Position numbers and translations under genes: made by a program. The notes beneath the pieces are model-generated. The model ran no database searches. It had not been told where the DNA came from and saw only the letters and a program-made list of their open reading frames with translations. Source: Polaromonas jejuensis NBRC 106434 (GTDB lineage: Bacteria > Pseudomonadota > Gammaproteobacteria > Burkholderiales > Burkholderiaceae_C). Taken from it: a stretch of DNA of 64,000 bases. The stretch is from the NCBI RefSeq assembly GCF_001598235.1, contig NZ_BCYO01000009.1, forward strand, positions 62,001 through 126,000. The letters are read 5' to 3'. Positions 1-64,000 of the stretch are shown in pieces. Positions within the stretch are counted from its first letter, which is position 1. Every line of letters starts with the position of its first letter.

Positions 1-950
1 CCCGACAGCGCAATCCCCACGCACAGCATGTTGAGGGCCAGCCCGACGGCCATGATGGGCAGCGTGCCAAAGCGCTTGATCAGGTGGCCGGTGAAAAAGC
101 CCGGCGCAAACATGCCGATCACATGCCATTCCAGCACCAGCGCCACGTTGGAGAACGGTAGGCCGCAGGTCTGCATGGCAATCGGCGTGGCGGCCATCAG
201 CAGGTTCATCACGCCATAGCCCAGCGCCCCGGCTGCGGCGGCAACGATAAAGACCGGCTGGCGCATGATTTCGCCCAGCGGCCGGCCTTCATGAGCCCCC
301 ACGCTCGTCACTTCGTGTACTTCGCTGCCCCCCGAGGGGGCTGGCCTTGCTTGGGGCGGCCCGGCGCGGCGGCCGTGGCCACCGCCGGATTCGTCCGGCG
401 GAAAATGGATGAAGGCCAGCAGCAGCATGGACAGCAGGGCCACGCCGGCCAGCGCCAGGTAGGCGCCGGCAAAGGGCGTCTCGGTCAGGCTGCGTGTCTG
501 CGCCGCCAGATTCGGGCCGAGTACCGCGCCTATCAGGCCGCCGGCCATCACCAGCGAAACGGCTTTTTCGCGAAACGCCGGCAACGCCAGCTCGGCGGCG
601 GCAAAGCGGTAGAGCTGCGCATTGGCGTTGTAATAGCCGGCCACCACGGTGGCCATCACCAGCAGCCAGAAGTTTTTGCTGTGGGCCGCGTAGCCGCACA
701 GCAGGGCCGAGGCCAGCGCCACCGCCAGGCCAAGCAGGAAGGAGGCTTTGCGGCCAAAGCGGCTTTGCGTACGCGCCACCAGCCCGGTCGAGAGCGCGCC
801 GCCGACCACATAACCCATGACCGGCAGGGTCGCCATCCAGCCCAGCGGCGCCAGGCTCAGGCCGACCAGGCCGTTGATGGCGATGAAGGTGACGTTGTTG
901 GTGAGAAACAGGCCCTGGCAGATGGCCAGCAGCCAGAGATGGCGGTTCAT
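1..950 (-). CDS. MFS transporter, 3' end beyond the window
   Basis: This is a major facilitator superfamily permease of the inner membrane, read from an ATG at 950 leftward off the window edge (about 316 codons visible). It opens with MNRHLWLLAICQGLF and contains a series of hydrophobic helices and a typical loop motif (RTQSRFGRKA) between helices 2 and 3. The central loop between the two six-helix halves (about residues 183-221) is glycine-, proline- and charge-rich and is encoded by a dispersed repeat in antisense orientation (294-382). The frame stays open through the repeat and resumes with clear MFS helices, so the gene looks functional. Substrate unknown. Confidence 0.85.
   Translation of the reverse strand, partial: MNRHLWLLAICQGLFLTNNVTFIAINGLVGLSLAPLGWMATLPVMGYVVGGALSTGLVARTQSRFGRKASFLLGLAVALASALLCGYAAHSKNFWLLVMATVVAGYYNANAQLYRFAAAELALPAFREKAVSLVMAGGLIGAVLGPNLAAQTRSLTETPFAGAYLALAGVALLSMLLLAFIHFPPDESGGGHGRRAGPPQARPAPSGGSEVHEVTSVGAHEGRPLGEIMRQPVFIVAAAAGALGYGVMNLLMAATPIAMQTCGLPFSNVALVLEWHVIGMFAPGFFTGHLIKRFGTLPIMAVGLALNMLCVGIALS
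294..382 (+). repeat. Dispersed GC-rich repeat, family A copy 1 (inside a CDS)
   Basis: The copy begins GCCCCCACGCTCGTCACTTC and contains the hairpin GCCCCCCGAGGGGGC followed by a GGCGGCCCGGCG segment. The same order of blocks recurs at 7085-7190 and 12674-12755. This copy lies antisense within the MFS gene and encodes its central loop. Confidence 0.7.
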
Positions 951-1215
951 GGGCCAAGTGTATAGAGCGCCACGGCCCGGCGGGCGTGGCGTGGCGATTT
1001 ATTTGCATCAAACAGGCCTGCAGCCCTTGTGAAACGGGCGCGGGTAGCTATGAAAAGTGGAGTGAGAGGACGGAAAATGAAATAAGAAGAGAAGCGTCTT
1101 CAAGGCCGGCCCCCCTGCCCTGCCTTGCGGCCGGGGGCGAGCAGGCCGGCCTGTTCCCAGCGTTGGCCGGCTCGGATCCGTCTTCCGGGCCGGCGGCCGT
1201 CGCCTCATGGACAGC

Positions 1216-1974
1216 TCATGCGCTGAGAATGGCGAGCACCGCCAGCGGCGCGGTTTCGGCGCGCAGGATGCGCGGACCCAGGGTGACGGGCCGGAAACCG
1301 CAGGCGATGGCGGCGGCCTCTTCGGCCGGGCTCAGGCCGCCTTCCGGGCCGCTGAGAAAGGTCAGCGCGCCGGTTGGTGCCACAGCCTCGGCCAGCGGCC
1401 GCGTGCCCGGCTGCAGGGACAGCAGCAGGCGCGTGTCCGCCGCGGCCGCATCGGAATTGCTTTTGAGCCATTCCGCCAGTCCGCTGGCCTCGTGGATCAG
1501 CGGCAGTCGGTTGCGCCCACATTGCTCGCAGGCGGCGATGGCGACGCCGCGCCAGTGCGCCAGCTTCTTGTCGGCGCGTTCGCCCTTGAGACGCAGCACG
1601 CTGCGCTCGCTCATCAGGGGCTGGATGCTGGCCACGCCCAGCTCGCTGGCTTTTTCGACCAGCCAGTCCATGCGCTCGTTGGCCGGCATGCCCAGCACCA
1701 GGTGAATGGCGCGCCCGGCTTCGCGGGCGGTGGCGCTGTAGGCGCCGACCGTGACGCGGACCTCGCTGCGGCCCATGTGCTCGACGGTGGCCTCAAACTC
1801 GCCTTCGCTGCCGGGCCGGCCATCGCCCTGCCCGTTGAACAGCGTGAGGGCATCGCCGGGCTGCAGGCGCAGCACCTGGACATGGCGGGCGGCCTGCTCG
1901 GGCAGGCTCACCGTGCTGCCGGGAACCAGGGCCAGATCGGCGTAGAAACGGGCGCTCACGGCGTTGGCGCGCAC
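1216..1974 (-). CDS. rsmE: 16S rRNA (uracil-1498-N3) methyltransferase RsmE
   Basis: RsmE methylates U1498 of 16S rRNA in the 30S subunit using S-adenosylmethionine. The 252-residue product has the family length and its signatures: an N-terminal PUA-like part (HVQVLRLQPGDALTLFNG), then the SPOUT knot motifs ERMDWLVEKASELGV, SGPEGGLSPAEE and LGPRILRAETAPL near the C terminus. No ATG is available. The first codon used is GTG at 1974, which places RFYADL near the N terminus as expected. It is transcribed leftward after amgK, from which it is separated by a family B repeat. Confidence 0.93.
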   Translation of the reverse strand: MRANAVSARFYADLALVPGSTVSLPEQAARHVQVLRLQPGDALTLFNGQGDGRPGSEGEFEATVEHMGRSEVRVTVGAYSATAREAGRAIHLVLGMPANERMDWLVEKASELGVASIQPLMSERSVLRLKGERADKKLAHWRGVAIAACEQCGRNRLPLIHEASGLAEWLKSNSDAAAADTRLLLSLQPGTRPLAEAVAPTGALTFLSGPEGGLSPAEEAAAIACGFRPVTLGPRILRAETAPLAVLAILSA

Positions 1975-1991
1975 CGTTGAAGCGCGCAGAG

Positions 1992-2055
1992 TGCTATGAA
2001 AATAGTAGCGTCATGCACCTGTCTATCAAGGGATGGAGGCTGGTTTGGCATCAAA
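1992..2055 (+). repeat. Dispersed repeat, family B copy 1
   Basis: The segment reads TGCTATGAAAATAGTAGC, then a variable part, then TCTATCAAGGGATGGAGGC and a TGGTTT tail. The same layout (TGCTAT, 6-7 nt, ATAGC, about 20 nt, GGG-x-GGAGGC) occurs at 8065-8120, 18792-18849 (reverse) and 34028-34080. It overlaps the amgK stop codon. Confidence 0.6.
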
Positions 2056-3133
2056 ATGTGTAACCCACACGGGTTTCGTTGCCCTCGATCTCGTCAAGCA
2101 GCACCATCAGCGGCCCGAGCTGGCGGTAGCGCGCGCAGGTCGCGCGCGCGTACTTGATGAAGCGCGGCGTGTCGGCCAGGTACTTGGGCTTGCCGTCGCG
2201 CAAGGTCAGGCGCGCAAAAATGCCCAGCACCTTGAGGTGGCGCTGCAGGCCCATCCACTCGACGGCGCGGTAGAACTCGCCGAAGTCGTCGCCGACCGGC
2301 AGCCCGGCCCGGCGCGCCTTTTGCCAGTAGCGCACGGTGATGTCGAGCACGAAGTCCTCTTCCCAGCTCAGGAAGGCATCGCGCATCAGGCTGGCAATGT
2401 CGTAGCTGATGGGGCCGTAGACGGCGTCCTGGAAGTCCAGCACGCCCAGCTGGCCGCTGTTGTCCAGCATCAGGTTGCGCGGCATGAAGTCGCGGTGCAC
2501 ATAGACGCGTGCGCCGCCTAGCGATTCGAGGTTGCTGGCCTTGATCTGCGCGAAGGCCTTGTCCAGGGTTTCGCGCTGGCTGGCCTTGAGGGTGATGCCG
2601 CGGTGTTGCGCCACATACCAGTCGGGAAAGAGCGCCAGCTCACGGCTTAGCAGTGCGTCGTCATAGGGCGGCAATACACCGGGCCGGGAGGCGAGCTGCC
2701 AGCGCACCAGCGCATCGACGGCGTCCAGGTACAGCGCGTGGTGCGCGGCGCTGGGCTGGGCGATAGCATCGACGGCAGCCGGCGGCGCCATCACGTCCAG
2801 CATGGTTTGCGCGCCCAGGTCGTTCAGCAGCATGAAGCCCTGGGCTTCGTCCCAGGCCAGCACGCGCGGCGCGCTCAGGCCGGCCTCGGCCATCAGGCCC
2901 GCCACCTTGACGAAGGGCCGGCAGTCTTCGTGCGCCGGCGGGGCGTCCATGATGATGCAGCTGCCCGAAGCGACTTCGGCATCGACCCTGAAGTAACGGC
3001 GAAAGCTCGCATCGGCAGAGGCCAGCCGCAACGTATTGGCGTGCAATTTGTGCTGCGGGGCAGTGGCGGCCAGCCAGCGGCCAAAAGCGCTGGCGCGTGC
3101 GGGATCGGCCCAGGCGATGGAGGCTGTGGTCAT
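2051..3133 (-). CDS. amgK: N-acetylmuramate/N-acetylglucosamine kinase AmgK (aminoglycoside phosphotransferase fold)
   Basis: The 360-residue protein has the choline/aminoglycoside kinase fold: a glycine-poor N-lobe with FRRYFRV, the catalytic loop VYVHRDFMPRNLMLD (Asp and Asn) and the metal motif LDFQDAVYGP. In Pseudomonas and betaproteobacteria this family phosphorylates anomeric MurNAc/GlcNAc in the peptidoglycan recycling route that bypasses MurA. The start is the ATG at 3133 (MTTASIAW). It is divergent from lptD, which is the usual neighbour. Its partner murU is often adjacent but lies 30 kb away here, next to pepP. Annotation as AmgK rests on motifs and lptD linkage. Confidence 0.85.
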   Translation of the reverse strand: MTTASIAWADPARASAFGRWLAATAPQHKLHANTLRLASADASFRRYFRVDAEVASGSCIIMDAPPAHEDCRPFVKVAGLMAEAGLSAPRVLAWDEAQGFMLLNDLGAQTMLDVMAPPAAVDAIAQPSAAHHALYLDAVDALVRWQLASRPGVLPPYDDALLSRELALFPDWYVAQHRGITLKASQRETLDKAFAQIKASNLESLGGARVYVHRDFMPRNLMLDNSGQLGVLDFQDAVYGPISYDIASLMRDAFLSWEEDFVLDITVRYWQKARRAGLPVGDDFGEFYRAVEWMGLQRHLKVLGIFARLTLRDGKPKYLADTPRFIKYARATCARYRQLGPLMVLLDEIEGNETRVGYTF

Positions 3134-3250
3134 GATTCTTGGGCCGCCGTCAAGGCAATCGCCTGGCACGGGTGGCGCGGGGTCTGGACAGGAGGATGGG
3201 TCATGGATAATCGGGCCTGATTTTACAAACGGGTTTATCTCACATAAACG

Positions 3251-5683
3251 ATGCGCCGCGCATCCCACTCGCCTTTTATTCTCTCCCCGGTAGCGCATGC
3301 TGTCTCCAGGCTGGTGTTGAGCGCCGCGCTGGGGCTGGCCTGCGCCGTGCCGGCCCACGCCCAGGCGCCGACCCCATCGGCACCGGCTTCGGCGCCTGCG
3401 GGAGCGGACGGCGGGTTGACGCTCAAAAGCTCGGCGATGCTGGCCGAGGAAGTCTCCAGCGAGCCGGAAAACAAGGGGCCTACCTTTGTGTTCGGGGACC
3501 GCATGTCGGGCCGGCCCGACCTGGAGACCGTGGTCGAAGGCCATGCGGAGTTGCGGCGCGGGGCGGCGTCCATACGCGCAGACCGCATCGAGTATTACCA
3601 GCCCGACGATCTGGCCAAAAGCCGCGGCAATGTGCGCATCAACAAATCCGGCAACCGCTTTGAAGGCCCCGAGCTGGAGATCAAGCTGGACCGGTTCGAG
3701 GGCTTTTTCACGACGCCGTCCTACCGCTTTTTGAGCAACGGCGGCAACGGCCAGGCCGAGCGCGTCGATTTCATCGACGACAAGCACATGACGGCGCATC
3801 GCGTGAGCTACACCACCTGCGAGCGCGACAACGAGGCCAGCTGGGAGCCGGCCTGGGTCTTGACCGCCAGGCGCGTGGAATTCGATATGGATGAAGAGGT
3901 CGGCGTAGCCACCGGCGCCGTCGTGCGCTTCAAGAAAGTGCCCGTCCTGGCGTTCCCCAAGATCAGCTTCCCGCTGAGCGACAAGCGCAAGTCCGGCCTG
4001 CTGCCGCCTTCGATCGGCATGGGCTCGGTGAACGGCCTTGAATATCGCCAGCCTTACTACTTTGACATTGCGCCCAACCGCGATGCGACCTTTTCGCCGG
4101 CCATCATGACCAAGCGGGGTGTCGATCTGGCGGGGGAGTTCCGCTATCTCGAGCCCAGCTACAGCGGCCAGCTTCGCGGCAACTACCTGCCCGGCGACAA
4201 ATTGCGCGGCCGCGACCGCTGGTCTTATTCGCTGCAGCAAGTGGGGACGATTAACACCGGCCTGCCGTCCGTCGGCGGTCTGGGGCTCAACCTCAATTTG
4301 AACCGTGTCAGTGACAACGATTACTGGCGTGATTTCCCGGTCAACAGCACGGCGGGAACCCAGCGCCTGCTGGCCCAGGATGGGACCTTGTCCTGGGGGC
4401 GGGGCTTTTTTTCCTCGTCGATCCGGGCGCTCAAGTGGCAGACCCTGCAGGATGTGACGTCCCCCATCGTTCCGCCCTATGACCGTCTGCCGCAGCTCAC
4501 CGCCGCCTATACGCGCGTGGATGCGCCGTTGCTGGGTCTGGGTCACGGTTTTGACTGGTCACTGGAGGGCGACTACACGCGCTTTTCGGCCGACAGCAAC
4601 CTGACCAAGCAGCCCAACAGCAACCGGGCCTTCAGCCGGTTTCAGCTCAGCCATCCGTGGCTGTCGCCCGCCGGCTATATCACGCCAAAACTGCAGCTGC
4701 ACGCCACCAGCTACCGGTTTGATGTGCCGCTGGCCAATGGCGCGACCACGGCCTCGCGCGTCGTGCCCACCTTCAGTCTGGACAGCGGCCTGCAGTTTGA
4801 GCGCAGTGCCAGCTTTTGGGGCCGCAGCTTTACCCAGACTTTGGAGCCGCGGGCCTTTTATGTGCGCACGCCCTTCCGTGACCAGAGCGCGCTGCCCAAT
4901 TACGACTCGGGCGCCAACGACTTCAACTTTGCCACGGTGTTCACCGAGAACGCCTTTGTCGGCAATGACCGTATTTCAGACGCGAACCTGCTCACGCTCG
5001 GCGTTACCTCGCGCTTGCTGGACCCTGATACCGGTGCCGAGGCCTTGCGCTTTGGGGTGGCGCAGCGCCTGCGCTTTGAAGACCAGCGAGTCACCTTGCC
5101 GGGCGCCTTGCCAATCACCGACCGCATCAGCGACTTGCTGGTGGGCGCCTCGGTGAACTGGGTGCCGCAGTGGTCGTTTGACAGCACGGTGCAATACAAC
5201 CCCAAGACCAGGCAGTCCGAGCGCGGCTCCTTTGGCGTGCGCTACAACCCCGGCAATTACCGCGTCATCAGTGCGGCGGTCCGCCTGCAGCGCAATGTCA
5301 GCGAGCAGATTGACGTTGGCTGGCAGTGGCCCCTCAATGACTTGTGGGGCGACAAGGGCCGCGATCTGGGCCCCGGCCAGGGCCAGGGCGGCGGGCGCTA
5401 TTATGGGGTCGGGCGCCTGAACTACAGCATGCTGGACAAGAAACTGGTGGATGCCATCGTGGGCGTTGAATACGATGGCTGCTGCTGGATTGGCCGGGTC
5501 GTGCTGCAGCGCTCAGCCAACAGTACGAGCACCTCGAGTACCCGGATCTTGTTCCAGCTGGAACTGGTCGGCTTCTCCCGCATCGGTTCCAGTCCGCTTG
5601 AAACCCTCAAGACCAATGTCCCGCGTTACCAATACCTGCGTGAGAAAATCAGCAGTCCCAGCCGCTTTACCACCTATGACTAA
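3251..5683 (+). CDS. lptD: LPS-assembly protein LptD
   Basis: LptD forms the outer-membrane barrel that, with the lipoprotein LptE, inserts lipopolysaccharide into the outer leaflet. The 810-residue product has an N-terminal signal peptide (to about residue 37, PAHAQA), a periplasmic OstA-type beta-jellyroll (about 75-200, LETVVEGHAELRRG) and a long beta-barrel C-terminal part. Family LptDs normally use two N-terminal cysteines and a C-terminal Cys-Cys pair for disulfides. Here only one N-terminal mature cysteine (about residue 190, TTCERDN) and the pair near 744-745 (DGCCWIG) are visible. It is followed by surA with an 8-bp overlap. Confidence 0.96.
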   Translation: MRRASHSPFILSPVAHAVSRLVLSAALGLACAVPAHAQAPTPSAPASAPAGADGGLTLKSSAMLAEEVSSEPENKGPTFVFGDRMSGRPDLETVVEGHAELRRGAASIRADRIEYYQPDDLAKSRGNVRINKSGNRFEGPELEIKLDRFEGFFTTPSYRFLSNGGNGQAERVDFIDDKHMTAHRVSYTTCERDNEASWEPAWVLTARRVEFDMDEEVGVATGAVVRFKKVPVLAFPKISFPLSDKRKSGLLPPSIGMGSVNGLEYRQPYYFDIAPNRDATFSPAIMTKRGVDLAGEFRYLEPSYSGQLRGNYLPGDKLRGRDRWSYSLQQVGTINTGLPSVGGLGLNLNLNRVSDNDYWRDFPVNSTAGTQRLLAQDGTLSWGRGFFSSSIRALKWQTLQDVTSPIVPPYDRLPQLTAAYTRVDAPLLGLGHGFDWSLEGDYTRFSADSNLTKQPNSNRAFSRFQLSHPWLSPAGYITPKLQLHATSYRFDVPLANGATTASRVVPTFSLDSGLQFERSASFWGRSFTQTLEPRAFYVRTPFRDQSALPNYDSGANDFNFATVFTENAFVGNDRISDANLLTLGVTSRLLDPDTGAEALRFGVAQRLRFEDQRVTLPGALPITDRISDLLVGASVNWVPQWSFDSTVQYNPKTRQSERGSFGVRYNPGNYRVISAAVRLQRNVSEQIDVGWQWPLNDLWGDKGRDLGPGQGQGGGRYYGVGRLNYSMLDKKLVDAIVGVEYDGCCWIGRVVLQRSANSTSTSSTRILFQLELVGFSRIGSSPLETLKTNVPRYQYLREKISSPSRFTTYD

Positions 5684-7079
5684 CCAACGCTTTTTCACCG
5701 GATTTTTCCCGGCCCGGCCACTGGCCGCTGCGCTGCTGCTGCTCGCGCTGCCCATGGCGGGGGTGCAGGCTCAGGGCCTCAAGCCTTCCGGCCCGCAGCG
5801 ACTCCCGGCTCCGGCGGCCAGCGCGAGTGCCGGGGGCGCCGCCAGGCAGCGGCAGGCTGACTTCATCGTCGCCGTAGTGAACTCGGAGCCGATCACCAAC
5901 AGCGAAGTGCGCACCAAGCTGTTCCGTACCGAGCAGCAAATCCTCCAGCAGGGGATGACGCTGCCGCCGCGCGGCGAGCTGGCCAAGCAGGTGCTGGAGC
6001 GCCTGATCAATGACAAGGCGCAGCTGCAAATGGCGCGCACCTCCGGCGTGCGGGTGGATGACAACGCCGTCGCGGCCGCCGTGGAGACGGTGGCCCGCCA
6101 GAACCAGATCTCGGTGGACGAGTTGCGCCGGCGCCTGAAGGCCGATGGCATTGCCTACAGCCAGTTCGAGTCGGAACTGCGTGACGAACTGCTGGTCACC
6201 CGCCTGCGCCAGCGCGAGGTGGAGTCGAAAGTGACGGTGTCCGAGCAGGAGATCGACCAGTTTTTGCGGGACCAGGAGGGCAGCAACGACCTGTCCTCGC
6301 TGGCCCTCAACCTGGGCGAGATTTTGGTGGCGGTGCCTGAAAACGCCACGCCCGAGCAGGTCGCTGCGCTGCAGGCCAAGGCCCAGCAGGTGGTGGACAA
6401 GGCCAGGGCCGGCAACGACTTCACGGCGCTGGCCAACGAGTTTTCCAGCTCACCCACCCGCAGCAGCGGCGGCCAGATGGGCTTGCGCACGGCCGACCGC
6501 TACCCGCCCCTGTTTGTGGAAGCGACCCAGAAGCTGCACACCGGCGGGGTGGCCGGCCCTATCCGCAGCGGCGCCGGCTTTCACATCCTGAAGGTGATTG
6601 AAAAGAGGCAGGCCGGCATGCCCGGTGCGGTGGTGACGCAAACCCATGCGCGCCATATCCTGTTGCGGCTGACGCCGCAACTCACCGAGGCTGCCGCCGT
6701 AGAAAAGCTGGCCGGCTTCAAAAAACGCGTGGTGGCTGGACAGGCCGACTTTGCCGCCCTGGCGCGCGAAAGCAGTGAAGACGGTTCGGCCAAGGAAGGC
6801 GGCGATCTGGGCTGGGCCAACCCCGGCATGTTTGTGCCCGAGTTTGAAAAAGTCATGAACAGCCTGGCGCCGAATCAGATCTCCGACCCGCTGGTGTCGC
6901 GCTTCGGCGTGCATCTGCTTCAGGTGCTGGAGCGGCGCGAAACGCAGCTGTCCCAGCGGGACATGCGCGAGATGGCGCGCAACGTGCTGCGCGAGAAAAA
7001 GCAGAACGAGGCTTATGTGCTGTGGGCGCAGGATATCCGTGGCCGCGCCTATGTGGAATACCGCGAGCCGCCGCAGTAG
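5676..7079 (+). CDS. surA: Periplasmic chaperone/peptidyl-prolyl isomerase SurA
   Basis: SurA escorts unfolded outer-membrane proteins, including LptD, through the periplasm. The ATG at 5676 overlaps the lptD stop by 8 bp and gives 467 residues. The order is a signal peptide ([10 protein letters not shown]), an N-terminal chaperone domain ([15 protein letters not shown] to about residue 200), two parvulin domains (about 210-315 and 325-425; the second with [10 protein letters not shown] and [16 protein letters not shown]) and a C-terminal helix. Translational coupling to lptD fits their joint function. The usual downstream pdxA is missing; a repeat and rsmA follow. Confidence 0.95.
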
Positions 7080-7084
7080 ATGTT

Positions 7085-7190
7085 GGCCCCCACGCTTGTG
7101 GCTACGCCGCTCTTCGAGAACACGTCGTGTACTGCGCTGCCCTCCAGGGGGGCTGTTTCGGCTTGGGACGGCCAGGCGCCGAAACGCGTG
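7085..7190 (+). repeat. Dispersed GC-rich repeat, family A copy 2
   Basis: It starts GCCCCCACGCTTGTGGCTAC, contains CGTGTACTGCGCTGCC and a CTCCAGGGGGGC hairpin arm, and ends in a GGACGGCCAGGCG block. It parallels the copy at 294-382 block by block. It fills the surA-rsmA gap where pdxA would be expected. Confidence 0.7.
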
Positions 7191-7237
7191 GCCTCCGGGT
7201 TTGTCGGTGCCGCGTCCGCGATCCAAGGCGAGGCCGC

Positions 7238-8047
7238 ATGAAGCACATCGCCCGCAAGCGCTTCGGCCAGCACTTCCTGACGGACCAGGGCATCATCGAA
7301 GGCATTGTTCAAGCCATTGCGCCCAAGGCTGGCCAGGCCATGGTGGAAATCGGCCCGGGCCTGGCCGCGCTGACGCAGCCGCTGGTCGAGCGCCTGGGGC
7401 ATCTGACGGTGATCGAGCTGGACCGTGATCTGGCGCGGCAATTGCGCCTGCATCCGCAGCTGACAGTGGTGGAGTCCGACGTTCTCAAGGTGGACTTCCC
7501 GCAATTGGCCCAAGACATGCGCGTTGCCGGCCAGGGCAGTCCCGCGCAGGTGGTGCTGCCTGAGGCCGGCGCCAAGCTGCGTGTGGTGGGCAACCTGCCC
7601 TACAACATCTCCACGCCCATCCTGTTTCATCTGCTCGATGCGGTGGACGCGATCGAAGACCAGCACTTCATGCTGCAAAAGGAGGTCATAGACCGCATGG
7701 TGGCCAGCCCGGCCACCAGCGACTATGGCCGCCTCAGCGTGATGCTGCAATGGCGTTATGCCATGGAAAACGTGCTGTTCGTGCCGCCGCAAAGCTTTGA
7801 CCCGCCGCCGCGCGTGGACAGCGCGGTGGTGCGCATGGTGCCGCACGCCCATCCGGTGGCGCTCGATGTCAAGCGGCTCAGCGAGCTGGTCCAGGTGGCC
7901 TTCAGCCAGCGTCGCAAGCTGCTGCGCCATACCTTGGGCCAGTGGCTGACGGCGCGTGACTTTGCGGGGACTTTTGACGTGCAGCGCCGGGCCGAAGAAG
8001 TGCCGGTGGCCGAATACATTGCGCTGGCGCAGCAGCTGGCCGTGTGA
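7238..8047 (+). CDS. rsmA: 16S rRNA (adenine-1518/1519-N6) dimethyltransferase RsmA (KsgA)
   Basis: RsmA dimethylates A1518 and A1519 at the 3' end of 16S rRNA late in 30S assembly. The 269-residue product opens with [14 protein letters not shown], carries the SAM-binding motif [13 protein letters not shown] (about 37-49), the catalytic NLPYNIS (119-125), and the downstream PxxFxPPPxVDSAV block (about 186-200). The frame is open upstream into the repeat, but the family N terminus and alignment fix the start at the ATG at 7238. It follows surA after a repeat-filled gap of 158 bp. A family B repeat and an intrinsic terminator follow. Confidence 0.96.
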
Positions 8048-8064
8048 TCCGCTGGCATCTGGCA

Positions 8065-8120
8065 TGCTATTTAAAAGATAGCTGCTAGCGCTTATCCTGT
8101 AGGGGCTGAAAGCCTAAAAC
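8065..8120 (+). repeat. Dispersed repeat, family B copy 2
   Basis: The segment begins TGCTATTTAAAAGATAGCTG and continues CTAGCGCTTATCCTGTAGGG GCTGAAAGCC. This is the clearest copy in the window, lying just downstream of rsmA and upstream of its terminator. Sequences of this kind are common between genes in Comamonadaceae, from memory rather than a search. Confidence 0.65.
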
Positions 8121-8149
8121 ACCGGAAAGTGTTGAGCCTTAAAAGGCAT

Positions 8150-8180
8150 AAAAAAAAACCCGCATGCCGCGGGCTTTTTT
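8150..8180. terminator. Bidirectional intrinsic terminator
   Basis: A run of A's leads into CCCGC-ATGCC-GCGGG and a run of T's (stem 8159-8163 with 8169-8173). With A's on one side and T's on the other it can end both rsmA (rightward) and the RNase/barstar operon (leftward). Confidence 0.8.
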
Positions 8181-8202
8181 GTGGGCGCCTGAAACGCCGG
8201 TC

Positions 8203-8388
8203 TCAGGCTGCGTTGAGCCAATAGGCTGCATTGAACGGACTGCTCATGCGCAGCGCCAGCGGTGACACGTCTACCAGTTTGTCGGTAGGCATGGGTTCTT
8301 CACCTTCTGCAACTGCTTGCGGGGCCTCATTCGCCCGATCCCCTTGGCCAATGTCTGGGGAGCGGGCTACAGAAAAGAATAGAAGCAT
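8203..8388 (-). CDS. Doubtful small ORF downstream of barstar
   Basis: A 61-codon frame starts inside the last codons of the barstar gene (22-bp overlap) and ends just before the shared terminator. No motif is recognisable and its sequence is of low complexity in part. Position alone suggests it could be a third gene of the operon, but it could equally be chance. No function is proposed. Confidence 0.25.
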   Translation of the reverse strand: MLLFFSVARSPDIGQGDRANEAPQAVAEGEEPMPTDKLVDVSPLALRMSSPFNAAYWLNAA

Positions 8389-8792
8389 CTGAACGGGATC
8401 TTGCGATCCGCCCAGTAGTCCGAGGCATCCCGGAAGATGTCGAGCAGCTGCTCGCGCGCTTCCTTGTCAAACTTGGCGTTGGCCGGAATCTGCTCGAGCA
8501 CGACGATGAAGCCGGGCTGCGGACCTGATTTGTGAACCAGGTCTGTCATGCAGTCGTACAGGGCGTCGAAGTTCTTGCCGAAATGTGCCGGGAAGGTGTA
8601 CTGCGCCGCAATCATGTCCAGAACGTCCTGTTTGCTTTGGGCATTGCCCAGGTTGGCATACAGGAAGTGCTGGTTCAGCTGGGTGGCGGCATCCTGCAAG
8701 TCCTGTACGCGGAAAGCGCGTATGGATTGCACGATATTGGGCCGCACGCCCTTCAATGGCGGTTCAGTGTCCTTACGAAGTGGTGTATCCAT
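8367..8792 (-). CDS. Barstar-family ribonuclease inhibitor
   Basis: The 141-residue product carries the barstar core, with FPAHFGKNFDALYDCMTDL (about residues 71-89) and a hydrophobic strand FIVVLEQI. Barstar is a cytoplasmic inhibitor that plugs the active site of barnase-type RNases. It is the second gene of a leftward pair, 52 bp after the RNase gene, so it is very likely the immunity protein for it. A short N-terminal extension (MDTPLRKDTEPPLKG) precedes the fold. No DNA-binding segment is seen, so autoregulation of a toxin-antitoxin kind is not indicated. Confidence 0.88.
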   Translation of the reverse strand: MDTPLRKDTEPPLKGVRPNIVQSIRAFRVQDLQDAATQLNQHFLYANLGNAQSKQDVLDMIAAQYTFPAHFGKNFDALYDCMTDLVHKSGPQPGFIVVLEQIPANAKFDKEAREQLLDIFRDASDYWADRKIPFRCFYSFL

Positions 8793-8844
8793 CTCCGCTA
8801 CTCTTTCTCTTTGGTCAAAAAATCAAATAACGACCACGGTTCAT

Positions 8845-9261
8845 TTATTGAACGATTCTGCGAAAACTCGCATAGTGGTCGTCGGTGTAATAACAGGCAT
8901 CGGGGGCCGCAGGTTTCAAGCCACCACACACAATGCGCCGGGCACCCCGGCTGCGCTCATTGGGCGTCCTGACGGTGTATTCACGGTAGTAGCCGCGATT
9001 TTTGGCGGGAAGAATTCGTTCCCGGTTACCAAATACCACGCCGTCCTTGTCATGCCGGAACGGTCCGCCCTGGTAAATCAATGTCATCATGTCGCGCCCT
9101 TGAGGGGGCAGTTGGGCGACCGCAACCGTGTCCAGCGGGGCCTGGTAAGCCGGGCCTTTGGCATACCCGACGCTGGGGCTTAAACCGAACAGGCTGGTCG
9201 ACAAGACCAGCAGCAACGCCGCTCCAGCGGCGCGCCAAGCGCCCCATCTATTGCACGACAT
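8845..9261 (-). CDS. Secreted guanyl-specific ribonuclease (barnase/RNase Sa type)
   Basis: The 138-residue precursor has a signal peptide (hydrophobic ALLLVLSTSLFG, likely cut after VGYA) and a mature microbial RNase N1/T1 domain. The catalytic triad of the family is visible in order: Glu in YREYTVRTP, Arg in GARRIVCG and His in YTDDHYASF. The expected activity is cleavage of single-stranded RNA after G, outside the cytoplasm. The adjacent barstar gene protects the producer. Two cysteines in the mature part (IVCG and DACYY) could form a disulfide. The gene leads the operon; 178 bp separate it from maeB. Confidence 0.88.
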   Translation of the reverse strand: MSCNRWGAWRAAGAALLLVLSTSLFGLSPSVGYAKGPAYQAPLDTVAVAQLPPQGRDMMTLIYQGGPFRHDKDGVVFGNRERILPAKNRGYYREYTVRTPNERSRGARRIVCGGLKPAAPDACYYTDDHYASFRRIVQ

Positions 9262-9439
9262 GAAAAAAATACCTTTCTTGAACCCAGGGTCAACCGCCGA
9301 CTTTTCGGGTTAACCCTTAAATTTCAAGAGAGGTAGTTTGCCGCATATGGACAAAAAACGCAAGTGCCTGCTGAATATTTAAGCAATAGCGCCAGGGATT
9401 AGCGCCCTGGTAAGTTAGTGCTGGCTATCTAGGCTGGGC

Positions 9440-11758
9440 TCATCGAGCCGCATTGGCATCCGCGACCGTGAGTGCCGTCATATTCACAATGCGGCGGACT
9501 GTGGCCGTGGGCGTCAGGATGTGCATGGGTTTGTTGGCGCCCAGCAGCACCGGGCCAATGGCAATGTTGCCGCCGGCTGCGGTCTTGAGCAGGTTGTAGG
9601 CGATATTGGCCGCATCAATATTGGGCAAGACCAGCAAATTGGCTTCGCCGGTCAGCGCGCTGTTGGGCATGATGAGGGCGCGGGCCTTGGCGTCCAGGGC
9701 CACGTCGCCGTGCATTTCGCCGTCGACTTCCAGCCAGGGCGCGCTTTCCCGGAGCAGGTCCAGCGTGCGGCGCATTTTCAGGGCGCTGGGCAGGTCGGAC
9801 GAGCCGAAATTGGAGTGCGACAGCAGGGCGGCCTTGGGCTTGATCCCGAAGCGCATCATTTCCTCGGCGGCCATGGTGGTGATTTCGGCCAGCTGCTCGG
9901 CGGTCGGGTCGTAGTTGACGTGCGTGTCGAGCAGGAACACCTGACGGCCCGGCAGCATCAGGCCGTTCATGCAGGCGTAGGTGTGCACGCCTTCGCGCTT
10001 GCCGATCACCTGGTCCAGGTAGTTCAAATGGTGGGCCGTGGTGCCCCAGGTGCCGCAAATCAGGCCGTCCACATCGCCCTTATGCAGCAGCATGCCGGAG
10101 ATCAGCGTCAGGCGGCGGCGCATTTCGATCTTGGCCATCTGCACGGTCACGCCGCGGCGGTCCATCATGCGGTGGTAGGTCTGCCAGAAGTCGCGGTAGC
10201 GGTGATCCTGCTCCACGTTCACCACGTCGTAATCGAGTTCTTCCTTCAGGCGCAGGCCAAACTTCTCAATGCGCTGGGCAATGATGGCCGGGCGGCCTAC
10301 CAGGGTGGGCCGTGCCAGGCCTTCGTCGACCACGATCTGGCAGGCGCGCAGCACGCGTTCTTCCTCGCCCTCGGCATAGGCCACGCGTTTGCGGGCCGCG
10401 GCCTTGGCTGCCGCAAAAATCGGCTTCATGACCGTGCCCGAGGCGTAGACAAAGCTTTGCAGCTTTTCGCGGTAGGCGTTCATGTCCTGGATGGGCCGCA
10501 GCGCCACGCCGCTGTCGGCGGCGGCTTGCGCTACGGCCGGCGCGATCTTCATCATCAGCCGCGGATCAAAGGGCTTGGGAATCAGGTATTCGGGTCCGAA
10601 GGTCAGTTTTTCGCCGACATAGGCGGCGGCGACCACCTCGCTCTGCTCGGCCTGGGCCAGTTCGGCGATGGCATGCACCGCCGCAATTTCCATCTCCAGG
10701 GTGATGGTGGAGGCGCCGGCATCCAGGGCGCCGCGGAAAATATAGGGGAAGCACAGGACGTTGTTGACCTGATTCGGGTAATCCGTGCGACCTGTCGCGA
10801 TAATGGCGTCATCACGCACGGATTTGACGTCTTCCGGCGTTATCTCCGGGTTGGGGTTGGCCAGGGCCAGGATGATGGGCTTGGCCGCCATCTTGGCGAC
10901 CATGTCCTTTTTGAGCACGCCGCCGGCGGACAAGCCCAGAAAGATGTCTGCGCCGTCAATGATTTCGCCCAAGGTGCGGGCGGTGGTGTTCTGCGCAAAC
11001 TGGCGTTTGTCCTCGTCCATCAGCTCGGTGCGGCCTTCATAGACCACACCCGCCAGGTCCGTCACATAAATGTTTTCGCGCGGGATGCCCAGCTTGACCA
11101 GAAGGCCCAGGCAGGCCAGCGCCGCCGCACCCGCGCCCGAGGCCACCAGCTTGACCTTTTTGGGGTCCTTGTCGACCACTTTCAGGGCGTTGAGCACGGC
11201 CGCGCCCACGGTGATGGCGGTGCCATGCTGGTCGTCGTGGAAAACCGGAATCTTCATGCGTTTGCGCAGTTCGCGCTCCACATAAAAGCAGTCGGGTGCC
11301 TTGATGTCCTCGAGGTTGATGGCGCCGAAAGTCGGCTCCAGCGAGGCAATGATGTCCACCAGTTTGGCCGGGTCTTTCTCGTCGATCTCGATGTCGAACA
11401 CATCCACACCCGCGAACTTCTTGAACAGCACGCCCTTGCCTTCCATGACCGGCTTGGAGGCCAGCGGGCCGATGTCGCCCAGGCCGAGCACGGCCGTGCC
11501 GTTGGTGACCACCGCCACCAGGTTGCCGCGGCTGGTGTATTTGAAGGCCGCGTTCGGGTCCTTGACGATTTCCTCGCAGGGGGCGGCTACACCGGGTGAA
11601 TAGGCCAGGGCCAGGTCGCGCTGGTTGGTGAGCTGCTTGGTCGCTGCAATCGCCACCTTGCCCGGCGTTGGGAACTCATGGTATTCAAGGGCGGCGCGGC
11701 GCAGTTCGGCCCGCTTTTCTTCACGGTTGTCAGGCGTCGCAACGGTTGGTGTCAGCAT
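9440..11758 (-). CDS. maeB: NADP-dependent malic enzyme with C-terminal phosphotransacetylase-like domain
   Basis: MaeB converts malate to pyruvate and CO2 with NADPH formation. The 772-residue size is that of the large MaeB type. Residues 1 to about 430 hold the malic enzyme part ([26 protein letters not shown], and the NAD(P) site [16 protein letters not shown]). The rest is a phosphotransacetylase-like domain ([39 protein letters not shown]), which in the family mainly serves assembly and acetyl-CoA regulation. The ATG at 11758 is followed by [16 protein letters not shown]. It stands alone on the minus strand. Confidence 0.95.
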
Positions 11759-11963
11759 TCAAGGGTCTCCAGAGAGAACGGTCGGTGCGGCCGTCAGATT
11801 TTGCTAAGGGTTTGCGATTGTAGGGCGTTGCAGAAGAAAACCGAAGGCGGATAGTCTGCGCCAGCAGGTGCTGCGCTTTTAACTTTTTCGCAAAGATCAA
11901 ACCCGCCCGGCTGGCCGGGATGCCAAGCCGGTGGGTGGCTCGGGCGAGGCGACTATGACGATG

Positions 11964-12660
11964 TCAGCGTGCCACGCCCAGCAGGCGGTCCAGCCGTTCG
12001 GGCTGCTCGCGCAGCTCCTGAGCCGTTCCGGCATGCGCCACCATGCCGCGGTCCAGGACCACGGCGCGGTCGGAGATCGCGAGAATGGCCTGCGGGTGCT
12101 GCTCCACGATGATGGCGCTCAGGCCCTCCTCGCGCGTGATGCGGCGTATGGCCCGCAGCAGCTCCTCCACAATGATGGGCGCCAGCCCCTCAAGCGGTTC
12201 GTCGAGCAGCAGCAGCCTGGGATTGAGCACCAGCGCACGGCCGACCGCCAGCATTTGCTGCTCGCCGCCCGACAGCTGCGTGCCCAGGTTGGTCTTGCGT
12301 TCGGCCAGGCGCGGGAACATGGCGTACACGCCGTCCGGGTTCCACTTGCCGGGTCGCGCCACCGCCGTCAGGTTTTCGTGCACCGTGAGCGACTTGAAGA
12401 TGTTGCGCTCCTGCGGCACCCAGCCGATGCCTACCGCGGCGCGCTCGTGCGAGGCCAGCTGGTGCAGCGCAACGCCGCCCAGGGCGATGGAGCCGCCATG
12501 CTGCCGCGTGGCGCCGGCCAGCGTGTTGATCAGCGTGGTCTTGCCCGTGCCGTTGCGGCCCAGCAGGGCCAGCGTCGCGCCTTCGTCAAGCGTGAGCGAT
12601 ACATCGTGCAGGACAACCGCCTCCCCGTAGCCGGCGCGAAGCTTTTCGACCTTGAGGAGC

Positions 12661-12668
<8 letters not shown>
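11964..12668 (-). CDS. livF: Liv-type ABC transporter ATP-binding protein LivF
   Basis: One of two ATPases of a branched-chain amino acid type (HAAT) importer at the cytoplasmic membrane. The 234 residues contain Walker A (LLGRNGTGKTTL), the signature LSGGEQQMLAVGRAL, Walker B (LLLLDEPLEGL) and the switch His (VEQHPQAI). The start is the ATG at 12668 (MAELLKVEKLRAGYG), overlapping the livG stop by 8 bp. The longer open frame upstream runs through the repeat and is not used. It is the last gene of livK-livH-livM-livG-livF. The substrate could be amino acids, amides, urea or aromatic acids. Confidence 0.92.
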
Positions 12669-13517
<849 letters not shown>

Positions 13518-13521
<4 letters not shown>

Positions 13522-14483
13522 GCCCGGCCTCCGCGCGACATCCAGGTCCACGGGCGGATCAGCCGTTCACGGCCGACCAGCACCAGCACCACCAGGAACA
13601 GGCCGATCCAGAATGTCCAGTACTGCGGCGTGATGGCCGACAGCGCGTCCTGCATCAGCTTGAACACGATCGCGCCCGCCACACCGCCGTAGAGCCAGCC
13701 GGTGCCGCCGATCACGAGGATCAGCAGCACATCGGCCGAGCGGTGGAACTCGAACAGGTCGAGCGACGCAAAACCCGTGGTCTGTGTCAGCAAGGCCCCG
13801 GCGGCCCCGGCCACGCCGGCCGCCGCCGTATAGGCCACCGCCAGTTTCGAGGCCACCGGAATCCCGATGGCCATGGCGCGCAGCCGGTTGTCGCGGATCG
13901 CCATCAGCGTCGCGCCAAACGGCGAATGCACCAGCCGGCGCATCAGCACAAAGAACGCCAGCAACACCGTCAGCGAGTAATAGGCGGCGGTGCGGCCGGT
14001 CAGGTCGAACTCGAAATGCCCCAGCAACGGGCCCATGACCACGCCCTGCAGGCCATCGGCGCCACCGGTCAGCCAGTCCAGCTTGTTGGCCAGCTCCAGC
14101 AGGATCAGGGCCGCGCCCAATGTCACCATGAGCCGCGTGAGGTCGCTGCCACGCATGATGGTGAGCGAGCACACGGCGCCCAGCAGCGTGGCCACGGCCA
14201 TGCCCACGAGCAGCCCGAGCAGCGGATCGGGCATGACCAGCTTGGCAAACAGCGCCGCGGCATAACCACCGATGCCGAAGAAGGCCGCGTGGCCGAGCGA
14301 GACGATGCCGGTGTAGCCGAGGATCAGGTCCAGCGAAACCGCAAACAGCGCCACGATGGCAATCTCGTTGATGATCAGCGCATGGCTGGGCAGCAGCACC
14401 GGCGCGACAAAGGCCAGCAGCCAGAGCACCGGCTCCCAGGGCTTCCAGCGGCTTTTATTGAGCAGGGAGGGCTGAGCATTCAT
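13518..14483 (-). CDS. livM: Liv-type ABC transporter permease LivM
   Basis: An integral membrane permease of 321 residues, started at the ATG at 14483 (MNAQPSLLNKSRW). It has about eight to ten hydrophobic helices and the LivM hallmark GYTGIVSLGHAAFFGIGGYAA split over helices 2-3, plus the cytoplasmic EAA-like loop with AIRDNRLRAMAIGIPV that contacts the ATPase. The stop is 4 bp into livG and the start is 1 bp after the livH stop. The five genes therefore form one tightly packed leftward operon. Confidence 0.93.
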
Positions 14484-14484
14484 T

Positions 14485-15357
14485 TCACTTCCCTCCCTTG
14501 CGCACAAACAGGCCTTGCGGGCGCCAGACCAGGATCAGGATCATCAGGCTGTAGACAATGAAGGCCCCCAGCTTGGGGATGTAGTACTTGCCGGCCACAT
14601 CGGCAATGCCGAGCAGCAGCGCCGCCAGCAGCGGCCCGGTGATGGACGAGGTGCCGCCCACGGCGACCACGATCAAAAAGTAAATCATGAATTTCAGCGG
14701 GAAGCCCGGATCCAGGCCCAGCACCTCGGCACCGAGTGCGCCGCCCAGGCCGGCAAGGCCCGAGCCGAAGGCAAAGGTCGAGAAAAACACCACATTGACA
14801 TTGATGCCCAGGCCCGCCGCCACGCGCTGGTCATCGACCGAGGCGCGCAGCCGGCTGCCGAAACGCGTGCGCGTCAGCACATACTGCAGGCCCACCGTCA
14901 GCGCGGCGCAGACGGCGATGATGAACAGCCGGTAGTGCCCCATGCCCAGCATCCAGGCGCCGTTGCCAAGTTCGGTGCGGCCCTTGAGCCAGGCGGGCAA
15001 CTGGATGATCTGCTGGGTCGAGCCGATGAAGTAGTCCACACTGGCCACTGCCATGAAGACCAGACCGATGGAGAACAGCACCTGGTCCAGGTGTGGCTTG
15101 TGGTACAGCGGGCGGTACAGCGTGCGCTCCAGCACGCCGCCCAGCAGCGCCGAGCCGATGAACGCCAGCGGCAGGCACAGCAGGAAGGGGGTGTCGAAGC
15201 GCTGCATCAGCAGCACCGTGATGTAGCCGCCTACCATGGCAAAAGCGCCATGCGCCAGGTTGACGAAATTCATCAGGCCCATGGTCACCGCCAGGCCTAC
15301 CGCGAGGATGAACAACAGCATGCCGTAGGCAATACCGTCAAAAAGAATGGTCAACAT
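14485..15357 (-). CDS. livH: Liv-type ABC transporter permease LivH
   Basis: A 290-residue inner-membrane permease. The N terminus MLTILFDGIAYGMLLFILAV leads into GLMNFVNLAHGAFAMVGGYI (split here), the LivH signature, and the C-terminal half has the coupling loop RASVDDQRVAAGLGINVNVV. It pairs with LivM to form the translocation path. It is the first membrane gene after the binding-protein gene, 95 bp downstream of it. Confidence 0.93.
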   Translation of the reverse strand: MLTILFDGIAYGMLLFILAVGLAVTMGLMNFVNLAHGAFAMVGGYITVLLMQRFDTPFLLCLPLAFIGSALLGGVLERTLYRPLYHKPHLDQVLFSIGLVFMAVASVDYFIGSTQQIIQLPAWLKGRTELGNGAWMLGMGHYRLFIIAVCAALTVGLQYVLTRTRFGSRLRASVDDQRVAAGLGINVNVVFFSTFAFGSGLAGLGGALGAEVLGLDPGFPLKFMIYFLIVVAVGGTSSITGPLLAALLLGIADVAGKYYIPKLGAFIVYSLMILILVWRPQGLFVRKGGK

Positions 15358-15452
15358 GTGTGTGTCTGCTCAGGGCAAAGCCAGCCAGGGCTTGATTACA
15401 GCCTCTTGCCGGTGATTTGACAATCTTCGGGCCGCGAACCGGATTGCGGCGT

Positions 15453-16625
15453 TTACTTGGCTTTGCCCGGGTCCTTGACGTCCTTGATGACGTCAAATTC
15501 CACGTTGTAGAGCTGGCCGTCCTTCTTCTCGACCTTGCGCAGGTACACGTCCTGCACGATATCGCGCGTCTGCGCGTCGATGAAAATCTTGCCGCGCGGA
15601 CTTTCGAAGAGCTGGCCCTTCATGGCCGCCAGCAACGCGTCGCCGCCGCCCTGGCCCCTGGTGGTCTTCAGCGCTTCATAAATGACGCGCATGCCGTCGT
15701 AACCGCCGACCGCCATGAAGTTGGGGCGCAGGCCCTTGTTGGCCTTGCCAAAGGCTTCGACGAATTTCTTGTTCAGGGCCGACGGATGGGCCGCCGAGTA
15801 GTGGTGTGAGGTGACCACGCCGAGCGCGCCATCGCCCATGTCGTTGAGCTGGTCGTCGTCCGTCACGTCGCCGGTGGCAATCAGCTTGATGCCGGCCTTG
15901 TCCAGGCCGCGTTCCAGAAACTGCTTCATCACCGCAGCGCCTGCGCCGGACGGCACGAACACAAACAGCGCATCGGGCTTGCCGTCCCGCACTTTTTGCA
16001 GGAAGGGGGCAAAGTCGGGATTGCGCAGCGGCACGCGCAGCGCTTCGGTGACCTGGCCGCCGTTGAAGGTCAGGCGGTCCTTGAAGTACTTTTCGGCGTC
16101 AATGCCGGGGCCGTAATCCGACACCAGCGTGATCACTTTCTTGATGCCGTTCTTGGGCGCCCAGTCGGCCAGTGCGACCGACACCTGGGGCAGCGTAAAG
16201 CTGGAGCGTACGACGTAAGGGGAGGCCTGGGTGATGCTGGAGGTCGCTGCCGCCATCACCACCATGGGCGTTTTGGACTGCGTCGCAATGGGTGCCGTGG
16301 CCAGGGCCGAGGGGGTGATGCCGAAGCCGGCCAGCACGTTGACCTTGTCATTGACCACCAGCTCCTGGGCCAGGCGGCGCGTGGCATCGGGCAAGCTGGT
16401 GTCATCCTTGATGATCAGCTGGATTTTCTTGCCGGCCACGGTGTCGCCGTTTTGCGCCATGTACAGGCGCGCGGCCGCTTCGATCTGACGGCCGGTCGTG
16501 GCCTGCTGTCCCGTCATCGGCAGAATCAGGCCGATCTTGAAGGTGTTGTCCTGTGCGATGGCGTGCGAGGTTGCCAGTGCCGCCGCGGACAGTGCCGCGA
16601 GATGGAGGAAGGTACGTTTTTTCAT
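15453..16625 (-). CDS. Liv-type periplasmic substrate-binding protein
   Basis: This 390-residue periplasmic binding protein captures the ligand for the LivHMGF importer that follows. It has a signal peptide (MKKRTFLHLAALSAAALATS, cut after HAIA) and two Rossmann-like lobes of the Leu/Ile/Val-binding family, with KIGLILPMTGQQATTGRQI near the start and VGGYDGMRVIYEALK near the end. It is the first gene of the operon, and a candidate operator lies 117-133 bp upstream. The nearby O-demethylase genes make an aromatic acid a possible ligand, but this is only context. Confidence 0.9.
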   Translation of the reverse strand: MKKRTFLHLAALSAAALATSHAIAQDNTFKIGLILPMTGQQATTGRQIEAAARLYMAQNGDTVAGKKIQLIIKDDTSLPDATRRLAQELVVNDKVNVLAGFGITPSALATAPIATQSKTPMVVMAAATSSITQASPYVVRSSFTLPQVSVALADWAPKNGIKKVITLVSDYGPGIDAEKYFKDRLTFNGGQVTEALRVPLRNPDFAPFLQKVRDGKPDALFVFVPSGAGAAVMKQFLERGLDKAGIKLIATGDVTDDDQLNDMGDGALGVVTSHHYSAAHPSALNKKFVEAFGKANKGLRPNFMAVGGYDGMRVIYEALKTTRGQGGGDALLAAMKGQLFESPRGKIFIDAQTRDIVQDVYLRKVEKKDGQLYNVEFDVIKDVKDPGKAK

Positions 16626-16741
16626 GCATGTCTCCTGGTGATTTCAGCTCTTGTTACCGCCTATTGACCGGCGCGCCACAGGCGCTTGGCATCCGGTCGC
16701 AAAACTGTGTGAGTCTAGTAGTAGTTCGAGATCGGCACAAA

Positions 16742-16758
16742 TGTTCTATACATGAACA
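16742..16758. promoter_or_regulatory. Inverted repeat upstream of the Liv operon
   Basis: TGTTCTATACATGAACA has perfect 5-bp arms (TGTTC/GAACA) and a TATACA core. It lies upstream of the binding-protein gene, between it and the reductase gene. The core resembles the palindrome before the Rieske oxygenase (19977-19988), so one GntR regulator might bind both. Confidence 0.4.
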
Positions 16759-16833
16759 AATGGGCGGCTATCCCTTGTTCATCATGCCGGTTTTCTCCCC
16801 CGGTCTGGCGGTTCTTCGCCACGGCCTGCGCGA

Positions 16834-17853
16834 TCATCGTGCACGTGGCCCGGTGATCGCACACAAGTTGTCCTGCGCCGGGTCGGGCCGATAAGAAGAA
16901 TCCAGCGTGATCGAGCCCACCACGCGCGACACGCAGGCGCAAATGCGCTGGTTCCCGCGCTTTTCGTCCACGCTGAGGAACACGTCGCGGTGGTCGATCT
17001 CGCCGTCCACGGCCAGCACGTCCATCGCGCACAGGCCGCACTCGCCGCGCTTGCAGTCGGAGATGGTCTGCACACCCGCGCTTTCGAGCGCGTCCAGCAG
17101 GCTGCAGTCGGCCGGCACGGTGATGTCCAGGGCATGGCGCGGAATCTGCACCCGGAAGGCTTGCGGTGCAAAGCGGCCGCTGTTGCCAAAGGTTTCGTAG
17201 CGCAGGTCGGCGGGCGGCCGTCCGGAGGCCTCCCAGGCGCGGCGCACGGCGTCGAGCATGGGCACCGGGCCGCAGACGTACATTTGCGCACCCGTGGGCA
17301 GCGCGGCAATTTCTGCGGCGAAATCAATCGGCGTGGCGACCGCGGTGTGCAGCGCCGCGCCCAGGCTGGCGCGCAGCTGCGGCAGGAACGCCAGCTCGGT
17401 TTCGCTGCGTGCGCCATAGAGCATGCGCAGGGATTGGCCCGTGCCGGCACTGCGGCGGGCCAGCGCCTGCGCCATTCCCAGCAGCGGCGTGATGCCGATG
17501 CCGCCGGCGACCAGCAGGTAGGCCGGCGCGTTGAAGTCCAGCGGGAAATGGTTTTGCGGCTCGCTGACCTGAAGCCGGTCGCCCACGGCCAACTGCCACA
17601 TCGCGCGTGAGCCGCCAAGCCCATCGTCCAGCCGCTTCACGGCAATGCGCAAGGTCTGGCCATCGGGTTCGCCAACCAGTGAATAGCAGCGCGTCTGCGG
17701 CTTGCCGTGCACCAGCAGCTGCAGCTGCAGGTGGCTGCCGGGCTCGTGGCGCTGTACGCCCCCGGTGGGGCGGAGGCTGAATTCGCGCACGGTGGGCGTG
17801 ACGTCGTGGAAGGATTCAATGACCGCGTTGGTCCAAGTGGTGTTGGCTTTCAT
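16834..17853 (-). CDS. Phthalate-dioxygenase-reductase-type oxidoreductase (VanB-like)
   Basis: A 339-residue electron-transfer protein with an FMN/ferredoxin-reductase domain (TRCYSLVGEP flavin site), an NAD-binding domain (LLVAGGIGITPLLGMAQAL and MYVCGPVPMLDAV) and a C-terminal plant-type [2Fe-2S] domain with DCKRGECGLC and a distal ICAC. This order, with the iron-sulfur domain last, is that of VanB and phthalate dioxygenase reductase. It should pass electrons from NADH to the Rieske oxygenase encoded at 18874-19968. The two are separated by a GntR gene and a repeat. The aromatic substrate is not evident. Confidence 0.9.
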   Translation of the reverse strand: MKANTTWTNAVIESFHDVTPTVREFSLRPTGGVQRHEPGSHLQLQLLVHGKPQTRCYSLVGEPDGQTLRIAVKRLDDGLGGSRAMWQLAVGDRLQVSEPQNHFPLDFNAPAYLLVAGGIGITPLLGMAQALARRSAGTGQSLRMLYGARSETELAFLPQLRASLGAALHTAVATPIDFAAEIAALPTGAQMYVCGPVPMLDAVRRAWEASGRPPADLRYETFGNSGRFAPQAFRVQIPRHALDITVPADCSLLDALESAGVQTISDCKRGECGLCAMDVLAVDGEIDHRDVFLSVDEKRGNQRICACVSRVVGSITLDSSYRPDPAQDNLCAITGPRAR

Positions 17854-17894
17854 TCAGTTTTCCGTGGTGCTGGCCGTCGCCCGCTCGGTGAGGC

Positions 17895-18060
17895 TCGCCC
17901 CTCCCATTCGTGGGCCGCCGTGGAACCGGCTTTGCCGGGCCACTGGTGGCGCCCCCTCGAGGGGCTGAGAGCCGCGGCTCCAAGCCTGCCTGCGCAGGCT
18001 TGGACGGCTCAGAAGAGCCGTCGCCTCTGGCGGTGGTACGGGGCGGCCGCAGGCCGCTTC
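17895..18060 (-). repeat. GC-rich palindromic region, probable family A copy in reverse
   Basis: The gap between the reductase gene and the GntR gene holds several hairpins: GGGCCGCC-rich blocks, GCGCCCCCTCGAGGGGC, and AAGCCTGCCTGCGCAGGCTT. In reverse complement the CGAGGGGGC block matches the hairpin of the other family A copies, but the flanks are more diverged. Confidence 0.45.
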
Positions 18061-18071
18061 GGGGGTGGATG

Positions 18072-18857
18072 TCATTTCTTTCGGATCAGGCGCACGCCGG
18101 GCATCCGGTCCAGGTTGTGGCTGGCCACGGCCTCGCGCAGGTTGCGCTGGGCCAGGCGCGAGTGCTCGCGCATGATGGCCTCGGCGCGCGAGCCCTCGCG
18201 CTGCTCGATAGCGTCCAGCACCTGGCGGTGCTGGTCCTGCGCCACGATCAGCATGTCGCGCGCGCTAGGCGAATTGGCCTGCACCACGACAAAACCCGAG
18301 GCCGAGGCGAACGGCAGGCTGGCCACGCGATCAAGTTCCTTGGCAATCACCCCACTGCCCGCCATCTCGCTGAGCAGGGCGTGAAACCGCTCGTTGAGCG
18401 TCACGTAGCTGGAGAAGGCTTCGTCGTCGAGCGCCGGCCGGCTCAGCACCTGGTCGATCTTGCCCAGGCATTCGCGGGCTTCGCCCAGCACCACGGCAGG
18501 GGCGCCGCGCTCGGCCGCCAGCCGCGCCGACAGGCCTTCCAGGGTGCCGCGCAGCTCGATGGCTTCGGACACGTCGCGCTCGGAAAAGGTGCGTACGGCA
18601 TAGCCGCCGTTGGGCAGGGACTCCAGCAGGCCTTCCTGTTCCAGCCGCATCAGCGCGGCGCGGATCGGGGTGCGCGAGACGCCGAGTTTTTCCACAATGG
18701 CCAGTTCGGCGATGCGCGTACCGCCGGCCAGTTCGCCCGCCAGAATCATCTCGCGCAGCTGCAGCTGCGCCCGGACCTGCGCACTTTCCGACGTATTTTG
18801 GCCGGTAGCCCTTGTATTTACTGCGGCATCAGCTATTGAATTGATAGCGATTGTCAT
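18072..18857 (-). CDS. GntR-family (FCD) transcriptional regulator
   Basis: A 261-residue regulator with an N-terminal winged helix (about residues 26-90: LREMILAGELAGGTRIAE, VEKLGVSRTPIRAALMRLEQ) and a C-terminal all-helical FCD ligand domain (RGTLEGLSARLAAE, NERFHALL, DQHRQVLDAIEQ). Such regulators usually repress catabolic genes until an acid ligand binds. It lies between the oxygenase gene (16 bp upstream) and the reductase gene, so it is probably in the same operon. The first 20 or so residues, before the DNA-binding domain, are encoded by a sequence of repeat family B. Confidence 0.9.
   Translation of the reverse strand: MTIAINSIADAAVNTRATGQNTSESAQVRAQLQLREMILAGELAGGTRIAELAIVEKLGVSRTPIRAALMRLEQEGLLESLPNGGYAVRTFSERDVSEAIELRGTLEGLSARLAAERGAPAVVLGEARECLGKIDQVLSRPALDDEAFSSYVTLNERFHALLSEMAGSGVIAKELDRVASLPFASASGFVVVQANSPSARDMLIVAQDQHRQVLDAIEQREGSRAEAIMREHSRLAQRNLREAVASHNLDRMPGVRLIRKK
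18792..18849 (-). repeat. Dispersed repeat, family B copy 3 (5' end of a CDS)
   Basis: Read on the minus strand it is CGCTATCAATTCAATAGCTG, then ATGCCGCAGTAAATACAAGG GCTACCGGCC. The layout matches the copies at 1992 and 8065. It is in frame with the GntR gene and supplies codons near the start, upstream of the winged helix. Confidence 0.5.
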
Positions 18858-18873
18858 GGATGAGGCTCCCGGT

Positions 18874-19968
18874 TCAGGCGGTGCGGCGGACTGGAATCAC
18901 CGGCGCTGATGATGTTTCCCGCGCGACCAGCCCGTCGATCAGGCGCCTGGCCCACATCGATCCGGCGTCGATGTTGAGGTTGTAGAACTGGTGGTCCGGG
19001 TGTTCGTCGATGGCGATCTGCTGGGCTTCGAGCACACATTCGTCTTCCCGGAAGATGCCGGCCACGCCCTCGCGCAGCTGGTGCGTCAGGCGCTGCTCGC
19101 CCAGGCAGTAATTGCGCGCGAAAGCCCAGAAGTAATGGCAACTGCCGTCGGTCTCGGGCGTCACGGTGTTGAGCACATAGCCATTCACGCCCTGGCTGCG
19201 GTCGCCTGGCCGACCGTCTTTGGGCGGCGCGCCGGAGCCGGCCTCGGCCACGCCGACGTCGATGTTCACCGTGCACGGCGCCTCGAAGGTGATGATCTGC
19301 CAGCGGTCGACCTTGCCCCTGTAGCCGCGCGCCTGTTCGATTTGCCCCGCCCAGAATGGCGGCGCGTCAATGTTCTCCATCCAGCGCGTGACGGTGGCGG
19401 TGCGGTCGCCGTGCGTCGCCACGAAGGGCGCCTCGGCCACGGCGCGCTGGCCGATGCTGGAGCCGTGCACAAAGGTCTCGTGCGTGAGGTCCATCAGGTT
19501 GTCCACCACCAGGCGGTAGTCGCACTTCACGGTGATCAGCTTGCCGTCGCCGGTCCAGGCCGGGTCGTCGTTCCAGTGCATGTCGGGCACCAGCGCCGGG
19601 TCGGCCTTGGCCGGGTCGCCGGGCCAGATCCAGACAAAGCGGTGTTTTTCCACCACCGGAAACGAGCGCACGCAGGCCGAAGGATTGAGCGTCTGCTGGC
19701 TCGGCATATGGGTGCAGCGGCCCTGCGCGTTGTAGACCAGGCCGTGGTAACCGCAGGTGAGTTCGTCGCCGTTCAGCGAGCCCATGGACAGCGGCAGCAA
19801 CCGGTGCCAACAGGCATCTTCCAGCACGGCCACGTGGCCGTCGGTCTTGCGGAACATCACGACTTTCTGCTTGCAGATGGTGCGCGCCAGCAGCTTGCGG
19901 CCGACTTCCACGTCATAGGCGGCGGCGTACCAGGCGTTCAGCGGAAACGAGGGTTTTTCGGCTTTCAT
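18874..19968 (-). CDS. Rieske non-heme iron oxygenase, VanA/O-demethylase type
   Basis: The terminal oxygenase of a two-component system, 364 residues. The Rieske [2Fe-2S] site is Cys53-x-His55 (DACWHRLLPLS) and Cys72-x-x-His75 (TCGYHGLVYN). The mononuclear iron site is seen in VVDNLMDLTHETFVH, with bridging Asp160 and ligands His163 and His168. Single-subunit enzymes of this shape demethylate methoxy aromatics (vanillate type) to give formaldehyde, or hydroxylate related acids. The partner reductase is at 16834-17853. A perfect GntR-type palindrome lies 9-20 bp upstream of the ATG. The divergent gene encodes a MetE-like protein. Confidence 0.92.
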   Translation of the reverse strand: MKAEKPSFPLNAWYAAAYDVEVGRKLLARTICKQKVVMFRKTDGHVAVLEDACWHRLLPLSMGSLNGDELTCGYHGLVYNAQGRCTHMPSQQTLNPSACVRSFPVVEKHRFVWIWPGDPAKADPALVPDMHWNDDPAWTGDGKLITVKCDYRLVVDNLMDLTHETFVHGSSIGQRAVAEAPFVATHGDRTATVTRWMENIDAPPFWAGQIEQARGYRGKVDRWQIITFEAPCTVNIDVGVAEAGSGAPPKDGRPGDRSQGVNGYVLNTVTPETDGSCHYFWAFARNYCLGEQRLTHQLREGVAGIFREDECVLEAQQIAIDEHPDHQFYNLNIDAGSMWARRLIDGLVARETSSAPVIPVRRTA

Positions 19969-19976
19969 GAATACTC

Positions 19977-19988
19977 AGTGTATACACT
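19977..19988. promoter_or_regulatory. Palindromic GntR-type operator
   Basis: AGTGTATACACT is a perfect 12-bp palindrome that fits the GT-N-AC pattern of GntR-family sites. It sits immediately upstream of the oxygenase ATG, in the 145-bp region shared with the divergent MetE-like gene. The regulator encoded at 18072-18857 is the obvious candidate to bind it. Confidence 0.6.
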
Positions 19989-20113
19989 AGTGGATGAAAA
20001 TCAATGAAAAATGGCATGAATACGGGTTTTTACTAGATTTTTGTATTCAGAAGGATGGCTTGAAAGTGGAATAACATGGCGGCCTTGACTCAATTCCCTT
20101 TCTGGAGACTTCC

Positions 20114-21229
20114 ATGACCGTCAAACTCCCAGCCCGTTACGACCATGTTGGCAGCTTCCTGCGCCCTCTTTACCTGCTGGAGGCGCGTGAGCAAAAGGCC
20201 AGGGGCCAGATCACGCCCGAACAGCTGCGCCAGGTGGAAGATCGGGCCATTGCTGAGATTGTGAAATTCCAGGAAGACCTGGGCCTGAAAAGCATCACCG
20301 ACGGCGAGTTCCGCCGCACCTACTTCCACATCGACTTCCTCGAACAGCTCGGCGGCGTGAAGACCGACATTCCGGTGACCATCCAAAAGCCGGACGGCAC
20401 GCTGGAGCTGGCGCCGCCCGTGATGCGCGTGGTTGACAAGGTCCGTCACGCCAGGGACATCCAGCTGGCCGACTTCCAGTACCTCAAAAGCCAGGTCGGC
20501 GCGGGCAACACGCCCAAGGTCACTATCCCCTCGCCCACCATGCTGCACTTTCGCGGCGGGCGCGCCGGCATCAGCCGGGAGGCCTATCCCGAACTCGACC
20601 CCGCGTTCTACGACGACGTGGCCCAGGCCTATGGTGACGAGTTGCGCAGCCTGGCCGCCGCCGGCTGCACCTATGTGCAGATGGACGACACCAACCTGGC
20701 TTACCTGTGCGACGAGAAAATGCGCGAGGCGGCGCGCCAGCGCGGTGATGACCCCAACGAGCTGCCCCACCGCTACGCCCGGTTCATCAACAAGGTGGTG
20801 GCGCAAAAACCGGCCGGCATGCTGCTGGCCATGCACCTGTGCCGCGGCAACTTCAAGAGCACGCACGCCGCCGCCGGCAACTACGAGCCGGTGGCCGAGG
20901 CCCTGCTCAGGGAAATGGACCTGGACGCCTACTTCCTGGAGTACGACGACAGCCGCAGCGGCGACTTCAGGCCCCTGCGCTATCTGCCCAAGGGCAAGAC
21001 CGTGGTGCTGGGCCTGGTGACCACCAAGTTCGGCGAGCTGGAGGACAAGGACGAGCTCAAGCGCCGCATTGACGCGGCCGCGCGCTACGCGCCGCTGGAG
21101 CAGCTGGCGCTGTCACCGCAGTGCGGCTTCAGCAGCACGGTGCATGGCAATGACATCGCCGTCGAAGCCCAGCGCGCCAAACTGCGTCTGGTGGTGGAGA
21201 CGGCGCAGGAAGTCTGGGGCTCGGCCTGA
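20114..21229 (+). CDS. MetE C-terminal-domain-like methyltransferase
   Basis: The 371-codon gene encodes a protein of the cobalamin-independent methionine synthase catalytic-domain family, without the N-terminal half found in full MetE. The zinc ligands of the family are kept: His241 and Cys243 in AMHLCRGN, Glu276 in YFLEYDD and Cys337 in LSPQCGF. The motif SITDGEFRR near residue 60 and QMDDTNLA near 190 also fit. Stand-alone proteins of this kind use varied methyl donors, not always methyl-folate. It is divergent from the O-demethylase-type oxygenase, so a role in handling methyl groups or C1 units is possible but unproven. Confidence 0.85.
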   Translation: MTVKLPARYDHVGSFLRPLYLLEAREQKARGQITPEQLRQVEDRAIAEIVKFQEDLGLKSITDGEFRRTYFHIDFLEQLGGVKTDIPVTIQKPDGTLELAPPVMRVVDKVRHARDIQLADFQYLKSQVGAGNTPKVTIPSPTMLHFRGGRAGISREAYPELDPAFYDDVAQAYGDELRSLAAAGCTYVQMDDTNLAYLCDEKMREAARQRGDDPNELPHRYARFINKVVAQKPAGMLLAMHLCRGNFKSTHAAAGNYEPVAEALLREMDLDAYFLEYDDSRSGDFRPLRYLPKGKTVVLGLVTTKFGELEDKDELKRRIDAAARYAPLEQLALSPQCGFSSTVHGNDIAVEAQRAKLRLVVETAQEVWGSA

Positions 21230-21362
21230 ACGGGGCGCCGGATGTGGCAAGGCGTCGAATACCCGGCCGCCTGCCAAACCCGGTGCGACGATCTGCGCCG
21301 TGGACATCGCCCCCGGCTTTGTCCACCATGATCGGGCCACTGAAACGGTCTAGCCGCCCGGA

Positions 21363-21935
21363 ATGACTCAACCCATCGAAATCGAAACCCCACGCCTGCG
21401 GCTTCGTCAATGGCGTCCAGCCGACCGGGAACCCTTTGCGGCACTGAACGCCGACCCCAAGGTCATGGAGTTCTTTCCAGCCTTGCTGGACCGGTCGGCC
21501 AGCGACGCCATGGCAGGCCGTTGCGAGTCGCTGATCGCCGGGCGGGGATGGGGATTTTGGGCTGCCGAAATCAAGGCGGCTGGCCAATTCATCGGCTTTG
21601 TCGGTCTGCACACGCCCATGGCCGAATTGCCGTTTTCCCCCTGCGTCGAAATTGGCTGGCGGCTCGCCAGTGACTACTGGGGAAAAGGCTTTGCGACGGA
21701 GGCTGCGGCCGGCGCGCTGGATGTCGCTTTCGGGCGACTTGAACTCTCCGAGATCGTGTCCTTCACCGCGCTCGGCAATCTGCGCTCCCAGTCGGTCATG
21801 CAACGCCTTGGCATGCAGCGCTCATCGACGAACTTCGCGCATCCTGGTGTGCCTGCGGGCAGCCCATTGCGCGAACATTGCCTCTATCGGCTGACCCAGG
21901 CGCAGTGGCGCCGACGACAGCCGGATCAACGCTGA
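21363..21935 (+). CDS. GNAT-family N-acetyltransferase (RimJ/RimL type)
   Basis: A 190-residue acetyl-CoA-dependent N-acetyltransferase. It begins IETPRLRLRQWRPADREPF, the RimJ/RimL-type opening. The acetyl-CoA-binding motif A region reads WGKGFATEAAAGALDVAF (about 103-120), and GNLRSQSVMQRLGM follows as expected. Substrates of such enzymes include ribosomal protein N termini, amino acids and antibiotics; nothing here narrows this. It stands alone downstream of the MetE-like gene. Confidence 0.85.
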   Translation: MTQPIEIETPRLRLRQWRPADREPFAALNADPKVMEFFPALLDRSASDAMAGRCESLIAGRGWGFWAAEIKAAGQFIGFVGLHTPMAELPFSPCVEIGWRLASDYWGKGFATEAAAGALDVAFGRLELSEIVSFTALGNLRSQSVMQRLGMQRSSTNFAHPGVPAGSPLREHCLYRLTQAQWRRRQPDQR

Positions 21936-21967
21936 CCGGCCTGGCCGCATTCGGACTTTAGCTGCTC

Positions 21968-22080
21968 TCATTCCAGCACCAGCGCCTCAATCTCGTCCGC
22001 ACCCATCGGCACGCCGCATACCAGCAGCTCGCATCCTTTGGCGGTGATCCGCGCATCGTTTTCTATGCGGATGCCGATGT
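21968..22080 (-). pseudogene. 3' fragment of an aminopeptidase P gene
   Basis: Read leftward this encodes IGIRIENDARITAKGCELL and continues VCGVPMGADEIEALVLE to a stop. The intact pepP at 32113 ends IGIRIEDDALVTAKGCELL, TRGVPVDADEIEALMRT. DNA similarity is high over about 110 bp and stops abruptly near 22080. Only the last 37 or so codons remain, including one metal-ligand Glu, so it cannot be an enzyme. It is a truncated duplicate or a remnant of a lost paralogue. Confidence 0.8.
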
Positions 22081-22323
22081 ACCGGGGCGCTTTGGGTTGC
22101 CTCCGGCGGATCGTTGCTGCAGGCGCGCGTAATACCCCTAACGCCCATAGCGCGCCGTTCCACTGGGCATCTGCCAATTCGCAGCCGCGCAGTGGCTGGG
22201 ACGGGGCATTCAGGCCGCTCCGTCGTCTGATCTCGGGTGCGCGTGGATAGGGCCAGAGGCTGGACAAAGCGGATCCGGGCCATCCTCCAGCATGGAAGCT
22301 GGTTTCCGCGACGGATGGATTGT
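22081..22323. other. Non-coding stretch, nothing recognised
   Basis: Between the pepP fragment and the promoter at 22324 no gene or motif was recognised. Open frames here are short and show no family resemblance. Confidence 0.5.
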
Positions 22324-22391
22324 CAGGGAAACTACCAACGATATTGTTGACAATAGTGTTGACGATGCTGTTGATGAATTTCTATACTGTC
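22324..22391 (+). promoter_or_regulatory. Promoter with inverted-repeat operator, copy 1
   Basis: A sigma70-like promoter is visible: TTGACG at 22359-22364, 18-bp spacer, TATACT at 22383-22388. Just upstream is ATTGTTGACAAT (22343-22354), followed by a second half-site GTGTTGAC. The whole 68 bp aligns with 27186-27254, which starts the second half of the cluster. It drives the MFS-isomerase-hydantoinase-racemase operon. Confidence 0.6.
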
Positions 22392-22557
22392 ATCATGTTG
22401 TATTGAGGTCGTGCTGCGGAGACGGGCAGATCCTTGCACCAAGGCCGTTGGGTTGCACGTTTCTTGCAGGCACTCATGACCGCTACCCGGACCGGGATAT
22501 TTTCAGTGGCTTGCGTCAATGTCCCGGGTTACAACACAACGAACAGAGGCATTCTTC

Positions 22558-23898
22558 ATGACCATGTCGCCGTCCATGACCGCCGCCGCAGGGGCGCAAC
22601 ACACCGAGGCCGAAATCGACTCGGCCTATAAAAAAATCACCTGGCGCCTGATTCCCTTTCTGGCCTTCCTCTGGCTGCTCGCCTGGATTGACCGGGTCAA
22701 CGTAGGCTACGTCAAGCTCACCATGCTGGACGAGCTCAAATGGAGTGAGTCTGTTTACGGCCTGGGGGCCGGGATTTTCTTCATCGGTTATTTCTTCTTC
22801 GAGATCCCCAGCAACCTGATGCTGCAGAAAATCGGGGCCAAGAAAACGCTGATGCGCATCACCCTGGGATGGGGGGCGACCTGTATCGCGATGGCCTTTG
22901 CCAAGACACCGGAAGTGTTTTATGCGCTGCGCTTCCTGATGGGTGCGTTCGAGGCCGGCTTCCTGCCTGGGGTCATCGTTTACCTGACCTATTGGTACCC
23001 CAGCGGCCGGCGCGCCAAGGTGTTCAGCCTCATCACCGCCGCCTCGGCCCTGTCCAGCGTCGTCGGCGGCCCGCTCGCCGGCAACATTCTCAACCTGATG
23101 GGGGGCTTAAGCGGCCTGTCGAGCTGGCAGTGGGTGTTCCTGATCGAGGGCACGCCCACCGTGCTCGCCGGCATCTTCACCTTCTTCTACCTGACCGATC
23201 ACCCCAAGGACGCCAACTGGCTGACGGCACGTGAAAAGCAGCTGGTGGCGGTCGAACTCGAACGTGACCACAAGGCGCTGGGCCAGCGAGAGCACAGCAT
23301 CTTTGCGGCGCTCAAGGACGTTCGCCTGTGGTTGTTCGTGCTGATCTACTTTTGCATCGTTGCGGCCAATGCGACGCTGAACTTCTATGGCCCCACCCTG
23401 GTCAAGGACCTGGGCTTCACCAACCCGGCCACCATAGGCTGGATCATGTCCGGCGCCTTTCTGCTGGGCGCTGGCGCGCAGATCCTCAACGGCACTCACT
23501 CCGACCGGCAGTGTGAAGTGCGCTGGCATTGCGCCGGCGCCGTGTTGCTGGGTGTGATCGGCATGCTGCTCGTGGCCTTTGCGCAGGGACGCAGCCCGGC
23601 CCTGGTGCTCACCGGGCTGGTGGTGGCCGTCATCGGTACCAGCAGCGCTTTCCCGGTTTTCTGGCAAATGCCCAATCGCCTGCTGACAGGCGCGGCCGCC
23701 GCCGTGGGCATTGCCCTGATCAACTCGATTGCCAACCTGGCCGGCTTTGGCTCGCCCTTCATGCTGTCGGCCATCAAGGCCGCCACGGGCAACCTGACGC
23801 CAGGCCTGTTTGTCATCGCCGCGGTCGAAATGCTGGCCGTGCTGCTCATCATCTGGTTCGTGCCCAAAAATACCGCCGCCAAAGTCAAAACTGCCTGA
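22558..23898 (+). CDS. MFS transporter, anion:cation symporter (ACS) type
   Basis: A 446-residue inner-membrane permease with about 12 helices. The N terminus (YKKITWRLIPFLAFLWLLAW, then IDRVNVGYVKLTM) and the loop NLMLQKIGAKKTLMRI are those of phthalate/tartrate-type ACS permeases, which import organic anions with protons. Upstream starts are possible, but the ATG at 22558 follows an AGAGG ribosome site. It leads a four-gene operon and probably imports the substrate of the enzymes that follow, 11 bp downstream. Confidence 0.85.
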   Translation: MTMSPSMTAAAGAQHTEAEIDSAYKKITWRLIPFLAFLWLLAWIDRVNVGYVKLTMLDELKWSESVYGLGAGIFFIGYFFFEIPSNLMLQKIGAKKTLMRITLGWGATCIAMAFAKTPEVFYALRFLMGAFEAGFLPGVIVYLTYWYPSGRRAKVFSLITAASALSSVVGGPLAGNILNLMGGLSGLSSWQWVFLIEGTPTVLAGIFTFFYLTDHPKDANWLTAREKQLVAVELERDHKALGQREHSIFAALKDVRLWLFVLIYFCIVAANATLNFYGPTLVKDLGFTNPATIGWIMSGAFLLGAGAQILNGTHSDRQCEVRWHCAGAVLLGVIGMLLVAFAQGRSPALVLTGLVVAVIGTSSAFPVFWQMPNRLLTGAAAAVGIALINSIANLAGFGSPFMLSAIKAATGNLTPGLFVIAAVEMLAVLLIIWFVPKNTAAKVKTA

Positions 23899-23909
23899 AA
23901 GACCCAATC

Positions 23910-24638
23910 ATGACCCGACGCAAACGCATAGGCGTGCTCACGCCTTCATCCAACACGGCGCTGGAGCCGCTGACCAGTGCCATGGTCAGCAGCCTGCCGG
24001 GGGTGTCGGCGCACTTCTCGCGCTTCACCGTGACCGAAATCTCCATGCGCGACCAGTCGCTCAACCAGTTCGACGACAGCAAGATATTGGAAGCGGCACG
24101 CCTGTTGGCCGACGCCCATGTCGACGTGATCTGCTGGAGCGGCACCTCCGCCAGCTGGCTTGGCTTCGAGAAGGACCGGCAGCTGTGCGCGCGCATCACC
24201 GAGGTCACCGGCATTCCGGCCACCACCTCGGTGCTGGCGCTCAATGAGATCCTGGCTGCGCAAGGGGCGCGTACCCTGGGCCTGGTGTCGCCTTACGTCG
24301 AAGACGTGCAGCAGCGCATCATTGCCAACTACCGTGGGATAGGCATTGACTGCGTGGCAGAGCAGCACCTGGGCATCACGGTGAACTTCAAGTTCGGCGA
24401 GGTCGAGCCCGACACGCTGCGCGGCATGCTGCGCGAGGCGGCCCGGCAGTGGCCGGAAGCGATGACCGTCATGTGCACCAATCTGCACGCCGCGCAGCTG
24501 GTGGAAGAACTGGAGCGTGAACTCGGCATCCCCATCTACGACTCGGTGGCCACCGTGGTCTGGAAAGCCCTCAAGACCGTCGGTATCGATCCGCGCGAGC
24601 TCAAGGGCTGGGGCCGGCTGTTTCAGGAAGTGGCTTGA
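23910..24638 (+). CDS. Maleate isomerase/Asp-Glu racemase superfamily protein
   Basis: A 242-residue protein of the family that includes maleate cis-trans isomerase and arylmalonate decarboxylase. It opens RKRIGVLTPSSNTALEP, a signature of the group. Both active-site cysteines of isomerases/racemases are present: Cys75 (DVICWSGTSASW) and Cys189 (TVMCTNLHA). Arylmalonate decarboxylases have only the second, so an isomerase or racemase is more likely. It lies between the transporter and a hydantoinase-like gene in one operon. Confidence 0.82.
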   Translation: MTRRKRIGVLTPSSNTALEPLTSAMVSSLPGVSAHFSRFTVTEISMRDQSLNQFDDSKILEAARLLADAHVDVICWSGTSASWLGFEKDRQLCARITEVTGIPATTSVLALNEILAAQGARTLGLVSPYVEDVQQRIIANYRGIGIDCVAEQHLGITVNFKFGEVEPDTLRGMLREAARQWPEAMTVMCTNLHAAQLVEELERELGIPIYDSVATVVWKALKTVGIDPRELKGWGRLFQEVA

Positions 24639-24660
24639 AGCCAGCGCAAGGACAAGCAAG

Positions 24661-26124
24661 ATGAGCATTCCCGCTTTTGACCTGGTGATTCGCAATGCCC
24701 TGGTGGCAACGGCCAGCGACACCTATTCCGCCGACATCGGCATCCAGGGCGGCCGCATCGTGCAGCTGGGCATGGGCCTGGCCGCCGGCGCGCGCGAAAT
24801 CGACGCGCAAGGCCGGGTGGTCACGCCCGGCGGCGTTGACGCCCATTGCCACCTGGACCAGCCCATGGAGGCGCCCGCGCGCATGGCTGACGACTTCAAC
24901 ACCGGCACGCGCTCGGCGGCCTGCGGCGGCACCACCACGGTGATTCCGTTCGCCGCCCAGCACAAGGGCCAGTCGCTGCGCGCGGCCGTCGAGGACTACC
25001 ACCGCCGCGCCGAGGGCCGCGCCCATGTGGACTATGCCTTTCACCTGATCGTCAGCGACCCCACGCCCCAGGTGCTGACCGAAGAGCTGCCAGCGCTGAT
25101 CCGCGAGGGCTACACCTCGTTCAAGATCTACATGACCTACGACGACATGAAGCTCGACGACGGCCAGATGCTGGACGTGCTGGACGTGGCGCGCGAACAC
25201 GGCGCCATGGCCATGATCCACGCCGAGAACGCCGACTGCATCGAGTGGCTGACGCGCCGCCTGGAGGCGGCCGGCCGCACCGCGCCGCGCTTTCATGCCC
25301 TCAGCCGTCCGATGCTGGTCGAGCGCGAGGCAACGCACCGCGCCATCGCGCTGGCCGAGCTGGTCGACGTGCCCATCATGGTCGTGCATGTCTCGGGGCG
25401 CGAGGCGGTCGAGCAGATCCGTTCGGCCCGCAGCCAAGGCCTCAAGGTGTTCGCTGAAACCTGCCCGCAGTACCTGTTCCTGACCGCGGAGGACCTCGGC
25501 GTGGATGACAGTTACCAGGGCGCGCGCTGCATCTGCAGCCCGCCGCCGCGCGACAAGCGCAACCAGCAGGTGATCTGGGATGGCCTGGCCGATGGTCTGT
25601 TCACGATTTTTTCCTCCGACCACGCGCCCTTCAAATACGACGCGCCCGAAGGCAAGAAACCGGAGGGCAAGGAGGTGGCGTTCCGCCATATTCCCAACGG
25701 CATTCCGGGCCTGGAAACCCGCATGCCGCTGCTGTATTCCGAAGGCGTGCTGGGCGGGCGCATCACGCTCAACCGCTTTGTCGAACTCACCGCCACCAAC
25801 CCGGCCAAGGCCTATGGGCTGCACCCGCGCAAGGGCACGATTGCCGTGGGCAGCGACGCCGACCTGGTGATCTGGGACGAGCGCCCGGTGACCATCCGCA
25901 ACGCGCAGCTGCACCACGAGGTGGACTACACGCCTTACGAGGGCATTCGCCTGCAGGCCTGGCCGGCGTACACGCTGGCGCGCGGCGAGGTGGTCTGGGA
26001 CGGCCGGGATTTCCATCCGCGTCAGGGTGGCGGCCAGTTCCTGCGCTGCGAAACGCCTTCCTTGCTGCCGCGCCGGCCGAAACCCGGCCAGGCCTCTGTT
26101 TCCCAGCCCGATACCGATAGATAG
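24661..26124 (+). CDS. Dihydropyrimidinase/D-hydantoinase-like cyclic amidohydrolase
   Basis: A 487-residue amidohydrolase opening cyclic amide or imide rings. The binuclear metal site of the family can be followed: DAHCHLDQP (two His), the Lys to be carboxylated in SFKIYMTY, His in MIHAEN, His in VVHVSGRE, and Asp in FSSDHAPF. The N and C ends form the beta-sandwich (NALVATASD, TIAVGSDADLVIWD). Substrates in the family include dihydropyrimidines, hydantoins and cyclic imides. The usual partner carbamoylase is absent, which argues for another ring compound. The start is the ATG at 24661, 22 bp after the previous gene. Confidence 0.88.
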   Translation: MSIPAFDLVIRNALVATASDTYSADIGIQGGRIVQLGMGLAAGAREIDAQGRVVTPGGVDAHCHLDQPMEAPARMADDFNTGTRSAACGGTTTVIPFAAQHKGQSLRAAVEDYHRRAEGRAHVDYAFHLIVSDPTPQVLTEELPALIREGYTSFKIYMTYDDMKLDDGQMLDVLDVAREHGAMAMIHAENADCIEWLTRRLEAAGRTAPRFHALSRPMLVEREATHRAIALAELVDVPIMVVHVSGREAVEQIRSARSQGLKVFAETCPQYLFLTAEDLGVDDSYQGARCICSPPPRDKRNQQVIWDGLADGLFTIFSSDHAPFKYDAPEGKKPEGKEVAFRHIPNGIPGLETRMPLLYSEGVLGGRITLNRFVELTATNPAKAYGLHPRKGTIAVGSDADLVIWDERPVTIRNAQLHHEVDYTPYEGIRLQAWPAYTLARGEVVWDGRDFHPRQGGGQFLRCETPSLLPRRPKPGQASVSQPDTDR

Positions 26125-26136
26125 GGAGAGCACCGC

Positions 26137-26892
26137 ATGAAAATCCTGCTGATCAACCCCAACATTTCCCACAGCGTGTCGGACCTGATTGCCTCGGAAG
26201 CGCGGCGCGCGGCGTCGCCGGGAACGCAGATCGAGGTGGTCACCGCACCTTTCGGCGTGGCCTACATCGAAACCCGCTTCGAGGCGCTGATCGGCGCTTA
26301 CGCCGCAGCCCAGCTCGCGGCCGAGCATGAAGCCAGGTATGACGCACTGGTCATCGCGGCCTTTGGCGACCCCGGCCTGGCCGGCATCCGGGAGGCGGTC
26401 GACATTCCGGTGCTCGGGCTGACCGAGGCCGCGCTCATGAGTGCCTGCATGCTCGGCAAGCGGTTTTCCATCATCGCCATCTCCCGCCGCATCACCGCGT
26501 GGTACCGGGAAACGGTGCAATCCAATGGCCTGGAAGGCCGCCTGGCCAGCATACGCTGCCTGGACCAGCCGCTGCGCGACATCGGCGCGGTGCAGGAAGA
26601 CCATGAAACCCGGCTGCGCGAGCTGTGCCTCAAGGCGGTCGAAGAAGACGGCGCCGACGTGCTGATCATTGCAGGCGCGCCGCTGGCAGGCCTGGCGCGT
26701 TCTATCCGCGCCGACATTCCCGTGCCCCTGGTCGACGGCGTATCCAGCGCCGTCAGGCACGCCGAGACATTGATTGCATTGGCGCCCGGCCGGGCGCGGG
26801 CTGGCAGTTTCGCGGCGCCGCCGCACAAGCCCAACCAGGGCTTGTCACCGGCCCTTCAGGCCCTGCTCGCGCGCGAACGTCCCGCGGCCTGA
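26137..26892 (+). CDS. Asp/Glu/hydantoin racemase-family protein lacking both catalytic cysteines
   Basis: A 251-residue protein beginning MKILLINPNISHSVSDLI, typical of hydantoin and allantoin racemases. In true racemases two cysteines act as acid and base, in contexts like ACFxDPGL and LGCAG. Here the positions read IAAFGDPGL (Ala75) and IAGAPLAGL (Ala181). The fold is otherwise well kept, with LTEAALMSACMLGKRFSI in the middle. It is the last gene of the operon, 12 bp after the hydantoinase with a good ribosome site (AGGGAGAG). It may catalyse a non-racemase reaction or bind a ligand. Confidence 0.82.
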   Translation: MKILLINPNISHSVSDLIASEARRAASPGTQIEVVTAPFGVAYIETRFEALIGAYAAAQLAAEHEARYDALVIAAFGDPGLAGIREAVDIPVLGLTEAALMSACMLGKRFSIIAISRRITAWYRETVQSNGLEGRLASIRCLDQPLRDIGAVQEDHETRLRELCLKAVEEDGADVLIIAGAPLAGLARSIRADIPVPLVDGVSSAVRHAETLIALAPGRARAGSFAAPPHKPNQGLSPALQALLARERPAA

Positions 26893-27185
26893 AGCAAAGC
26901 CTTCTCCGGCGTGCCGGGTCCGCATCCCGGCAGTGCGGCCTTGCCTGAGCGGGAGTCGGCGCAAGAACACAGAAACCTGGTGCCTTGACAAAACGGGTCT
27001 TCGCCCCCTTTGCACAGCAGCGCAGCAGCGCGACAGCCGTGAAGCGTACGGCCAAGGCCCAGACCTTGCAGTTCCCATGACTTCACTCACATCACAAAAA
27101 GTCGGCCAGCAGAAGAGTGGCTCATTCATGGCGCCGGACCTTGGCCGCGTCATTCTGGCGGCGTGATTTCGATTCGCCGGCGCAT
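26893..27185. other. Non-coding stretch, nothing recognised
   Basis: About 290 bp between the end of the first operon and the second promoter. No gene, terminator or repeat could be supported. Short open frames exist on both strands without family resemblance. Confidence 0.5.
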
Positions 27186-27254
27186 CAGGGAAATCACCAA
27201 CAAAGTTGTCGATATAAATGTAGACATTGTTGTCAACAATTTATAGACTGACTT
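27186..27254 (+). promoter_or_regulatory. Promoter with perfect inverted-repeat operator, copy 2
   Basis: The region contains ATTGTTGTCAACAAT (27226-27240), a perfect palindrome with 7-bp arms around one T. It aligns over about 68 bp with 22324-22391, both starting CAGGGAAA and ending near a TATA box (TATAGA at 27242-27247 here). The palindrome overlaps the likely promoter spacer, so binding would block transcription. The GntR gene at 31350 is the nearest candidate regulator. Confidence 0.6.
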
Positions 27255-27334
27255 CAACAGCCGGGGTGTTTCCTTGCTGTGCCCGGAAAACCCCGCAATC
27301 CTGCGGATCAGGAAGTTTGATTGGAGACCACAAA

Positions 27335-28645
27335 ATGCAAGCCCAACCCAAGGCTTACGGCGACGTCCTGGACGACGCCAAGGCGCCCACCAAGGTGCGC
27401 TGGAAGATATTTTTGATGATGCTCATGCTCATCGCGATCAATTACGTCGATCGGGCCTCCCTCTCGGTGGCCATGCCCATGATCGCCAAGGAGTTCGACA
27501 TCGGCCCGGCGACGCAAGGCCTGCTATTGAGTTCGTTCTTCTGGACCTATGCCTTCATGCAGATTCCGGGCGGCATGCTTGCCGATCGATTCGGGCCGCG
27601 CAAGGTCATTGCCATGTCGGCCATTGGCTGGGGATTTTTTCAGGCGATCGCCGGGGTCTGTACCGGCTGGATCAGCCTGCTGGTGACTCGCCTCGGCCTG
27701 GGAGCGACAGAAGCTCCGATCTATCCGGCCGGCGGCAAGCTGAACGCGTTGTGGATGACAAAAACCGAGCGCGGCCGAGGTGCGACTTTGCTGGACGGCG
27801 GTGCGCCGCTGGGTGCCGCCTTTGGTGCGCTTCTGATTTCCGGGCTGATTTCCGAGATGGGTTCATGGCGCACCTCCTTCGTGATCGCCGGCATTGGCAC
27901 CGTCCTCGCCGGGCTATGGGCCTATTCCTACATTCGCAACCATCCGCATGAACACCCAAAGGTCAACACGGAAGAAGCGGATTACATCGAGGCATCGCAC
28001 GCCAGGGAACTGGCGGAAGAACCAACGACCACCAGCGGCAATTTGCTCCACTTCTTCAGTTACCGGTCCACCTGGGGGATGTTTTTCGGCTGGATGTGTT
28101 TCAACGCCTTGTTCTACGGCCTGCTGACATGGATGCCGACCTACCTTTCCAAGCAGTACGGCTTCGACATCAAGCAAATGGGTGGTGCGGTCTTCATCAT
28201 GTTTTTCGCTGGTTTCGTCGGCGAACTCGTTGGTGGATGGGTCGCCGACAAATGGATGGAGTTAGGCGGCAAGCAGAGCACGGTACTGCGCTGCATTTTC
28301 GGCTTCTCGTCGATTGTGGCCACGGTGGCCATTTACAGCGTCACCAAATTTACCAATCCTACGACCGTTGTGGTACTGCTCTCGGTGACTCTGTTCTTCC
28401 TGCGCTGGTGTGGTCTGTTCTGGTGCGTTCCGTCCATCCTCGCCGTGCGCAGCCGTATCGGCTTTCTGGGCGGCGTCATGAATCTGGGCGGAAATTGTGC
28501 CGGCATCGGCGTTCCCATCCTGGTCGGCCTGATCGTCCAGGCGACAGGCTCCTACTACATGGCGCTGATGCTGTTCGCCGGCGCCGGCGTGGGGTTGTTC
28601 GTCTGCTCAACGATGCTGATCTCCTATAAAAAGCTGCCCGTTTGA
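27335..28645 (+). CDS. MFS transporter, ACS (glucarate/galactonate-like) type
   Basis: A 436-residue permease with about 12 transmembrane helices. It is recognisable from INYVDRASLSVAMPMIAKEF, the loop GMLADRFGPRKVIAMSA and SWRTSFVIAGIGTVLAGL, as in sugar-acid and organic-anion transporters of the ACS family. The ATG at 27335 follows a good ribosome site (TTGGAGACC). It is the second transporter of the cluster and precedes two serine hydrolases. It is only distantly like the one at 22558, so the two may carry different compounds or act in opposite directions. Confidence 0.85.
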   Translation: MQAQPKAYGDVLDDAKAPTKVRWKIFLMMLMLIAINYVDRASLSVAMPMIAKEFDIGPATQGLLLSSFFWTYAFMQIPGGMLADRFGPRKVIAMSAIGWGFFQAIAGVCTGWISLLVTRLGLGATEAPIYPAGGKLNALWMTKTERGRGATLLDGGAPLGAAFGALLISGLISEMGSWRTSFVIAGIGTVLAGLWAYSYIRNHPHEHPKVNTEEADYIEASHARELAEEPTTTSGNLLHFFSYRSTWGMFFGWMCFNALFYGLLTWMPTYLSKQYGFDIKQMGGAVFIMFFAGFVGELVGGWVADKWMELGGKQSTVLRCIFGFSSIVATVAIYSVTKFTNPTTVVVLLSVTLFFLRWCGLFWCVPSILAVRSRIGFLGGVMNLGGNCAGIGVPILVGLIVQATGSYYMALMLFAGAGVGLFVCSTMLISYKKLPV

Positions 28646-28720
28646 GTCATGAAAACCTGCCGCGACGCGCCGGATGGCGGTGCGTCCGGCGCCAAAAAGT
28701 TTTAACCCAAGGAGACAAAC

Positions 28721-29941
28721 ATGTCTGGACTCTCTGTTTCGAATGGCTTTCGCAGGACACCCCTGCGCTCGGCGTTCGTCGCGCTCGCATTGCAGGCCCT
28801 GTTTGCTGGCGCAGCGATGGCGGCCGAGCCCGAGATCGGGCTCGAGACTGCCGCGCCCGAGGCGGTCGGCGTCGACTCAGCCCTGCTGGTGCGCATGTCC
28901 GAATGGATTCGCAAGGACAAGCTGGATGTGCGCAGCCTGCTGATCATCAAGGACGGCAAGCTGATCTTTGAACGCTACGGTGACGGTCTCACGCGCGATC
29001 ACAACTATGAGTTGTATTCCGTGACCAAGACCATCACCGCACTGACCTTTGGCGTGCTCGCCGGTGAAGGCAAGATAGCCACCACCGATCGCGTCGCCAA
29101 GTGGCTGCTCAAGGACCACCCTGAATTCGAACAAGCGCTGGGCGACAAGAAGGACATCGAACTGGGACACCTGATGTCGATGTCCAGCGGCCTGCTGTAC
29201 AAGCAAGTGGAAGGCTCGGACCCGCTGTACTTCCAGGCACCCAATCGGCTGAAAGTGGCTTTGGGCACGGTGCCCCGCATTCCGCCCGCCACGCTGTTCG
29301 AATACACCGATGCCAATCCGGTGCTGGTGGGCGCGGCCATGGCGGCTGCGGCTGGCCAGCGCGAGGATCGCTACGCCGAGGAACGTCTCTTCAAGCCGCT
29401 CGGCATGCGCAACTACCGCTGGACCGGCGCTGACCAGACCGGCACCGTTTCGGGCGGCTGGGGCATGCGCCTGCGCGCGGTCGACATGGCCAAGCTCGGC
29501 ATGCTGATGCTCAACGACGGACAGTGGCAGGGCAAACAGGTCGTTCCGGCGTCCTGGATTCGCCAGATGTCGACCCCTTCCAGCCAGGCCACGGCCCAGG
29601 ACTATGGCTATTACACCTGGATCAACCACATCGTGAGGTCGGAGCCGGAGTTCGGCGCCATGGGATTCAAGGGACAGTTCATCACCGTCCTTCCAAAGGA
29701 GCGCGCGGTGGTGGTGATGACCGGCATCCTGGCGACCGACGGCGGCCTGCGTACCGGCACCTATCTGAACCAGTACCGGCGCATGGTGAATGACTACATC
29801 CTGCCGGCGATGAAGACCATCCCCCGGCCGCAAGTCACTGAAGCCGCCCAGCAGGCCCTGCGCAAGGAGCTTGAGCTCAGCGCCCAGGTCAAGGGCGTTC
29901 CGGGCACCGGCCTCGCGTTCAACGACGCGCCGGAGAAATAA
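28721..29941 (+). CDS. Exported beta-lactamase-fold serine hydrolase (NylB-like), paralogue 1
   Basis: A 406-residue member of the class C beta-lactamase/6-aminohexanoate-dimer hydrolase family. A signal peptide is likely (FVALALQALFAGAAMAA). The catalytic Ser and Lys are in YELYSVTKTITAL (SxxK), and the Tyr is probably in FEYTDANPVL. Later blocks VSGGWGMRLRAVDMAKLGML and AMGFKGQFITVLP match the NylB group rather than true beta-lactamases. Such enzymes cut amide or ester bonds. It starts with a strong AAGGAGA site. Its neighbour is a clear tandem duplicate. Confidence 0.87.
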   Translation: MSGLSVSNGFRRTPLRSAFVALALQALFAGAAMAAEPEIGLETAAPEAVGVDSALLVRMSEWIRKDKLDVRSLLIIKDGKLIFERYGDGLTRDHNYELYSVTKTITALTFGVLAGEGKIATTDRVAKWLLKDHPEFEQALGDKKDIELGHLMSMSSGLLYKQVEGSDPLYFQAPNRLKVALGTVPRIPPATLFEYTDANPVLVGAAMAAAAGQREDRYAEERLFKPLGMRNYRWTGADQTGTVSGGWGMRLRAVDMAKLGMLMLNDGQWQGKQVVPASWIRQMSTPSSQATAQDYGYYTWINHIVRSEPEFGAMGFKGQFITVLPKERAVVVMTGILATDGGLRTGTYLNQYRRMVNDYILPAMKTIPRPQVTEAAQQALRKELELSAQVKGVPGTGLAFNDAPEK

Positions 29942-30011
29942 ACCCAAAGCCAGGCAAGTGCCGGGCGCAGTCCGGCAAGTCTTGTTTCCCAACCGACGGA
30001 GACCTTGTTAC

Positions 30012-31241
30012 ATGAAAACCCCTGCCCTCCCTGTCCGCTGCGCCACGGCTTTGGCGCTGGCCGCCCTGTTGATGCCACCGATGCTGGCGCGCGCTGCCGA
30101 TGCCGGCGCGCGCCGTACCGACTTTCCTGTAGCCGCCGGCGCAAACGACCTGCCGCCGGCCTGGCCGGAAAGCGTGGGCGTCGATTCCCGTCCGCTGGTG
30201 GAGTTGTCTGAATACATTCGAAAGGAGAACTTCGACGTTCGAAGCTTCCTCGTGATCAAGGATGGCAAGCTCATCTATGAACGTTACAGCAAGGGACTGA
30301 CGCGCGACCACAATTACGAGCTGTACTCGATCACCAAGAACGTCACCGCGCTGGCGGCGGGGGTGCTGGTCGATGAGGGGCGCACGCGCCTTGACGAGAA
30401 AGTGGCGACGGTGCTGACCAAGGCGCGGCCCGACCTGAAATCGGCGTTCGCCGACAAAGAGTCGATTGAGCTCAGACATGTCCTGTCGATGTCCACCGGC
30501 CTGGTTTACAACTTCAAGCCGACCGATGACCCGATCTACTACGGGGCGCCGGACCGCCTGAAGCTCGCCGCCGAGACGGCGCCCAAGCGCCGGCCGGGCG
30601 AGGAATTTGACTACACCGATGTCAACCCCATCCTTGCCAGTGCCACGCTCGGGGCTGACGCGGGCATGCCGCTGCAGGATTTCGCCGAGCAGAAGATATT
30701 CAAGCCCATGGGCATGAAACACTATGCGTGGGAACGTGCCGATGACAAGGGCCTTGTTTCGTCGGGATGGGGGCTGCGCCTGCGCGCGGTCGATATGGCG
30801 AAGGTCGGCATGCTGGCCCTTAGCGGCGGCCGCTGGGACGGCAAGCAGCTGGTCTCGCAGGCGTGGATGCGCACCATGACCGCGCCCGCGTCGGCACCGT
30901 TCTATGGGCTGTACTGGTGGATCAATGACATCGTCTCCACGGAACCCGAGGTGCATGCCATGGGCTTCAAGGGTCAGTTCATCGTCGCCCTGCCAGAGCG
31001 CAACACCGTCGTGGTCATGACGAGCATGCTGCCCATCGAGGGTGGGCTGCGCGAGTCAAAAAACGTGCTCGCCATCCGCCACATGGTGAACGATTTTGTG
31101 CTTCCTGCTCTCGACAACAAGCGACAGGCGACGCTGACTCCAGCCAGCAGGAAGGCCTTGCTGAAAGAGCTGGATCTCGCCGCGCACAACCAGGGCAAAC
31201 CGGGTGCGCCGGTCGACCCCACCGACAAGCCCAGGCTGTGA
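30012..31241 (+). CDS. Exported beta-lactamase-fold serine hydrolase (NylB-like), paralogue 2
   Basis: A 409-residue paralogue of the preceding gene with the same architecture: signal peptide (ALAALLMPPMLARAA), SxxK in YELYSITKNVTAL, FDYTDVNPIL, VSSGWGLRLRAVDMAKVGML and AMGFKGQFIVALP. Similarity runs over the full length but is clearly below identity, so the duplication is not recent. Both copies keep all catalytic residues, which suggests divided substrates. The frame is open upstream into the previous gene's end; the ATG at 30012 gives the signal peptide. A GntR gene follows. Confidence 0.87.
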   Translation: MKTPALPVRCATALALAALLMPPMLARAADAGARRTDFPVAAGANDLPPAWPESVGVDSRPLVELSEYIRKENFDVRSFLVIKDGKLIYERYSKGLTRDHNYELYSITKNVTALAAGVLVDEGRTRLDEKVATVLTKARPDLKSAFADKESIELRHVLSMSTGLVYNFKPTDDPIYYGAPDRLKLAAETAPKRRPGEEFDYTDVNPILASATLGADAGMPLQDFAEQKIFKPMGMKHYAWERADDKGLVSSGWGLRLRAVDMAKVGMLALSGGRWDGKQLVSQAWMRTMTAPASAPFYGLYWWINDIVSTEPEVHAMGFKGQFIVALPERNTVVVMTSMLPIEGGLRESKNVLAIRHMVNDFVLPALDNKRQATLTPASRKALLKELDLAAHNQGKPGAPVDPTDKPRL

Positions 31242-31349
31242 GACGTAGCACGCGTTAGTCGGAACACCTGCGTCATGGGGAGCTGCCTGCCGCGCGCGCG
31301 CGTTCGAGGGACTGAGACGGCCGCCTCGGGCCGCGCGAAGGCCGCTAAA

Positions 31350-32075
31350 ATGTTTTTATCCATGCCTCCAAAAACAACTCCTGCCCGCGCAAAAAAAACT
31401 CCGATACGGGAAAAAACCGTCGAGGAAATCGTCGAGAAAATTTACGCCACCATCCTCGAGCACCGGCTGGCACCTGGCACCAAGCTGGGCGAGGATCGGC
31501 TAGCCACCATTTTCAGCACCAGCCGGGCCCGCATCCGCGAGGTGCTGGCACGCCTGGCCAACGAGCGCGTGGTCGACCTGATTCCGCAGCGTGGCGCCTT
31601 TGTGGTCAAGCCCACGGTCGAGCAGGCCTATGATGTTTTCGAGGCGCGCCGCCTGATTGAGCCCGGCATTTTGCGCCGACTGATCGAGCGCCAGGATGGC
31701 GACACCCTGGTCCGGCTGCGGGAGCACCAGCGCAAGGAGGCCGATGCCAGGCGCATGGATGATAAGCGCGCCATCGTGCGCCTGTCGGGCGAATTCCACC
31801 TGCTGCTGGCCGAGCTGGCCGGCAACACGGCGCTGGTGCGCAGCATGCGCGAGCTGTCCACCATCACCTGCCTGATTATCTTTCTGTACGACGCGCCCAC
31901 GGCGACCAGTTGCCGCGCCGATGACCATGCCCTGCTGGTTTCAGCCATCGCCGCCAAGGATGTAGCCCATGCCCAGACCCTGATGCTGCGCCACCTTGAC
32001 CACATCGAGCAGAGCCTGAAACTGGAAGGCTCGCCCAACGAGGCCGACCTGGAAGCCATCTTCCAGGACGCGTGA
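31350..32075 (+). CDS. GntR-family (FCD) transcriptional regulator
   Basis: A regulator of about 241 residues with an N-terminal winged helix (TVEEIVEKIYATILEHRLAP, GEDRLATIFSTSRARIREVL) and a C-terminal FCD domain (EARRLIEPGILRRLIERQ, GEFHLLLAELAGN, DDHALLVSAIAAKD). The Lys/Arg/Pro-rich N-terminal arm (TPARAKKTPIREK) may add DNA contacts. The ATG at 31350 has a GAAGG ribosome site; 31362 is an alternative. It ends the catabolic island and is the best candidate to bind the paired operators at 22343 and 27226. Confidence 0.9.
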   Translation: MFLSMPPKTTPARAKKTPIREKTVEEIVEKIYATILEHRLAPGTKLGEDRLATIFSTSRARIREVLARLANERVVDLIPQRGAFVVKPTVEQAYDVFEARRLIEPGILRRLIERQDGDTLVRLREHQRKEADARRMDDKRAIVRLSGEFHLLLAELAGNTALVRSMRELSTITCLIIFLYDAPTATSCRADDHALLVSAIAAKDVAHAQTLMLRHLDHIEQSLKLEGSPNEADLEAIFQDA

Positions 32076-32112
32076 GGCCAGCGGGGGGCCGCTGTCCCCG
32101 GAGGCTCCGCGC

Positions 32113-33528
32113 TCAGGTCCGCATCAGCGCCTCAATCTCGTCGGCATCCACCGGCACGCCGCGCGTCAGCAGCTCGCAGCCCTTGGCCGTGACCAGGGCA
32201 TCGTCTTCGATGCGGATGCCGATGTTCCAGAACTCCCTGGGCACGCCCTTGGCGGGGCGCACGTAGAGGCCGGGCTCCACCGTCAGCACCATGCCGGGCC
32301 GCAGGAGGCGCGAGGGCTTGCGCATCACGGGGTTGCCCAGCATGTCTTTTTCGGCGCGCGGGCGGCTAGAGGGCTCGGTGTAGTCGCCGCAGTCGTGCAC
32401 GTCCATGCCCATCCAGTGGCCGGTGCGGTGCATGTAGAACTGGCGGTAGGCGCCCGAGGCCAGCACGTCGTCCACGCTGCCGTGCTTGGCCTTTTGCAGC
32501 AGGCCGGTGTCCAGCATGCCCTGGGCCAGCACGCGCGTGGCCGCGTCGTGCGGGTCGTTGAAGCGCTTGCCGGGTTTGGTGGCCTTGATGGCGGCATCCT
32601 GGGCGGCCTGCACGATGTCATACAGCGTGCGCTGTGCGGGCGTGAACTTGCCGTCGGCCGGGAAGGTGCGCGTGATGTCGCTGGCGTAGCCGTTCAGCTC
32701 GCAGCCGGCGTCAATCAGGCACAGCTGGCCAGGCTTGAGTTCGGCGTCGCCGGCGCGGTAGTGCAGGACGCAGGCGTTGGCGCCGGCCGCCACGATGCCG
32801 GTGTAGGCCGGAAATTCCGAGCCCTGGCGGCGGAACTCGTGCAGCAATTCGGCGTCCAGGTGGTACTCGCGCAGGCCGCCCTTTACCCCGGCGCGCAGCA
32901 TGGCGGCCGAGGCCTGCATGGCGCGCACATGGCCCGCCGCGGCAATCTTGCCGGCGCGCCGCAAGATGGAAATTTCGTGGCTGTCCTTGAACAGGCGCAT
33001 CTCGTCAAGCAGCCCGCACAGGTCGTGCAGGCTGCGCGGGCATTCGGCGCCCAGGCGCACCCGCGCCCGCACCTTGCCCAGCCAGCCCTCGACCTGGGTT
33101 TCCAGCCCAGGGTGCGTGCCAAACGGAAACCACACGGCCTTCTGGTTGGCCAGCAGATCCGGCATGGTGTCGTCCAGGGTGTCCACGCTGAAGGCCGCGT
33201 CCACGCCCAGGCTGGCGGGTGCGGCCTTGGGCCCCAGGCGTATGCCGTCCCAGATCTCGCGCTCGAGGTCTTTGGGCCGGCACAGCAGGGTGCTTTTTCC
33301 GCTGGCGTCAATGACCAGCCACGCGCCCGGCTCGCTGAAGCCGGTCAGGTAATAAAAGTAGCTGTCGTGGCGGTAGGGAAAATCGCTGTCGCGGTTGCGT
33401 GGCACTTCGGGGGCCGTGGGCAGCAGGGCGACGCCACCACCCGCGGCCTTGAGGGCGCGGGCCACGGCGGCCCGGCGTTTTTGGTAGACCGCTGGAAAAG
33501 AGGCGGGCAAAGAGGGTGTGGGGCGCAT
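32113..33528 (-). CDS. pepP: Xaa-Pro aminopeptidase (aminopeptidase P)
   Basis: PepP removes the N-terminal residue when proline is second. The 471-residue product has the N-terminal domain with RDSDFPYRHDSYFYYLTGF and the pita-bread catalytic domain. The metal ligands are visible in order: two Asp (LIDAGCELNGYASDITRTF), His (HRTGHWMGMDVHD), Glu (LTVEPGLYV) and Glu (GIRIEDDALV). The gene starts at the ATG at 33528, 7 bp after the murU stop, so the two are co-transcribed. A 3' fragment of a homologous gene lies at 21968-22080. Confidence 0.95.
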   Translation of the reverse strand: MRPTPSLPASFPAVYQKRRAAVARALKAAGGGVALLPTAPEVPRNRDSDFPYRHDSYFYYLTGFSEPGAWLVIDASGKSTLLCRPKDLEREIWDGIRLGPKAAPASLGVDAAFSVDTLDDTMPDLLANQKAVWFPFGTHPGLETQVEGWLGKVRARVRLGAECPRSLHDLCGLLDEMRLFKDSHEISILRRAGKIAAAGHVRAMQASAAMLRAGVKGGLREYHLDAELLHEFRRQGSEFPAYTGIVAAGANACVLHYRAGDAELKPGQLCLIDAGCELNGYASDITRTFPADGKFTPAQRTLYDIVQAAQDAAIKATKPGKRFNDPHDAATRVLAQGMLDTGLLQKAKHGSVDDVLASGAYRQFYMHRTGHWMGMDVHDCGDYTEPSSRPRAEKDMLGNPVMRKPSRLLRPGMVLTVEPGLYVRPAKGVPREFWNIGIRIEDDALVTAKGCELLTRGVPVDADEIEALMRT

Positions 33529-33535
33529 GGTGTTT

Positions 33536-34285
33536 TCAGGGGGTGGTGATGGTGGTGGCGTTCAATTCATCCAGCCGTGCCGGTGTGCCGACATCGGCCC
33601 AGGCGCCCGCATACAGCTCGGCGCTCACTTGCCGATTGTCCATGGCTGCGCGCAGCAGCGGCGCGAGTGGGACTTTCAGGCCCTCGGGGTTGCCAAAGGG
33701 CAGCGCGTCGAAAAAGGCGCGCCGATACAGGCCTATGGTGCTGTAGGTGAAGCGCGGTGCGCTGGCGCCTGCGGGCAGGTTCAGCGCCAGGCCGTCGGCT
33801 CCCAGCCCGAAGTCGCCGCGCGGGTTGTGGGCCGGGTTGGGCACCAGCCAGAGGTGGGCAAGCTTGCCGCCGGCCACAAAGCGGCTGACGGTCTCTTGCG
33901 AAAACTCGAAACCCGGCACAAACACATCGCCCGCCAGCACCCAAAAAATGTCTCCCAACAGCGGCAGCGCGCGCGCTATGCCACCGGCGGTTTCCAGTGC
34001 GCCGCCAAAGTCGCGGCCTTCGTGCGAGTATGAAATTGATAGCGGCTTATGCCCATCAATACTGGGTTGGAGGTCGAAATGCCTTGAGATTTGCTCGCCC
34101 AGCCAGGCCGTGTTGATGACCAGTTCCTTGAAGCCGGCGCGCGCCAGCGCCTGGGCATGCCAGTCAATCAGCGCCTTGCCGCGCACCGGCAGCAAGGGCT
34201 TGGGCATGTGGTCGGTCAGCGGGCGCATGCGTTCGCCGCGCCCGGCGGCCAGAATCATGGCCTTGATGGGCGGGGGTGCGCTCAT
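33536..34285 (-). CDS. murU: N-acetylmuramate alpha-1-phosphate uridylyltransferase MurU
   Basis: A 249-residue nucleotidyltransferase. The N terminus AMILAAGRGERMRPLTDHMP and KPLLPVRGKALIDW form the nucleotide-binding site, and VLAGDVFVPGF and WADVGTPARLDEL fit the sugar-1-phosphate uridylyltransferase fold. MurU makes UDP-MurNAc from the AmgK product in cell-wall recycling. The partner amgK is at 2051-3133. Residues 71-85 (DLQPSIDGHKPLSIS) are encoded by a sequence resembling repeat family B, in frame, next to the conserved SYSHEG strand. Confidence 0.88.
   Translation of the reverse strand: MSAPPPIKAMILAAGRGERMRPLTDHMPKPLLPVRGKALIDWHAQALARAGFKELVINTAWLGEQISRHFDLQPSIDGHKPLSISYSHEGRDFGGALETAGGIARALPLLGDIFWVLAGDVFVPGFEFSQETVSRFVAGGKLAHLWLVPNPAHNPRGDFGLGADGLALNLPAGASAPRFTYSTIGLYRRAFFDALPFGNPEGLKVPLAPLLRAAMDNRQVSAELYAGAWADVGTPARLDELNATTITTP
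34028..34080 (+). repeat. Dispersed repeat, family B copy 4 (inside murU)
   Basis: The plus strand reads GTATGAAATTGATAGCGGCT, then TATGCCCATCAATACTGGGT TGGAGGTCGAAAT. The blocks TATGAAA...ATAGC and GGGTTGGAGG match copy 1 (1992-2055). It is antisense to murU and in frame with it. Confidence 0.5.
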
Positions 34286-34484
34286 GCGCAGGCCTTCATG
34301 GAGCGGGCGGTGTGGGGCTTTCTTTGCATGATCCGGACTTTAGAGCATTTGCAACGGCCAGGGCTTGGCCGCCTGCGCAGCGCGCACCAGGTCCGTTCCC
34401 GGACCGCGCCAGCCGGGGCCCCAAGCCGCGCCCGGTAAAATAACGGTTTACCCTGATTTCCGAACCCCCCGGAGTTTTTTCCTG

Positions 34485-36542
34485 ATGGCCAATACCCAAA
34501 TGATGGCGAACGCGATTCGCGCGCTCGCAATGGACGCTGTACAACAAGCCAATTCGGGACATCCCGGCGCCCCCATGGGCATGGCCGACATGGCCGTCGC
34601 CCTCTGGGGCCAGCACCTCAAGCACAACCCGCAGAACCCGCACTGGTTTGATCGCGACCGCTTCGTGCTGAGCAACGGCCACGGCTCCATGCTGATTTAT
34701 TCCGTGCTGCACCTCACTGGCTACAAGCTGCCCGTCAGCGAGCTGAAAAACTTCCGCCAGCTCGGCTCCAAAACGCCTGGCCACCCGGAAGTGGACGTCA
34801 CCCCCGGCGTGGAAACCACCACCGGCCCGCTGGGCCAGGGCCTGACCAATGCGGTCGGCATGGCGCTGGCTGAAAAGCTGCTGGCCAAGGAGTTCAACCG
34901 CAAGGATGGCGAAGTCAGCCACAGCATCGTCGATCACCATACCTATGTGTTCCTGGGTGACGGCTGCATGATGGAAGGCATCAGCCACGAAGCCGCCGCG
35001 CTGGCCGGCGCCTGGAAGCTGAACAAGCTGATCGCGCTCTACGACGACAACGGCATTTCCATTGACGGCCAGGTCGCCCCCTGGTTCATCGACAACACGC
35101 CGCTGCGCTTTGCCGCCTACGGCTGGAACGTGATCGGCCCTATCGACGGCCACGACACCGCCCTGGTGTCCAGCGCCATCGCCGACGCCAAGAAGTCCGC
35201 CGACAAGCCGACACTGATCGTCTGCAAGACGCATATCGGCCAAGGCTCGCCGAACCGCGCCAACACCGCCAAGGCCCATGGCGAACCGTTGGGTGCCGAA
35301 GAAATCCAGCTGACGCGCGAAGCGCTCAACTGGTCGCACACGCCGTTCAAATTCCCGCAGGAAGTCTACGACGCCTGGGATGCCAAGGCCAAGGGCTTGG
35401 CCGCCGAAGCGGCCTGGGACGAGAAGTTTGCCGCCTATCAGGCCGCCCACCCCGAACTGGCTGCGGAGTTTGTGCGTCGCATGAAGGGCGACCTGCCCAA
35501 GAGCTTTGCGCAACACGCCGTGGACTGCGTCATTGGCGCGCACACCAAGGCCGAAACCGTCGCCTCGCGCAAGGCCTCGCAACTGGCGCTGGTGGCCTTT
35601 ACCGCCGGCCTGCCCGAGATGCTGGGCGGTTCGGCCGACCTGACCGGCTCCAACCTGACCAATACCCCGTCCACGCCCAGCCTGCGCTTTGACCTGGCCG
35701 GCGACGTGGTGCAGACCGAGGCTGCCGATGGCAGCCTCATCGGCGGCCGCCACATCAACTACGGCGTGCGCGAATTCGGCATGGCGGCCATCATGAACGG
35801 CGTTGCGCTGCATGGCGGTTTCATCCCTTACGGCGGCACCTTCCTGACCTTCAGCGACTACTCGCGCAACGCCATCCGCATGGCCGCGTTGATGAAGCTG
35901 CGCGTGGTCCATGTGTTCACGCACGACTCCATCGGCCTCGGCGAAGACGGCCCGACCCACCAGTCCATCGAGCATGCCGCCAGCCTGCGCCTGATCCCCA
36001 ACCTCGATGTCTGGCGTCCGGGCGACACGGCCGAAACCGCCGTGGCCTGGGCCGTGGCGCTGCAAAACAAGCACAAGCCGACCGCCTTGTTGCTGAGCCG
36101 CCAGAACCTGCCCTACGCGCCCAAGAACGACCTCGGCGAAATCAGCAAGGGCGCTTACGTGCTGTCCGAGCCGGCCGATGTGGGTCTGAAGAAAAAGGCC
36201 CAGGCCGTCATCATCGCCACCGGCTCCGAAGTGCAGCTGGCGCTGAAGGCGCAAGAGCTGCTGGCCAGCCAGTACAAGATCGCCGTGCGCGTGGTGTCCA
36301 TGCCCAGCACGACGACCTTCGACAAGCAAAAGACCGCCTACAAATCGGAAGTTTTGCCGGCAGGCCTGCCGCGCATTGCGGTGGAAATGGGCGCGACCGA
36401 CAGCTGGTGGAAATACGGCTGCGCGGCTGTGGTCGGTATCGACACCTACGGCGAATCGGCCCCTGCAGCCGTGCTGTTCAAGCATTTCGGCTTCACGCCG
36501 GAAAACGTGGCCGACACCGTGCGCAAGGTGCTGATGAAGTAA
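34485..36542 (+). CDS. tkt: Transketolase
   Basis: Transketolase moves two-carbon units between sugar phosphates in the pentose phosphate (and Calvin) pathway with thiamine diphosphate. The 685-residue length is normal. Motifs in order: [30 protein letters not shown], the thiamine site [20 protein letters not shown] with [11 protein letters not shown], then [15 protein letters not shown] and [15 protein letters not shown]. The start is the ATG at 34485, as [17 protein letters not shown] fits the family. It is followed by gap after 59 bp; together they supply and process triose phosphates. Confidence 0.97.
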
Positions 36543-36568
36543 AGCCGTATTCGGTGAAACGGGTTTGA

Positions 36569-37600
<1,032 letters not shown>

Positions 37601-37622
37601 GCGCTGCTTGTTTCAATAAAAA

Positions 37623-37645
37623 CGCGCCTCTGGGCGCGTTTTTTT
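37623..37645 (+). terminator. Intrinsic terminator of tkt-gap
   Basis: CGCGCC-TCTG-GGCGCG (37623-37638) is preceded by A's and followed by seven T's. The same stem, CGCGCC/GGCGCG, follows the gap fragment at 56577. Confidence 0.85.
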
Positions 37646-37660
37646 ATTCAGCGGCTGCTT

Positions 37661-38173
37661 TCACGTTTCGGTGCCCGTTGTGTTCCTCAGGTGGCTGCAC
37701 CCAACTTCCAACTTGTTTGGCAGTAGGTGTTTGGGTATGGATAAACCAGGGCGCTCGTCGTCCCACGCCATGGCGCTCATCTTCCAGCCCGCGGGCGTCT
37801 TGACGAATTGCGTGGAGATCATGCCCCGCGCCTCGAATGGAACGCCGTTGTTCGTGCCGGACTTCGCGTACGCGCTATAGCGATGGGCCACATTGCCGAA
37901 GACCTCTGTGGTTTCGGACAGCTCCAGCTCGCGGAACCGTGTCAATTCGCCGCTACTCACCATCGCCTGGCGGGGCTCGATGAACTGGCGGACGCCGGAT
38001 ATCTCAGGCGTTGCGGCCGTGTTCTTGATCAGCAGGCCAGGCTCGATAAAAAGCGCATGGATGTTTTCGTAGGCAGGGGTTTCACCCGCCTCGAATGAAA
38101 CCGCACGAAAGAATTCGGCGGCCAGCGCATCAAGCTCGCGTTTGACCGCTGTACGGTCTTGCTCCTTGTCCAT
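37661..38173 (-). CDS. NTF2-like (SnoaL/DUF4440-type) protein, function unknown
   Basis: A 170-residue protein that looks like the NTF2-like cone fold: an N-terminal helix (LDALAAEFFRAVSF), a hydrophobic strand with ALFIEPGLLIKN, then FGNVAHRYSAYAKS and AGWKMSAMAWDDERPG, which recall the C-terminal strands of DUF4440 and SnoaL proteins. Such proteins are small-molecule isomerases, hydrolases or binding domains. No catalytic residue can be assigned. It is transcribed leftward, 62 bp from the LysR gene that also points left, so the two may share a transcript. Confidence 0.7.
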   Translation of the reverse strand: MDKEQDRTAVKRELDALAAEFFRAVSFEAGETPAYENIHALFIEPGLLIKNTAATPEISGVRQFIEPRQAMVSSGELTRFRELELSETTEVFGNVAHRYSAYAKSGTNNGVPFEARGMISTQFVKTPAGWKMSAMAWDDERPGLSIPKHLLPNKLEVGCSHLRNTTGTET

Positions 38174-38235
38174 GATGACTCCTTCTCGTGGTCGTGGTTT
38201 GCATGCTGCAATTCCTCATTGGCACCGACTTTCGC

Positions 38236-39138
38236 TCAAGCCGCGGCCATGGCGGGCGGCAGTGCCGTGAACAGGTAGTCGATCAGGGCACGCACCGTAA
38301 CGGGCACCCGGCGGGTGGCCGGATAGAGCGCGTACAGCGCGATTTCCGGGGACTCCTGCCACTGCGGCAGCACCGGCACCAGGCGCCCCGCCGCGATGTG
38401 TTTCGCCGCCAGAAATTCGGGCTGCAATATCAGCCCGGCGCCTGCGACAGCGGCCTCGACCAGCAGGTCGCCGTTGTTGGAGCACAGCGGCCCGTCGACC
38501 GCAACGTGCGCCTTTTCCCGGCCCCTGCCGAGGTGCCACACATGCCCGGTATTGGCATGGGCGTAGTTGAGGCAACGGTGCGTCTTGAGTGCCTTCGGCG
38601 AGTCAGGTATTCCGTGCGCCTGCAGGTAGCCCGGGGCGGCGTAAATGGCTCGGGGTACGGCGCACATCCGCCGCGCCGCCAACGAAGAATCCGGCAATTG
38701 CGCAATGCGCAGCGTGAGATCAAAGCCATGCTCGAAGGGGTCGAGCAGGCGGTCGTTCAGCTCCACGCGCAGCTCGACCTGGGGATGCTGCGCCAGAAAT
38801 TCCGATAGCAGCGGCGCCAGCACCAGCTTGCCAAACGACATCGGTGCGTTGACGCGCAACGGTCCGGCCACAGTACCCCGCAGGGCCGCCATGGCTTGGC
38901 GGGCTTCGGCGGCAATCGCCAACAGGTCCACGGCGTAGTCGTGCAGGGTCGCGCCGGCGCTGGTCAGGGCGATGGCGCGCGTCGAGCGCACGAACAGGGC
39001 GCCGCCGTAATCGGCCTCCAGCGAGGCAATGAGCTTGCTGATTTGCGAGCGCGTCACGCCCTGCGCACGAGCGGCCGCGGCAAAGCTGCCCAACTGTTTC
39101 GACAGCACCAGCGCCTGAAGGGCATCGAGTCGGTCCAT
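38236..39138 (-). CDS. LysR-family transcriptional regulator
   Basis: A 300-residue LysR regulator. The N-terminal helix-turn-helix reads GSFAAAARAQGVTRSQISKL, and the rest is a two-lobe effector domain. The start MDRLDALQALVLSKQ at 39138 fits the family better than the longer frame. It is divergent from the isochorismatase-type hydrolase operon (112-bp gap), the classical LysR arrangement, and should control that operon. The inducer is unknown. Confidence 0.9.
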   Translation of the reverse strand: MDRLDALQALVLSKQLGSFAAAARAQGVTRSQISKLIASLEADYGGALFVRSTRAIALTSAGATLHDYAVDLLAIAAEARQAMAALRGTVAGPLRVNAPMSFGKLVLAPLLSEFLAQHPQVELRVELNDRLLDPFEHGFDLTLRIAQLPDSSLAARRMCAVPRAIYAAPGYLQAHGIPDSPKALKTHRCLNYAHANTGHVWHLGRGREKAHVAVDGPLCSNNGDLLVEAAVAGAGLILQPEFLAAKHIAAGRLVPVLPQWQESPEIALYALYPATRRVPVTVRALIDYLFTALPPAMAAA

Positions 39139-39249
39139 TGTTTCCTCTTTGGATGCAGTTTGGTTCCAAATTGCCAACTAGTCATCTTATAGGAAGCAAT
39201 TTAGGATTCGAACTCATTTCGTTTTAAACCACCCCCTGAAGGAAGCATC

Positions 39250-39900
39250 ATGACGCAAGGCAAACTCGAACTGCTGACCCCCCAGAACTGCGCGCTGGTC
39301 TTGATCGACCACCAGCCGCAAATGACCTTCGGCGTAGCCAATATCGACCGGCAGCTGCTGAAGAACAACGTCATCGGCCTGGCCAAGGCGGCCCAGGCTT
39401 TCAAGGTACCGACGGTGCTGACTTCGGTGGAGACCGAGTCTTTCTCGGGCAACATCTGGCCTGAGCTGCTCGCCGTGCTGCCCAACAACAAGATTTTCGA
39501 GCGCACCAGCATGAACACCTGGGACGACGCCGCCGTGAAGGCCGAGCTCAAGAAGATAGGCCGCAAAAAGCTGGTGCTCGCCGCGTTGTGGACGGAAGTC
39601 TGCCTGAACTTCCCGGCGCTCGAGGCGATGGCGGATGGTTACGAGGTCTATTTCGTCGAAGACGCCTCCGGCGGCACCTCGGTCGCGGCGCACAACATGT
39701 CGGTGCAGCGCATGATCCAGGCCGGCGCCGTGCCGCTCACCTGGCAGCAGTTCCTGCTGGAAATGCAGCGTGACTGGGCACGCAAGGAAACCTACGCCGC
39801 CACCACCGGCATCGTCGTCGAGCATTCCGGCGCCTACGGCTCGGGCATCGACTACGCGATCACGCACGTGCACAAGATGCCGGCGCGCAAGCTGGGCTGA
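39250..39900 (+). CDS. Isochorismatase-like cysteine hydrolase (YcaC type)
   Basis: A 216-residue hydrolase. The family triad is present: Asp20 (LVLIDHQPQ), a Lys probably at 81 (NKIFERTSMN) and Cys118 (ALWTEVCLNFP), with a cis-peptide context before it. Enzymes of this fold cut amides, carbamates or vinyl ethers. It is the first gene of an operon with an ABM protein, a YtcJ-type amidohydrolase and DoxX. A TGAAGGAAG ribosome site lies before the ATG. This set recurs in Burkholderiales by memory, but its substrate is not known to me. Confidence 0.87.
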   Translation: MTQGKLELLTPQNCALVLIDHQPQMTFGVANIDRQLLKNNVIGLAKAAQAFKVPTVLTSVETESFSGNIWPELLAVLPNNKIFERTSMNTWDDAAVKAELKKIGRKKLVLAALWTEVCLNFPALEAMADGYEVYFVEDASGGTSVAAHNMSVQRMIQAGAVPLTWQQFLLEMQRDWARKETYAATTGIVVEHSGAYGSGIDYAITHVHKMPARKLG

Positions 39901-39907
39901 GCAGGCC

Positions 39908-40525
39908 ATGAGCAGCGCCGTGAGCAGCGATCTTCCGGCCGCAAGCCCGGGGAGTGACGCATCCACCGAAAGTGTCAGCCTGGTGGTGCGCCACCGCGTG
40001 CGCGCCGGCGCACAGGCCGCCTATGAGGGCTGGCTTGCCGAGACCATGCGGGTGGCCGCGGGCTTTCCCGGCCACCAGGGGGTGCATGTGGTGCGCCCGG
40101 CCGCGGGCGGCGTTGAATACATCATCGTGGTCCGCTTTGCTACCTGTGACCAGCTGACGCGCTGGTACGAGTCGGCCGAACGCGCGCGTCTGATTGCGGC
40201 CGCGCAGCCTTATCTGGCGCGCGGCGAGCAGGTCAGCTTCGGCGCCGGCATCGACTACCTGTTCCCGCCTGAACACGGTGCCGCCGGCGAGCCGCCCATG
40301 AAGTCTCCCGCATGGAAGCAGTGGCTGATCACCACCTCGGTGATCTGGCCGCTGACCATGGTCGTGCCGTGGGCGTTCGGACCCGTCTTCAAGGCACTGC
40401 CCGCGCTGGGTGTGTATGGGGTGCAGCACGGCATTCTTGCCGCCGTCATCGTGGCGCTCGTTGTGTGGGTGATCATGCCGCGCTACACGCAGCTCGTGCA
40501 CGACTGGCTATTTCGCAAAGAATAG
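39908..40525 (+). CDS. Antibiotic-biosynthesis-monooxygenase (ABM)-domain protein with C-terminal membrane helices
   Basis: A 205-residue protein with an N-terminal ABM-type ferredoxin-like domain (about 20-115: VVRHRVRAGAQAAYEGWL, FPGHQGVHVVRP, YIIVVRFATCDQLTRWYES) and two hydrophobic helices at the C terminus (WLITTSVIWPLTMVVPWAFG and GILAAVIVALVVWVIMPRY). ABM domains act as small cofactor-poor oxygenases or stress-linked dimers; here the protein is anchored in the membrane. It starts 7 bp after the hydrolase gene, so translation may be coupled. Confidence 0.82.
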   Translation: MSSAVSSDLPAASPGSDASTESVSLVVRHRVRAGAQAAYEGWLAETMRVAAGFPGHQGVHVVRPAAGGVEYIIVVRFATCDQLTRWYESAERARLIAAAQPYLARGEQVSFGAGIDYLFPPEHGAAGEPPMKSPAWKQWLITTSVIWPLTMVVPWAFGPVFKALPALGVYGVQHGILAAVIVALVVWVIMPRYTQLVHDWLFRKE

Positions 40526-40597
40526 TCCCCACGAAAATTGGCCAGCACGAACGCACTCTGTTGCTGGCCCTCCTTTGACCAAATCCCGGAGAGTCCC

Positions 40598-42502
40598 ATG
40601 ACCCCTGCCATCACCTCCGCCGACATCATTTTCATCAATGGCCGTTTCACCACGCTGGACCGGCAGAACCCGGTGGCCCAGGCCGTGGCTATTGCCGGCG
40701 GCAGGTTCCTCGCCGTCGGTGACCGCGAGGACGTCATGCGCCACGCCGACGGGAAGACGCAGGTGATAGACCTGGGCGGCGGCGCTGCCCTGCCGGGCCT
40801 GCACGACAGCCACACGCACCTGATCCGCGGCGGCCTGAACTACACCATGGAGCTGCGCTGGGACGGCGTGCCTTCGCTGGCCGATGCGATGGCCATGCTC
40901 AAGGCGCAGGTGGTGCGCACGCCGGCGCCGCAGTGGGTGCGTGTGGTCGGCGGTTTCACCGAGCAGCAGTTCGCCGAAAAGCGATTGCCGACGCTTGAAG
41001 AAATCAACGCCGCCGCGCCCGACACCCCGGTCTTCATCCTGCACCTCTATGACCGCGCGCTGCTGAACGCCGCAGCGTTGCGCGCCGTCGGCTACAGCAA
41101 GGACACGCCCAATCCGCCCGGCGGCGAGATCGTGCGCGACGCGCAGGGCAACCCGACGGGCCTTTTGCTTGCCAAGCCGAACGCGATGATTCTCTATGCC
41201 ACGCTGGCCAAAGGCCCCAAGCTGGACCCCGACGCGCAGGAGGCTTCGACCCGGCTTTTTATGCGCGAACTCAACCGGCTGGGCATCACCTCGGTGATCG
41301 ACGCCGGCGGCGGCTTCCAGAACTACCCCGACGACTACCGCGTGATCGAGAAGCTGCGCGACGCTGATGAACTCACGGTACGCATCGGCTACAACCTCTT
41401 TACGCAGCGGCCCAAGCAAGAGGTAGACGACTTCAAGCAGTGGACAGAGCTGCTGCCGCCGCTGGCCGGCAACGACATGTTCCGCCACAACGGCGCCGGT
41501 GAAATGCTGGTGTTCTCCGCCGCCGACTTCGAGGACTTCCGCGAACCGCGCCCCGACCTGCCCGGCAGCATGGAGGACGAGCTCGAGCGCGTCGTGCGCC
41601 TGCTGGTCGAAAAGCGCTGGCCCTTCCGGCTGCACGCAACCTACGACGAATCGATAGGCCGCGCGCTGGACACCTTTGAGAAGGTCAACCGCGAGATTCC
41701 GTTCAACGGCCTGCACTGGTTCTTCGACCACGCTGAAACCATCAGCATGCGCAACATCGAGCGCGTCAAGGCGCTGGGCGGTGGCATCGCCGTGCAGCAC
41801 CGCATGGCCTACCAGGGCGAATATTTCATCGAGCGCTATGGCGCCAAGGCCGCTGAGCATTCGCCGCCAATCCGCCGCATGCTCGATGCCGGTGTGCCCA
41901 TCGGTGGCGGCACCGATGCGACCCGCGTCGCAAGCTACAACCCCTGGATCTGCCTGCACTGGATGGTGACCGGCCAGACCGTCGGCGGCACCACGATGTA
42001 CCGGCCGGACAACCTGCTCGACCGCGACACCGCGCTGCGGCTGTGGACCAGCGGCAGCGCCTGGTTCGCCAATGCCGACGGGCAAAAAGGCCAGATCAAG
42101 GCCGGCCAGCTTGCCGACTTCATTGTGCCCTCGCGTGATTTCTTCGGCGTGCCCGAGTCCGACATCAAGGACCTGGTCTCCCATCTGACGGTGGTCGGCG
42201 GCCGCATCGTGCATGGCGACGGCAACTACGCCAGGCTTGCGCCGCCCATGCCCAAAGCCGCCAACGACTGGGCGCCGACCAACGCCTACGGTGGTTACTG
42301 GCGCGAGCCCGCACTGGGCGGCAACCAGCCGGGCCGCGCCGCCCCAACCACGCAACGCAAGGCCCTGCTGCCGTTTGCCGACTGCTGCGCCAGGCCCTGC
42401 GCCGTGCACGGCCACGCGCACACCAAAAGCTGGCTCGGCAATGCGCCGGTGTCGGATGAGAAGAGCTTTTGGGGCACGCTGGGCTGCGCGTGCTGGCTAT
42501 AA
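40598..42502 (+). CDS. YtcJ-type amidohydrolase
   Basis: A 634-residue metal-dependent hydrolase of the amidohydrolase superfamily, YtcJ/exoenzyme-like. Landmarks are FINGRFTTLDRQNPVAQAVA, the metal motif LPGLHDSHTHLIRGG, FRLHATYDESIG, WFFDHAETIS and GGGTDATRVASYNP, ending with LADFIVPSRDFF and a long C-terminal part with several Cys and His (DCCARPCAVHGHAHTKSW). That Cys/His-rich tail is not typical of the superfamily core and could bind metal. The start MTPAITSADIIFINGRF follows a GGAGAG ribosome site. Confidence 0.87.
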   Translation: MTPAITSADIIFINGRFTTLDRQNPVAQAVAIAGGRFLAVGDREDVMRHADGKTQVIDLGGGAALPGLHDSHTHLIRGGLNYTMELRWDGVPSLADAMAMLKAQVVRTPAPQWVRVVGGFTEQQFAEKRLPTLEEINAAAPDTPVFILHLYDRALLNAAALRAVGYSKDTPNPPGGEIVRDAQGNPTGLLLAKPNAMILYATLAKGPKLDPDAQEASTRLFMRELNRLGITSVIDAGGGFQNYPDDYRVIEKLRDADELTVRIGYNLFTQRPKQEVDDFKQWTELLPPLAGNDMFRHNGAGEMLVFSAADFEDFREPRPDLPGSMEDELERVVRLLVEKRWPFRLHATYDESIGRALDTFEKVNREIPFNGLHWFFDHAETISMRNIERVKALGGGIAVQHRMAYQGEYFIERYGAKAAEHSPPIRRMLDAGVPIGGGTDATRVASYNPWICLHWMVTGQTVGGTTMYRPDNLLDRDTALRLWTSGSAWFANADGQKGQIKAGQLADFIVPSRDFFGVPESDIKDLVSHLTVVGGRIVHGDGNYARLAPPMPKAANDWAPTNAYGGYWREPALGGNQPGRAAPTTQRKALLPFADCCARPCAVHGHAHTKSWLGNAPVSDEKSFWGTLGCACWL

Positions 42503-42525
42503 AGAATGATCGCAGGGAGAACGCG

Positions 42526-42939
42526 ATGGACACACAGAACAAGCAATTTTCAACCTCGGCGCTGTGGCTCGCCAAGGTCTTGCTGGCGATCGCCTTCGTC
42601 TACAGCGGCGTGTCCAAGCTGTTGAATTTCGACTCGGCGATCGACGAGGCCAACCATTTCGGCCTGAGCCCGGCGGCGTTCTTTGCCGCCGCGGTGCTCG
42701 CCACGCAGCTGGTCGGCGCGGCGCTGATGCTGCTGGGCCGCGGGCTGTGGTCGGCGCTGGGGGCCCTGGCGCTGGCCGGCTTCACCGTGATCGCCACGGT
42801 CATCGGCCACCCGTTCTGGACCATGAGCGGCATGGAGCAGTTCCACAACCGCAACGCCTTTCTTGAACACCTGGGGCTGGTCGGTGGCTTCGTGCTCGTG
42901 GCCGCACTGTCGTGGGACCGTCGCGCCGTACTAAGGTGA
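42526..42939 (+). CDS. DoxX-family membrane protein
   Basis: A 137-residue protein with four hydrophobic helices, as in DoxX/DoxD-like proteins: [60 protein letters not shown] and [14 protein letters not shown]. Members are linked to quinone or thiol redox chemistry, but the role is often unknown. It ends the hydrolase operon. The stop codon is 11 bp before the first gap fragment. Confidence 0.87.
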
Positions 42940-42950
42940 AGCCCCGCTAC

Positions 42951-43185
42951 AAGGAAATCTGCGCCCGGATGAAGCTGCAAAGCGAAGGCGCACTCAAAAG
43001 CGTGCTGGGCTACACCCAAGACAAGGTCGTCGCCACGGACTTCCGCGATGATGTACGCACGTCGATCTTCGACGCTGATGCCAGCATTGCGCTTGACAGT
43101 ACCTTCGTGAAGATCGTGGGCTGGTACGACAACGAATGGGACTGCTCCAACAAGTGCCTGGAGATGGTGCGGGTGGTGGCGAGCA
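42951..43185 (+). pseudogene. gap 3'-end fragment B
   Basis: This encodes the last 77 or so residues of a glyceraldehyde-3-phosphate dehydrogenase ([49 protein letters not shown]). The active-site domain is absent. The stop codon at the family end is lost (GCGAGCAATTC instead of GCGAAGTAA), so the frame stays open into the next fragment. A trace of the terminator leader (TTCAATAAAAAC) follows. It differs from the intact gap and shares GATGTACGCACGTCGATCTT with fragment C, so B and C come from one paralogue. Confidence 0.85.
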
Positions 43186-43205
43186 ATTCGACTTCAATAA
43201 AAACA

Positions 43206-43430
43206 CGCTTGGGCATGGTGAACTCGGGCCACCGCATGCGCCAGTTCTTGCAAACGCAATTTCCGGGTCGCGACCCGCCGCGCTTTGACGTGAGCGTGGC
43301 GCTGTACAGCGGTCCCGTGACACCGGCCCGTCTGCAGGACCCGCTGCACGACTCGGCTGTGCAAACCTTGCCGGTAGACGCCGCGGTCAATACCACCATG
43401 CTGCTGCAAAAAGCAGGCGCAGTTCTCAGG
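43206..43430 (+). pseudogene. Possible fragment of a class III cyclase gene, in frame with gap fragment B
   Basis: The open frame continues after the gap fragment with [20 protein letters not shown] and [18 protein letters not shown]. The pattern (hydrophobic-x-SG, then V-x-x-AVN-x-x-x-LLQK) resembles the C-terminal half of class III adenylate/guanylate cyclase domains. It is not derived from the cyclase at 48391. No start or catalytic aspartates are present. The whole open frame, 42912-43493, would encode a 193-residue chimera if translated. Confidence 0.4.
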
Positions 43431-43684
43431 CTGAGCCATCATCACCGGCATGACCATGCTGCGCAGCGTCATGGGCGCGGTGGCAAGGGATAGAACCATG
43501 GGCAGCATGACACACCAGCGGTGTTTGTCCATTTCTAAGACAATGATTGAGGTCCACGGCAAGCGAGTTTGAGGCGTTTATGACGATGAAACGACAGACC
43601 CTGGCGATGTGGTCGTAGTCCTCAAGCAGCATTGCCTCAAGGGGCTTTGGGCAAGCCATTGCGGCTGTGGATCTATTCTTTCGT
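43431..43684. other. Non-coding stretch, nothing recognised
   Basis: Between the cyclase-like fragment and the end of the last signalling gene no convincing gene, terminator or repeat was seen. Confidence 0.45.
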
Positions 43685-44083
43685 TCAATCGGCAGCCTGG
43701 CTCGGGCTGTCGCAAATCTGCCGGATCTGCGCCGGAAGCTCCATCGGATCAAACGGCTTGGCGATCACGCCCAGCGCGCCCAGCGCCTTGTACTGGGCCA
43801 CTTCGGCCGGCTGCACTTTGGCCGTCATGAAAATCACCGGCGTGCTGGTGGTGGCCGACAGCTGGCGCAAGGCCTGCAGCGTGCTGGGGCCGTCCATGCC
43901 GGGCATCATCACGTCCAGCAAGAGCAGGTCGGCAGCAGCGCCGGGAGCCGCTGCCAGCGCTTCACTGCCCGAGGCACAGGCAATGACAGTAAATCCACCA
44001 ACGGCTTCAAGTGCCATCTGGGCAATCGCGCGGATGTCGGGTTCGTCTTCAACGTAAAGGATGCGATCAAAGGGTACGGGCAT
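43685..44083 (-). CDS. Single-domain response regulator (CheY-like)
   Basis: A 132-residue receiver domain without an output domain. The acidic pocket is YVEDEPD near residue 10, the phospho-acceptor is Asp57 ([13 protein letters not shown]), the switch Thr is in IFMTAK and the conserved Lys in [11 protein letters not shown]. It is the last gene of the leftward signalling block, 10 bp after the hybrid kinase, so it is a likely phosphoryl target of the relay. It may act through protein contact, as CheY or Spo0F do. Confidence 0.92.
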
Positions 44084-44093
44084 GGCGAGAGGC

Positions 44094-46997
44094 TCAGGTT
44101 TTGGGGTGGAAAGATCTGGGGCGGGTCAGAGTACGCATGAGCGTGGCCCGCAGTTCGTCATCGGAAGTTTTCGCCTTCAGCAGAATGGCGGTGGCGTGCC
44201 CCCTGTCGGCGTCGCTCACATCGCTGGCTGAAAAAATCACCACCGGCGGAGCTGGCTCGAGCTGCGCAATATCACCAAACAGGCTCGAGCCGGACGCCTC
44301 CTCGGGGCCCAGGTCGAGGTCAAGCAGCACGGCATCCACCACGTGGGTCCGCAGATGCGTTCGGGCTTCTTCCAGTGTGGCGGCGAATACGAACGTGGCA
44401 AGGTCCTGTGAAATGGCGGCCGTGATGCGCTGGATGTCCTGGTCGTCTTCCACATGCAGAATGCGCGGCTTGTCCCCGGTGATGCCCGCAATCGCCCGGC
44501 GCAAGCCGAGGATCAGCCGGTTTTCATCAATCGGCTTTTCGAGCCAGCCGGACACCATGAGCGGCTGGTTGTTGAATTGCAGCCGCCCCTCTTCGGCCAT
44601 GGCCGACACCACCACGACGGGCAGGTGGCGCGTGTGCTTTTCGTCGCGCAAGGCACGAATCAGCGAAACGCCGTCCCGGTCGGGCAGTCTCAGGTCCACC
44701 GTCATGGCGGCGTAGGCCTGGATCGTCAACAGCTCCAGTGCCTGCGCTGCACTGTGCACCATGTCGGCGTCAAAGCCCCCCTTGTCGAGCATCATGCCGA
44801 TCAGCTGCGCGACGTCGGGGTCGTCTGCGCACACCAGAATGCGCGGTCTGGGCGCCGGTTGGCCGGCCGTGACGGGGCCTGTGCTTGCCACGATTGACTT
44901 GATGGTCGGCCATTCGGGCAATTCAAAAAAGAAGGTCGTCCCGGCGCCTACCTCGGAGCTGAAATCCATACGGCCGCTCATGCGCTCAACGATGACCCGT
45001 GAAATGTTCAGTCCCAGGCCGGGGCCTCCTTTTTGCCGCGTATCCGACGAGTCGGCCTGCGAAAACTTCTGGAAGATGCGCGGGCGAAACTCCTGTGGGA
45101 TACCCGAACCGTGGTCACGGACCTCGACACGCACCCGCCCATCGGCTCGCAGCAGCCTGACCTGAATGGCTGTTTGCGGCGGTGAAAACTTTACGGCATT
45201 GGACAACAGGTTGGTGACGACCTGCATGAAGCGGTCGCTGTCGACAGTGGCACGCAGGGTGTCGTCGGGGGCGTCCAGCTCCAGTGCGACTTTATGCTGT
45301 GCGGCGAAGCCTTCATTGGCCGCCAGCGCCTGTTCCAGCAGGGGTTTGAGCTCGGTCACCTGCAACTCGAAGCGCATTTTTCCGGACTCGATTTTCTCAC
45401 TGTCCAGGATGTCGTTGATCAGGCGGATCAGGCGCTCGCAATTGTCCTTGGCAATGCCCACCAGGCTTTTCGCCTTGTCCGGCAGCACACCGGCCACACC
45501 GCCCGCGATCAGGCCCAGCGAGCCGCGAATCGAGGTGAGCGGCGTGCGCAGCTCATGACTCACGGTCGAGACAAACTCGCTCTTCATGCGGCCGATGCGC
45601 TTCAACTCGGTGATGTCGTTGCCCAGTGCAAAAAAGCCAATCACCCGGTCTTTCTGTTCGCCCTCGCCGTAGCGCGGGAAATACTTCATGTCGTAGTCCC
45701 GCAGGCCGCCCTGGGGTTTCATCTGGGACCTCTCGTAGCTGACCGAATAACCCGCGAGCGCCTCTTCAACCTTGTCGCGCACCTCCTCGTAACAGTCGCT
45801 GCTCAGTACCTCGCGCAGGGTCTTGCCGTGGATCTGGTCGTAGTTCAGGCCGAGGCTTTCCTCGTAGGCCCGGTTGTGAAACTGGATGCGTTGCTCCGCG
45901 TCGACGTAGGCAATCAGCGCCGGCACGGCGTCGATTACCTGCCGCATCCGGGATTCGCTGGCGCGCAGGGCGTCGCTGATGCGTTTGGTTTCAGTGATGT
46001 CATGCACAATGGATGTGAACAGCCGCTTGCCATCCACCGTAACGTTGCCGAACGACAGCTGCAGCGCAATCTCGTCGCCGTTCTTGCGCAGCCCCCGGGT
46101 TTCGCGGCCGGATTCCCTGAACCCTTCTGGCTGGGAGAGCCGGGCATTGAAATACTTTTCAAACGCAGGGCGATGACGGACCGGCATCAGTTGCGTCACT
46201 GGGCGCCCCAGCAGCTCCGGCAGCTCGTAGCCAAACAGCTTCAGGCCGGCCGCGTTGACGTTCGAGATGAGGCCGTCGGCGGTGGTGATGATCACCCCCT
46301 CGCCCATGATTTCGGTCACCGCACGGCTCATGGCCACGCTGTCGGACAACTGGGCCTCTGCCCGCCGGCGCTTCGCTTCGTAATGGTTGAGCATGAAGAT
46401 CGCCCAGCCCAGCGGCCCCAGCGAGAGCAGGCCGCCGGCCAGGATCAGCAGCTTGATGACTTGCGCGCTGCTCCGGGTTCTGTCGTGTAATCGCTGCAAG
46501 GCGAGTGATCCATTGGCTTTGATGCTCTCGACCAGGCTGTCGATGTTTTCACGAAATTGGCGATTCGAATCACTGCTGGCCTGCACGGCAGCGGCCGGCA
46601 GCCCGGATTCCTGCCGTGTTTTCACGGATTGGTCCATGCTTTCCAGACCATGGGCCATGGAAACCTCCAGCGAGGGCCATAGCCTTTGCTCGTCGGTGGT
46701 AGCGACCGCTGCGCGCGCTTCGGCCAGCGTGTTTTTCACGCCAGTGCGGGCCGCCTGGTAGGCCTTCAAATCGCCCGTGTCGGCCGTGATCAGGTATTTG
46801 CGCTGCCAGGACTCGGTGGTTTTCAGTTGGGAAACCATCCGATCCAGCAGCAGCACGGTGTCCTGCGAGTTTCTCTCGGTGCGGGCGTCGTCCAGCAACC
46901 CCTTGATGGTCGAGTAAGAGCCCACGCTGATCAGCAGCAGGAGTGCCAGTCCCGCGCCCAGCGCCAGGTTGATTTTGGTGCGGAAGGTGAATTTCAC
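44094..46997 (-). CDS. Hybrid histidine kinase with two PAS and two receiver domains
   Basis: A membrane kinase of 967 residues starting at a GTG (46997; VKFTFRTKINLALG); no ATG precedes the first helix. Domains: helix about 9-28, periplasmic four-helix (CHASE3-like) region, helix about 181-203, PAS about 215-335, PAS about 345-465, HisKA with His481 (STVSHELRTPL), HATPase about 580-695 (LLSNAVKF, GGPGLGLNISR), receiver with Asp768 (MTVDLRLPD), and a second receiver with Asp893/895 (LLDLDLGPEE). The HATPase G2 box reads GGPGLGL where GGTGLGL is usual. Kinase core and second PAS closely match the kinase at 50335. A lone Hpt gene ends 10 bp upstream. Confidence 0.9.
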   Translation of the reverse strand: MKFTFRTKINLALGAGLALLLLISVGSYSTIKGLLDDARTERNSQDTVLLLDRMVSQLKTTESWQRKYLITADTGDLKAYQAARTGVKNTLAEARAAVATTDEQRLWPSLEVSMAHGLESMDQSVKTRQESGLPAAAVQASSDSNRQFRENIDSLVESIKANGSLALQRLHDRTRSSAQVIKLLILAGGLLSLGPLGWAIFMLNHYEAKRRRAEAQLSDSVAMSRAVTEIMGEGVIITTADGLISNVNAAGLKLFGYELPELLGRPVTQLMPVRHRPAFEKYFNARLSQPEGFRESGRETRGLRKNGDEIALQLSFGNVTVDGKRLFTSIVHDITETKRISDALRASESRMRQVIDAVPALIAYVDAEQRIQFHNRAYEESLGLNYDQIHGKTLREVLSSDCYEEVRDKVEEALAGYSVSYERSQMKPQGGLRDYDMKYFPRYGEGEQKDRVIGFFALGNDITELKRIGRMKSEFVSTVSHELRTPLTSIRGSLGLIAGGVAGVLPDKAKSLVGIAKDNCERLIRLINDILDSEKIESGKMRFELQVTELKPLLEQALAANEGFAAQHKVALELDAPDDTLRATVDSDRFMQVVTNLLSNAVKFSPPQTAIQVRLLRADGRVRVEVRDHGSGIPQEFRPRIFQKFSQADSSDTRQKGGPGLGLNISRVIVERMSGRMDFSSEVGAGTTFFFELPEWPTIKSIVASTGPVTAGQPAPRPRILVCADDPDVAQLIGMMLDKGGFDADMVHSAAQALELLTIQAYAAMTVDLRLPDRDGVSLIRALRDEKHTRHLPVVVVSAMAEEGRLQFNNQPLMVSGWLEKPIDENRLILGLRRAIAGITGDKPRILHVEDDQDIQRITAAISQDLATFVFAATLEEARTHLRTHVVDAVLLDLDLGPEEASGSSLFGDIAQLEPAPPVVIFSASDVSDADRGHATAILLKAKTSDDELRATLMRTLTRPRSFHPKT

Positions 46998-47007
46998 GGC
47001 GGCACTG

Positions 47008-47358
47008 TCAGCTCTGGGATGACTCGGAAGGCAGGCTGAGCCTGACCATGTTGATCGCTTCCGTGATTTGCTGCTGCAGCGCGCCCGTGGGCGGTGCACC
47101 CGCGTCCAGCAGGGCCCGAACGGCCAGCTCCAGGGCATGACTGGCGTGGCTCAAATCGCGAGAACCGTAAGTCCCGGCCGTGCCGTGCAGATTGTGGGCC
47201 ATGCGCTCCAGGACACCGAGTTTGTCTTGTGCCTCATCGGCTTGCCGGACGTCCTGCCACAGCGCTTCGATCCGGGCCACTTTCTCAGGCAGCGTGCGCC
47301 GGTAATCGGTGCGCTGGGCCTCTATGAATTGCAGAAGCTCAAGCTTGGACCGGCTCAT
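47008..47358 (-). CDS. Stand-alone histidine phosphotransfer (Hpt) protein
   Basis: A 116-residue helical-bundle protein. The phosphorylatable residue is His55 in MAHNLHGTAGTYG, matching the usual H-x-L-K-G pattern with His in place of the Lys. It should carry phosphoryl groups from a receiver of a hybrid kinase to a response regulator. It sits between receiver protein genes and the hybrid kinase in one leftward run (23 bp and 10 bp gaps), so it very likely serves this relay. Confidence 0.88.
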   Translation of the reverse strand: MSRSKLELLQFIEAQRTDYRRTLPEKVARIEALWQDVRQADEAQDKLGVLERMAHNLHGTAGTYGSRDLSHASHALELAVRALLDAGAPPTGALQQQITEAINMVRLSLPSESSQS

Positions 47359-47381
47359 GGTGGGATGCAGTGCCAGCGCAC

Positions 47382-48194
47382 TTATTTGGCTTTTTCCGGC
47401 CAGGGTTCGGTGCTGGGGGGAATGGCTGGCCGGTCGTCGGGCAGGCCGGTCACGGTGCGCACAGCTTCCAGCAGGGCGTCGGCTTCGAACGGCTTGGTGA
47501 CATAGCCGTCTGCCCCGCCTGCCAGACCTTTGATGACCGCTTCGCGCGTGGCCTTGCCGGTCATCATGATGACCGGCACGTTTTTGAGCGCAGGGTGCTG
47601 GCGCATTCTGAGCAGAATGTCGAAGCCGTCGGCATCGGGCAGCATCACGTCCAGCAGGACCAGATCAGGAACCGGGAGTTTGCGCAGTTCGGCGACGATC
47701 TCTGCCCGCGCGCCGGCGATGCGCGCATCGAAGCCCTCGAACGTGAGGTAGTGCTGCAGGAACTTGGCCAGGTGCGGCTCGTCTTCCACAATAAGGGCGG
47801 ACAGCTCCTCCTCCTCCTCCTCCTCGGGCAGCACGCGCAGCGGCCGCTTGCGCGCAATGCGCACGAAATAGCCGGCCTTCTGCAGCGAAGCAGTACCGGC
47901 ATCGGCTTCGGCCGTGGCCAGCGTCAACGCTTTCTTCGAGGGCTTGATGGTGAACTGATCGGCAAACGGATCGTCTATCCGGACACGCAGCAACCCCCTG
48001 TCGATCAGCCGCGAGAAGGTGGCATCGAAGTCATCGGGTGGAAAAGGCTTCATGCCCGCCTTGATCTGGCCGAGGGTGAGGATGCCATCCACGCGGACCA
48101 GCAATTCAACTTCCGCGGGCAAGGCCGTGGTCATGGCACCGCGCAACTGGTGCTCACCCAGAGGCGTCAGTGAATAAACCTCCTTGTCGTGCAC
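47382..48194 (-). CDS. Response regulator with unassigned N-terminal domain and C-terminal receiver
   Basis: A 270-residue protein starting at GTG. Residues 1 to about 95 form an unfamiliar domain (VYSLTPLGEHQLRG, VDGILTLGQIKAGM, FSRLIDRGLLRVR) that looks like a winged helix with a following strand pair. Then comes a run of seven Glu and a receiver (about 131-250) with Asp182 (LVLLDVMLPDADG) and Lys in GYVTKPF. Receiver-last order is unusual for regulators. The Glu run is encoded by a CTC repeat on the plus strand (47805-47825). It may be the DNA-binding output of the relay, but this is inference. Confidence 0.8.
   Translation of the reverse strand: MHDKEVYSLTPLGEHQLRGAMTTALPAEVELLVRVDGILTLGQIKAGMKPFPPDDFDATFSRLIDRGLLRVRIDDPFADQFTIKPSKKALTLATAEADAGTASLQKAGYFVRIARKRPLRVLPEEEEEEELSALIVEDEPHLAKFLQHYLTFEGFDARIAGARAEIVAELRKLPVPDLVLLDVMLPDADGFDILLRMRQHPALKNVPVIMMTGKATREAVIKGLAGGADGYVTKPFEADALLEAVRTVTGLPDDRPAIPPSTEPWPEKAK
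47805..47825 (+). repeat. Trinucleotide repeat (CTC)7 within a response regulator gene
   Basis: Seven CTC units code, on the minus strand, for consecutive glutamates in the linker before the receiver. Slippage would change linker length without shifting the frame. Confidence 0.7.
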
Positions 48195-48241
48195 GGTATG
48201 TCAGCCCTTGTTCTTGGTTGCTGGAAGCTACCTCTTGGCGT

Positions 48242-48282
48242 GGCTATCAGGCTGATTCTAGTGATTTATCAAGGTGTGAGGC
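48242..48282 (+). repeat. Degenerate family B repeat, doubtful
   Basis: TGGCTATCAGGCTGATTCTA followed by GTGATTTATCAAGGTGTGAG G resembles the family B layout (GCTATC, then TATCAAGG and GAGGC). Too diverged for certainty. It lies in the 196-bp gap between the cyclase and response regulator genes. Confidence 0.25.
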
Positions 48283-48390
48283 AAAGGGGCGGAGGCGAGG
48301 CGAGCCCGCCGGCCCCTCGGTCGACGAGCCAGCAAGCCAGCACCCTCAAGAACCGACGCGCCGCTGCACTGGTGAAACATCCGGGGGGGT

Positions 48391-50139
48391 TTACTGTATA
48401 CCCGCCGGTGTTTCGGGGCCAGTCCCGCCGCTTGCAGCGGTTGCGGGCGGCAAGACGGCGCCCAGCGCGGAGATCAATTCGCCCAGCGAGATCTCCAGGG
48501 CCCCCAGCAGGCTGTCTATGGCCCCGCGCGGCAAGTCGTTACCGAGGGCCTGCTCCAGCGCGCCGGCATCGGCGGGCACGCGCGTGGCACCAATTTGCGC
48601 CGATATGGCCCGCAGGGAGTGACTCAGCAGTTCCGCGGTTTTCAGGTCGCCCGCATCAAGGGCTTCGCGGATGCGCACGGGCGCGTCATGGCGGCCTTCC
48701 AGGTAGCGGCGCAGCATCGACACATAAAACGGTTTCATGCTCATGGCCCGGGGGAGCCCCAGTGCGATGTCAAGCCCGGCCACACCTTCAGGCAACACCA
48801 CGTCCGCCGCACTCGTCGCCCCAAGCGCCGGCATGGCCGCCTCGGGAACAGGCGGAGCTGCAGCAGGCGCCTGCGCTACAGCCGGCGCCTCCAGACTCTC
48901 AAGCGCCCTGCGCAGTTCGGTCGCGGCGTCTGCCCGCTCCTTGCCCGTCAGGCGGCCCATGTCGATTTGCAGGTGAATTCCCGGCCGGTCGCACTGGATG
49001 ACGCCGGCATCAGCCAGCGCAGCTGCGCTGGTTTGATGCACGGCATATACCGCGATGGGCTCGGCAAAGCCCTTGGCGAGAACCGGGCCCCGGGCGTCCA
49101 CCTGGATTTCGCCCTGCACCAGGGCATGGGTTTCGCTGGAAATCAGGATTTCGCCGGGCTCGGCGGCTTGCTCCAGCCGGGCGGCGAGGTTGACCTCGCG
49201 CCCGATGATGGTGTACTCCATGCGCAGATTGCTGCCGAAATTGCCTACGTCGCAAAATCCCGAATTGATGCCGATGCGGATCTCGAAGCGCTTGTTGATG
49301 CCCATGGCCTTCCAGCGCACATGGAGCTCATCCATGCGCTTTTGCATGGCAACCGCCATCCTGACGCACTGCACCGCATCCTGCCGAGGCCCCAGGGTAT
49401 GCGGGTCGCCAAAAAAGATAACGATGGCGTCGCCAATGAATTTGTCGAGCGTGCCACCGTATTCGGCTGCGATCAGCGACATCTCTTCGAAATAGCTGTT
49501 GAGCAGGAAAGTGACTTCCTCGGGCTGCCACTGCGCCGTCGAGGCCGTGAAATTCCTGATGTCGGAAAAAAATACCGTGAGCCTTTTGCGCTGGGTCTGG
49601 ATTTTGGCCTGGCGCGAGCCGTCAAAAAGCGACCGGTAAACCTGCGGCGCAAGATAGCGCGACAGCTGCTCGGACAAGCCCTTCAGGCGTTTGGCGTTGG
49701 AACTGCGCTCCAGGTGAAGCCTGACCCGTGCAAGAAGAATGGGCGGGCTGATCGGTTTGGTGATGTAGTCGGTGGCGCCCAGGTCCAGGCCTCGTTGCTC
49801 TTCTTCCACACTGCTAAGGGCCGTCAGGAATATGACCGGTATGTCTGCCGTGCGCGGGTCGCGCCGCAGCTGCGCCATGACCTCATAGCCGTCCATGACG
49901 GGCATCATGACGTCGAGCAGGATAAGTTCGGGCCGCATGTTCGCCCTTGCCATCTCCAGGCCGGCCTCGCCCGAATCCGCCACCAGTACCTCGTAACGGC
50001 TCTCCAGCAAGGCGGCAAGGAAATAGCGGATGTCGGCCGTGTCTTCAATCACCAGGATGTGCGGCCGCGCCGGGGTAGCCACGCTGCCGGTGGCGGAATC
50101 CAGCAACCCGTCTGTTCCTGGCCTCCCCGCTTGGTTCAT
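48391..50139 (-). CDS. Receiver-class III nucleotide cyclase-Hpt protein
   Basis: A 582-residue cytoplasmic protein. Receiver domain about 26-142 with Asp76 (LILLDVMMPVMDG) and Lys in YITKPIS. Class III cyclase domain about 180-370 with metal Asp193 (FFSDIRNFT) and Asp237 (KFIGDAIVIFF), and YTIIGREVNLAARLE supplying the Asn and Arg of the transition-state site. A proline/alanine linker follows, then an Hpt-like domain with His507 (LLSHSLRAISAQIGA). Phosphorylation could therefore switch cAMP (or cGMP) synthesis, and the Hpt part could pass phosphate on. ATP versus GTP use is not settled. Gaps of about 195 bp flank the gene. Confidence 0.88.
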   Translation of the reverse strand: MNQAGRPGTDGLLDSATGSVATPARPHILVIEDTADIRYFLAALLESRYEVLVADSGEAGLEMARANMRPELILLDVMMPVMDGYEVMAQLRRDPRTADIPVIFLTALSSVEEEQRGLDLGATDYITKPISPPILLARVRLHLERSSNAKRLKGLSEQLSRYLAPQVYRSLFDGSRQAKIQTQRKRLTVFFSDIRNFTASTAQWQPEEVTFLLNSYFEEMSLIAAEYGGTLDKFIGDAIVIFFGDPHTLGPRQDAVQCVRMAVAMQKRMDELHVRWKAMGINKRFEIRIGINSGFCDVGNFGSNLRMEYTIIGREVNLAARLEQAAEPGEILISSETHALVQGEIQVDARGPVLAKGFAEPIAVYAVHQTSAAALADAGVIQCDRPGIHLQIDMGRLTGKERADAATELRRALESLEAPAVAQAPAAAPPVPEAAMPALGATSAADVVLPEGVAGLDIALGLPRAMSMKPFYVSMLRRYLEGRHDAPVRIREALDAGDLKTAELLSHSLRAISAQIGATRVPADAGALEQALGNDLPRGAIDSLLGALEISLGELISALGAVLPPATAASGGTGPETPAGIQ

Positions 50140-50211
50140 GGTCCGGATCTTCCTTTAAAACCCGCGAGCCCCGCCCCGGGGCAACCCGAATGCAGGGCGG
50201 CAGGCGCAGGT

Positions 50212-50334
50212 CTGCGCGGCACTGTGCACCATGTCCGAATCAAAGCCGCTTTTTTCAAGCATCAGGTTGATCCGCCGCGAAATGTCGGGGTCGTCTTCGC
50301 AAACCAGGATGAGGGGCCTCGTCGCAGCGCTGCC
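50212..50334 (-). pseudogene. Truncated receiver domain behind the stop of a histidine kinase
   Basis: Directly after the stop codon of the kinase at 50335, and in the same frame, the sequence encodes RPLILVCEDDPDISRRINLM and LEKSGFDSDMVHSAAQ. This matches the start of the first receiver of the kinase at 44094 (RPRILVCADDPDVAQLIGMM, LDKGGFDADMVHSAAQ). It then breaks off into unrelated sequence before the phospho-acceptor Asp. The kinase was evidently once a hybrid kinase. Confidence 0.85.
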
Positions 50335-51957
50335 TCAGTCATCAAGCGGCAGCGGCATCGCTTCGGGCAGCTCAAAGAAGAAAACGGTCCCCACCCCGAC
50401 CTCGGTTGTAAATCCCATGTTGCCACCCATGTGCTCCACGATGGCGCGGGAGATATTCAGGCCCAGGCCCGTGCCGCCCTTTTGCCGGGTGTCCGACGAG
50501 TCGGCTTGCGAGAATTTCTGAAAGATGCGCTCGCGAAACGCTTCGGGAATGCCGGGGCCGCTGTCGGCCACTTCAACCCGGATCCGCCCGTTGCTGCACA
50601 GCAACCTGATGTGTACGCAGGACGCCGGCGGTGAAAACTTCACGGCATTGGACAGCAGGTTGGTGACGACCTGGGTGAGCCGGTCGCTGTCGACATTGAC
50701 CATTACGGCGTCTGCCGGTGCATCGAGGGCCAGCTCGACGTTGTATTGGCCTGCGAAGCCTTGATTGGCCGTCAGGGCCTGCGCCAGCAGGGGCTGCAGT
50801 TTCACCTGCTGCAGCTCAAAGCGCATCTTGCCGGACTCGATTTTTTCGCTGTCAAGAATGTCGTTGATGAGCCTGATGAGCCGTTCGCAGCTATGGGTGG
50901 CAATGCCGACCAGGTTCTTGGCCTTGGCCGGCAGCTCTCCGGCGACACCACCGGTAACCAGGCCCAGCGAGCCGCGGATAGAGGTGAGCGGCGTGCGCAG
51001 CTCATGGCTGACGGTGGAAATAAATTCGCTCTTCATGCGATCGATGCGCTTGAGTTCGGTCACATCGGTACCTAGCGAGTAAAGGCCCACCACCTTGCCT
51101 TCATCCCCGTCTTCGCCATAGCGTGGAAAGTACTGCATGACGTAGTCGCGCAGTTGGCCATCCGCAGCTTTCTGCACGCGGTCATACTGCACCGCGTAGC
51201 CCAACAAGGCTTCTTCGATCTTGCTGCGCTCGTTTTCGTAAAGCTCATCACCCATCATCTCGCGCATTGTCTTGCCGTGGATTTGATCGCGCTTCAGGCC
51301 AAAGCCTTCTTCGTAGACCCGGTTGTGAAACTGAAAACGCTGTTCAGCGTCGACGTAGGCAATCAAGGCTGGCACGGCGTCCGTAATCTGGTGCAACAGC
51401 GATTCGCTGGCGCGCAACGCCTTGGTGCGCTTCTCTACGGCGTCCTCAAGGCTGCTCATCTGCAGCGTCGCTTGCCGCGCCAGTTCCCATTTGGTGGTCA
51501 GTGTCTTGGCCAGCTGGCTGACCTCGATCACGTCGAACGGCTTCTTGACGACGAGCAGGCGATCCTGCACGTCCAGCCGCGCCAGCACTTCCTCCCACGG
51601 GTAGTCGGAGTAGGCCGTGCAGATCACGATTTGCACCTGCGGGTCGATGCGCCAGAGCCGCTCGATCGTCTCAACGCCATCCCAGCCGGGGGGCATGCGC
51701 ATGTCCACAAAGGCCATGGCATAAGGACGGCCGGCCCGAACGGAGGCTTCGACCTTGGCCACGCCTTCGTGCCCCTGGTAGGCCGAATCCAGTTCGAAGC
51801 CGTCACCGGACAGCGGTGCGGCCTGGCCAAACAGGGCCGCTTCGACGTCGTCCAGATCGCGCGCCGCCGGCCTGGCTGTGAGGATCTTGCGAAAGTCCTC
51901 ATGCATCGAGGGCATGTCGTCGACCAGCAAAATGTGCCGGTTCTGCAGCGTGTTCAT
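50335..51957 (-). CDS. Histidine kinase: receiver-PAS-HisKA-HATPase
   Basis: A 540-residue soluble kinase. An N-terminal receiver (about 8-150) has the DD pair at 13-14, phospho-acceptor Asp85 (AFVDMRMPPGWDG), Thr in ICTAYSDYPW and Lys in VVKKPFD. Then come a coiled linker, a PAS domain (about 185-305, ALIAYVDAEQRFQFHNR), HisKA with His318 (STVSHELRTPL) and HATPase with VTNLLSNAVKF and GGTGLGLNISR. It closely resembles the core of the kinase at 44094. The former C-terminal receiver is cut off by a stop. ATGA overlap (4 bp) links it to the gene upstream. Confidence 0.92.
   Translation of the reverse strand: MNTLQNRHILLVDDMPSMHEDFRKILTARPAARDLDDVEAALFGQAAPLSGDGFELDSAYQGHEGVAKVEASVRAGRPYAMAFVDMRMPPGWDGVETIERLWRIDPQVQIVICTAYSDYPWEEVLARLDVQDRLLVVKKPFDVIEVSQLAKTLTTKWELARQATLQMSSLEDAVEKRTKALRASESLLHQITDAVPALIAYVDAEQRFQFHNRVYEEGFGLKRDQIHGKTMREMMGDELYENERSKIEEALLGYAVQYDRVQKAADGQLRDYVMQYFPRYGEDGDEGKVVGLYSLGTDVTELKRIDRMKSEFISTVSHELRTPLTSIRGSLGLVTGGVAGELPAKAKNLVGIATHSCERLIRLINDILDSEKIESGKMRFELQQVKLQPLLAQALTANQGFAGQYNVELALDAPADAVMVNVDSDRLTQVVTNLLSNAVKFSPPASCVHIRLLCSNGRIRVEVADSGPGIPEAFRERIFQKFSQADSSDTRQKGGTGLGLNISRAIVEHMGGNMGFTTEVGVGTVFFFELPEAMPLPLDD
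51449..51957 (-). repeat. 509-bp direct repeat, copy 1 (receiver module)
   Basis: This segment is nearly identical to 52741-53249: same length, no gaps seen, differences scattered and mostly single bases (roughly 95 percent identity by eye). It covers the start codon, the receiver and linker of the kinase at 50335. The match ends abruptly at CTGCTCATCTGCAGCGTCGC on the 3' side of the genes. Confidence 0.9.
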
Positions 51958-53249
51958 GGCGCACTCCTGTTTTCTTGTGGGTCGATGTGGTTTTCACTGG
52001 GCGGGCGTTGCCGGGAGGCCGAAGGGAGCGTGAAGTAAAACGTGGCACCTTCACCAAGTTTGGAATCGGCCCAGACCCGGCCGCCGTGCCGGCCGACGAT
52101 CCGGCTCACAGTGACCAGCCCCGCACCGGTTCCGGGAAACTCATGGACCGCGTGGAGCCGCTGGAAGGTACCGAACAGCTTGCCGGCGTAAGCCATGTCG
52201 AAGCCGCTACCGTTGTCTCGCACGAAGAACACCGCCTCGCCGTCAGCGCCATCCAGCCTGCCAACCTCGATCTCGGTATGGGTCCGAAGGGACGCGAACT
52301 TCCATGCGTTGTCCAGCAGATGCTGCATCGCGATCCGGATCAAGCGCTGGTCGCCGTGTACCCACAAGCCATCTTGAACGGTGATGGACGCCTCGCGCTG
52401 CGGAACAACGCTGCGGTATTCGCCCATGAGCTGGCGCGAGATGGCGCTCAGATCGACCGGCTCCATGCACAGCTCGGCACGCGATACCTGAGCCAGGGAC
52501 AACAGGTCGTCGATCAGTTGGGCTCCCACCACGGCACTGGCCTGAATTCTGGACAGGTAATGAAGCACCCTCTTGCTGGCATGGCCGCCCAGCTCCTTGG
52601 CCAAGAGATTGCTGAACGCGTTCATGATGCTCAGCGGCGTGCGCAGATCATGCGATACGGCGTACGCAAATGCCTCGAGCTCCTTGTTGGATTGGCGCAG
52701 GGCCGCTTCGGTCGCCGTGAGATTCTGCACGGCCTCTTCCAGGCTGCTCATCTGCAGCGTCGCCTGCCGCGTCAGCTCCCATTTGGCGGTCAGCGTCCTG
52801 GCCAGCTGGCTGACCTCGATCATGTCGAACGGCTTCTTGACGATGAGCAGGCGATCCTGCACGTCCAGCCGCGCCAGCACTTCCTCCCACGGGTAGTCGG
52901 AGTAGGCCGTGCAGATCACGATCTGCACCTGCGGGTCGATGCGCCAGAGCCGCTCGATCGTCTCCACGCCATCCCAGCCGGGGGGCATGCGCATGTCCAC
53001 AAAGGCCATGGCATAAGGACGGCCGGCCTGAACGGAGGCTTCGACCTTGGCCACGCCTTCGTGTCCCTGGTAGGCCGAGTCCAGTTCGAAGCCGTCACCG
53101 GACGGCGATGCGGCCTGGCCAAACAGGGTTGCTTCGAGATCGTCCAGATCGCGCGCCGCCGGCCTGGCTGTGAGGATCTTGCGAAAGTCCTCATGGATAG
53201 AGGGCATGTCGTCGACCAACAAAATGTGCCGGTTCTGCAGCGTGTTCAT
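51954..53249 (-). CDS. Histidine kinase: receiver-HisKA-HATPase
   Basis: A 431-residue soluble kinase. Its first 170 or so residues are almost the same as those of the next kinase (receiver with Asp85). The kinase part differs: TEAALRQSNKELEAFAYAVS leads to His200 (AVSHDLRTPLSIMN), as in phytochrome-like kinases. The ATPase domain (QHLLDNAWKF, FFVRDNGSGFDM, GTGAGLVTVSRIVGRHGG) has GTGAGL for the G2 box. There is no PAS or membrane part, so its input is probably the receiver. It overlaps both neighbours by 4 bp. Confidence 0.92.
   Translation of the reverse strand: MNTLQNRHILLVDDMPSIHEDFRKILTARPAARDLDDLEATLFGQAASPSGDGFELDSAYQGHEGVAKVEASVQAGRPYAMAFVDMRMPPGWDGVETIERLWRIDPQVQIVICTAYSDYPWEEVLARLDVQDRLLIVKKPFDMIEVSQLARTLTAKWELTRQATLQMSSLEEAVQNLTATEAALRQSNKELEAFAYAVSHDLRTPLSIMNAFSNLLAKELGGHASKRVLHYLSRIQASAVVGAQLIDDLLSLAQVSRAELCMEPVDLSAISRQLMGEYRSVVPQREASITVQDGLWVHGDQRLIRIAMQHLLDNAWKFASLRTHTEIEVGRLDGADGEAVFFVRDNGSGFDMAYAGKLFGTFQRLHAVHEFPGTGAGLVTVSRIVGRHGGRVWADSKLGEGATFYFTLPSASRQRPPSENHIDPQENRSAP
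52741..53249 (-). repeat. 509-bp direct repeat, copy 2 (receiver module)
   Basis: The counterpart of 51449-51957, covering the 5' part of the kinase gene at 51954. High identity at silent and coding sites alike points to recent duplication or gene conversion, while the kinase domains joined to each copy are unrelated in detail. Confidence 0.9.
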
Positions 53250-55045
53250 GGTGCACCCGGCGCTGTGTTGATTGGAAGTTCCAGTGTGAAGGTCGCGCCC
53301 TTGCCGGGGCCGTCGCTGTGGGCCGTGAGGGTGCCGCCCATCTGCCTGGCCGCCAGCGCACAGCTGTGCAGCCCGAAGCCGTGGCCTGCCTTGCGGGTGG
53401 TGAATCCGTGCGCAAAGATCCGCGTCAGGTTCTCCTCCGGGATGCCCTCGCCCTCATCCTTGACGGATACCCGCAAATGGGAGCCGGCGACGACATCCAC
53501 ACGCAGCGTGATCTGGTGCGATCCACCCGCCATGCTCGCCATTGCGTTCTTGGCGTTGCTGATCAGGTTTACCAGGATCTGCAGCACGCGCGCCCGGTCG
53601 AGCCGTACCACCGGTACCTGCGCAAACTCCTTGACCACGGTCACCTGATGGCGCGCGAGTGCTCCACCGTTCATTCGCAGGGCATCCTCCGCCAAATCGC
53701 ATATCTGGACTGGCACGACGAGGCTGGACCCCCCCGCATAGGATTGCTGGGTGGCCACGACGTCCTTGATGTGATCGATGCTTCGGGTGAGGTGCCCCAG
53801 TTCCTCGATCATGCCTTGCTGCTCCTGCGCCAGGGTTTGCGCAATCCTGCTCAGGTAGCCGGGCAGCATCCTGCCCTTGTCGTCAAGGGTCAGAAAATCG
53901 CCCAGGTCCGCCGCGTGCTCGTCCATCAATTGCACGGCCCGCGTCAAACCCTGGGCCCTGGAGGTGCGCAGCGTGCTGCTGACCAGGTCGGCAGAGACGT
54001 TGACGCCGTTGAGAATGTTGCCCACGTTGTGCAGCACGTTGGTGGCCATCTCCGCCATGCCGGCCTTGCGCGCCGTAGCGACCAGTTCACTTTGCATCTC
54101 GTGCAGTTCCTGAACCCGCTGCTCCAGATTTTCATTGGCGCCATGGAGTTCCTTGTTGACGCGGTTGATGACGGCATGACTGCGCACCAGACGGGCCGCC
54201 GCATACAGGAGCAGCGCCACCAGCACCACCGAGAAGATCAGCAGGTACTCACGATGCTGCCCGCTCTGCACTTCAGCGCGTTGGTGTTCAACGGTTAACG
54301 CGTTGCTGATCTCATCAATACGGGTTGCCGTCGGCACCACAGTAATACTGCCGAGAAGCTGATTGACGACCTTTTGCTCGCGCAGGATGGTGCGGACATG
54401 CGCGCCGAAAATATCCAGCTTCTCCCTGGTATCCGATGGAAAAACATGCGAACCGGCTTCAAGCCGGCTCAACTCATTCTGAATTTCAGAGCCTCTGTCA
54501 TCCGATGCGCTCTGGCTGTACAGCATGCTGGCCAGCAGCAGCTTGTTCACGCTGATCAAGGTGCGCCTGGCTGCTGACCGTGCGCTTTCACTGGTTTTCC
54601 CGATCGACTGTTCGACGTCCGCTGCCGCGGTCGGCAAGAAGATCAGCGAGTTGCGCAGCACCGAGTTGTTTGATTTGAATTGTTCGATCAGGGCGGCTTT
54701 TTCCTGGATGTCACGCAGCAGCGCCGCGCGGCCCTCCGCCAACACAGCAGCTTCGTCGTGTTTTTGGGTCTCCATGTCCGCCTTGAGCTGTTCCAGCAGC
54801 CGGCTCAATTCAGTCAGGGAGTCAGCTAGGGGATCGTAGTGCGTGTTGATGCCGACCCTGGATTTCAGCACGTCCAATTCCCATTCGGCATCCAGTTGCT
54901 TGAGATGCCGCAGCAGGGCGACATTCCCAAAGTAATCTGACTCACCAAAGCTCTGCGTTTTGGCATAGAGGAAAACCAGAACCGACAACAGTACGGCGGT
55001 TGCAACCGCCATCGGTAGCCAGGCCAGTCGATTGGACGCTCTCAC
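53246..55045 (-). CDS. Membrane sensor histidine kinase with helical periplasmic domain (DAHL-like)
   Basis: A 599-residue sensor kinase starting at GTG, which overlaps the peroxidase stop (GTGA). Helix 1 is about 9-27, helix 2 about 267-286; the roughly 240 residues between are all-helical, like the DAHL periplasmic sensor. A coiled coil (HGANENLEQRVQELHEMQSE) leads to the dimerisation helix with likely phospho-His339 (MATNVLHNVGNILNGVNVS), a non-standard H-box, and an HATPase domain with LVNLISNAKNAM, DEGEGIPEENL and GHGFGLHSCALAA. Its position after a periplasmic peroxidase suggests it senses a redox-related signal. Overlaps the next kinase by 4 bp. Confidence 0.9.
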   Translation of the reverse strand: MRASNRLAWLPMAVATAVLLSVLVFLYAKTQSFGESDYFGNVALLRHLKQLDAEWELDVLKSRVGINTHYDPLADSLTELSRLLEQLKADMETQKHDEAAVLAEGRAALLRDIQEKAALIEQFKSNNSVLRNSLIFLPTAAADVEQSIGKTSESARSAARRTLISVNKLLLASMLYSQSASDDRGSEIQNELSRLEAGSHVFPSDTREKLDIFGAHVRTILREQKVVNQLLGSITVVPTATRIDEISNALTVEHQRAEVQSGQHREYLLIFSVVLVALLLYAAARLVRSHAVINRVNKELHGANENLEQRVQELHEMQSELVATARKAGMAEMATNVLHNVGNILNGVNVSADLVSSTLRTSRAQGLTRAVQLMDEHAADLGDFLTLDDKGRMLPGYLSRIAQTLAQEQQGMIEELGHLTRSIDHIKDVVATQQSYAGGSSLVVPVQICDLAEDALRMNGGALARHQVTVVKEFAQVPVVRLDRARVLQILVNLISNAKNAMASMAGGSHQITLRVDVVAGSHLRVSVKDEGEGIPEENLTRIFAHGFTTRKAGHGFGLHSCALAARQMGGTLTAHSDGPGKGATFTLELPINTAPGAP

Positions 55046-56028
55046 GGTTTCACGTCCAGTTCGCCGGTCAGAGTGCCCAGAAACCTGATGATCGATTCTT
55101 TGTCTTCCCTGGAGCCGACGCGGCCGAGCTGGTACCTGAACATGATGTCAACGGCATCTTCCAGCGTCTTTGCGGAGGCATCGTGGAAATAAGGCGCGGT
55201 GAGCGCGACGTTGCGCAGGCTAGGCACCTTGAAGACATACTTGTCACTTTCCACCTTGGTGACGAGATAACGGCCAAGATCGGCCTGCGTCGGGTTGCCG
55301 CGCTTTTCGAAGTAGTTGCCCATGACGCCAAACTTCTGAAACATATTGCCGCCCACATTCACGCCCTGGTGGCAGGCGACGCATCCATACTGCTTGAACT
55401 TTGCATATCCGGTTTTCTCGGCGGCGGAAATGGCGTTGGCGTCACCACGCAGAAATTTGTCAAAGCGCGAATTCGGCGTGATCAGGGTCCGCTCGAAGGT
55501 CGCGATGGAATTCTGGATATTTGCCTTGGTGACCCCGTCCTTGTACGCAGCAGCAAATGCGCTCTTGTACTTGGCGTCCTGCGACACCTTTTGAACGACT
55601 TCTTCCCATTTCGAACCCATCTCAACCGGGTTCTGTATGACCTGATCAACTTGTGCTTCCAGCGAGTCGGCACGACCATTCCAGAACTGCCTGAAATTGA
55701 GCGCGGCATTGAGCACGGTCGGGGCGTGGACATCGGTCAGTCCGCCATGCAGTCCCACCGAACGCGCGCGACCGTCAGCGCCGCCCTTGCTCAGATCGTG
55801 GCAGCTGGCGCAAGACACACGGCCATTGCCGGACAGGCGCGTATCGCGAAACAGCTGCCGCCCGATTTCGGCGCGAGCCGGATCCTGCTTAAGGGTCAGC
55901 GGAATCGGTTGGATCGGCTCATCGAGCAAGGCCGCAGTGGCGGTATGGGATGCCCAGACGACCATGACGATCACGAGCTTCAACATGCTCGATGTCGTTG
56001 TTTGTATGGTGGTACGGACCGGAGACAT
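55042..56028 (-). CDS. Diheme cytochrome c peroxidase (CcpA/MauG family), exported
   Basis: A 328-residue periplasmic protein with two c-type heme sites, CASCH (RVSCASCHDLSKGG) and CVACH (YGCVACHQGVNVGG), and the family landmarks LFRDTRLSGNG, APTVLNAALNFRQFWNGR, TFERTLITPNSRFDKFLRGD and VPSLRNVALTAPYFHDA. Members reduce hydrogen peroxide, or act on protein tryptophans (MauG). The signal peptide is VIVMVVWASHTATA. The ATG at 56028 gives a long basic lead; an ATG at 55986 (MLKLVIVM) is also possible. It is the first gene of the signalling operon and overlaps the sensor kinase by 4 bp, an unusual pairing. Confidence 0.9.
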   Translation of the reverse strand: MSPVRTTIQTTTSSMLKLVIVMVVWASHTATAALLDEPIQPIPLTLKQDPARAEIGRQLFRDTRLSGNGRVSCASCHDLSKGGADGRARSVGLHGGLTDVHAPTVLNAALNFRQFWNGRADSLEAQVDQVIQNPVEMGSKWEEVVQKVSQDAKYKSAFAAAYKDGVTKANIQNSIATFERTLITPNSRFDKFLRGDANAISAAEKTGYAKFKQYGCVACHQGVNVGGNMFQKFGVMGNYFEKRGNPTQADLGRYLVTKVESDKYVFKVPSLRNVALTAPYFHDASAKTLEDAVDIMFRYQLGRVGSREDKESIIRFLGTLTGELDVKP

Positions 56029-56113
56029 AGTCGTAGTTCTTTTTCTTGCCAACCCTGTTGCCTTGCCAGCTCTGCTGGCTTCGTCTTCAATACGGATCAA
56101 ATCACACTTCACA

Positions 56114-56137
56114 CTTATCAGCCGTGTACTTGATAAG
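56114..56137. promoter_or_regulatory. Inverted repeat upstream of the signalling operon
   Basis: CTTATCA and TGATAAG form perfect 7-bp arms around a 10-bp spacer, 86-109 bp upstream of the peroxidase start. It is suitable for a dimeric regulator; a short stem in RNA is also possible. Nothing ties it to a known regulator. Confidence 0.4.
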
Positions 56138-56400
56138 CTGTTTTCTGCGTGGCTGTATTTGTGAGCAATTTGCGAACATTGTGCAAGAAAACGTTTCTTT
56201 TTGCCTGTCCTCTTTGGGTAAAAAGCCGATTTGGACAAAATCCCGGCCAAAACAACCCTATTTCAGCAACGCATGCCGCCGATGGCGTCATGGCCGAGAT
56301 CGGTCTGCATCAATCTCTGGTCGCACAAGACGCTTAGCCTGGACTTTGAGCAAAGCCCCGCCGCGGCAATCAGGCCATGCGGTTTCGCAGCTGTTGGTGC

Positions 56401-56577
56401 ACCGAAGAAAAAAAAGTTGTCGCCATCGACTTCCGGGGTGATGTACGCACGTCGATCTTCGATGCCGGCGCCAGCATCGGCCTGGACGGCACCTTCATCA
56501 AGGTTGTCGCCTGGTACGACAACGAATGGGATTACTCCAACAAGTGCCTGGAGATGGTGCGCGTGGTCGCGAAATAA
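56401..56577 (+). pseudogene. gap 3'-end fragment C
   Basis: This encodes the last 56 or so residues of a glyceraldehyde-3-phosphate dehydrogenase ([47 protein letters not shown]) and keeps the stop codon and the following terminator. A 66-codon frame from an ATG at 56377 could be translated but would lack the whole catalytic part. It shares DNA features with fragment B that the intact gap does not have. It lies on the outer side of the signalling block, in the same orientation as fragment B. Confidence 0.85.
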
Positions 56578-56599
56578 TCGCTACCTGTTCGAAAAAAAA

Positions 56600-56622
56600 C
56601 GCGCCTTCTGGCGCGCTTTTTT
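56600..56622 (+). terminator. Intrinsic terminator after gap fragment C
   Basis: CGCGCC-TTCT-GGCGCG (56600-56615) is preceded by eight A's and followed by T's. It has the same stem as the terminator of the intact gap (37623-37638), so it was copied together with the gene end. Confidence 0.82.
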
Positions 56623-56701
56623 GTGGGCTATCAGTCGCTTATTTTCTTGCCTCTTGTCTGGCAACGCATTCCGGGAAGAAAACGCATGCCAAATGCAGGA
56701 C

Positions 56702-57688
56702 TCATTCCTTCGGAGCGCCCGAGTTTTTTACGATGGTCTCGTAGCGTTTGATTTCCGAAATTGAAAACTTCGTGAATTCCTCCATGCTTCCGCCGGCTAT
56801 CTCGGCGCCAATTTCATGAAACCTGGTTCGAATTTCCGGTTTTTGCAGCAGCTGGTTGAATTCTTTGTTGAGCCGGTGGACCACCTCTGCAGGGGCGTTG
56901 GCTGGAAGCATGATGCCGTACCAGGCCGATGCCACCATAGGTACACCCGCTTCTTTGAAGGTGGGAACAGCCGGCAGGGCCTGAAGCCGCTTTTCAGAAG
57001 CCACGGCAAGCGGCCTCAACAGTCCACCCTTGATACTGCCCAGGGAGCCTGTATCGATCATCATGTCGATATGTCCTGCTATCAGGTCTTGCGCCGCAGG
57101 GCCGCTTCCCTTGTAAGGTACATGCCGGATGTCGATGCCGGATACGGTCTTGAATTGCGCGCCGGCCAGATGCTGCGAACTACCTATGCCCGCTGACCCG
57201 TAGGTGTATTGGCCGGGCGCGCTGCGATCAGCCTCCACAATGTCGTTCAGGCTTGTCCACGGTGATTTGGCCGGAACCACCATCACATTCGGTATGGCGC
57301 AGAGAAGGACAACGGCGGTAAAGTCCTTGACCGGGTCAAAGCCTTGCTTCGCGTACAGATGAGGCCCGGCCGCGTTGGTCGAGCTGGTGGCGAGCAAGAG
57401 GGTATAGCCGTCCGGCTTCTCCTTCACAAAGGACTGTGTGCCGATGTTGCCGCCCGCGCCCGCCTTGTTGTCCACCACGACGGCAACCCCCATCGATTGC
57501 GCCAGGCCCTGGGCGAGCAGGCGTCCGATCTGGTCTGTGGCTCCACCGGGCGCCCAGGGAACAATGATCTTGATGGGTTTGTCCGGGTAAGCAGCAAGGG
57601 CCCACGACGAGGGCAGGAGACCAAGTGCCACCACCAAAGCGCAGCGGCGCAGCTTGCCGAAAGGCTTGTTTTTTAGGCTTGTCATCAT
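56702..57688 (-). CDS. Bug-family (TctC-like) periplasmic solute receptor 1
   Basis: A 328-residue periplasmic binding protein of the tripartite tricarboxylate transporter receptor type. The signal peptide is CALVVALGLLPSSWALA. Family motifs are YPDKPIKIIVPWAPGGATD (about 33-51), AGAGGNIGTQSFVKEKPDGY, RHVPYKGSGPAAQDLIAGHI and AVPTFKEAGVP. Bug proteins bind small organic acids or amides. No TctA/TctB membrane genes are in the window, as is common for this expanded family in Burkholderiales. The ATG at 57688 follows AGGAAG and is 1 bp after the RraA-type gene. Confidence 0.9.
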   Translation of the reverse strand: MMTSLKNKPFGKLRRCALVVALGLLPSSWALAAYPDKPIKIIVPWAPGGATDQIGRLLAQGLAQSMGVAVVVDNKAGAGGNIGTQSFVKEKPDGYTLLLATSSTNAAGPHLYAKQGFDPVKDFTAVVLLCAIPNVMVVPAKSPWTSLNDIVEADRSAPGQYTYGSAGIGSSQHLAGAQFKTVSGIDIRHVPYKGSGPAAQDLIAGHIDMMIDTGSLGSIKGGLLRPLAVASEKRLQALPAVPTFKEAGVPMVASAWYGIMLPANAPAEVVHRLNKEFNQLLQKPEIRTRFHEIGAEIAGGSMEEFTKFSISEIKRYETIVKNSGAPKE

Positions 57689-57689
57689 T

Positions 57690-58352
57690 TCAGACTTCCT
57701 TCTGTTTGAGGCGTTCATCGATCCACGAGGCGGAGTAACTTCCGTTGAGGATGGACTGAATCGTTGCCAGCTCCTGGGCAACCTTTTTCCTGGCTCTTTT
57801 GGCAACAGCCAATGCCTCCTGGGGGGAGACGGCTACCAGGCCATCGGAGTCGCCAACGATGATGTCACCCGGGTTGACCAGCATGCCGCCTATGCTGATG
57901 GGCCGGTTGATGGTTCCAGGGCCATCCTTGTAAGGGCCGCGAAGATTGATACCCCGCGCCCAGCAAGGAAATTGGTGTTGTTCAAAGGCTTGCACATCCC
58001 GAACAGCGCCATCCATCACAAATCCGACGCTGCCTCGCATGCGGGCAACGGTCATCATGATTTCTCCTACCAGGGCGCGCGAAATATCTCCTGCGCCGTC
58101 CACCACGAGTGCGTCGCCGGGCAGCAGCAGCTCCAGGGCCTTGTGGATCAACAGGTTGTCGCCTGCGCGCACGCTGACCGTGAGGGCATTGCCGCACATC
58201 GTCACAGGCGTGCGGTTCACGGGATGCAGTCCGGTGGTGCCCACCAGACGACCCATCACATCACCGATCACCGATGACGGCATGCCACGCAGTGCTTCAA
58301 TCCCGGGTACAAAGGCGTCCCGTCTCGCTTCAATCGCGATTCCATTTGACAT
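57690..58352 (-). CDS. RraA/HMG-aldolase-family protein 1
   Basis: A 220-residue protein of the RraA-like fold. The family includes 4-hydroxy-4-methyl-2-oxoglutarate and oxaloacetate-type aldolases/decarboxylases and the RNase E inhibitor RraA. The catalytic Arg-Asp pair is in GFVMDGAVRDVQAF, with the glycine-rich DALVVDGAGDISRALVGEI before it and GDIIVGDSDGLVAV after. True RraA of E. coli lacks the aldolase Asp, so an aldolase or decarboxylase is more likely. It is flanked by Bug receptor genes in one leftward operon. The start is the ATG at 58352 (MSNGIAIEARRD). Confidence 0.85.
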   Translation of the reverse strand: MSNGIAIEARRDAFVPGIEALRGMPSSVIGDVMGRLVGTTGLHPVNRTPVTMCGNALTVSVRAGDNLLIHKALELLLPGDALVVDGAGDISRALVGEIMMTVARMRGSVGFVMDGAVRDVQAFEQHQFPCWARGINLRGPYKDGPGTINRPISIGGMLVNPGDIIVGDSDGLVAVSPQEALAVAKRARKKVAQELATIQSILNGSYSASWIDERLKQKEV

Positions 58353-58372
58353 GCGGATTCCTTTTTCCGGGT

Positions 58373-59353
58373 TCAATCTACGGTCGCGCCGGAGCGCTTC
58401 ACCAGGGACTCCCAATAAGGAAGCTCTTTGGCAATGAATTGCGTGAATTGCTCCGCTGTTCCCGTCACATCGCTGGAGCCCAGCTTGCTGAGGCTGGCTG
58501 CGACGTCTGCACTCTTGAGCACTTTGTTCACGGCCTGGTTCAGGCGCTTGATGAGGTGGGAAGGTGTTTTGGAAGGGACAAAAACGCCGTACCAGTTTTC
58601 AATGACGAAACTGGGATAACCCAGCTCCTTCATTGTGGGAACATCAGGCATGCCTTTGGAACGAACGGCCCCCGTGGTCGCCAAAGCGCGGATTCGCCCG
58701 GAGTTCAATTGGGCGGCAATGGCCGTGGTCGTCTCGAACGCAAGTGGCACCTGACCGGACAGCACATCCGCCAGGGCCGGGCCTTGGCCCCTGTAAGGGA
58801 TGTGCGCGATATCCAGCTGTTTCTCCAGCTTCAGCAGCTCGCCCATCAGGTGCTGTGGGCTACCGCTGCCGCCCGATGCATAGCTGTATTTTCCGGGGTT
58901 GTTCTTGATCAGTTCAAGGAGCTGGTTGACGCTGGTCGCCGGTACCGATGTGTTGACGTAGAGAACCAGGGGCACCGAGGCGACCTCGCCAACGGCGGCA
59001 AGATTTTTGACGGGATCGATTCGCAGCTTGTAAAGATTGCGGTTGATCACAATGCCTGTGTTGTTGCCTAAAAGAATCGTGCAGCCGTCACTTGCCGCAT
59101 TGGCAACAAATTCAGTGCCAATGTTGCTGCTTGCGCCTCCCTTGTTTTCCACAATCACGGTGGTGCCCAATTCCTTGGCCAGGCCTGGCGCCAGCAGGCG
59201 CGAAAGTATGTCGGTCGTGCCGCCGGGTGGGTAGGGCGAGATGATTTTCACGAGGGGGCACGGATAGGCCGTTTGCCCGAAGGCGCCCAGCCCGGTGAGG
59301 GCCAGCCCCACACCCATTGCCAGGGCAGATGCTTTTTTCTTGAATGCTCTCAT
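58373..59353 (-). CDS. Bug-family (TctC-like) periplasmic solute receptor 2
   Basis: A 326-residue paralogue of the receptor at 56702. It starts MRAFKKKASALAMGVGLALT with signal cleavage probably after FGQTA. It shows LVKIISPYPPGGTTDILSRL, the Asp/Gly-rich ligand loops, AHIPYRGQGPALADVLSGQV and DVPTMKELGYPSFVIENWYG. A Cys in the first strand (AYPCPLVKI) and one in DGCTILLG are extra relative to the first receptor. It lies between the two RraA-type genes, 20 and 25 bp from them, so receptor and enzyme genes alternate. Confidence 0.9.
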   Translation of the reverse strand: MRAFKKKASALAMGVGLALTGLGAFGQTAYPCPLVKIISPYPPGGTTDILSRLLAPGLAKELGTTVIVENKGGASSNIGTEFVANAASDGCTILLGNNTGIVINRNLYKLRIDPVKNLAAVGEVASVPLVLYVNTSVPATSVNQLLELIKNNPGKYSYASGGSGSPQHLMGELLKLEKQLDIAHIPYRGQGPALADVLSGQVPLAFETTTAIAAQLNSGRIRALATTGAVRSKGMPDVPTMKELGYPSFVIENWYGVFVPSKTPSHLIKRLNQAVNKVLKSADVAASLSKLGSSDVTGTAEQFTQFIAKELPYWESLVKRSGATVD

Positions 59354-59378
59354 GTCGTTTGTCTCCTGAATTCCTGAT

Positions 59379-60065
59379 TTATTGAGCCGGCCTGGTTGCG
59401 CAAGCGCGTTGCAAGGTGTGGTACCCATACTTTTTGCGAGCCTCGGACAAGGCCATGCCACCCAGTGCGGCATTCAATATTTGCTCTTCGGTTTCGCGGG
59501 TCTGCAATGCCTTGGCAAGGACTTCATGCATCTTCAGCCTGGGTACGACCACGATGCCGTCTGCATCGCCAACGACCAGATCACCGGGCAGCACACGCAC
59601 ATCGCCCAGCGTGACCGGCTGTTCGTAAGCCTCCACCTGGACACGGTCCTTGCCTGTCCGCATGAACTTGCCGCAGGCATACAGGGGATAGCCTGCCTTG
59701 TCAGCTTCGGACGTGTCCCGGCATACGCCATGGATCACCGTGCCCCCTATGCCCTTGTGGGCGGCGAGCTGGCTGAGAATGCCGCCCCAGACCGTGCAGT
59801 CCAGACGGCCGCCATTGTCCAGAACCACCACCGTGCCTGGTGTCAAGGTGTCGATGAAATCGCCCACGGTGCCGGGCTCGAACCGGTCAACGGGGGCGAA
59901 TCGAATCGTGAAAGCAAAGCCAAACAGCTTTTGCGGGCCAGCCACGGGCTTGATGCCCAAGGCGCTGCCTGGCAAGCCGAAGTAGTCCAGCGAATCGGAC
60001 ACTTCAGCGGTGGACAGTGACCTGGCCTGTCTGAACCAGTCCAGTTTCTCGAAATCTTCTTGCAT
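59379..60065 (-). CDS. RraA/HMG-aldolase-family protein 2
   Basis: A 228-residue member of the same fold as the gene at 57690 but clearly diverged. Metal and substrate residues are seen in DNGGRLDCTVWGGILSQLAA and TVIHGVCRDTSEAD (Arg-Asp pair), with GDLVVGDADGIVVVPR later. Its C terminus (EARKKYGYHTLQRA) is longer. It is the first gene of the leftward operon. The ATG at 60065 follows GAGAG; an upstream ATG at 60095 is possible. Divergent from a LysR gene, across a 14-bp palindrome. Confidence 0.85.
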   Translation of the reverse strand: MQEDFEKLDWFRQARSLSTAEVSDSLDYFGLPGSALGIKPVAGPQKLFGFAFTIRFAPVDRFEPGTVGDFIDTLTPGTVVVLDNGGRLDCTVWGGILSQLAAHKGIGGTVIHGVCRDTSEADKAGYPLYACGKFMRTGKDRVQVEAYEQPVTLGDVRVLPGDLVVGDADGIVVVPRLKMHEVLAKALQTRETEEQILNAALGGMALSEARKKYGYHTLQRACATRPAQ

Positions 60066-60110
60066 TGTTGCGCTCTCAAATGGAGAAGGCGCCATTCTTT
60101 AGTAAAGTTA

Positions 60111-60124
60111 GATTGAATTCAATC
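60111..60124. promoter_or_regulatory. 14-bp perfect palindrome between divergent genes
   Basis: GATTGAATTCAATC lies in the 88-bp region between the RraA/Bug operon and the LysR gene, 46-59 bp from the operon start at 60065. Its ATTGA/TCAAT arms suit a LysR-type binding site, so the regulator encoded at 60154 is the likely binder. Confidence 0.6.
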
Positions 60125-60153
60125 GCGGAATTTTGATTAAAAATTCAATATTT

Positions 60154-61053
60154 ATGAACTTACGGCAGCTCAGATACTTTTGCGAAGTTGTGGATGCAGG
60201 CAATGCGAACACTGCAGCCCATAAGCTGTTTGTCGCGCCCACAGCGATCAGCATGCAAATGAGCCAGCTGGAAAACCAGCTGGGGGGAAAACTGTTTGAT
60301 CGCTCCTCCAGGCCGATGGCACTGACGCCGCTCGGCCGTTTTGTTTATCCCAAAGCCAAGGAACTGCTGGCGGACGCCGGCCGGCTCGTCGAGGAAGCCA
60401 AGGGCATCGCGTCTGGAAACCTGGGATGGCTGAGCATTGGCTTTACGCGATCAACGATTTTTTCGGTGGTACCCGATGCCGTGAGGGAGATGAAATCTGC
60501 CTTCCCCAAAGTGCAGATCGATCTGGTCGAAATCCTGACCGAACATCAGGCGGAGGGCATTCGCAAAGGAGTCATCCACATCGGCGTTTCACGAACCATC
60601 GGTGAGTTCGAGGCCGAACCCGACCTGGCTTACACCCCTCTGTTCAAGGAGGCGCTGATTGCGGCCATTCCCATGCATCACCCGCTCGCCGCGCGAAAGT
60701 CTCTCAAAGCCTCGGATCTGGATGAGATGCCCTTCATCAGCTACCCGAAGGATCCGCACAGCAACTTTTCAAAGTTGTCACTGGGGCTGCTGGAAGCTGC
60801 TGGCGCCAAACCGCGCGTCGGCTACGAGGCCAAGGAAATTCATACGGCATTGGGTCTGGTGGCAGCCGGGCTGGGTGCGACATTGGTCGGAAAAACGGTG
60901 GCCGTGAACAACCGGACGGACGTTTGCTTTTTGCCGATTCGCGGAGCCAGGATGACGGCCAAAGTGTTTGCCGTTCACAAGAGGGACGAGCAAAGCCGGT
61001 TGACAGATGCATTTCTGAAAATCATTCAGGAGCAATCTGCGCGGCGGCTCTAG
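60154..61053 (+). CDS. LysR-family regulator (CatM/BenM-like)
   Basis: A 299-residue LysR regulator. MNLRQLRYFCEVVDAGNANT and AAHKLFVAPTAISMQMSQLE form the helix-turn-helix part, and the effector domain has GWLSIGFTRSTIFSVVPDAV, in the manner of the aromatic-acid sensors CatM/BenM. A TTG codon at 60133 opens a slightly longer frame, but the ATG at 60154 gives the standard N terminus. It is divergent from the RraA/Bug operon and should regulate it. It converges with the next LysR gene, only 6 bp apart. Confidence 0.9.
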   Translation: MNLRQLRYFCEVVDAGNANTAAHKLFVAPTAISMQMSQLENQLGGKLFDRSSRPMALTPLGRFVYPKAKELLADAGRLVEEAKGIASGNLGWLSIGFTRSTIFSVVPDAVREMKSAFPKVQIDLVEILTEHQAEGIRKGVIHIGVSRTIGEFEAEPDLAYTPLFKEALIAAIPMHHPLAARKSLKASDLDEMPFISYPKDPHSNFSKLSLGLLEAAGAKPRVGYEAKEIHTALGLVAAGLGATLVGKTVAVNNRTDVCFLPIRGARMTAKVFAVHKRDEQSRLTDAFLKIIQEQSARRL

Positions 61054-61059
61054 CCTGTG

Positions 61060-61944
61060 TCATTGCAGCCGCGCCGCGATGAAGTCCAGAAACGCCGTGA
61101 TCCGCGATGACAGCGCCGTGTTGCGGTAGTACACCGCGTTCACCGCCTGCCGTACCTCGACGGTGTCACGCACCAGCAGCTGCACCAGGCTCCCGTTCGC
61201 GCGGTCGGCTTCGGTCATGAAGTCGGCCAGGCACACAATGCCCATGCCCGCCAGCGCCAGATGGCGCATGGTCTCGCCGCTGGAGGCACTGAGCTTGAGC
61301 GTGGCCGGATAGCTGTCGCCATGGGGCCCGCGCAGCGGCCATTCATTCAGGGATGCTACCTGGCTGTTGCCTATGAGCGCGTGGCTCGCCAGGTCGGCCA
61401 CGCGTTTTGGCTTGCCGTGCGCTTCCAGATAGGCGGGGCTGGCCAGCACGCGCAGGCGGCTGGTGCACAGCGGCCGTGCGTGCAAGGTGGAGTCGCGCAG
61501 CGGCCCGATGCGTATCGCGATGTCGGTGCGCTGGGCCAGGAGGTCGACGTTGAGGTCGTCGGTGTTGAGCTCCAGCTCGATCTTGGGAAACAGCGCGCTG
61601 AATTCCGGCAGCAGCGGCACGATGGCGTGCAGCATGAAGGGCGAGGCCGCGTTCACGCGCAGCAGCCCGGCCGGCTGCTGCCGCCGCGCCGTCACTTCCT
61701 CTTCGGCCTCGTCCATGGCGTCCAGGATGGCACGCGTGCGCGCCAGGAAGGTCTGGCCTTCTTCGGTCAGCTCCAGCCGCCGCGTCGTGCGGCGCAGCAA
61801 GGTGGTGCCCAGCTTTTTCTCGAGCCGGCCCAGCGCCCGGCTGATGCCCGACACGGTTTGCCCCAGCTGGTCGGCCGCAGCGGTGATGGAGCCGCTGTCC
61901 ACCACCGCGCGAAAGGCCAGCAGTTCTTCGAGGGTTGTTTTCAT
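61060..61944 (-). CDS. LysR-family transcriptional regulator
   Basis: A 294-residue LysR regulator of the common CrgA/DsdC-like type. SGSITAAADQLGQTVSGISR is the helix-turn-helix and GTTLLRRTTRRLELTEEG the wing. The effector domain follows (LRVNAASPFMLHAIVPLLPE). It is divergent from the MFS gene at 62058 (113-bp gap), so it likely controls that gene and the aldo/keto reductase gene behind it. Confidence 0.92.
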   Translation of the reverse strand: MKTTLEELLAFRAVVDSGSITAAADQLGQTVSGISRALGRLEKKLGTTLLRRTTRRLELTEEGQTFLARTRAILDAMDEAEEEVTARRQQPAGLLRVNAASPFMLHAIVPLLPEFSALFPKIELELNTDDLNVDLLAQRTDIAIRIGPLRDSTLHARPLCTSRLRVLASPAYLEAHGKPKRVADLASHALIGNSQVASLNEWPLRGPHGDSYPATLKLSASSGETMRHLALAGMGIVCLADFMTEADRANGSLVQLLVRDTVEVRQAVNAVYYRNTALSSRITAFLDFIAARLQ

Positions 61945-62057
61945 GGGTGTTCCTGCATTGTTGCTTCCAGGTCAAATATATTCTGCATGAGCAGGGGTTT
62001 TTCTGCAAAGATAAACCTCGCACACTGCAGGCTTCGTTTGACCACCCGGAGCCTCTC

Positions 62058-63260
62058 ATGCCCATTGCCCTTCTCGCGCTGACGATCAGCGCCTTTGCCA
62101 TCGGAACGACGGAGTTCGTCATCGTCGGCCTGCTGCCCACCGTGGCGGCCGACCTGCAAATCAGCCTGCCCTCGGCCGGCCTGCTGGTCAGCCTGTATGC
62201 GCTGGGCGTCGCCATCGGCGCGCCGGTGCTCACCGCCCTCACCGGCCGGCTGCCGCGCAAGACCCTGCTGCTCGGCCTCATGGCCTTGTTCACGCTGGGC
62301 AACCTGCTGGCCTGGCAGGCGCCCGGCTACAGCTCGCTGGTGGCTGCGCGCATCCTCACGGGCCTGGCGCACGGCGTGTTCTTTTCCATAGGCTCCACCA
62401 TTGCCACCGGCCTGGTGCCCAAGGAAAAAGCCGCCAGCGCCATTGCCATCATGTTCACCGGCCTCACGGTGGCGCTGGTCACCGGCGTGCCGCTGGGCAC
62501 CTTCATCGGCCAGCACTTCGGCTGGCGCGAGACCTTCCTCGCCGTGTCGGCCCTGGGCGCGATTGCCTTCGTGGTGAGCCTGCTGTTCGTGCCGCGCAAC
62601 ATCAGGCACACGCCGCCGGCGTCGCTGGCGCAGCAGTTCCGGGTGCTGGCCCAGCCGCGCCTGCTGCTGGTGTATGCCAAGACGGCCATAGGCTACGGCG
62701 GCTCCTTCATTCCCTTCACCTTTCTCGCGCCCATCCTGCAGCAGGCTGGCTTCAGCGCCGGGGCCGTGGGCTGGGTGATGCTGGTGTACGGCGTGTCGGT
62801 GGCGGTGGGCAACCTCTGGGGCGGGCGCCTGGCCGACCGCAAGGGGCCGGTTGCCGCGCTGAAGATCATCTTTGCGCTGCTCGCCGCCGTGCTGCTGCTG
62901 TTTCAGTTCACCGCGCCGCATCCGTGGCTGGCCGTGGGCACCGTGCTGCTGTGGGGCGCCGTGGCGTTCGGCAACGTGCCGGGTTTACAGGTGTATGTGG
63001 TGAGCCAGGCCGAGCGCCACACGCCCCAGGCGATCGACGTGGCCTCGGGCCTGAACATCGCCGCCTTCAACCTCGGCATCGCCTTTGCGGCCTGGGCCGG
63101 CGGCCTGGTGGTCACCCATCTGGGCCTCATGCACACGCCGTGGATTGGCGCGGGGGTGGTGCTGGTGGCGCTGGCGCTCACTTACTGGAGCGGCCGCCTT
63201 GACGCCCGCGACGGCGTGCCTGCCCGCATGGCCGGCAAGGGCACCGCCCTGGCCCATTGA
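62058..63260 (+). CDS. MFS efflux transporter (AraJ/YdhP-like, DHA1 type)
   Basis: A 400-residue permease with 12 helices. The opening [20 protein letters not shown] and the motif [20 protein letters not shown] are those of the AraJ/PbuE/YdhP group of drug and nucleoside exporters. The late loop [14 protein letters not shown] is kept. The ATG at 62058 follows a weak GGAG. It is paired with a divergent LysR gene and followed 71 bp on by an aldo/keto reductase, a frequent trio in proteobacteria. The exported compound is unknown. Confidence 0.9.
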
Positions 63261-63331
63261 TGGCCCGGCCGCCTTATCCCTCCCTGCATCTCCCTACCTA
63301 CATTCATCATCCATTCAGAAAGAACATCCCC

Positions 63332-64000
63332 ATGAGCATTCCCGCATTCGGCCTCGGCACCTTCCGGCTCAAGGACCAGGTCGTGATCGACTCCGTCAGC
63401 AACGCGCTGGCCCTCGGCTACCGCCTCATCGACACCGCGCAGATTTACGGCAACGAAGCCGAGGTCGGCCAGGCCATAGACGCCAGCGGCGTGCCGCGCA
63501 GCGAGCTCTTCCTCACCACCAAGATCTGGACTGACAACCTGGCCAAAGACAAGCTGATCCCCAGCCTCAAGGACAGCCTGGTCAAGCTCCGCACCGACCA
63601 TGTGGACCTCACGTTGATCCACTGGCCGTCTCCGGGCGGCGCGGTACCACTGGCCGATACGCTGGGTGCGCTCGCGGAAGCGAAGAAACAAGGCCTCACA
63701 AAACAGATCGGCGTCTCCAATTTCAACAGGGCCCTCCTGCAGGAAGCCATAGACACGGTGGGCGCCGCCAACATCGCCACCCACCAGATCGAGCTGAGCC
63801 CCTACCTGCAAAACCGCAAGATGGTTGATTTCGCACGCAGCCAGGGCATTCACATCACGTCGTACATGACGCTGGCCTACGGCAAGGTGCTGCTGGACCC
63901 GGTGCTGCTGCAGATTGCGCAGCGGCACAACGCCACCACCGCGCAGGTGGCGCTGGCCTGGGCGATGCAGCTGGGCTATGCGGTGATTCCGTCGTCGACC
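63332..64000 (+). CDS. Aldo/keto reductase (DkgB-like), 3' end beyond the window
   Basis: The first 223 codons of an NADPH-dependent carbonyl reductase. Catalytic residues are visible: Asp and Tyr in [15 protein letters not shown], Lys in LTTKIWTD and His in LIHWPSPGG. The barrel continues with KQIGVSNFN and [11 protein letters not shown], typical of 2,5-diketo-gluconate reductase B/methylglyoxal reductases. It probably detoxifies reactive aldehydes. The gene runs off the right edge in frame. Confidence 0.9.

Follow-up and report, generated by a model that had tools for sequence, protein, structure and literature searches.

Several bacterial histidine kinases are read through a protein in the periplasm, as in TorT/TorS, which senses TMAO, and in LuxP/LuxQ and ChvE/VirA. 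To our knowledge, kinase-based periplasmic sensing of peroxide or of redox state in bacteria is poorly understood, and the wording "DAHL domain" reportedly occurs in one alignment-method paper (PMC8998981). In titles and abstracts, mainly of the open-access literature, we found no description of the function of DAHL (PF19443) or of a link between a diheme cytochrome c peroxidase (CCP) and a kinase. TorT and LuxP are presented in a passage of PMC6321045 as periplasmic proteins acting on kinases. The locus considered here likewise combines a kinase bearing a predicted all-helical sensor, for which TorS is the best aligned structure, with a candidate periplasmic partner whose gene lies next to that of the kinase. 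It differs from TorT/TorS, LuxP/LuxQ and ChvE/VirA in that a diheme redox enzyme takes the place of the sugar- or solute-binding protein.

Results

Organization of the gene cluster

The window, i.e., the whole stretch of DNA analysed, covers 64,000 nt of Polaromonas jejuensis NBRC 106434 (contig NZ_BCYO01000009.1, positions 62,001–126,000 of the forward strand). The original prediction described nine leftward genes at 43685–56028; all nine reading frames are open on the minus strand, the domain contents named for them were matched by Pfam profile search, and the 4-bp overlaps of genes 1–4 were found as three exact junctions (GTGA, ATGA and ATGA, in gene order). The nine genes form two modules (Table 1). 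Module A (50335–56028) consists of the diheme peroxidase, a DAHL-sensor kinase and two receiver-kinases, and module B (43685–50139) is a five-gene cyclase/Hpt/hybrid-kinase set. Gaps of about 195 nt precede gene 5 and gene 6, and the most likely start of gene 8 is the GTG at 46997, 10 nt past the Hpt stop. A promoter and terminator scan returned 2 promoter-like and 14 terminator-like signals, as against 3.0 and 13.0 in shuffled sequence. Two 3' fragments of gap enclose the nine-gene cluster.

Table 1. Features of the cluster and of its edges, in window positions.
Feature	Position	Strand	Basis or remark
Gene 1, module A: diheme cytochrome c peroxidase	55042..56028	-	CCP_MauG, two CxxCH, N-terminal hydrophobic stretch
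Gene 2, module A: DAHL-sensor histidine kinase	53246..55045	-	DAHL + HATPase
Gene 3, module A: RecHK, receiver-histidine kinase	51954..53249	-	Pfam
Gene 4, module A: RecPasHK, receiver-PAS-histidine kinase	50335..51957	-	Pfam, PAS_4
Receiver-domain piece behind gene 4, at the A/B join	50212..50334	-	Continues gene 4
Gene 5, module B: receiver-class III nucleotide cyclase-Hpt	48391..50139	-	Pfam
Gene 6, module B: receiver protein, N-terminal domain without Pfam family	47382..48194	-	Pfam
Gene 7, module B: lone Hpt	47008..47358	-	Pfam
Gene 8, module B: CHASE3-PAS-PAS-HK-REC-REC hybrid kinase	44094..46997	-	Pfam
Gene 9, module B: CheY-like receiver	43685..44083	-	Pfam
gap (GAPDH) 3' fragment at cluster edge	43018..43182	+	
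Second gap 3' fragment, other cluster edge	56408..56572	+	Direct repeat of the first, 83%

Conservation of the peroxidase–kinase pair

Synteny of the peroxidase gene with the DAHL-type kinase, proposed as a check of the original prediction, was found from both sides. Among CCP-seeded loci (the best 80 of 588), a DAHL kinase lies next downstream of the CCP in 79 of 80, and among the distinct DAHL-seeded places fetched, a CCP lies next upstream in 81 of 91. By sample, the pair was present in 22/22 places of the DAHL-seeded class sample and in 60 of the 70 places read (of 71) in the phylum sample. It is conserved across several phyla, and in some other lineages c-di-GMP-type or other outputs adjoin it. 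An exact 4-bp overlap with a start codon in the kinase frame was found in 66 of the 79 linked CCP-seeded loci; L109 was not counted, because the frame opened by its start codon is interrupted by a stop. In 80 of 81 pairs the DAHL domain begins 3–120 nt past the CCP stop; the exception is L180 (601 nt), where the CCP frame is split.

Other CCPs of the same family were never paired with DAHL (0/20, L049–L068); the 22 lower-identity CCP loci as a whole (L047–L068) included two with DAHL, L047 and L048. In this comparison sample 30 of 43 places became loci. Two linked-type CCPs (L045 and L135) had no DAHL even at E 10. Conversely, no CCP was found in 10 of the 91 DAHL-seeded places, two of which run to the contig end, and CCP was absent within 20 kb in 7/7 cases of DAHL-type kinases from other Burkholderiales families (L033–L038). 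Such kinases rule out that a DAHL always has a CCP, and they indicate that DAHL is able to function without one. On a CCP tree of 101 selected rows, with most Pseudomonas rows left out and long branches flagged, the label "linked" requires 3 changes, so the tree does not establish a single origin. Pairing alone cannot separate a receptor from a co-regulated enzyme.

The diheme peroxidase

Gene 1 belongs to the CCP_MauG family (PF03150, 1.4e-58, profile positions 2–148 of 149), carries both CxxCH motifs and matches the classical di-heme peroxidase PDB 1iqc at 1e-73; its N-terminal hydrophobic stretch suggests that it is exported. By alignment, it also has the active-site Gln and Glu, the inter-heme Trp and the E-heme Met, residues whose roles in classical BCCPs are treated in a section of PMC10094543, the assignment to alignment columns being our own. 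Gene 1 thus shares with classical diheme CCPs its sequence family, heme-binding motifs and these residues. The differences are the missing distal His, the attached kinase gene and, in some linked proteins, the loss of the catalytic Glu. A Leu stands where the distal His is expected, in the P-heme loop after SxG, which sets gene 1 apart, by sequence, from the classical BCCPs that need reductive activation.

In the alignments, the distal His occurs in 0/89 and 0/81 linked-type CCPs, compared with 8/20 unlinked ones. Its loss is not exclusive to the linked proteins: 11 of the 20 unlinked CCPs have Asp at this position, and the unlinked L052 also lacks the His. The E-heme Met is present in 89/89 and 79/80 aligned linked-type CCPs and the CxxCH motifs are near invariant; within the DAHL-seeded set, 18 of 80 linked CCPs have, by alignment, lost the catalytic Glu with the heme ligands still in place. 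AF2 modelling of the CCP with 10 sequences gave too poor a result (pLDDT 55) to place a docking site.

The DAHL sensor domain

Gene 2 is a DAHL kinase by profile (PF19443, 1.6e-55, 188.6 bits against a cut-off of 38; HATPase_c, 79.8 bits), with a sensor at about residues 32–263, the membrane ends being predicted. Five residues, D71, K124, N132, S133 and H216, are common to linked DAHL sensors, and most unlinked sensors lack them. In three sets that share a few members, D71 was found in 41/41, 51/51 and 30/30 linked sensors and H216 in 41/41, 46/51 and 26/30; among unlinked sensors, D71 occurred in 2/15 and H216 in 1/15. The sensor alignment comprised the window and 40 of the 79 linked loci, picked for spread, and a corresponding alignment of third genes the window and 53 of 54, with L112 left out. 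Some linked sensors lack K124, N132, S133 or H216. The paralogue L252, unlinked but from a genome in which a linked DAHL is also present, keeps K124 and S133, is gapped at D71 and differs at N132 and H216; L255 and L261 are unlinked, yet retain the signature as far as read.

AF2 modelling of the sensor (pLDDT 91.2) gave a helical fold that aligns with the TorS sensor 3i9y at Z 18.8 (rmsd 2.6 Å, 213 residues), with McpS at Z 17.0 and with TorS–TorT complexes at Z 16.4. The unrelated designed bundle 6egc also scores high (Z 16.2, 132 residues), and the tool itself warns that chance alone can bring a helical model to about 14, so that the match to TorS and McpS, the nearest folds to the model, is suggestive only. 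We take vinculin, talin, IpaD and similar matches as generic helical bundles. The module resembles TorT/TorS in its modelled helical sensor, a fold class in which bundles score high, and departs from it in having a diheme peroxidase, not a periplasmic binding protein, as candidate partner. A PDB sequence search with the DAHL sensor gave a best E of 0.93. The NCBIfam VirA-like model NF010411 matches gene 2 with its N-terminal part, best over the sensor (9–295), and the whole-protein score of 150.8 bits (E 3.9e-44) lies far below the cut-off of 647, outside that class.

Separate occurrence of modules A and B

The cyclase protein, gene 5, combines a receiver with Guanylate_cyc (6.6e-28) and a weak Hpt match (0.0033, below the Pfam cut-off for Hpt). 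The first 125 aa of gene 6 match no Pfam family even at E 10, and of 250 genomes of the family, 3 contain a match to gene 6 at E 1e-35, that of the window among them and all of this genus. A search of viral contigs for the hybrid kinase confirmed no relative.

Polaromonas P2-4 carries module A and, within 20.9 kb, no cyclase genes. The congener G159 has three module B genes, encoding the cyclase protein, the receiver protein and the hybrid kinase, and no CCP match at E 1e-70; G260 is a further genome in which the modules are seen apart. Gene 4, the last kinase of module A, is shortened where A meets B: it lacks two C-terminal receivers present in its P2-4 relative. As the modules occur apart and gene 4 is cut at the join, the nine genes are not conserved together as one relay. 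Of the synteny proposed as a check of the original prediction, the peroxidase gene with the DAHL-type kinase holds and the cyclase gene set does not, and the idea of a single conserved system or operon ending in cyclic nucleotide synthesis finds no support in P2-4 and G159. Module B looks like a separate system later joined onto module A; it may represent a separately evolving output set that was joined to A in this lineage.

In another congener, G024, the same HK core (75–76%) and RecHK (80%) are accompanied by an unrelated sensor and a pair of TRAP DctP proteins. Judged from sequence, this arrangement is a natural cassette swap on one kinase core.

Discussion

We propose, with a probability of about 0.6, that module A works as a three-component sensor gated by an enzyme, in the manner of TorT/TorS, with the CCP as its periplasmic receptor. 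Once exported, the diheme peroxidase would offer a P heme that, free of the usual distal His, is open to hydrogen peroxide, another oxidant or a heme ligand, and an E heme that may report the redox state of electron donors in the periplasm. The CCP would dock on the TorS-like, all-helical DAHL sensor at a site involving D71/K124/N132/S133/H216 and alter the activity of the kinase, from which phosphoryl groups would pass to RecHK and RecPasHK, each of which has a receiver at its N-terminus to accept them. The proposal is based on the pairing and gene order, the overlap, the residue signature, the modelled fold and the open-heme sequence signature; from these we infer export, physical docking, signal, output, direction of regulation and phosphotransfer. 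Peroxide or heme redox state fits as a candidate signal.

A more conventional reading is that the peroxidase is a regulated or co-expressed detoxification enzyme, that the DAHL kinase itself senses a small ligand or stress, and that the overlap only keeps both together. The DAHL model does match the malate-bound domain of McpS, a malate binder, at the Z score given above, the conserved D/K/N/S/H set could form a ligand pocket, gene 1 and most linked CCPs retain the active-site Gln and Glu, and there are DAHL kinases without any CCP. Nevertheless, the signature is missing from most unlinked DAHL sensors, the catalytic Glu is missing by alignment from the 18 linked CCPs noted above, whose heme ligands are intact, and G024 pairs the same kinase core with two binding proteins and another sensor; on balance we consider this explanation rather unlikely. 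The peroxidase could instead work as MauG does, by oxidising a residue in the DAHL sensor, or in some partner protein, so that the covalent change is the signal. Gene 1 falls in CCP_MauG and the sensor has a conserved His and Lys. MauG, in the part of PMC6405878 that treats it, oxidises tryptophans of another protein and shows Tyr–His heme ligation. The near-universal CCP-type E-heme Met of the linked proteins is at odds with that ligation and the catalytic Glu is not universal among them; we consider a MauG-like signal highly improbable.

The original prediction joined all nine genes in a single branched relay that begins with peroxide and ends in cyclic nucleotide synthesis. The genes are co-directional and densely spaced, Hpt and receivers suit a phosphorelay, and the DAHL kinase of L148 itself bears receivers and an Hpt domain. 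Against this stand the separate occurrence of A and B, the receiver-domain piece at their join and the finding of the complete set in the window alone among the loci read, and we regard a single relay as quite improbable.

Returning to the CCP as receptor, we put at even odds the wider proposition that the DAHL class is mostly read out via a dedicated diheme peroxidase, which would be its standard periplasmic receptor in several phyla, with diverse outputs and, in some lineages, a probably noncatalytic role. We found no described signal for the DAHL sensor domain; its near-fixed partner, the residue signature and the cassette swap make the question testable. If the receptor proposal is true, a classical family of detoxifying enzymes would gain a second role, that of signal receptor.

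Organization of the nine-gene cluster

ORF and Pfam domain reading bore out the nine minus-strand genes of the original prediction, and the 4-bp overlaps that it described among the first four were found to be exact (GTGA, ATGA, ATGA). These four genes encode the diheme peroxidase (CCP), a kinase with a DAHL sensor domain (PF19443), a receiver-kinase (RecHK) and a receiver-PAS-kinase (RecPasHK), here called module A; genes 5–9 (module B) encode the receiver-cyclase-Hpt protein, a receiver protein, a lone Hpt, a hybrid kinase and a CheY-like receiver. In the CCP tree, the nearest named relatives belong to Polaromonas. The window genome holds only one DAHL domain (E 0.001), and no second close CCP was found in it, three other matches being weak (best 2.8e-8).

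Gene 8 is paralogous to gene 4 plus the piece after it, with 73–78% DNA identity in three long blocks at a spacing of 5449–5470. Between genes 3 and 4, the segments that encode the receivers are 94% identical in DNA over 300 nt, pointing to recent duplication or conversion. The N-terminal 125 aa of gene 6 matched no Pfam family, and the whole protein was matched in 3 of 250 family genomes (E 1e-35), the window's included, all of this genus. Beyond the cluster lie four genes of lower G+C, presumably two Bug-type binding protein-like and two RraA-like.

Features of the window and of the related cluster in the congener G024 (locus L028)
Feature	Coordinates	Orientation	Remarks
Nine-gene cluster	43685-56028	minus strand	ORFs and Pfam domains
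Intact gap gene	36602-37600		after tkt
gap 3' fragments	43018-43182, 56408-56572	same orientation	downstream of intact gap; bracket the cluster
Paralogous stretches	44742-45978, 50212-51427		gene 8; gene 4 and piece after it
Near-identical receiver parts	51425-51724, 52717-53016		genes 3 and 4
Gene 6 N-terminal part	47820-48194		
Lower-G+C genes	56702-60095		
G024 cluster	L028 6570-18632		two overlapping TRAP DctP genes, HAMP-bearing sensor kinase, same receiver-kinases

Pairing of the peroxidase with the DAHL kinase

The synteny of peroxidase and DAHL kinase, which the original prediction put up for checking, is real and wide. In a CCP-seeded family sample of 299 genomes, 41 carried a CCP at E 1e-70, in 43 places, and 30 of these were read as loci; a purpose-built profile detected a DAHL sensor adjoining the CCP in 9 of the 30. 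These comprise seven of the eight CCPs with at least 59% identity (exception L045) together with L047 and L048 at ~51%; none of the remaining 20 (L049–L068) has the sensor. A search of genome contigs returned 588 CCP relatives, and in 79 of the best 80 the DAHL kinase is the next gene downstream on the same strand (exception L135), a proportion that is not unbiased, because linked CCPs (those neighboring a DAHL sensor) were already abundant in the alignment used as query. The DAHL domain starts 12–110 nt past the CCP stop in 78 of the 79 (275 nt in Polaromonas sp. P2-4, L122, with split frames), and at 66 loci an in-frame kinase start stands at the exact 4-bp overlap. Phyla named in these records, several of which are metagenome bins, are Pseudomonadota, Cyanobacteriota, Poribacteria, Omnitrophota and Verrucomicrobiota.

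Samples seeded with DAHL involved no selection on CCP. The class sample (185 genomes; 22 DAHL places in 20 genomes, E 1e-15) had a CCP next upstream in 22/22. In the phylum sample, 51 of 349 genomes carried a total of 71 places (E 1e-5), with a CCP next upstream in all 30 places read as loci, the window included, and in 30 of the 40 read among the other 41. Across both samples, 81 of the 91 distinct places read have a CCP. It was not seen upstream at L236, L237, L238, L239, L241, L242, L252, L255, L258 and L261; L241 and L258 stop at a contig end, L238 spans ~0.95 kb upstream, and the L241 and L242 DAHL matches lie below the Pfam cut-off. Seven DAHL-type kinases from six loci of other Burkholderiales families (L033–L038), five above that cut-off, had no CCP within 20 kb. 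All six loci continue with a same-strand gene of ~630–700 aa that, judged by its first residues, looks like a Ser/Thr protein kinase; they look like a second DAHL subtype, followed by this gene instead of accompanied by a CCP. A literature search on DAHL or a CCP–kinase link found no published description.

Residue signature of linked sensors

D71, K124, N132, S133 and H216 (window sensor numbering) are invariant in an alignment of 41 varied linked sensors. Among the seven unlinked L033–L038 sensors, D71, N132 and H216 occur in none, S133 in three or four and K124 in zero or one, varying with alignment method. The DAHL-seeded linked sets, which share a few members with the 41, have D71 in 51/51 and 30/30 and H216 in 46/51 and 26/30; in the larger set K124 is kept in 45, N132 in 48 and S133 in 44. 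In 15 unlinked sensors (the seven above plus the ten CCP-less places minus L241 and L258), D71 occurs in two (L255, L261) and H216 in one (L255), L261 stopping before that position. No probability is given for these counts because the sequences are related. A telling case is L252: this close DAHL has no CCP, and the genome it comes from (G659) contains a linked copy as well (L195). In L252, position D71 falls in a gap, and residues 132 and 216 are Ile and Ala.

Two modules, probably joined

The proposed nine-gene relay is not supported. We conclude that modules A and B probably evolved separately and were joined near 50200, because of their arrangements in three other genomes and the broken end of gene 4. 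P2-4 has CCP, DAHL kinase, RecHK and a RecPasHK with two C-terminal receivers, then, ~100 nt on, a converging gap piece, the cyclase set being absent between. In G159, the cyclase protein, receiver protein and hybrid kinase stand together, with no CCP at E 1e-70 and no match to the lone Hpt or CheY gene. G260 carries CCP and its kinase on one contig, and the cyclase–hybrid kinase pair on another; its receiver protein lies on a third contig. Gene 4 of the window ends early and is followed by a receiver-domain piece that breaks off before gene 5.

In P2-4, too, a gap fragment adjoins module A, with a further gap stretch ~3.6 kb on; the gap 3' end looks like a site of repeated insertion or exchange. 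The CCP, DAHL and gap genes of this locus are each broken into two parts, seemingly by frame changes that may stem from sequencing error or decay.

The peroxidase as a putative receptor

For classical BCCPs, one paper (PMC10094543) describes a P heme that is bis-His when oxidized and loses its distal His upon reductive activation, and inactive variants of the active-site Gln and Glu. Unlike these, linked-type CCPs never have His at the P-heme loop position (0/89, including the window and unpaired L135; 0/81 in the DAHL-seeded set, two being gaps); of 20 unlinked CCPs, 8 have His there, 11 Asp and one Val. Both linked sets show almost no variation in CxxCH, Trp and Met. The active-site Glu is present in 84/89 linked-type CCPs, and among 80 aligned DAHL-seeded rows, some poorly alignable here, Glu is kept in 62 and Gln in 72, with changes such as NPKVM or short deletions; the window CCP has both. 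We infer that the hemes count for more than catalysis in the conserved role.

An output scan covered 54 proteins: gene 3 of the window and, for 53 of the 54 loci in which a called gene lies close behind the DAHL kinase, that gene. Of these proteins, 43 contain a receiver and 34–35 a kinase core. In Pseudomonas L073, a receiver-PAS-GGDEF-EAL gene lies upstream, and the opposite strand carries a receiver-HD gene; L148 encodes a receiver-HD protein, L138 a receiver-HDOD protein, and L143 receivers with a Ser/Thr kinase beside the pair. By position, the window cyclase would be a local output, with a putative link to module A.

The AF2 model of the DAHL sensor (residues 1–312, 41 sequences) is all helical, with a mean pLDDT of 91.2. 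Its top Foldseek matches were McpS (2.4e-4) and TorS (1.1e-3), and VIA-align gave Z 18.8 for TorS 3i9y (rmsd 2.6, 213 aligned), 17.0 for McpS, 16.4 for TorS with TorT and also 16.2 for a designed bundle, over 132 residues only. TorS is contacted by periplasmic TorT and LuxQ by LuxP (PMC6321045), and VirA associates with sugar-bound ChvE (PMC4030172). The window kinase matched a VirA-like NCBIfam model (3.9e-44), most strongly in its sensor part, with a score far below the cut-off of that model.

In the congener G024, a cluster ~10 kb from the gap gene has the same RecHK (80%) and RecPasHK (74%) and two kinases 75–76% identical to the window DAHL kinase across the HK core only. The TRAP DctP genes, with a mutual 4-bp overlap, precede the first kinase, whose sensor part showed no DAHL similarity by BLAST. 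A Peripla_BP_4 binding protein gene follows the cluster. With a like kinase core, binding protein and sensor thus occupy the place of peroxidase and DAHL; this swap, seen in one genome, is the strongest hint of a receptor role. The best of several readings, with a probability of about 0.6, is that the peroxidase would serve as the periplasmic receptor of a TorT/TorS-like system.
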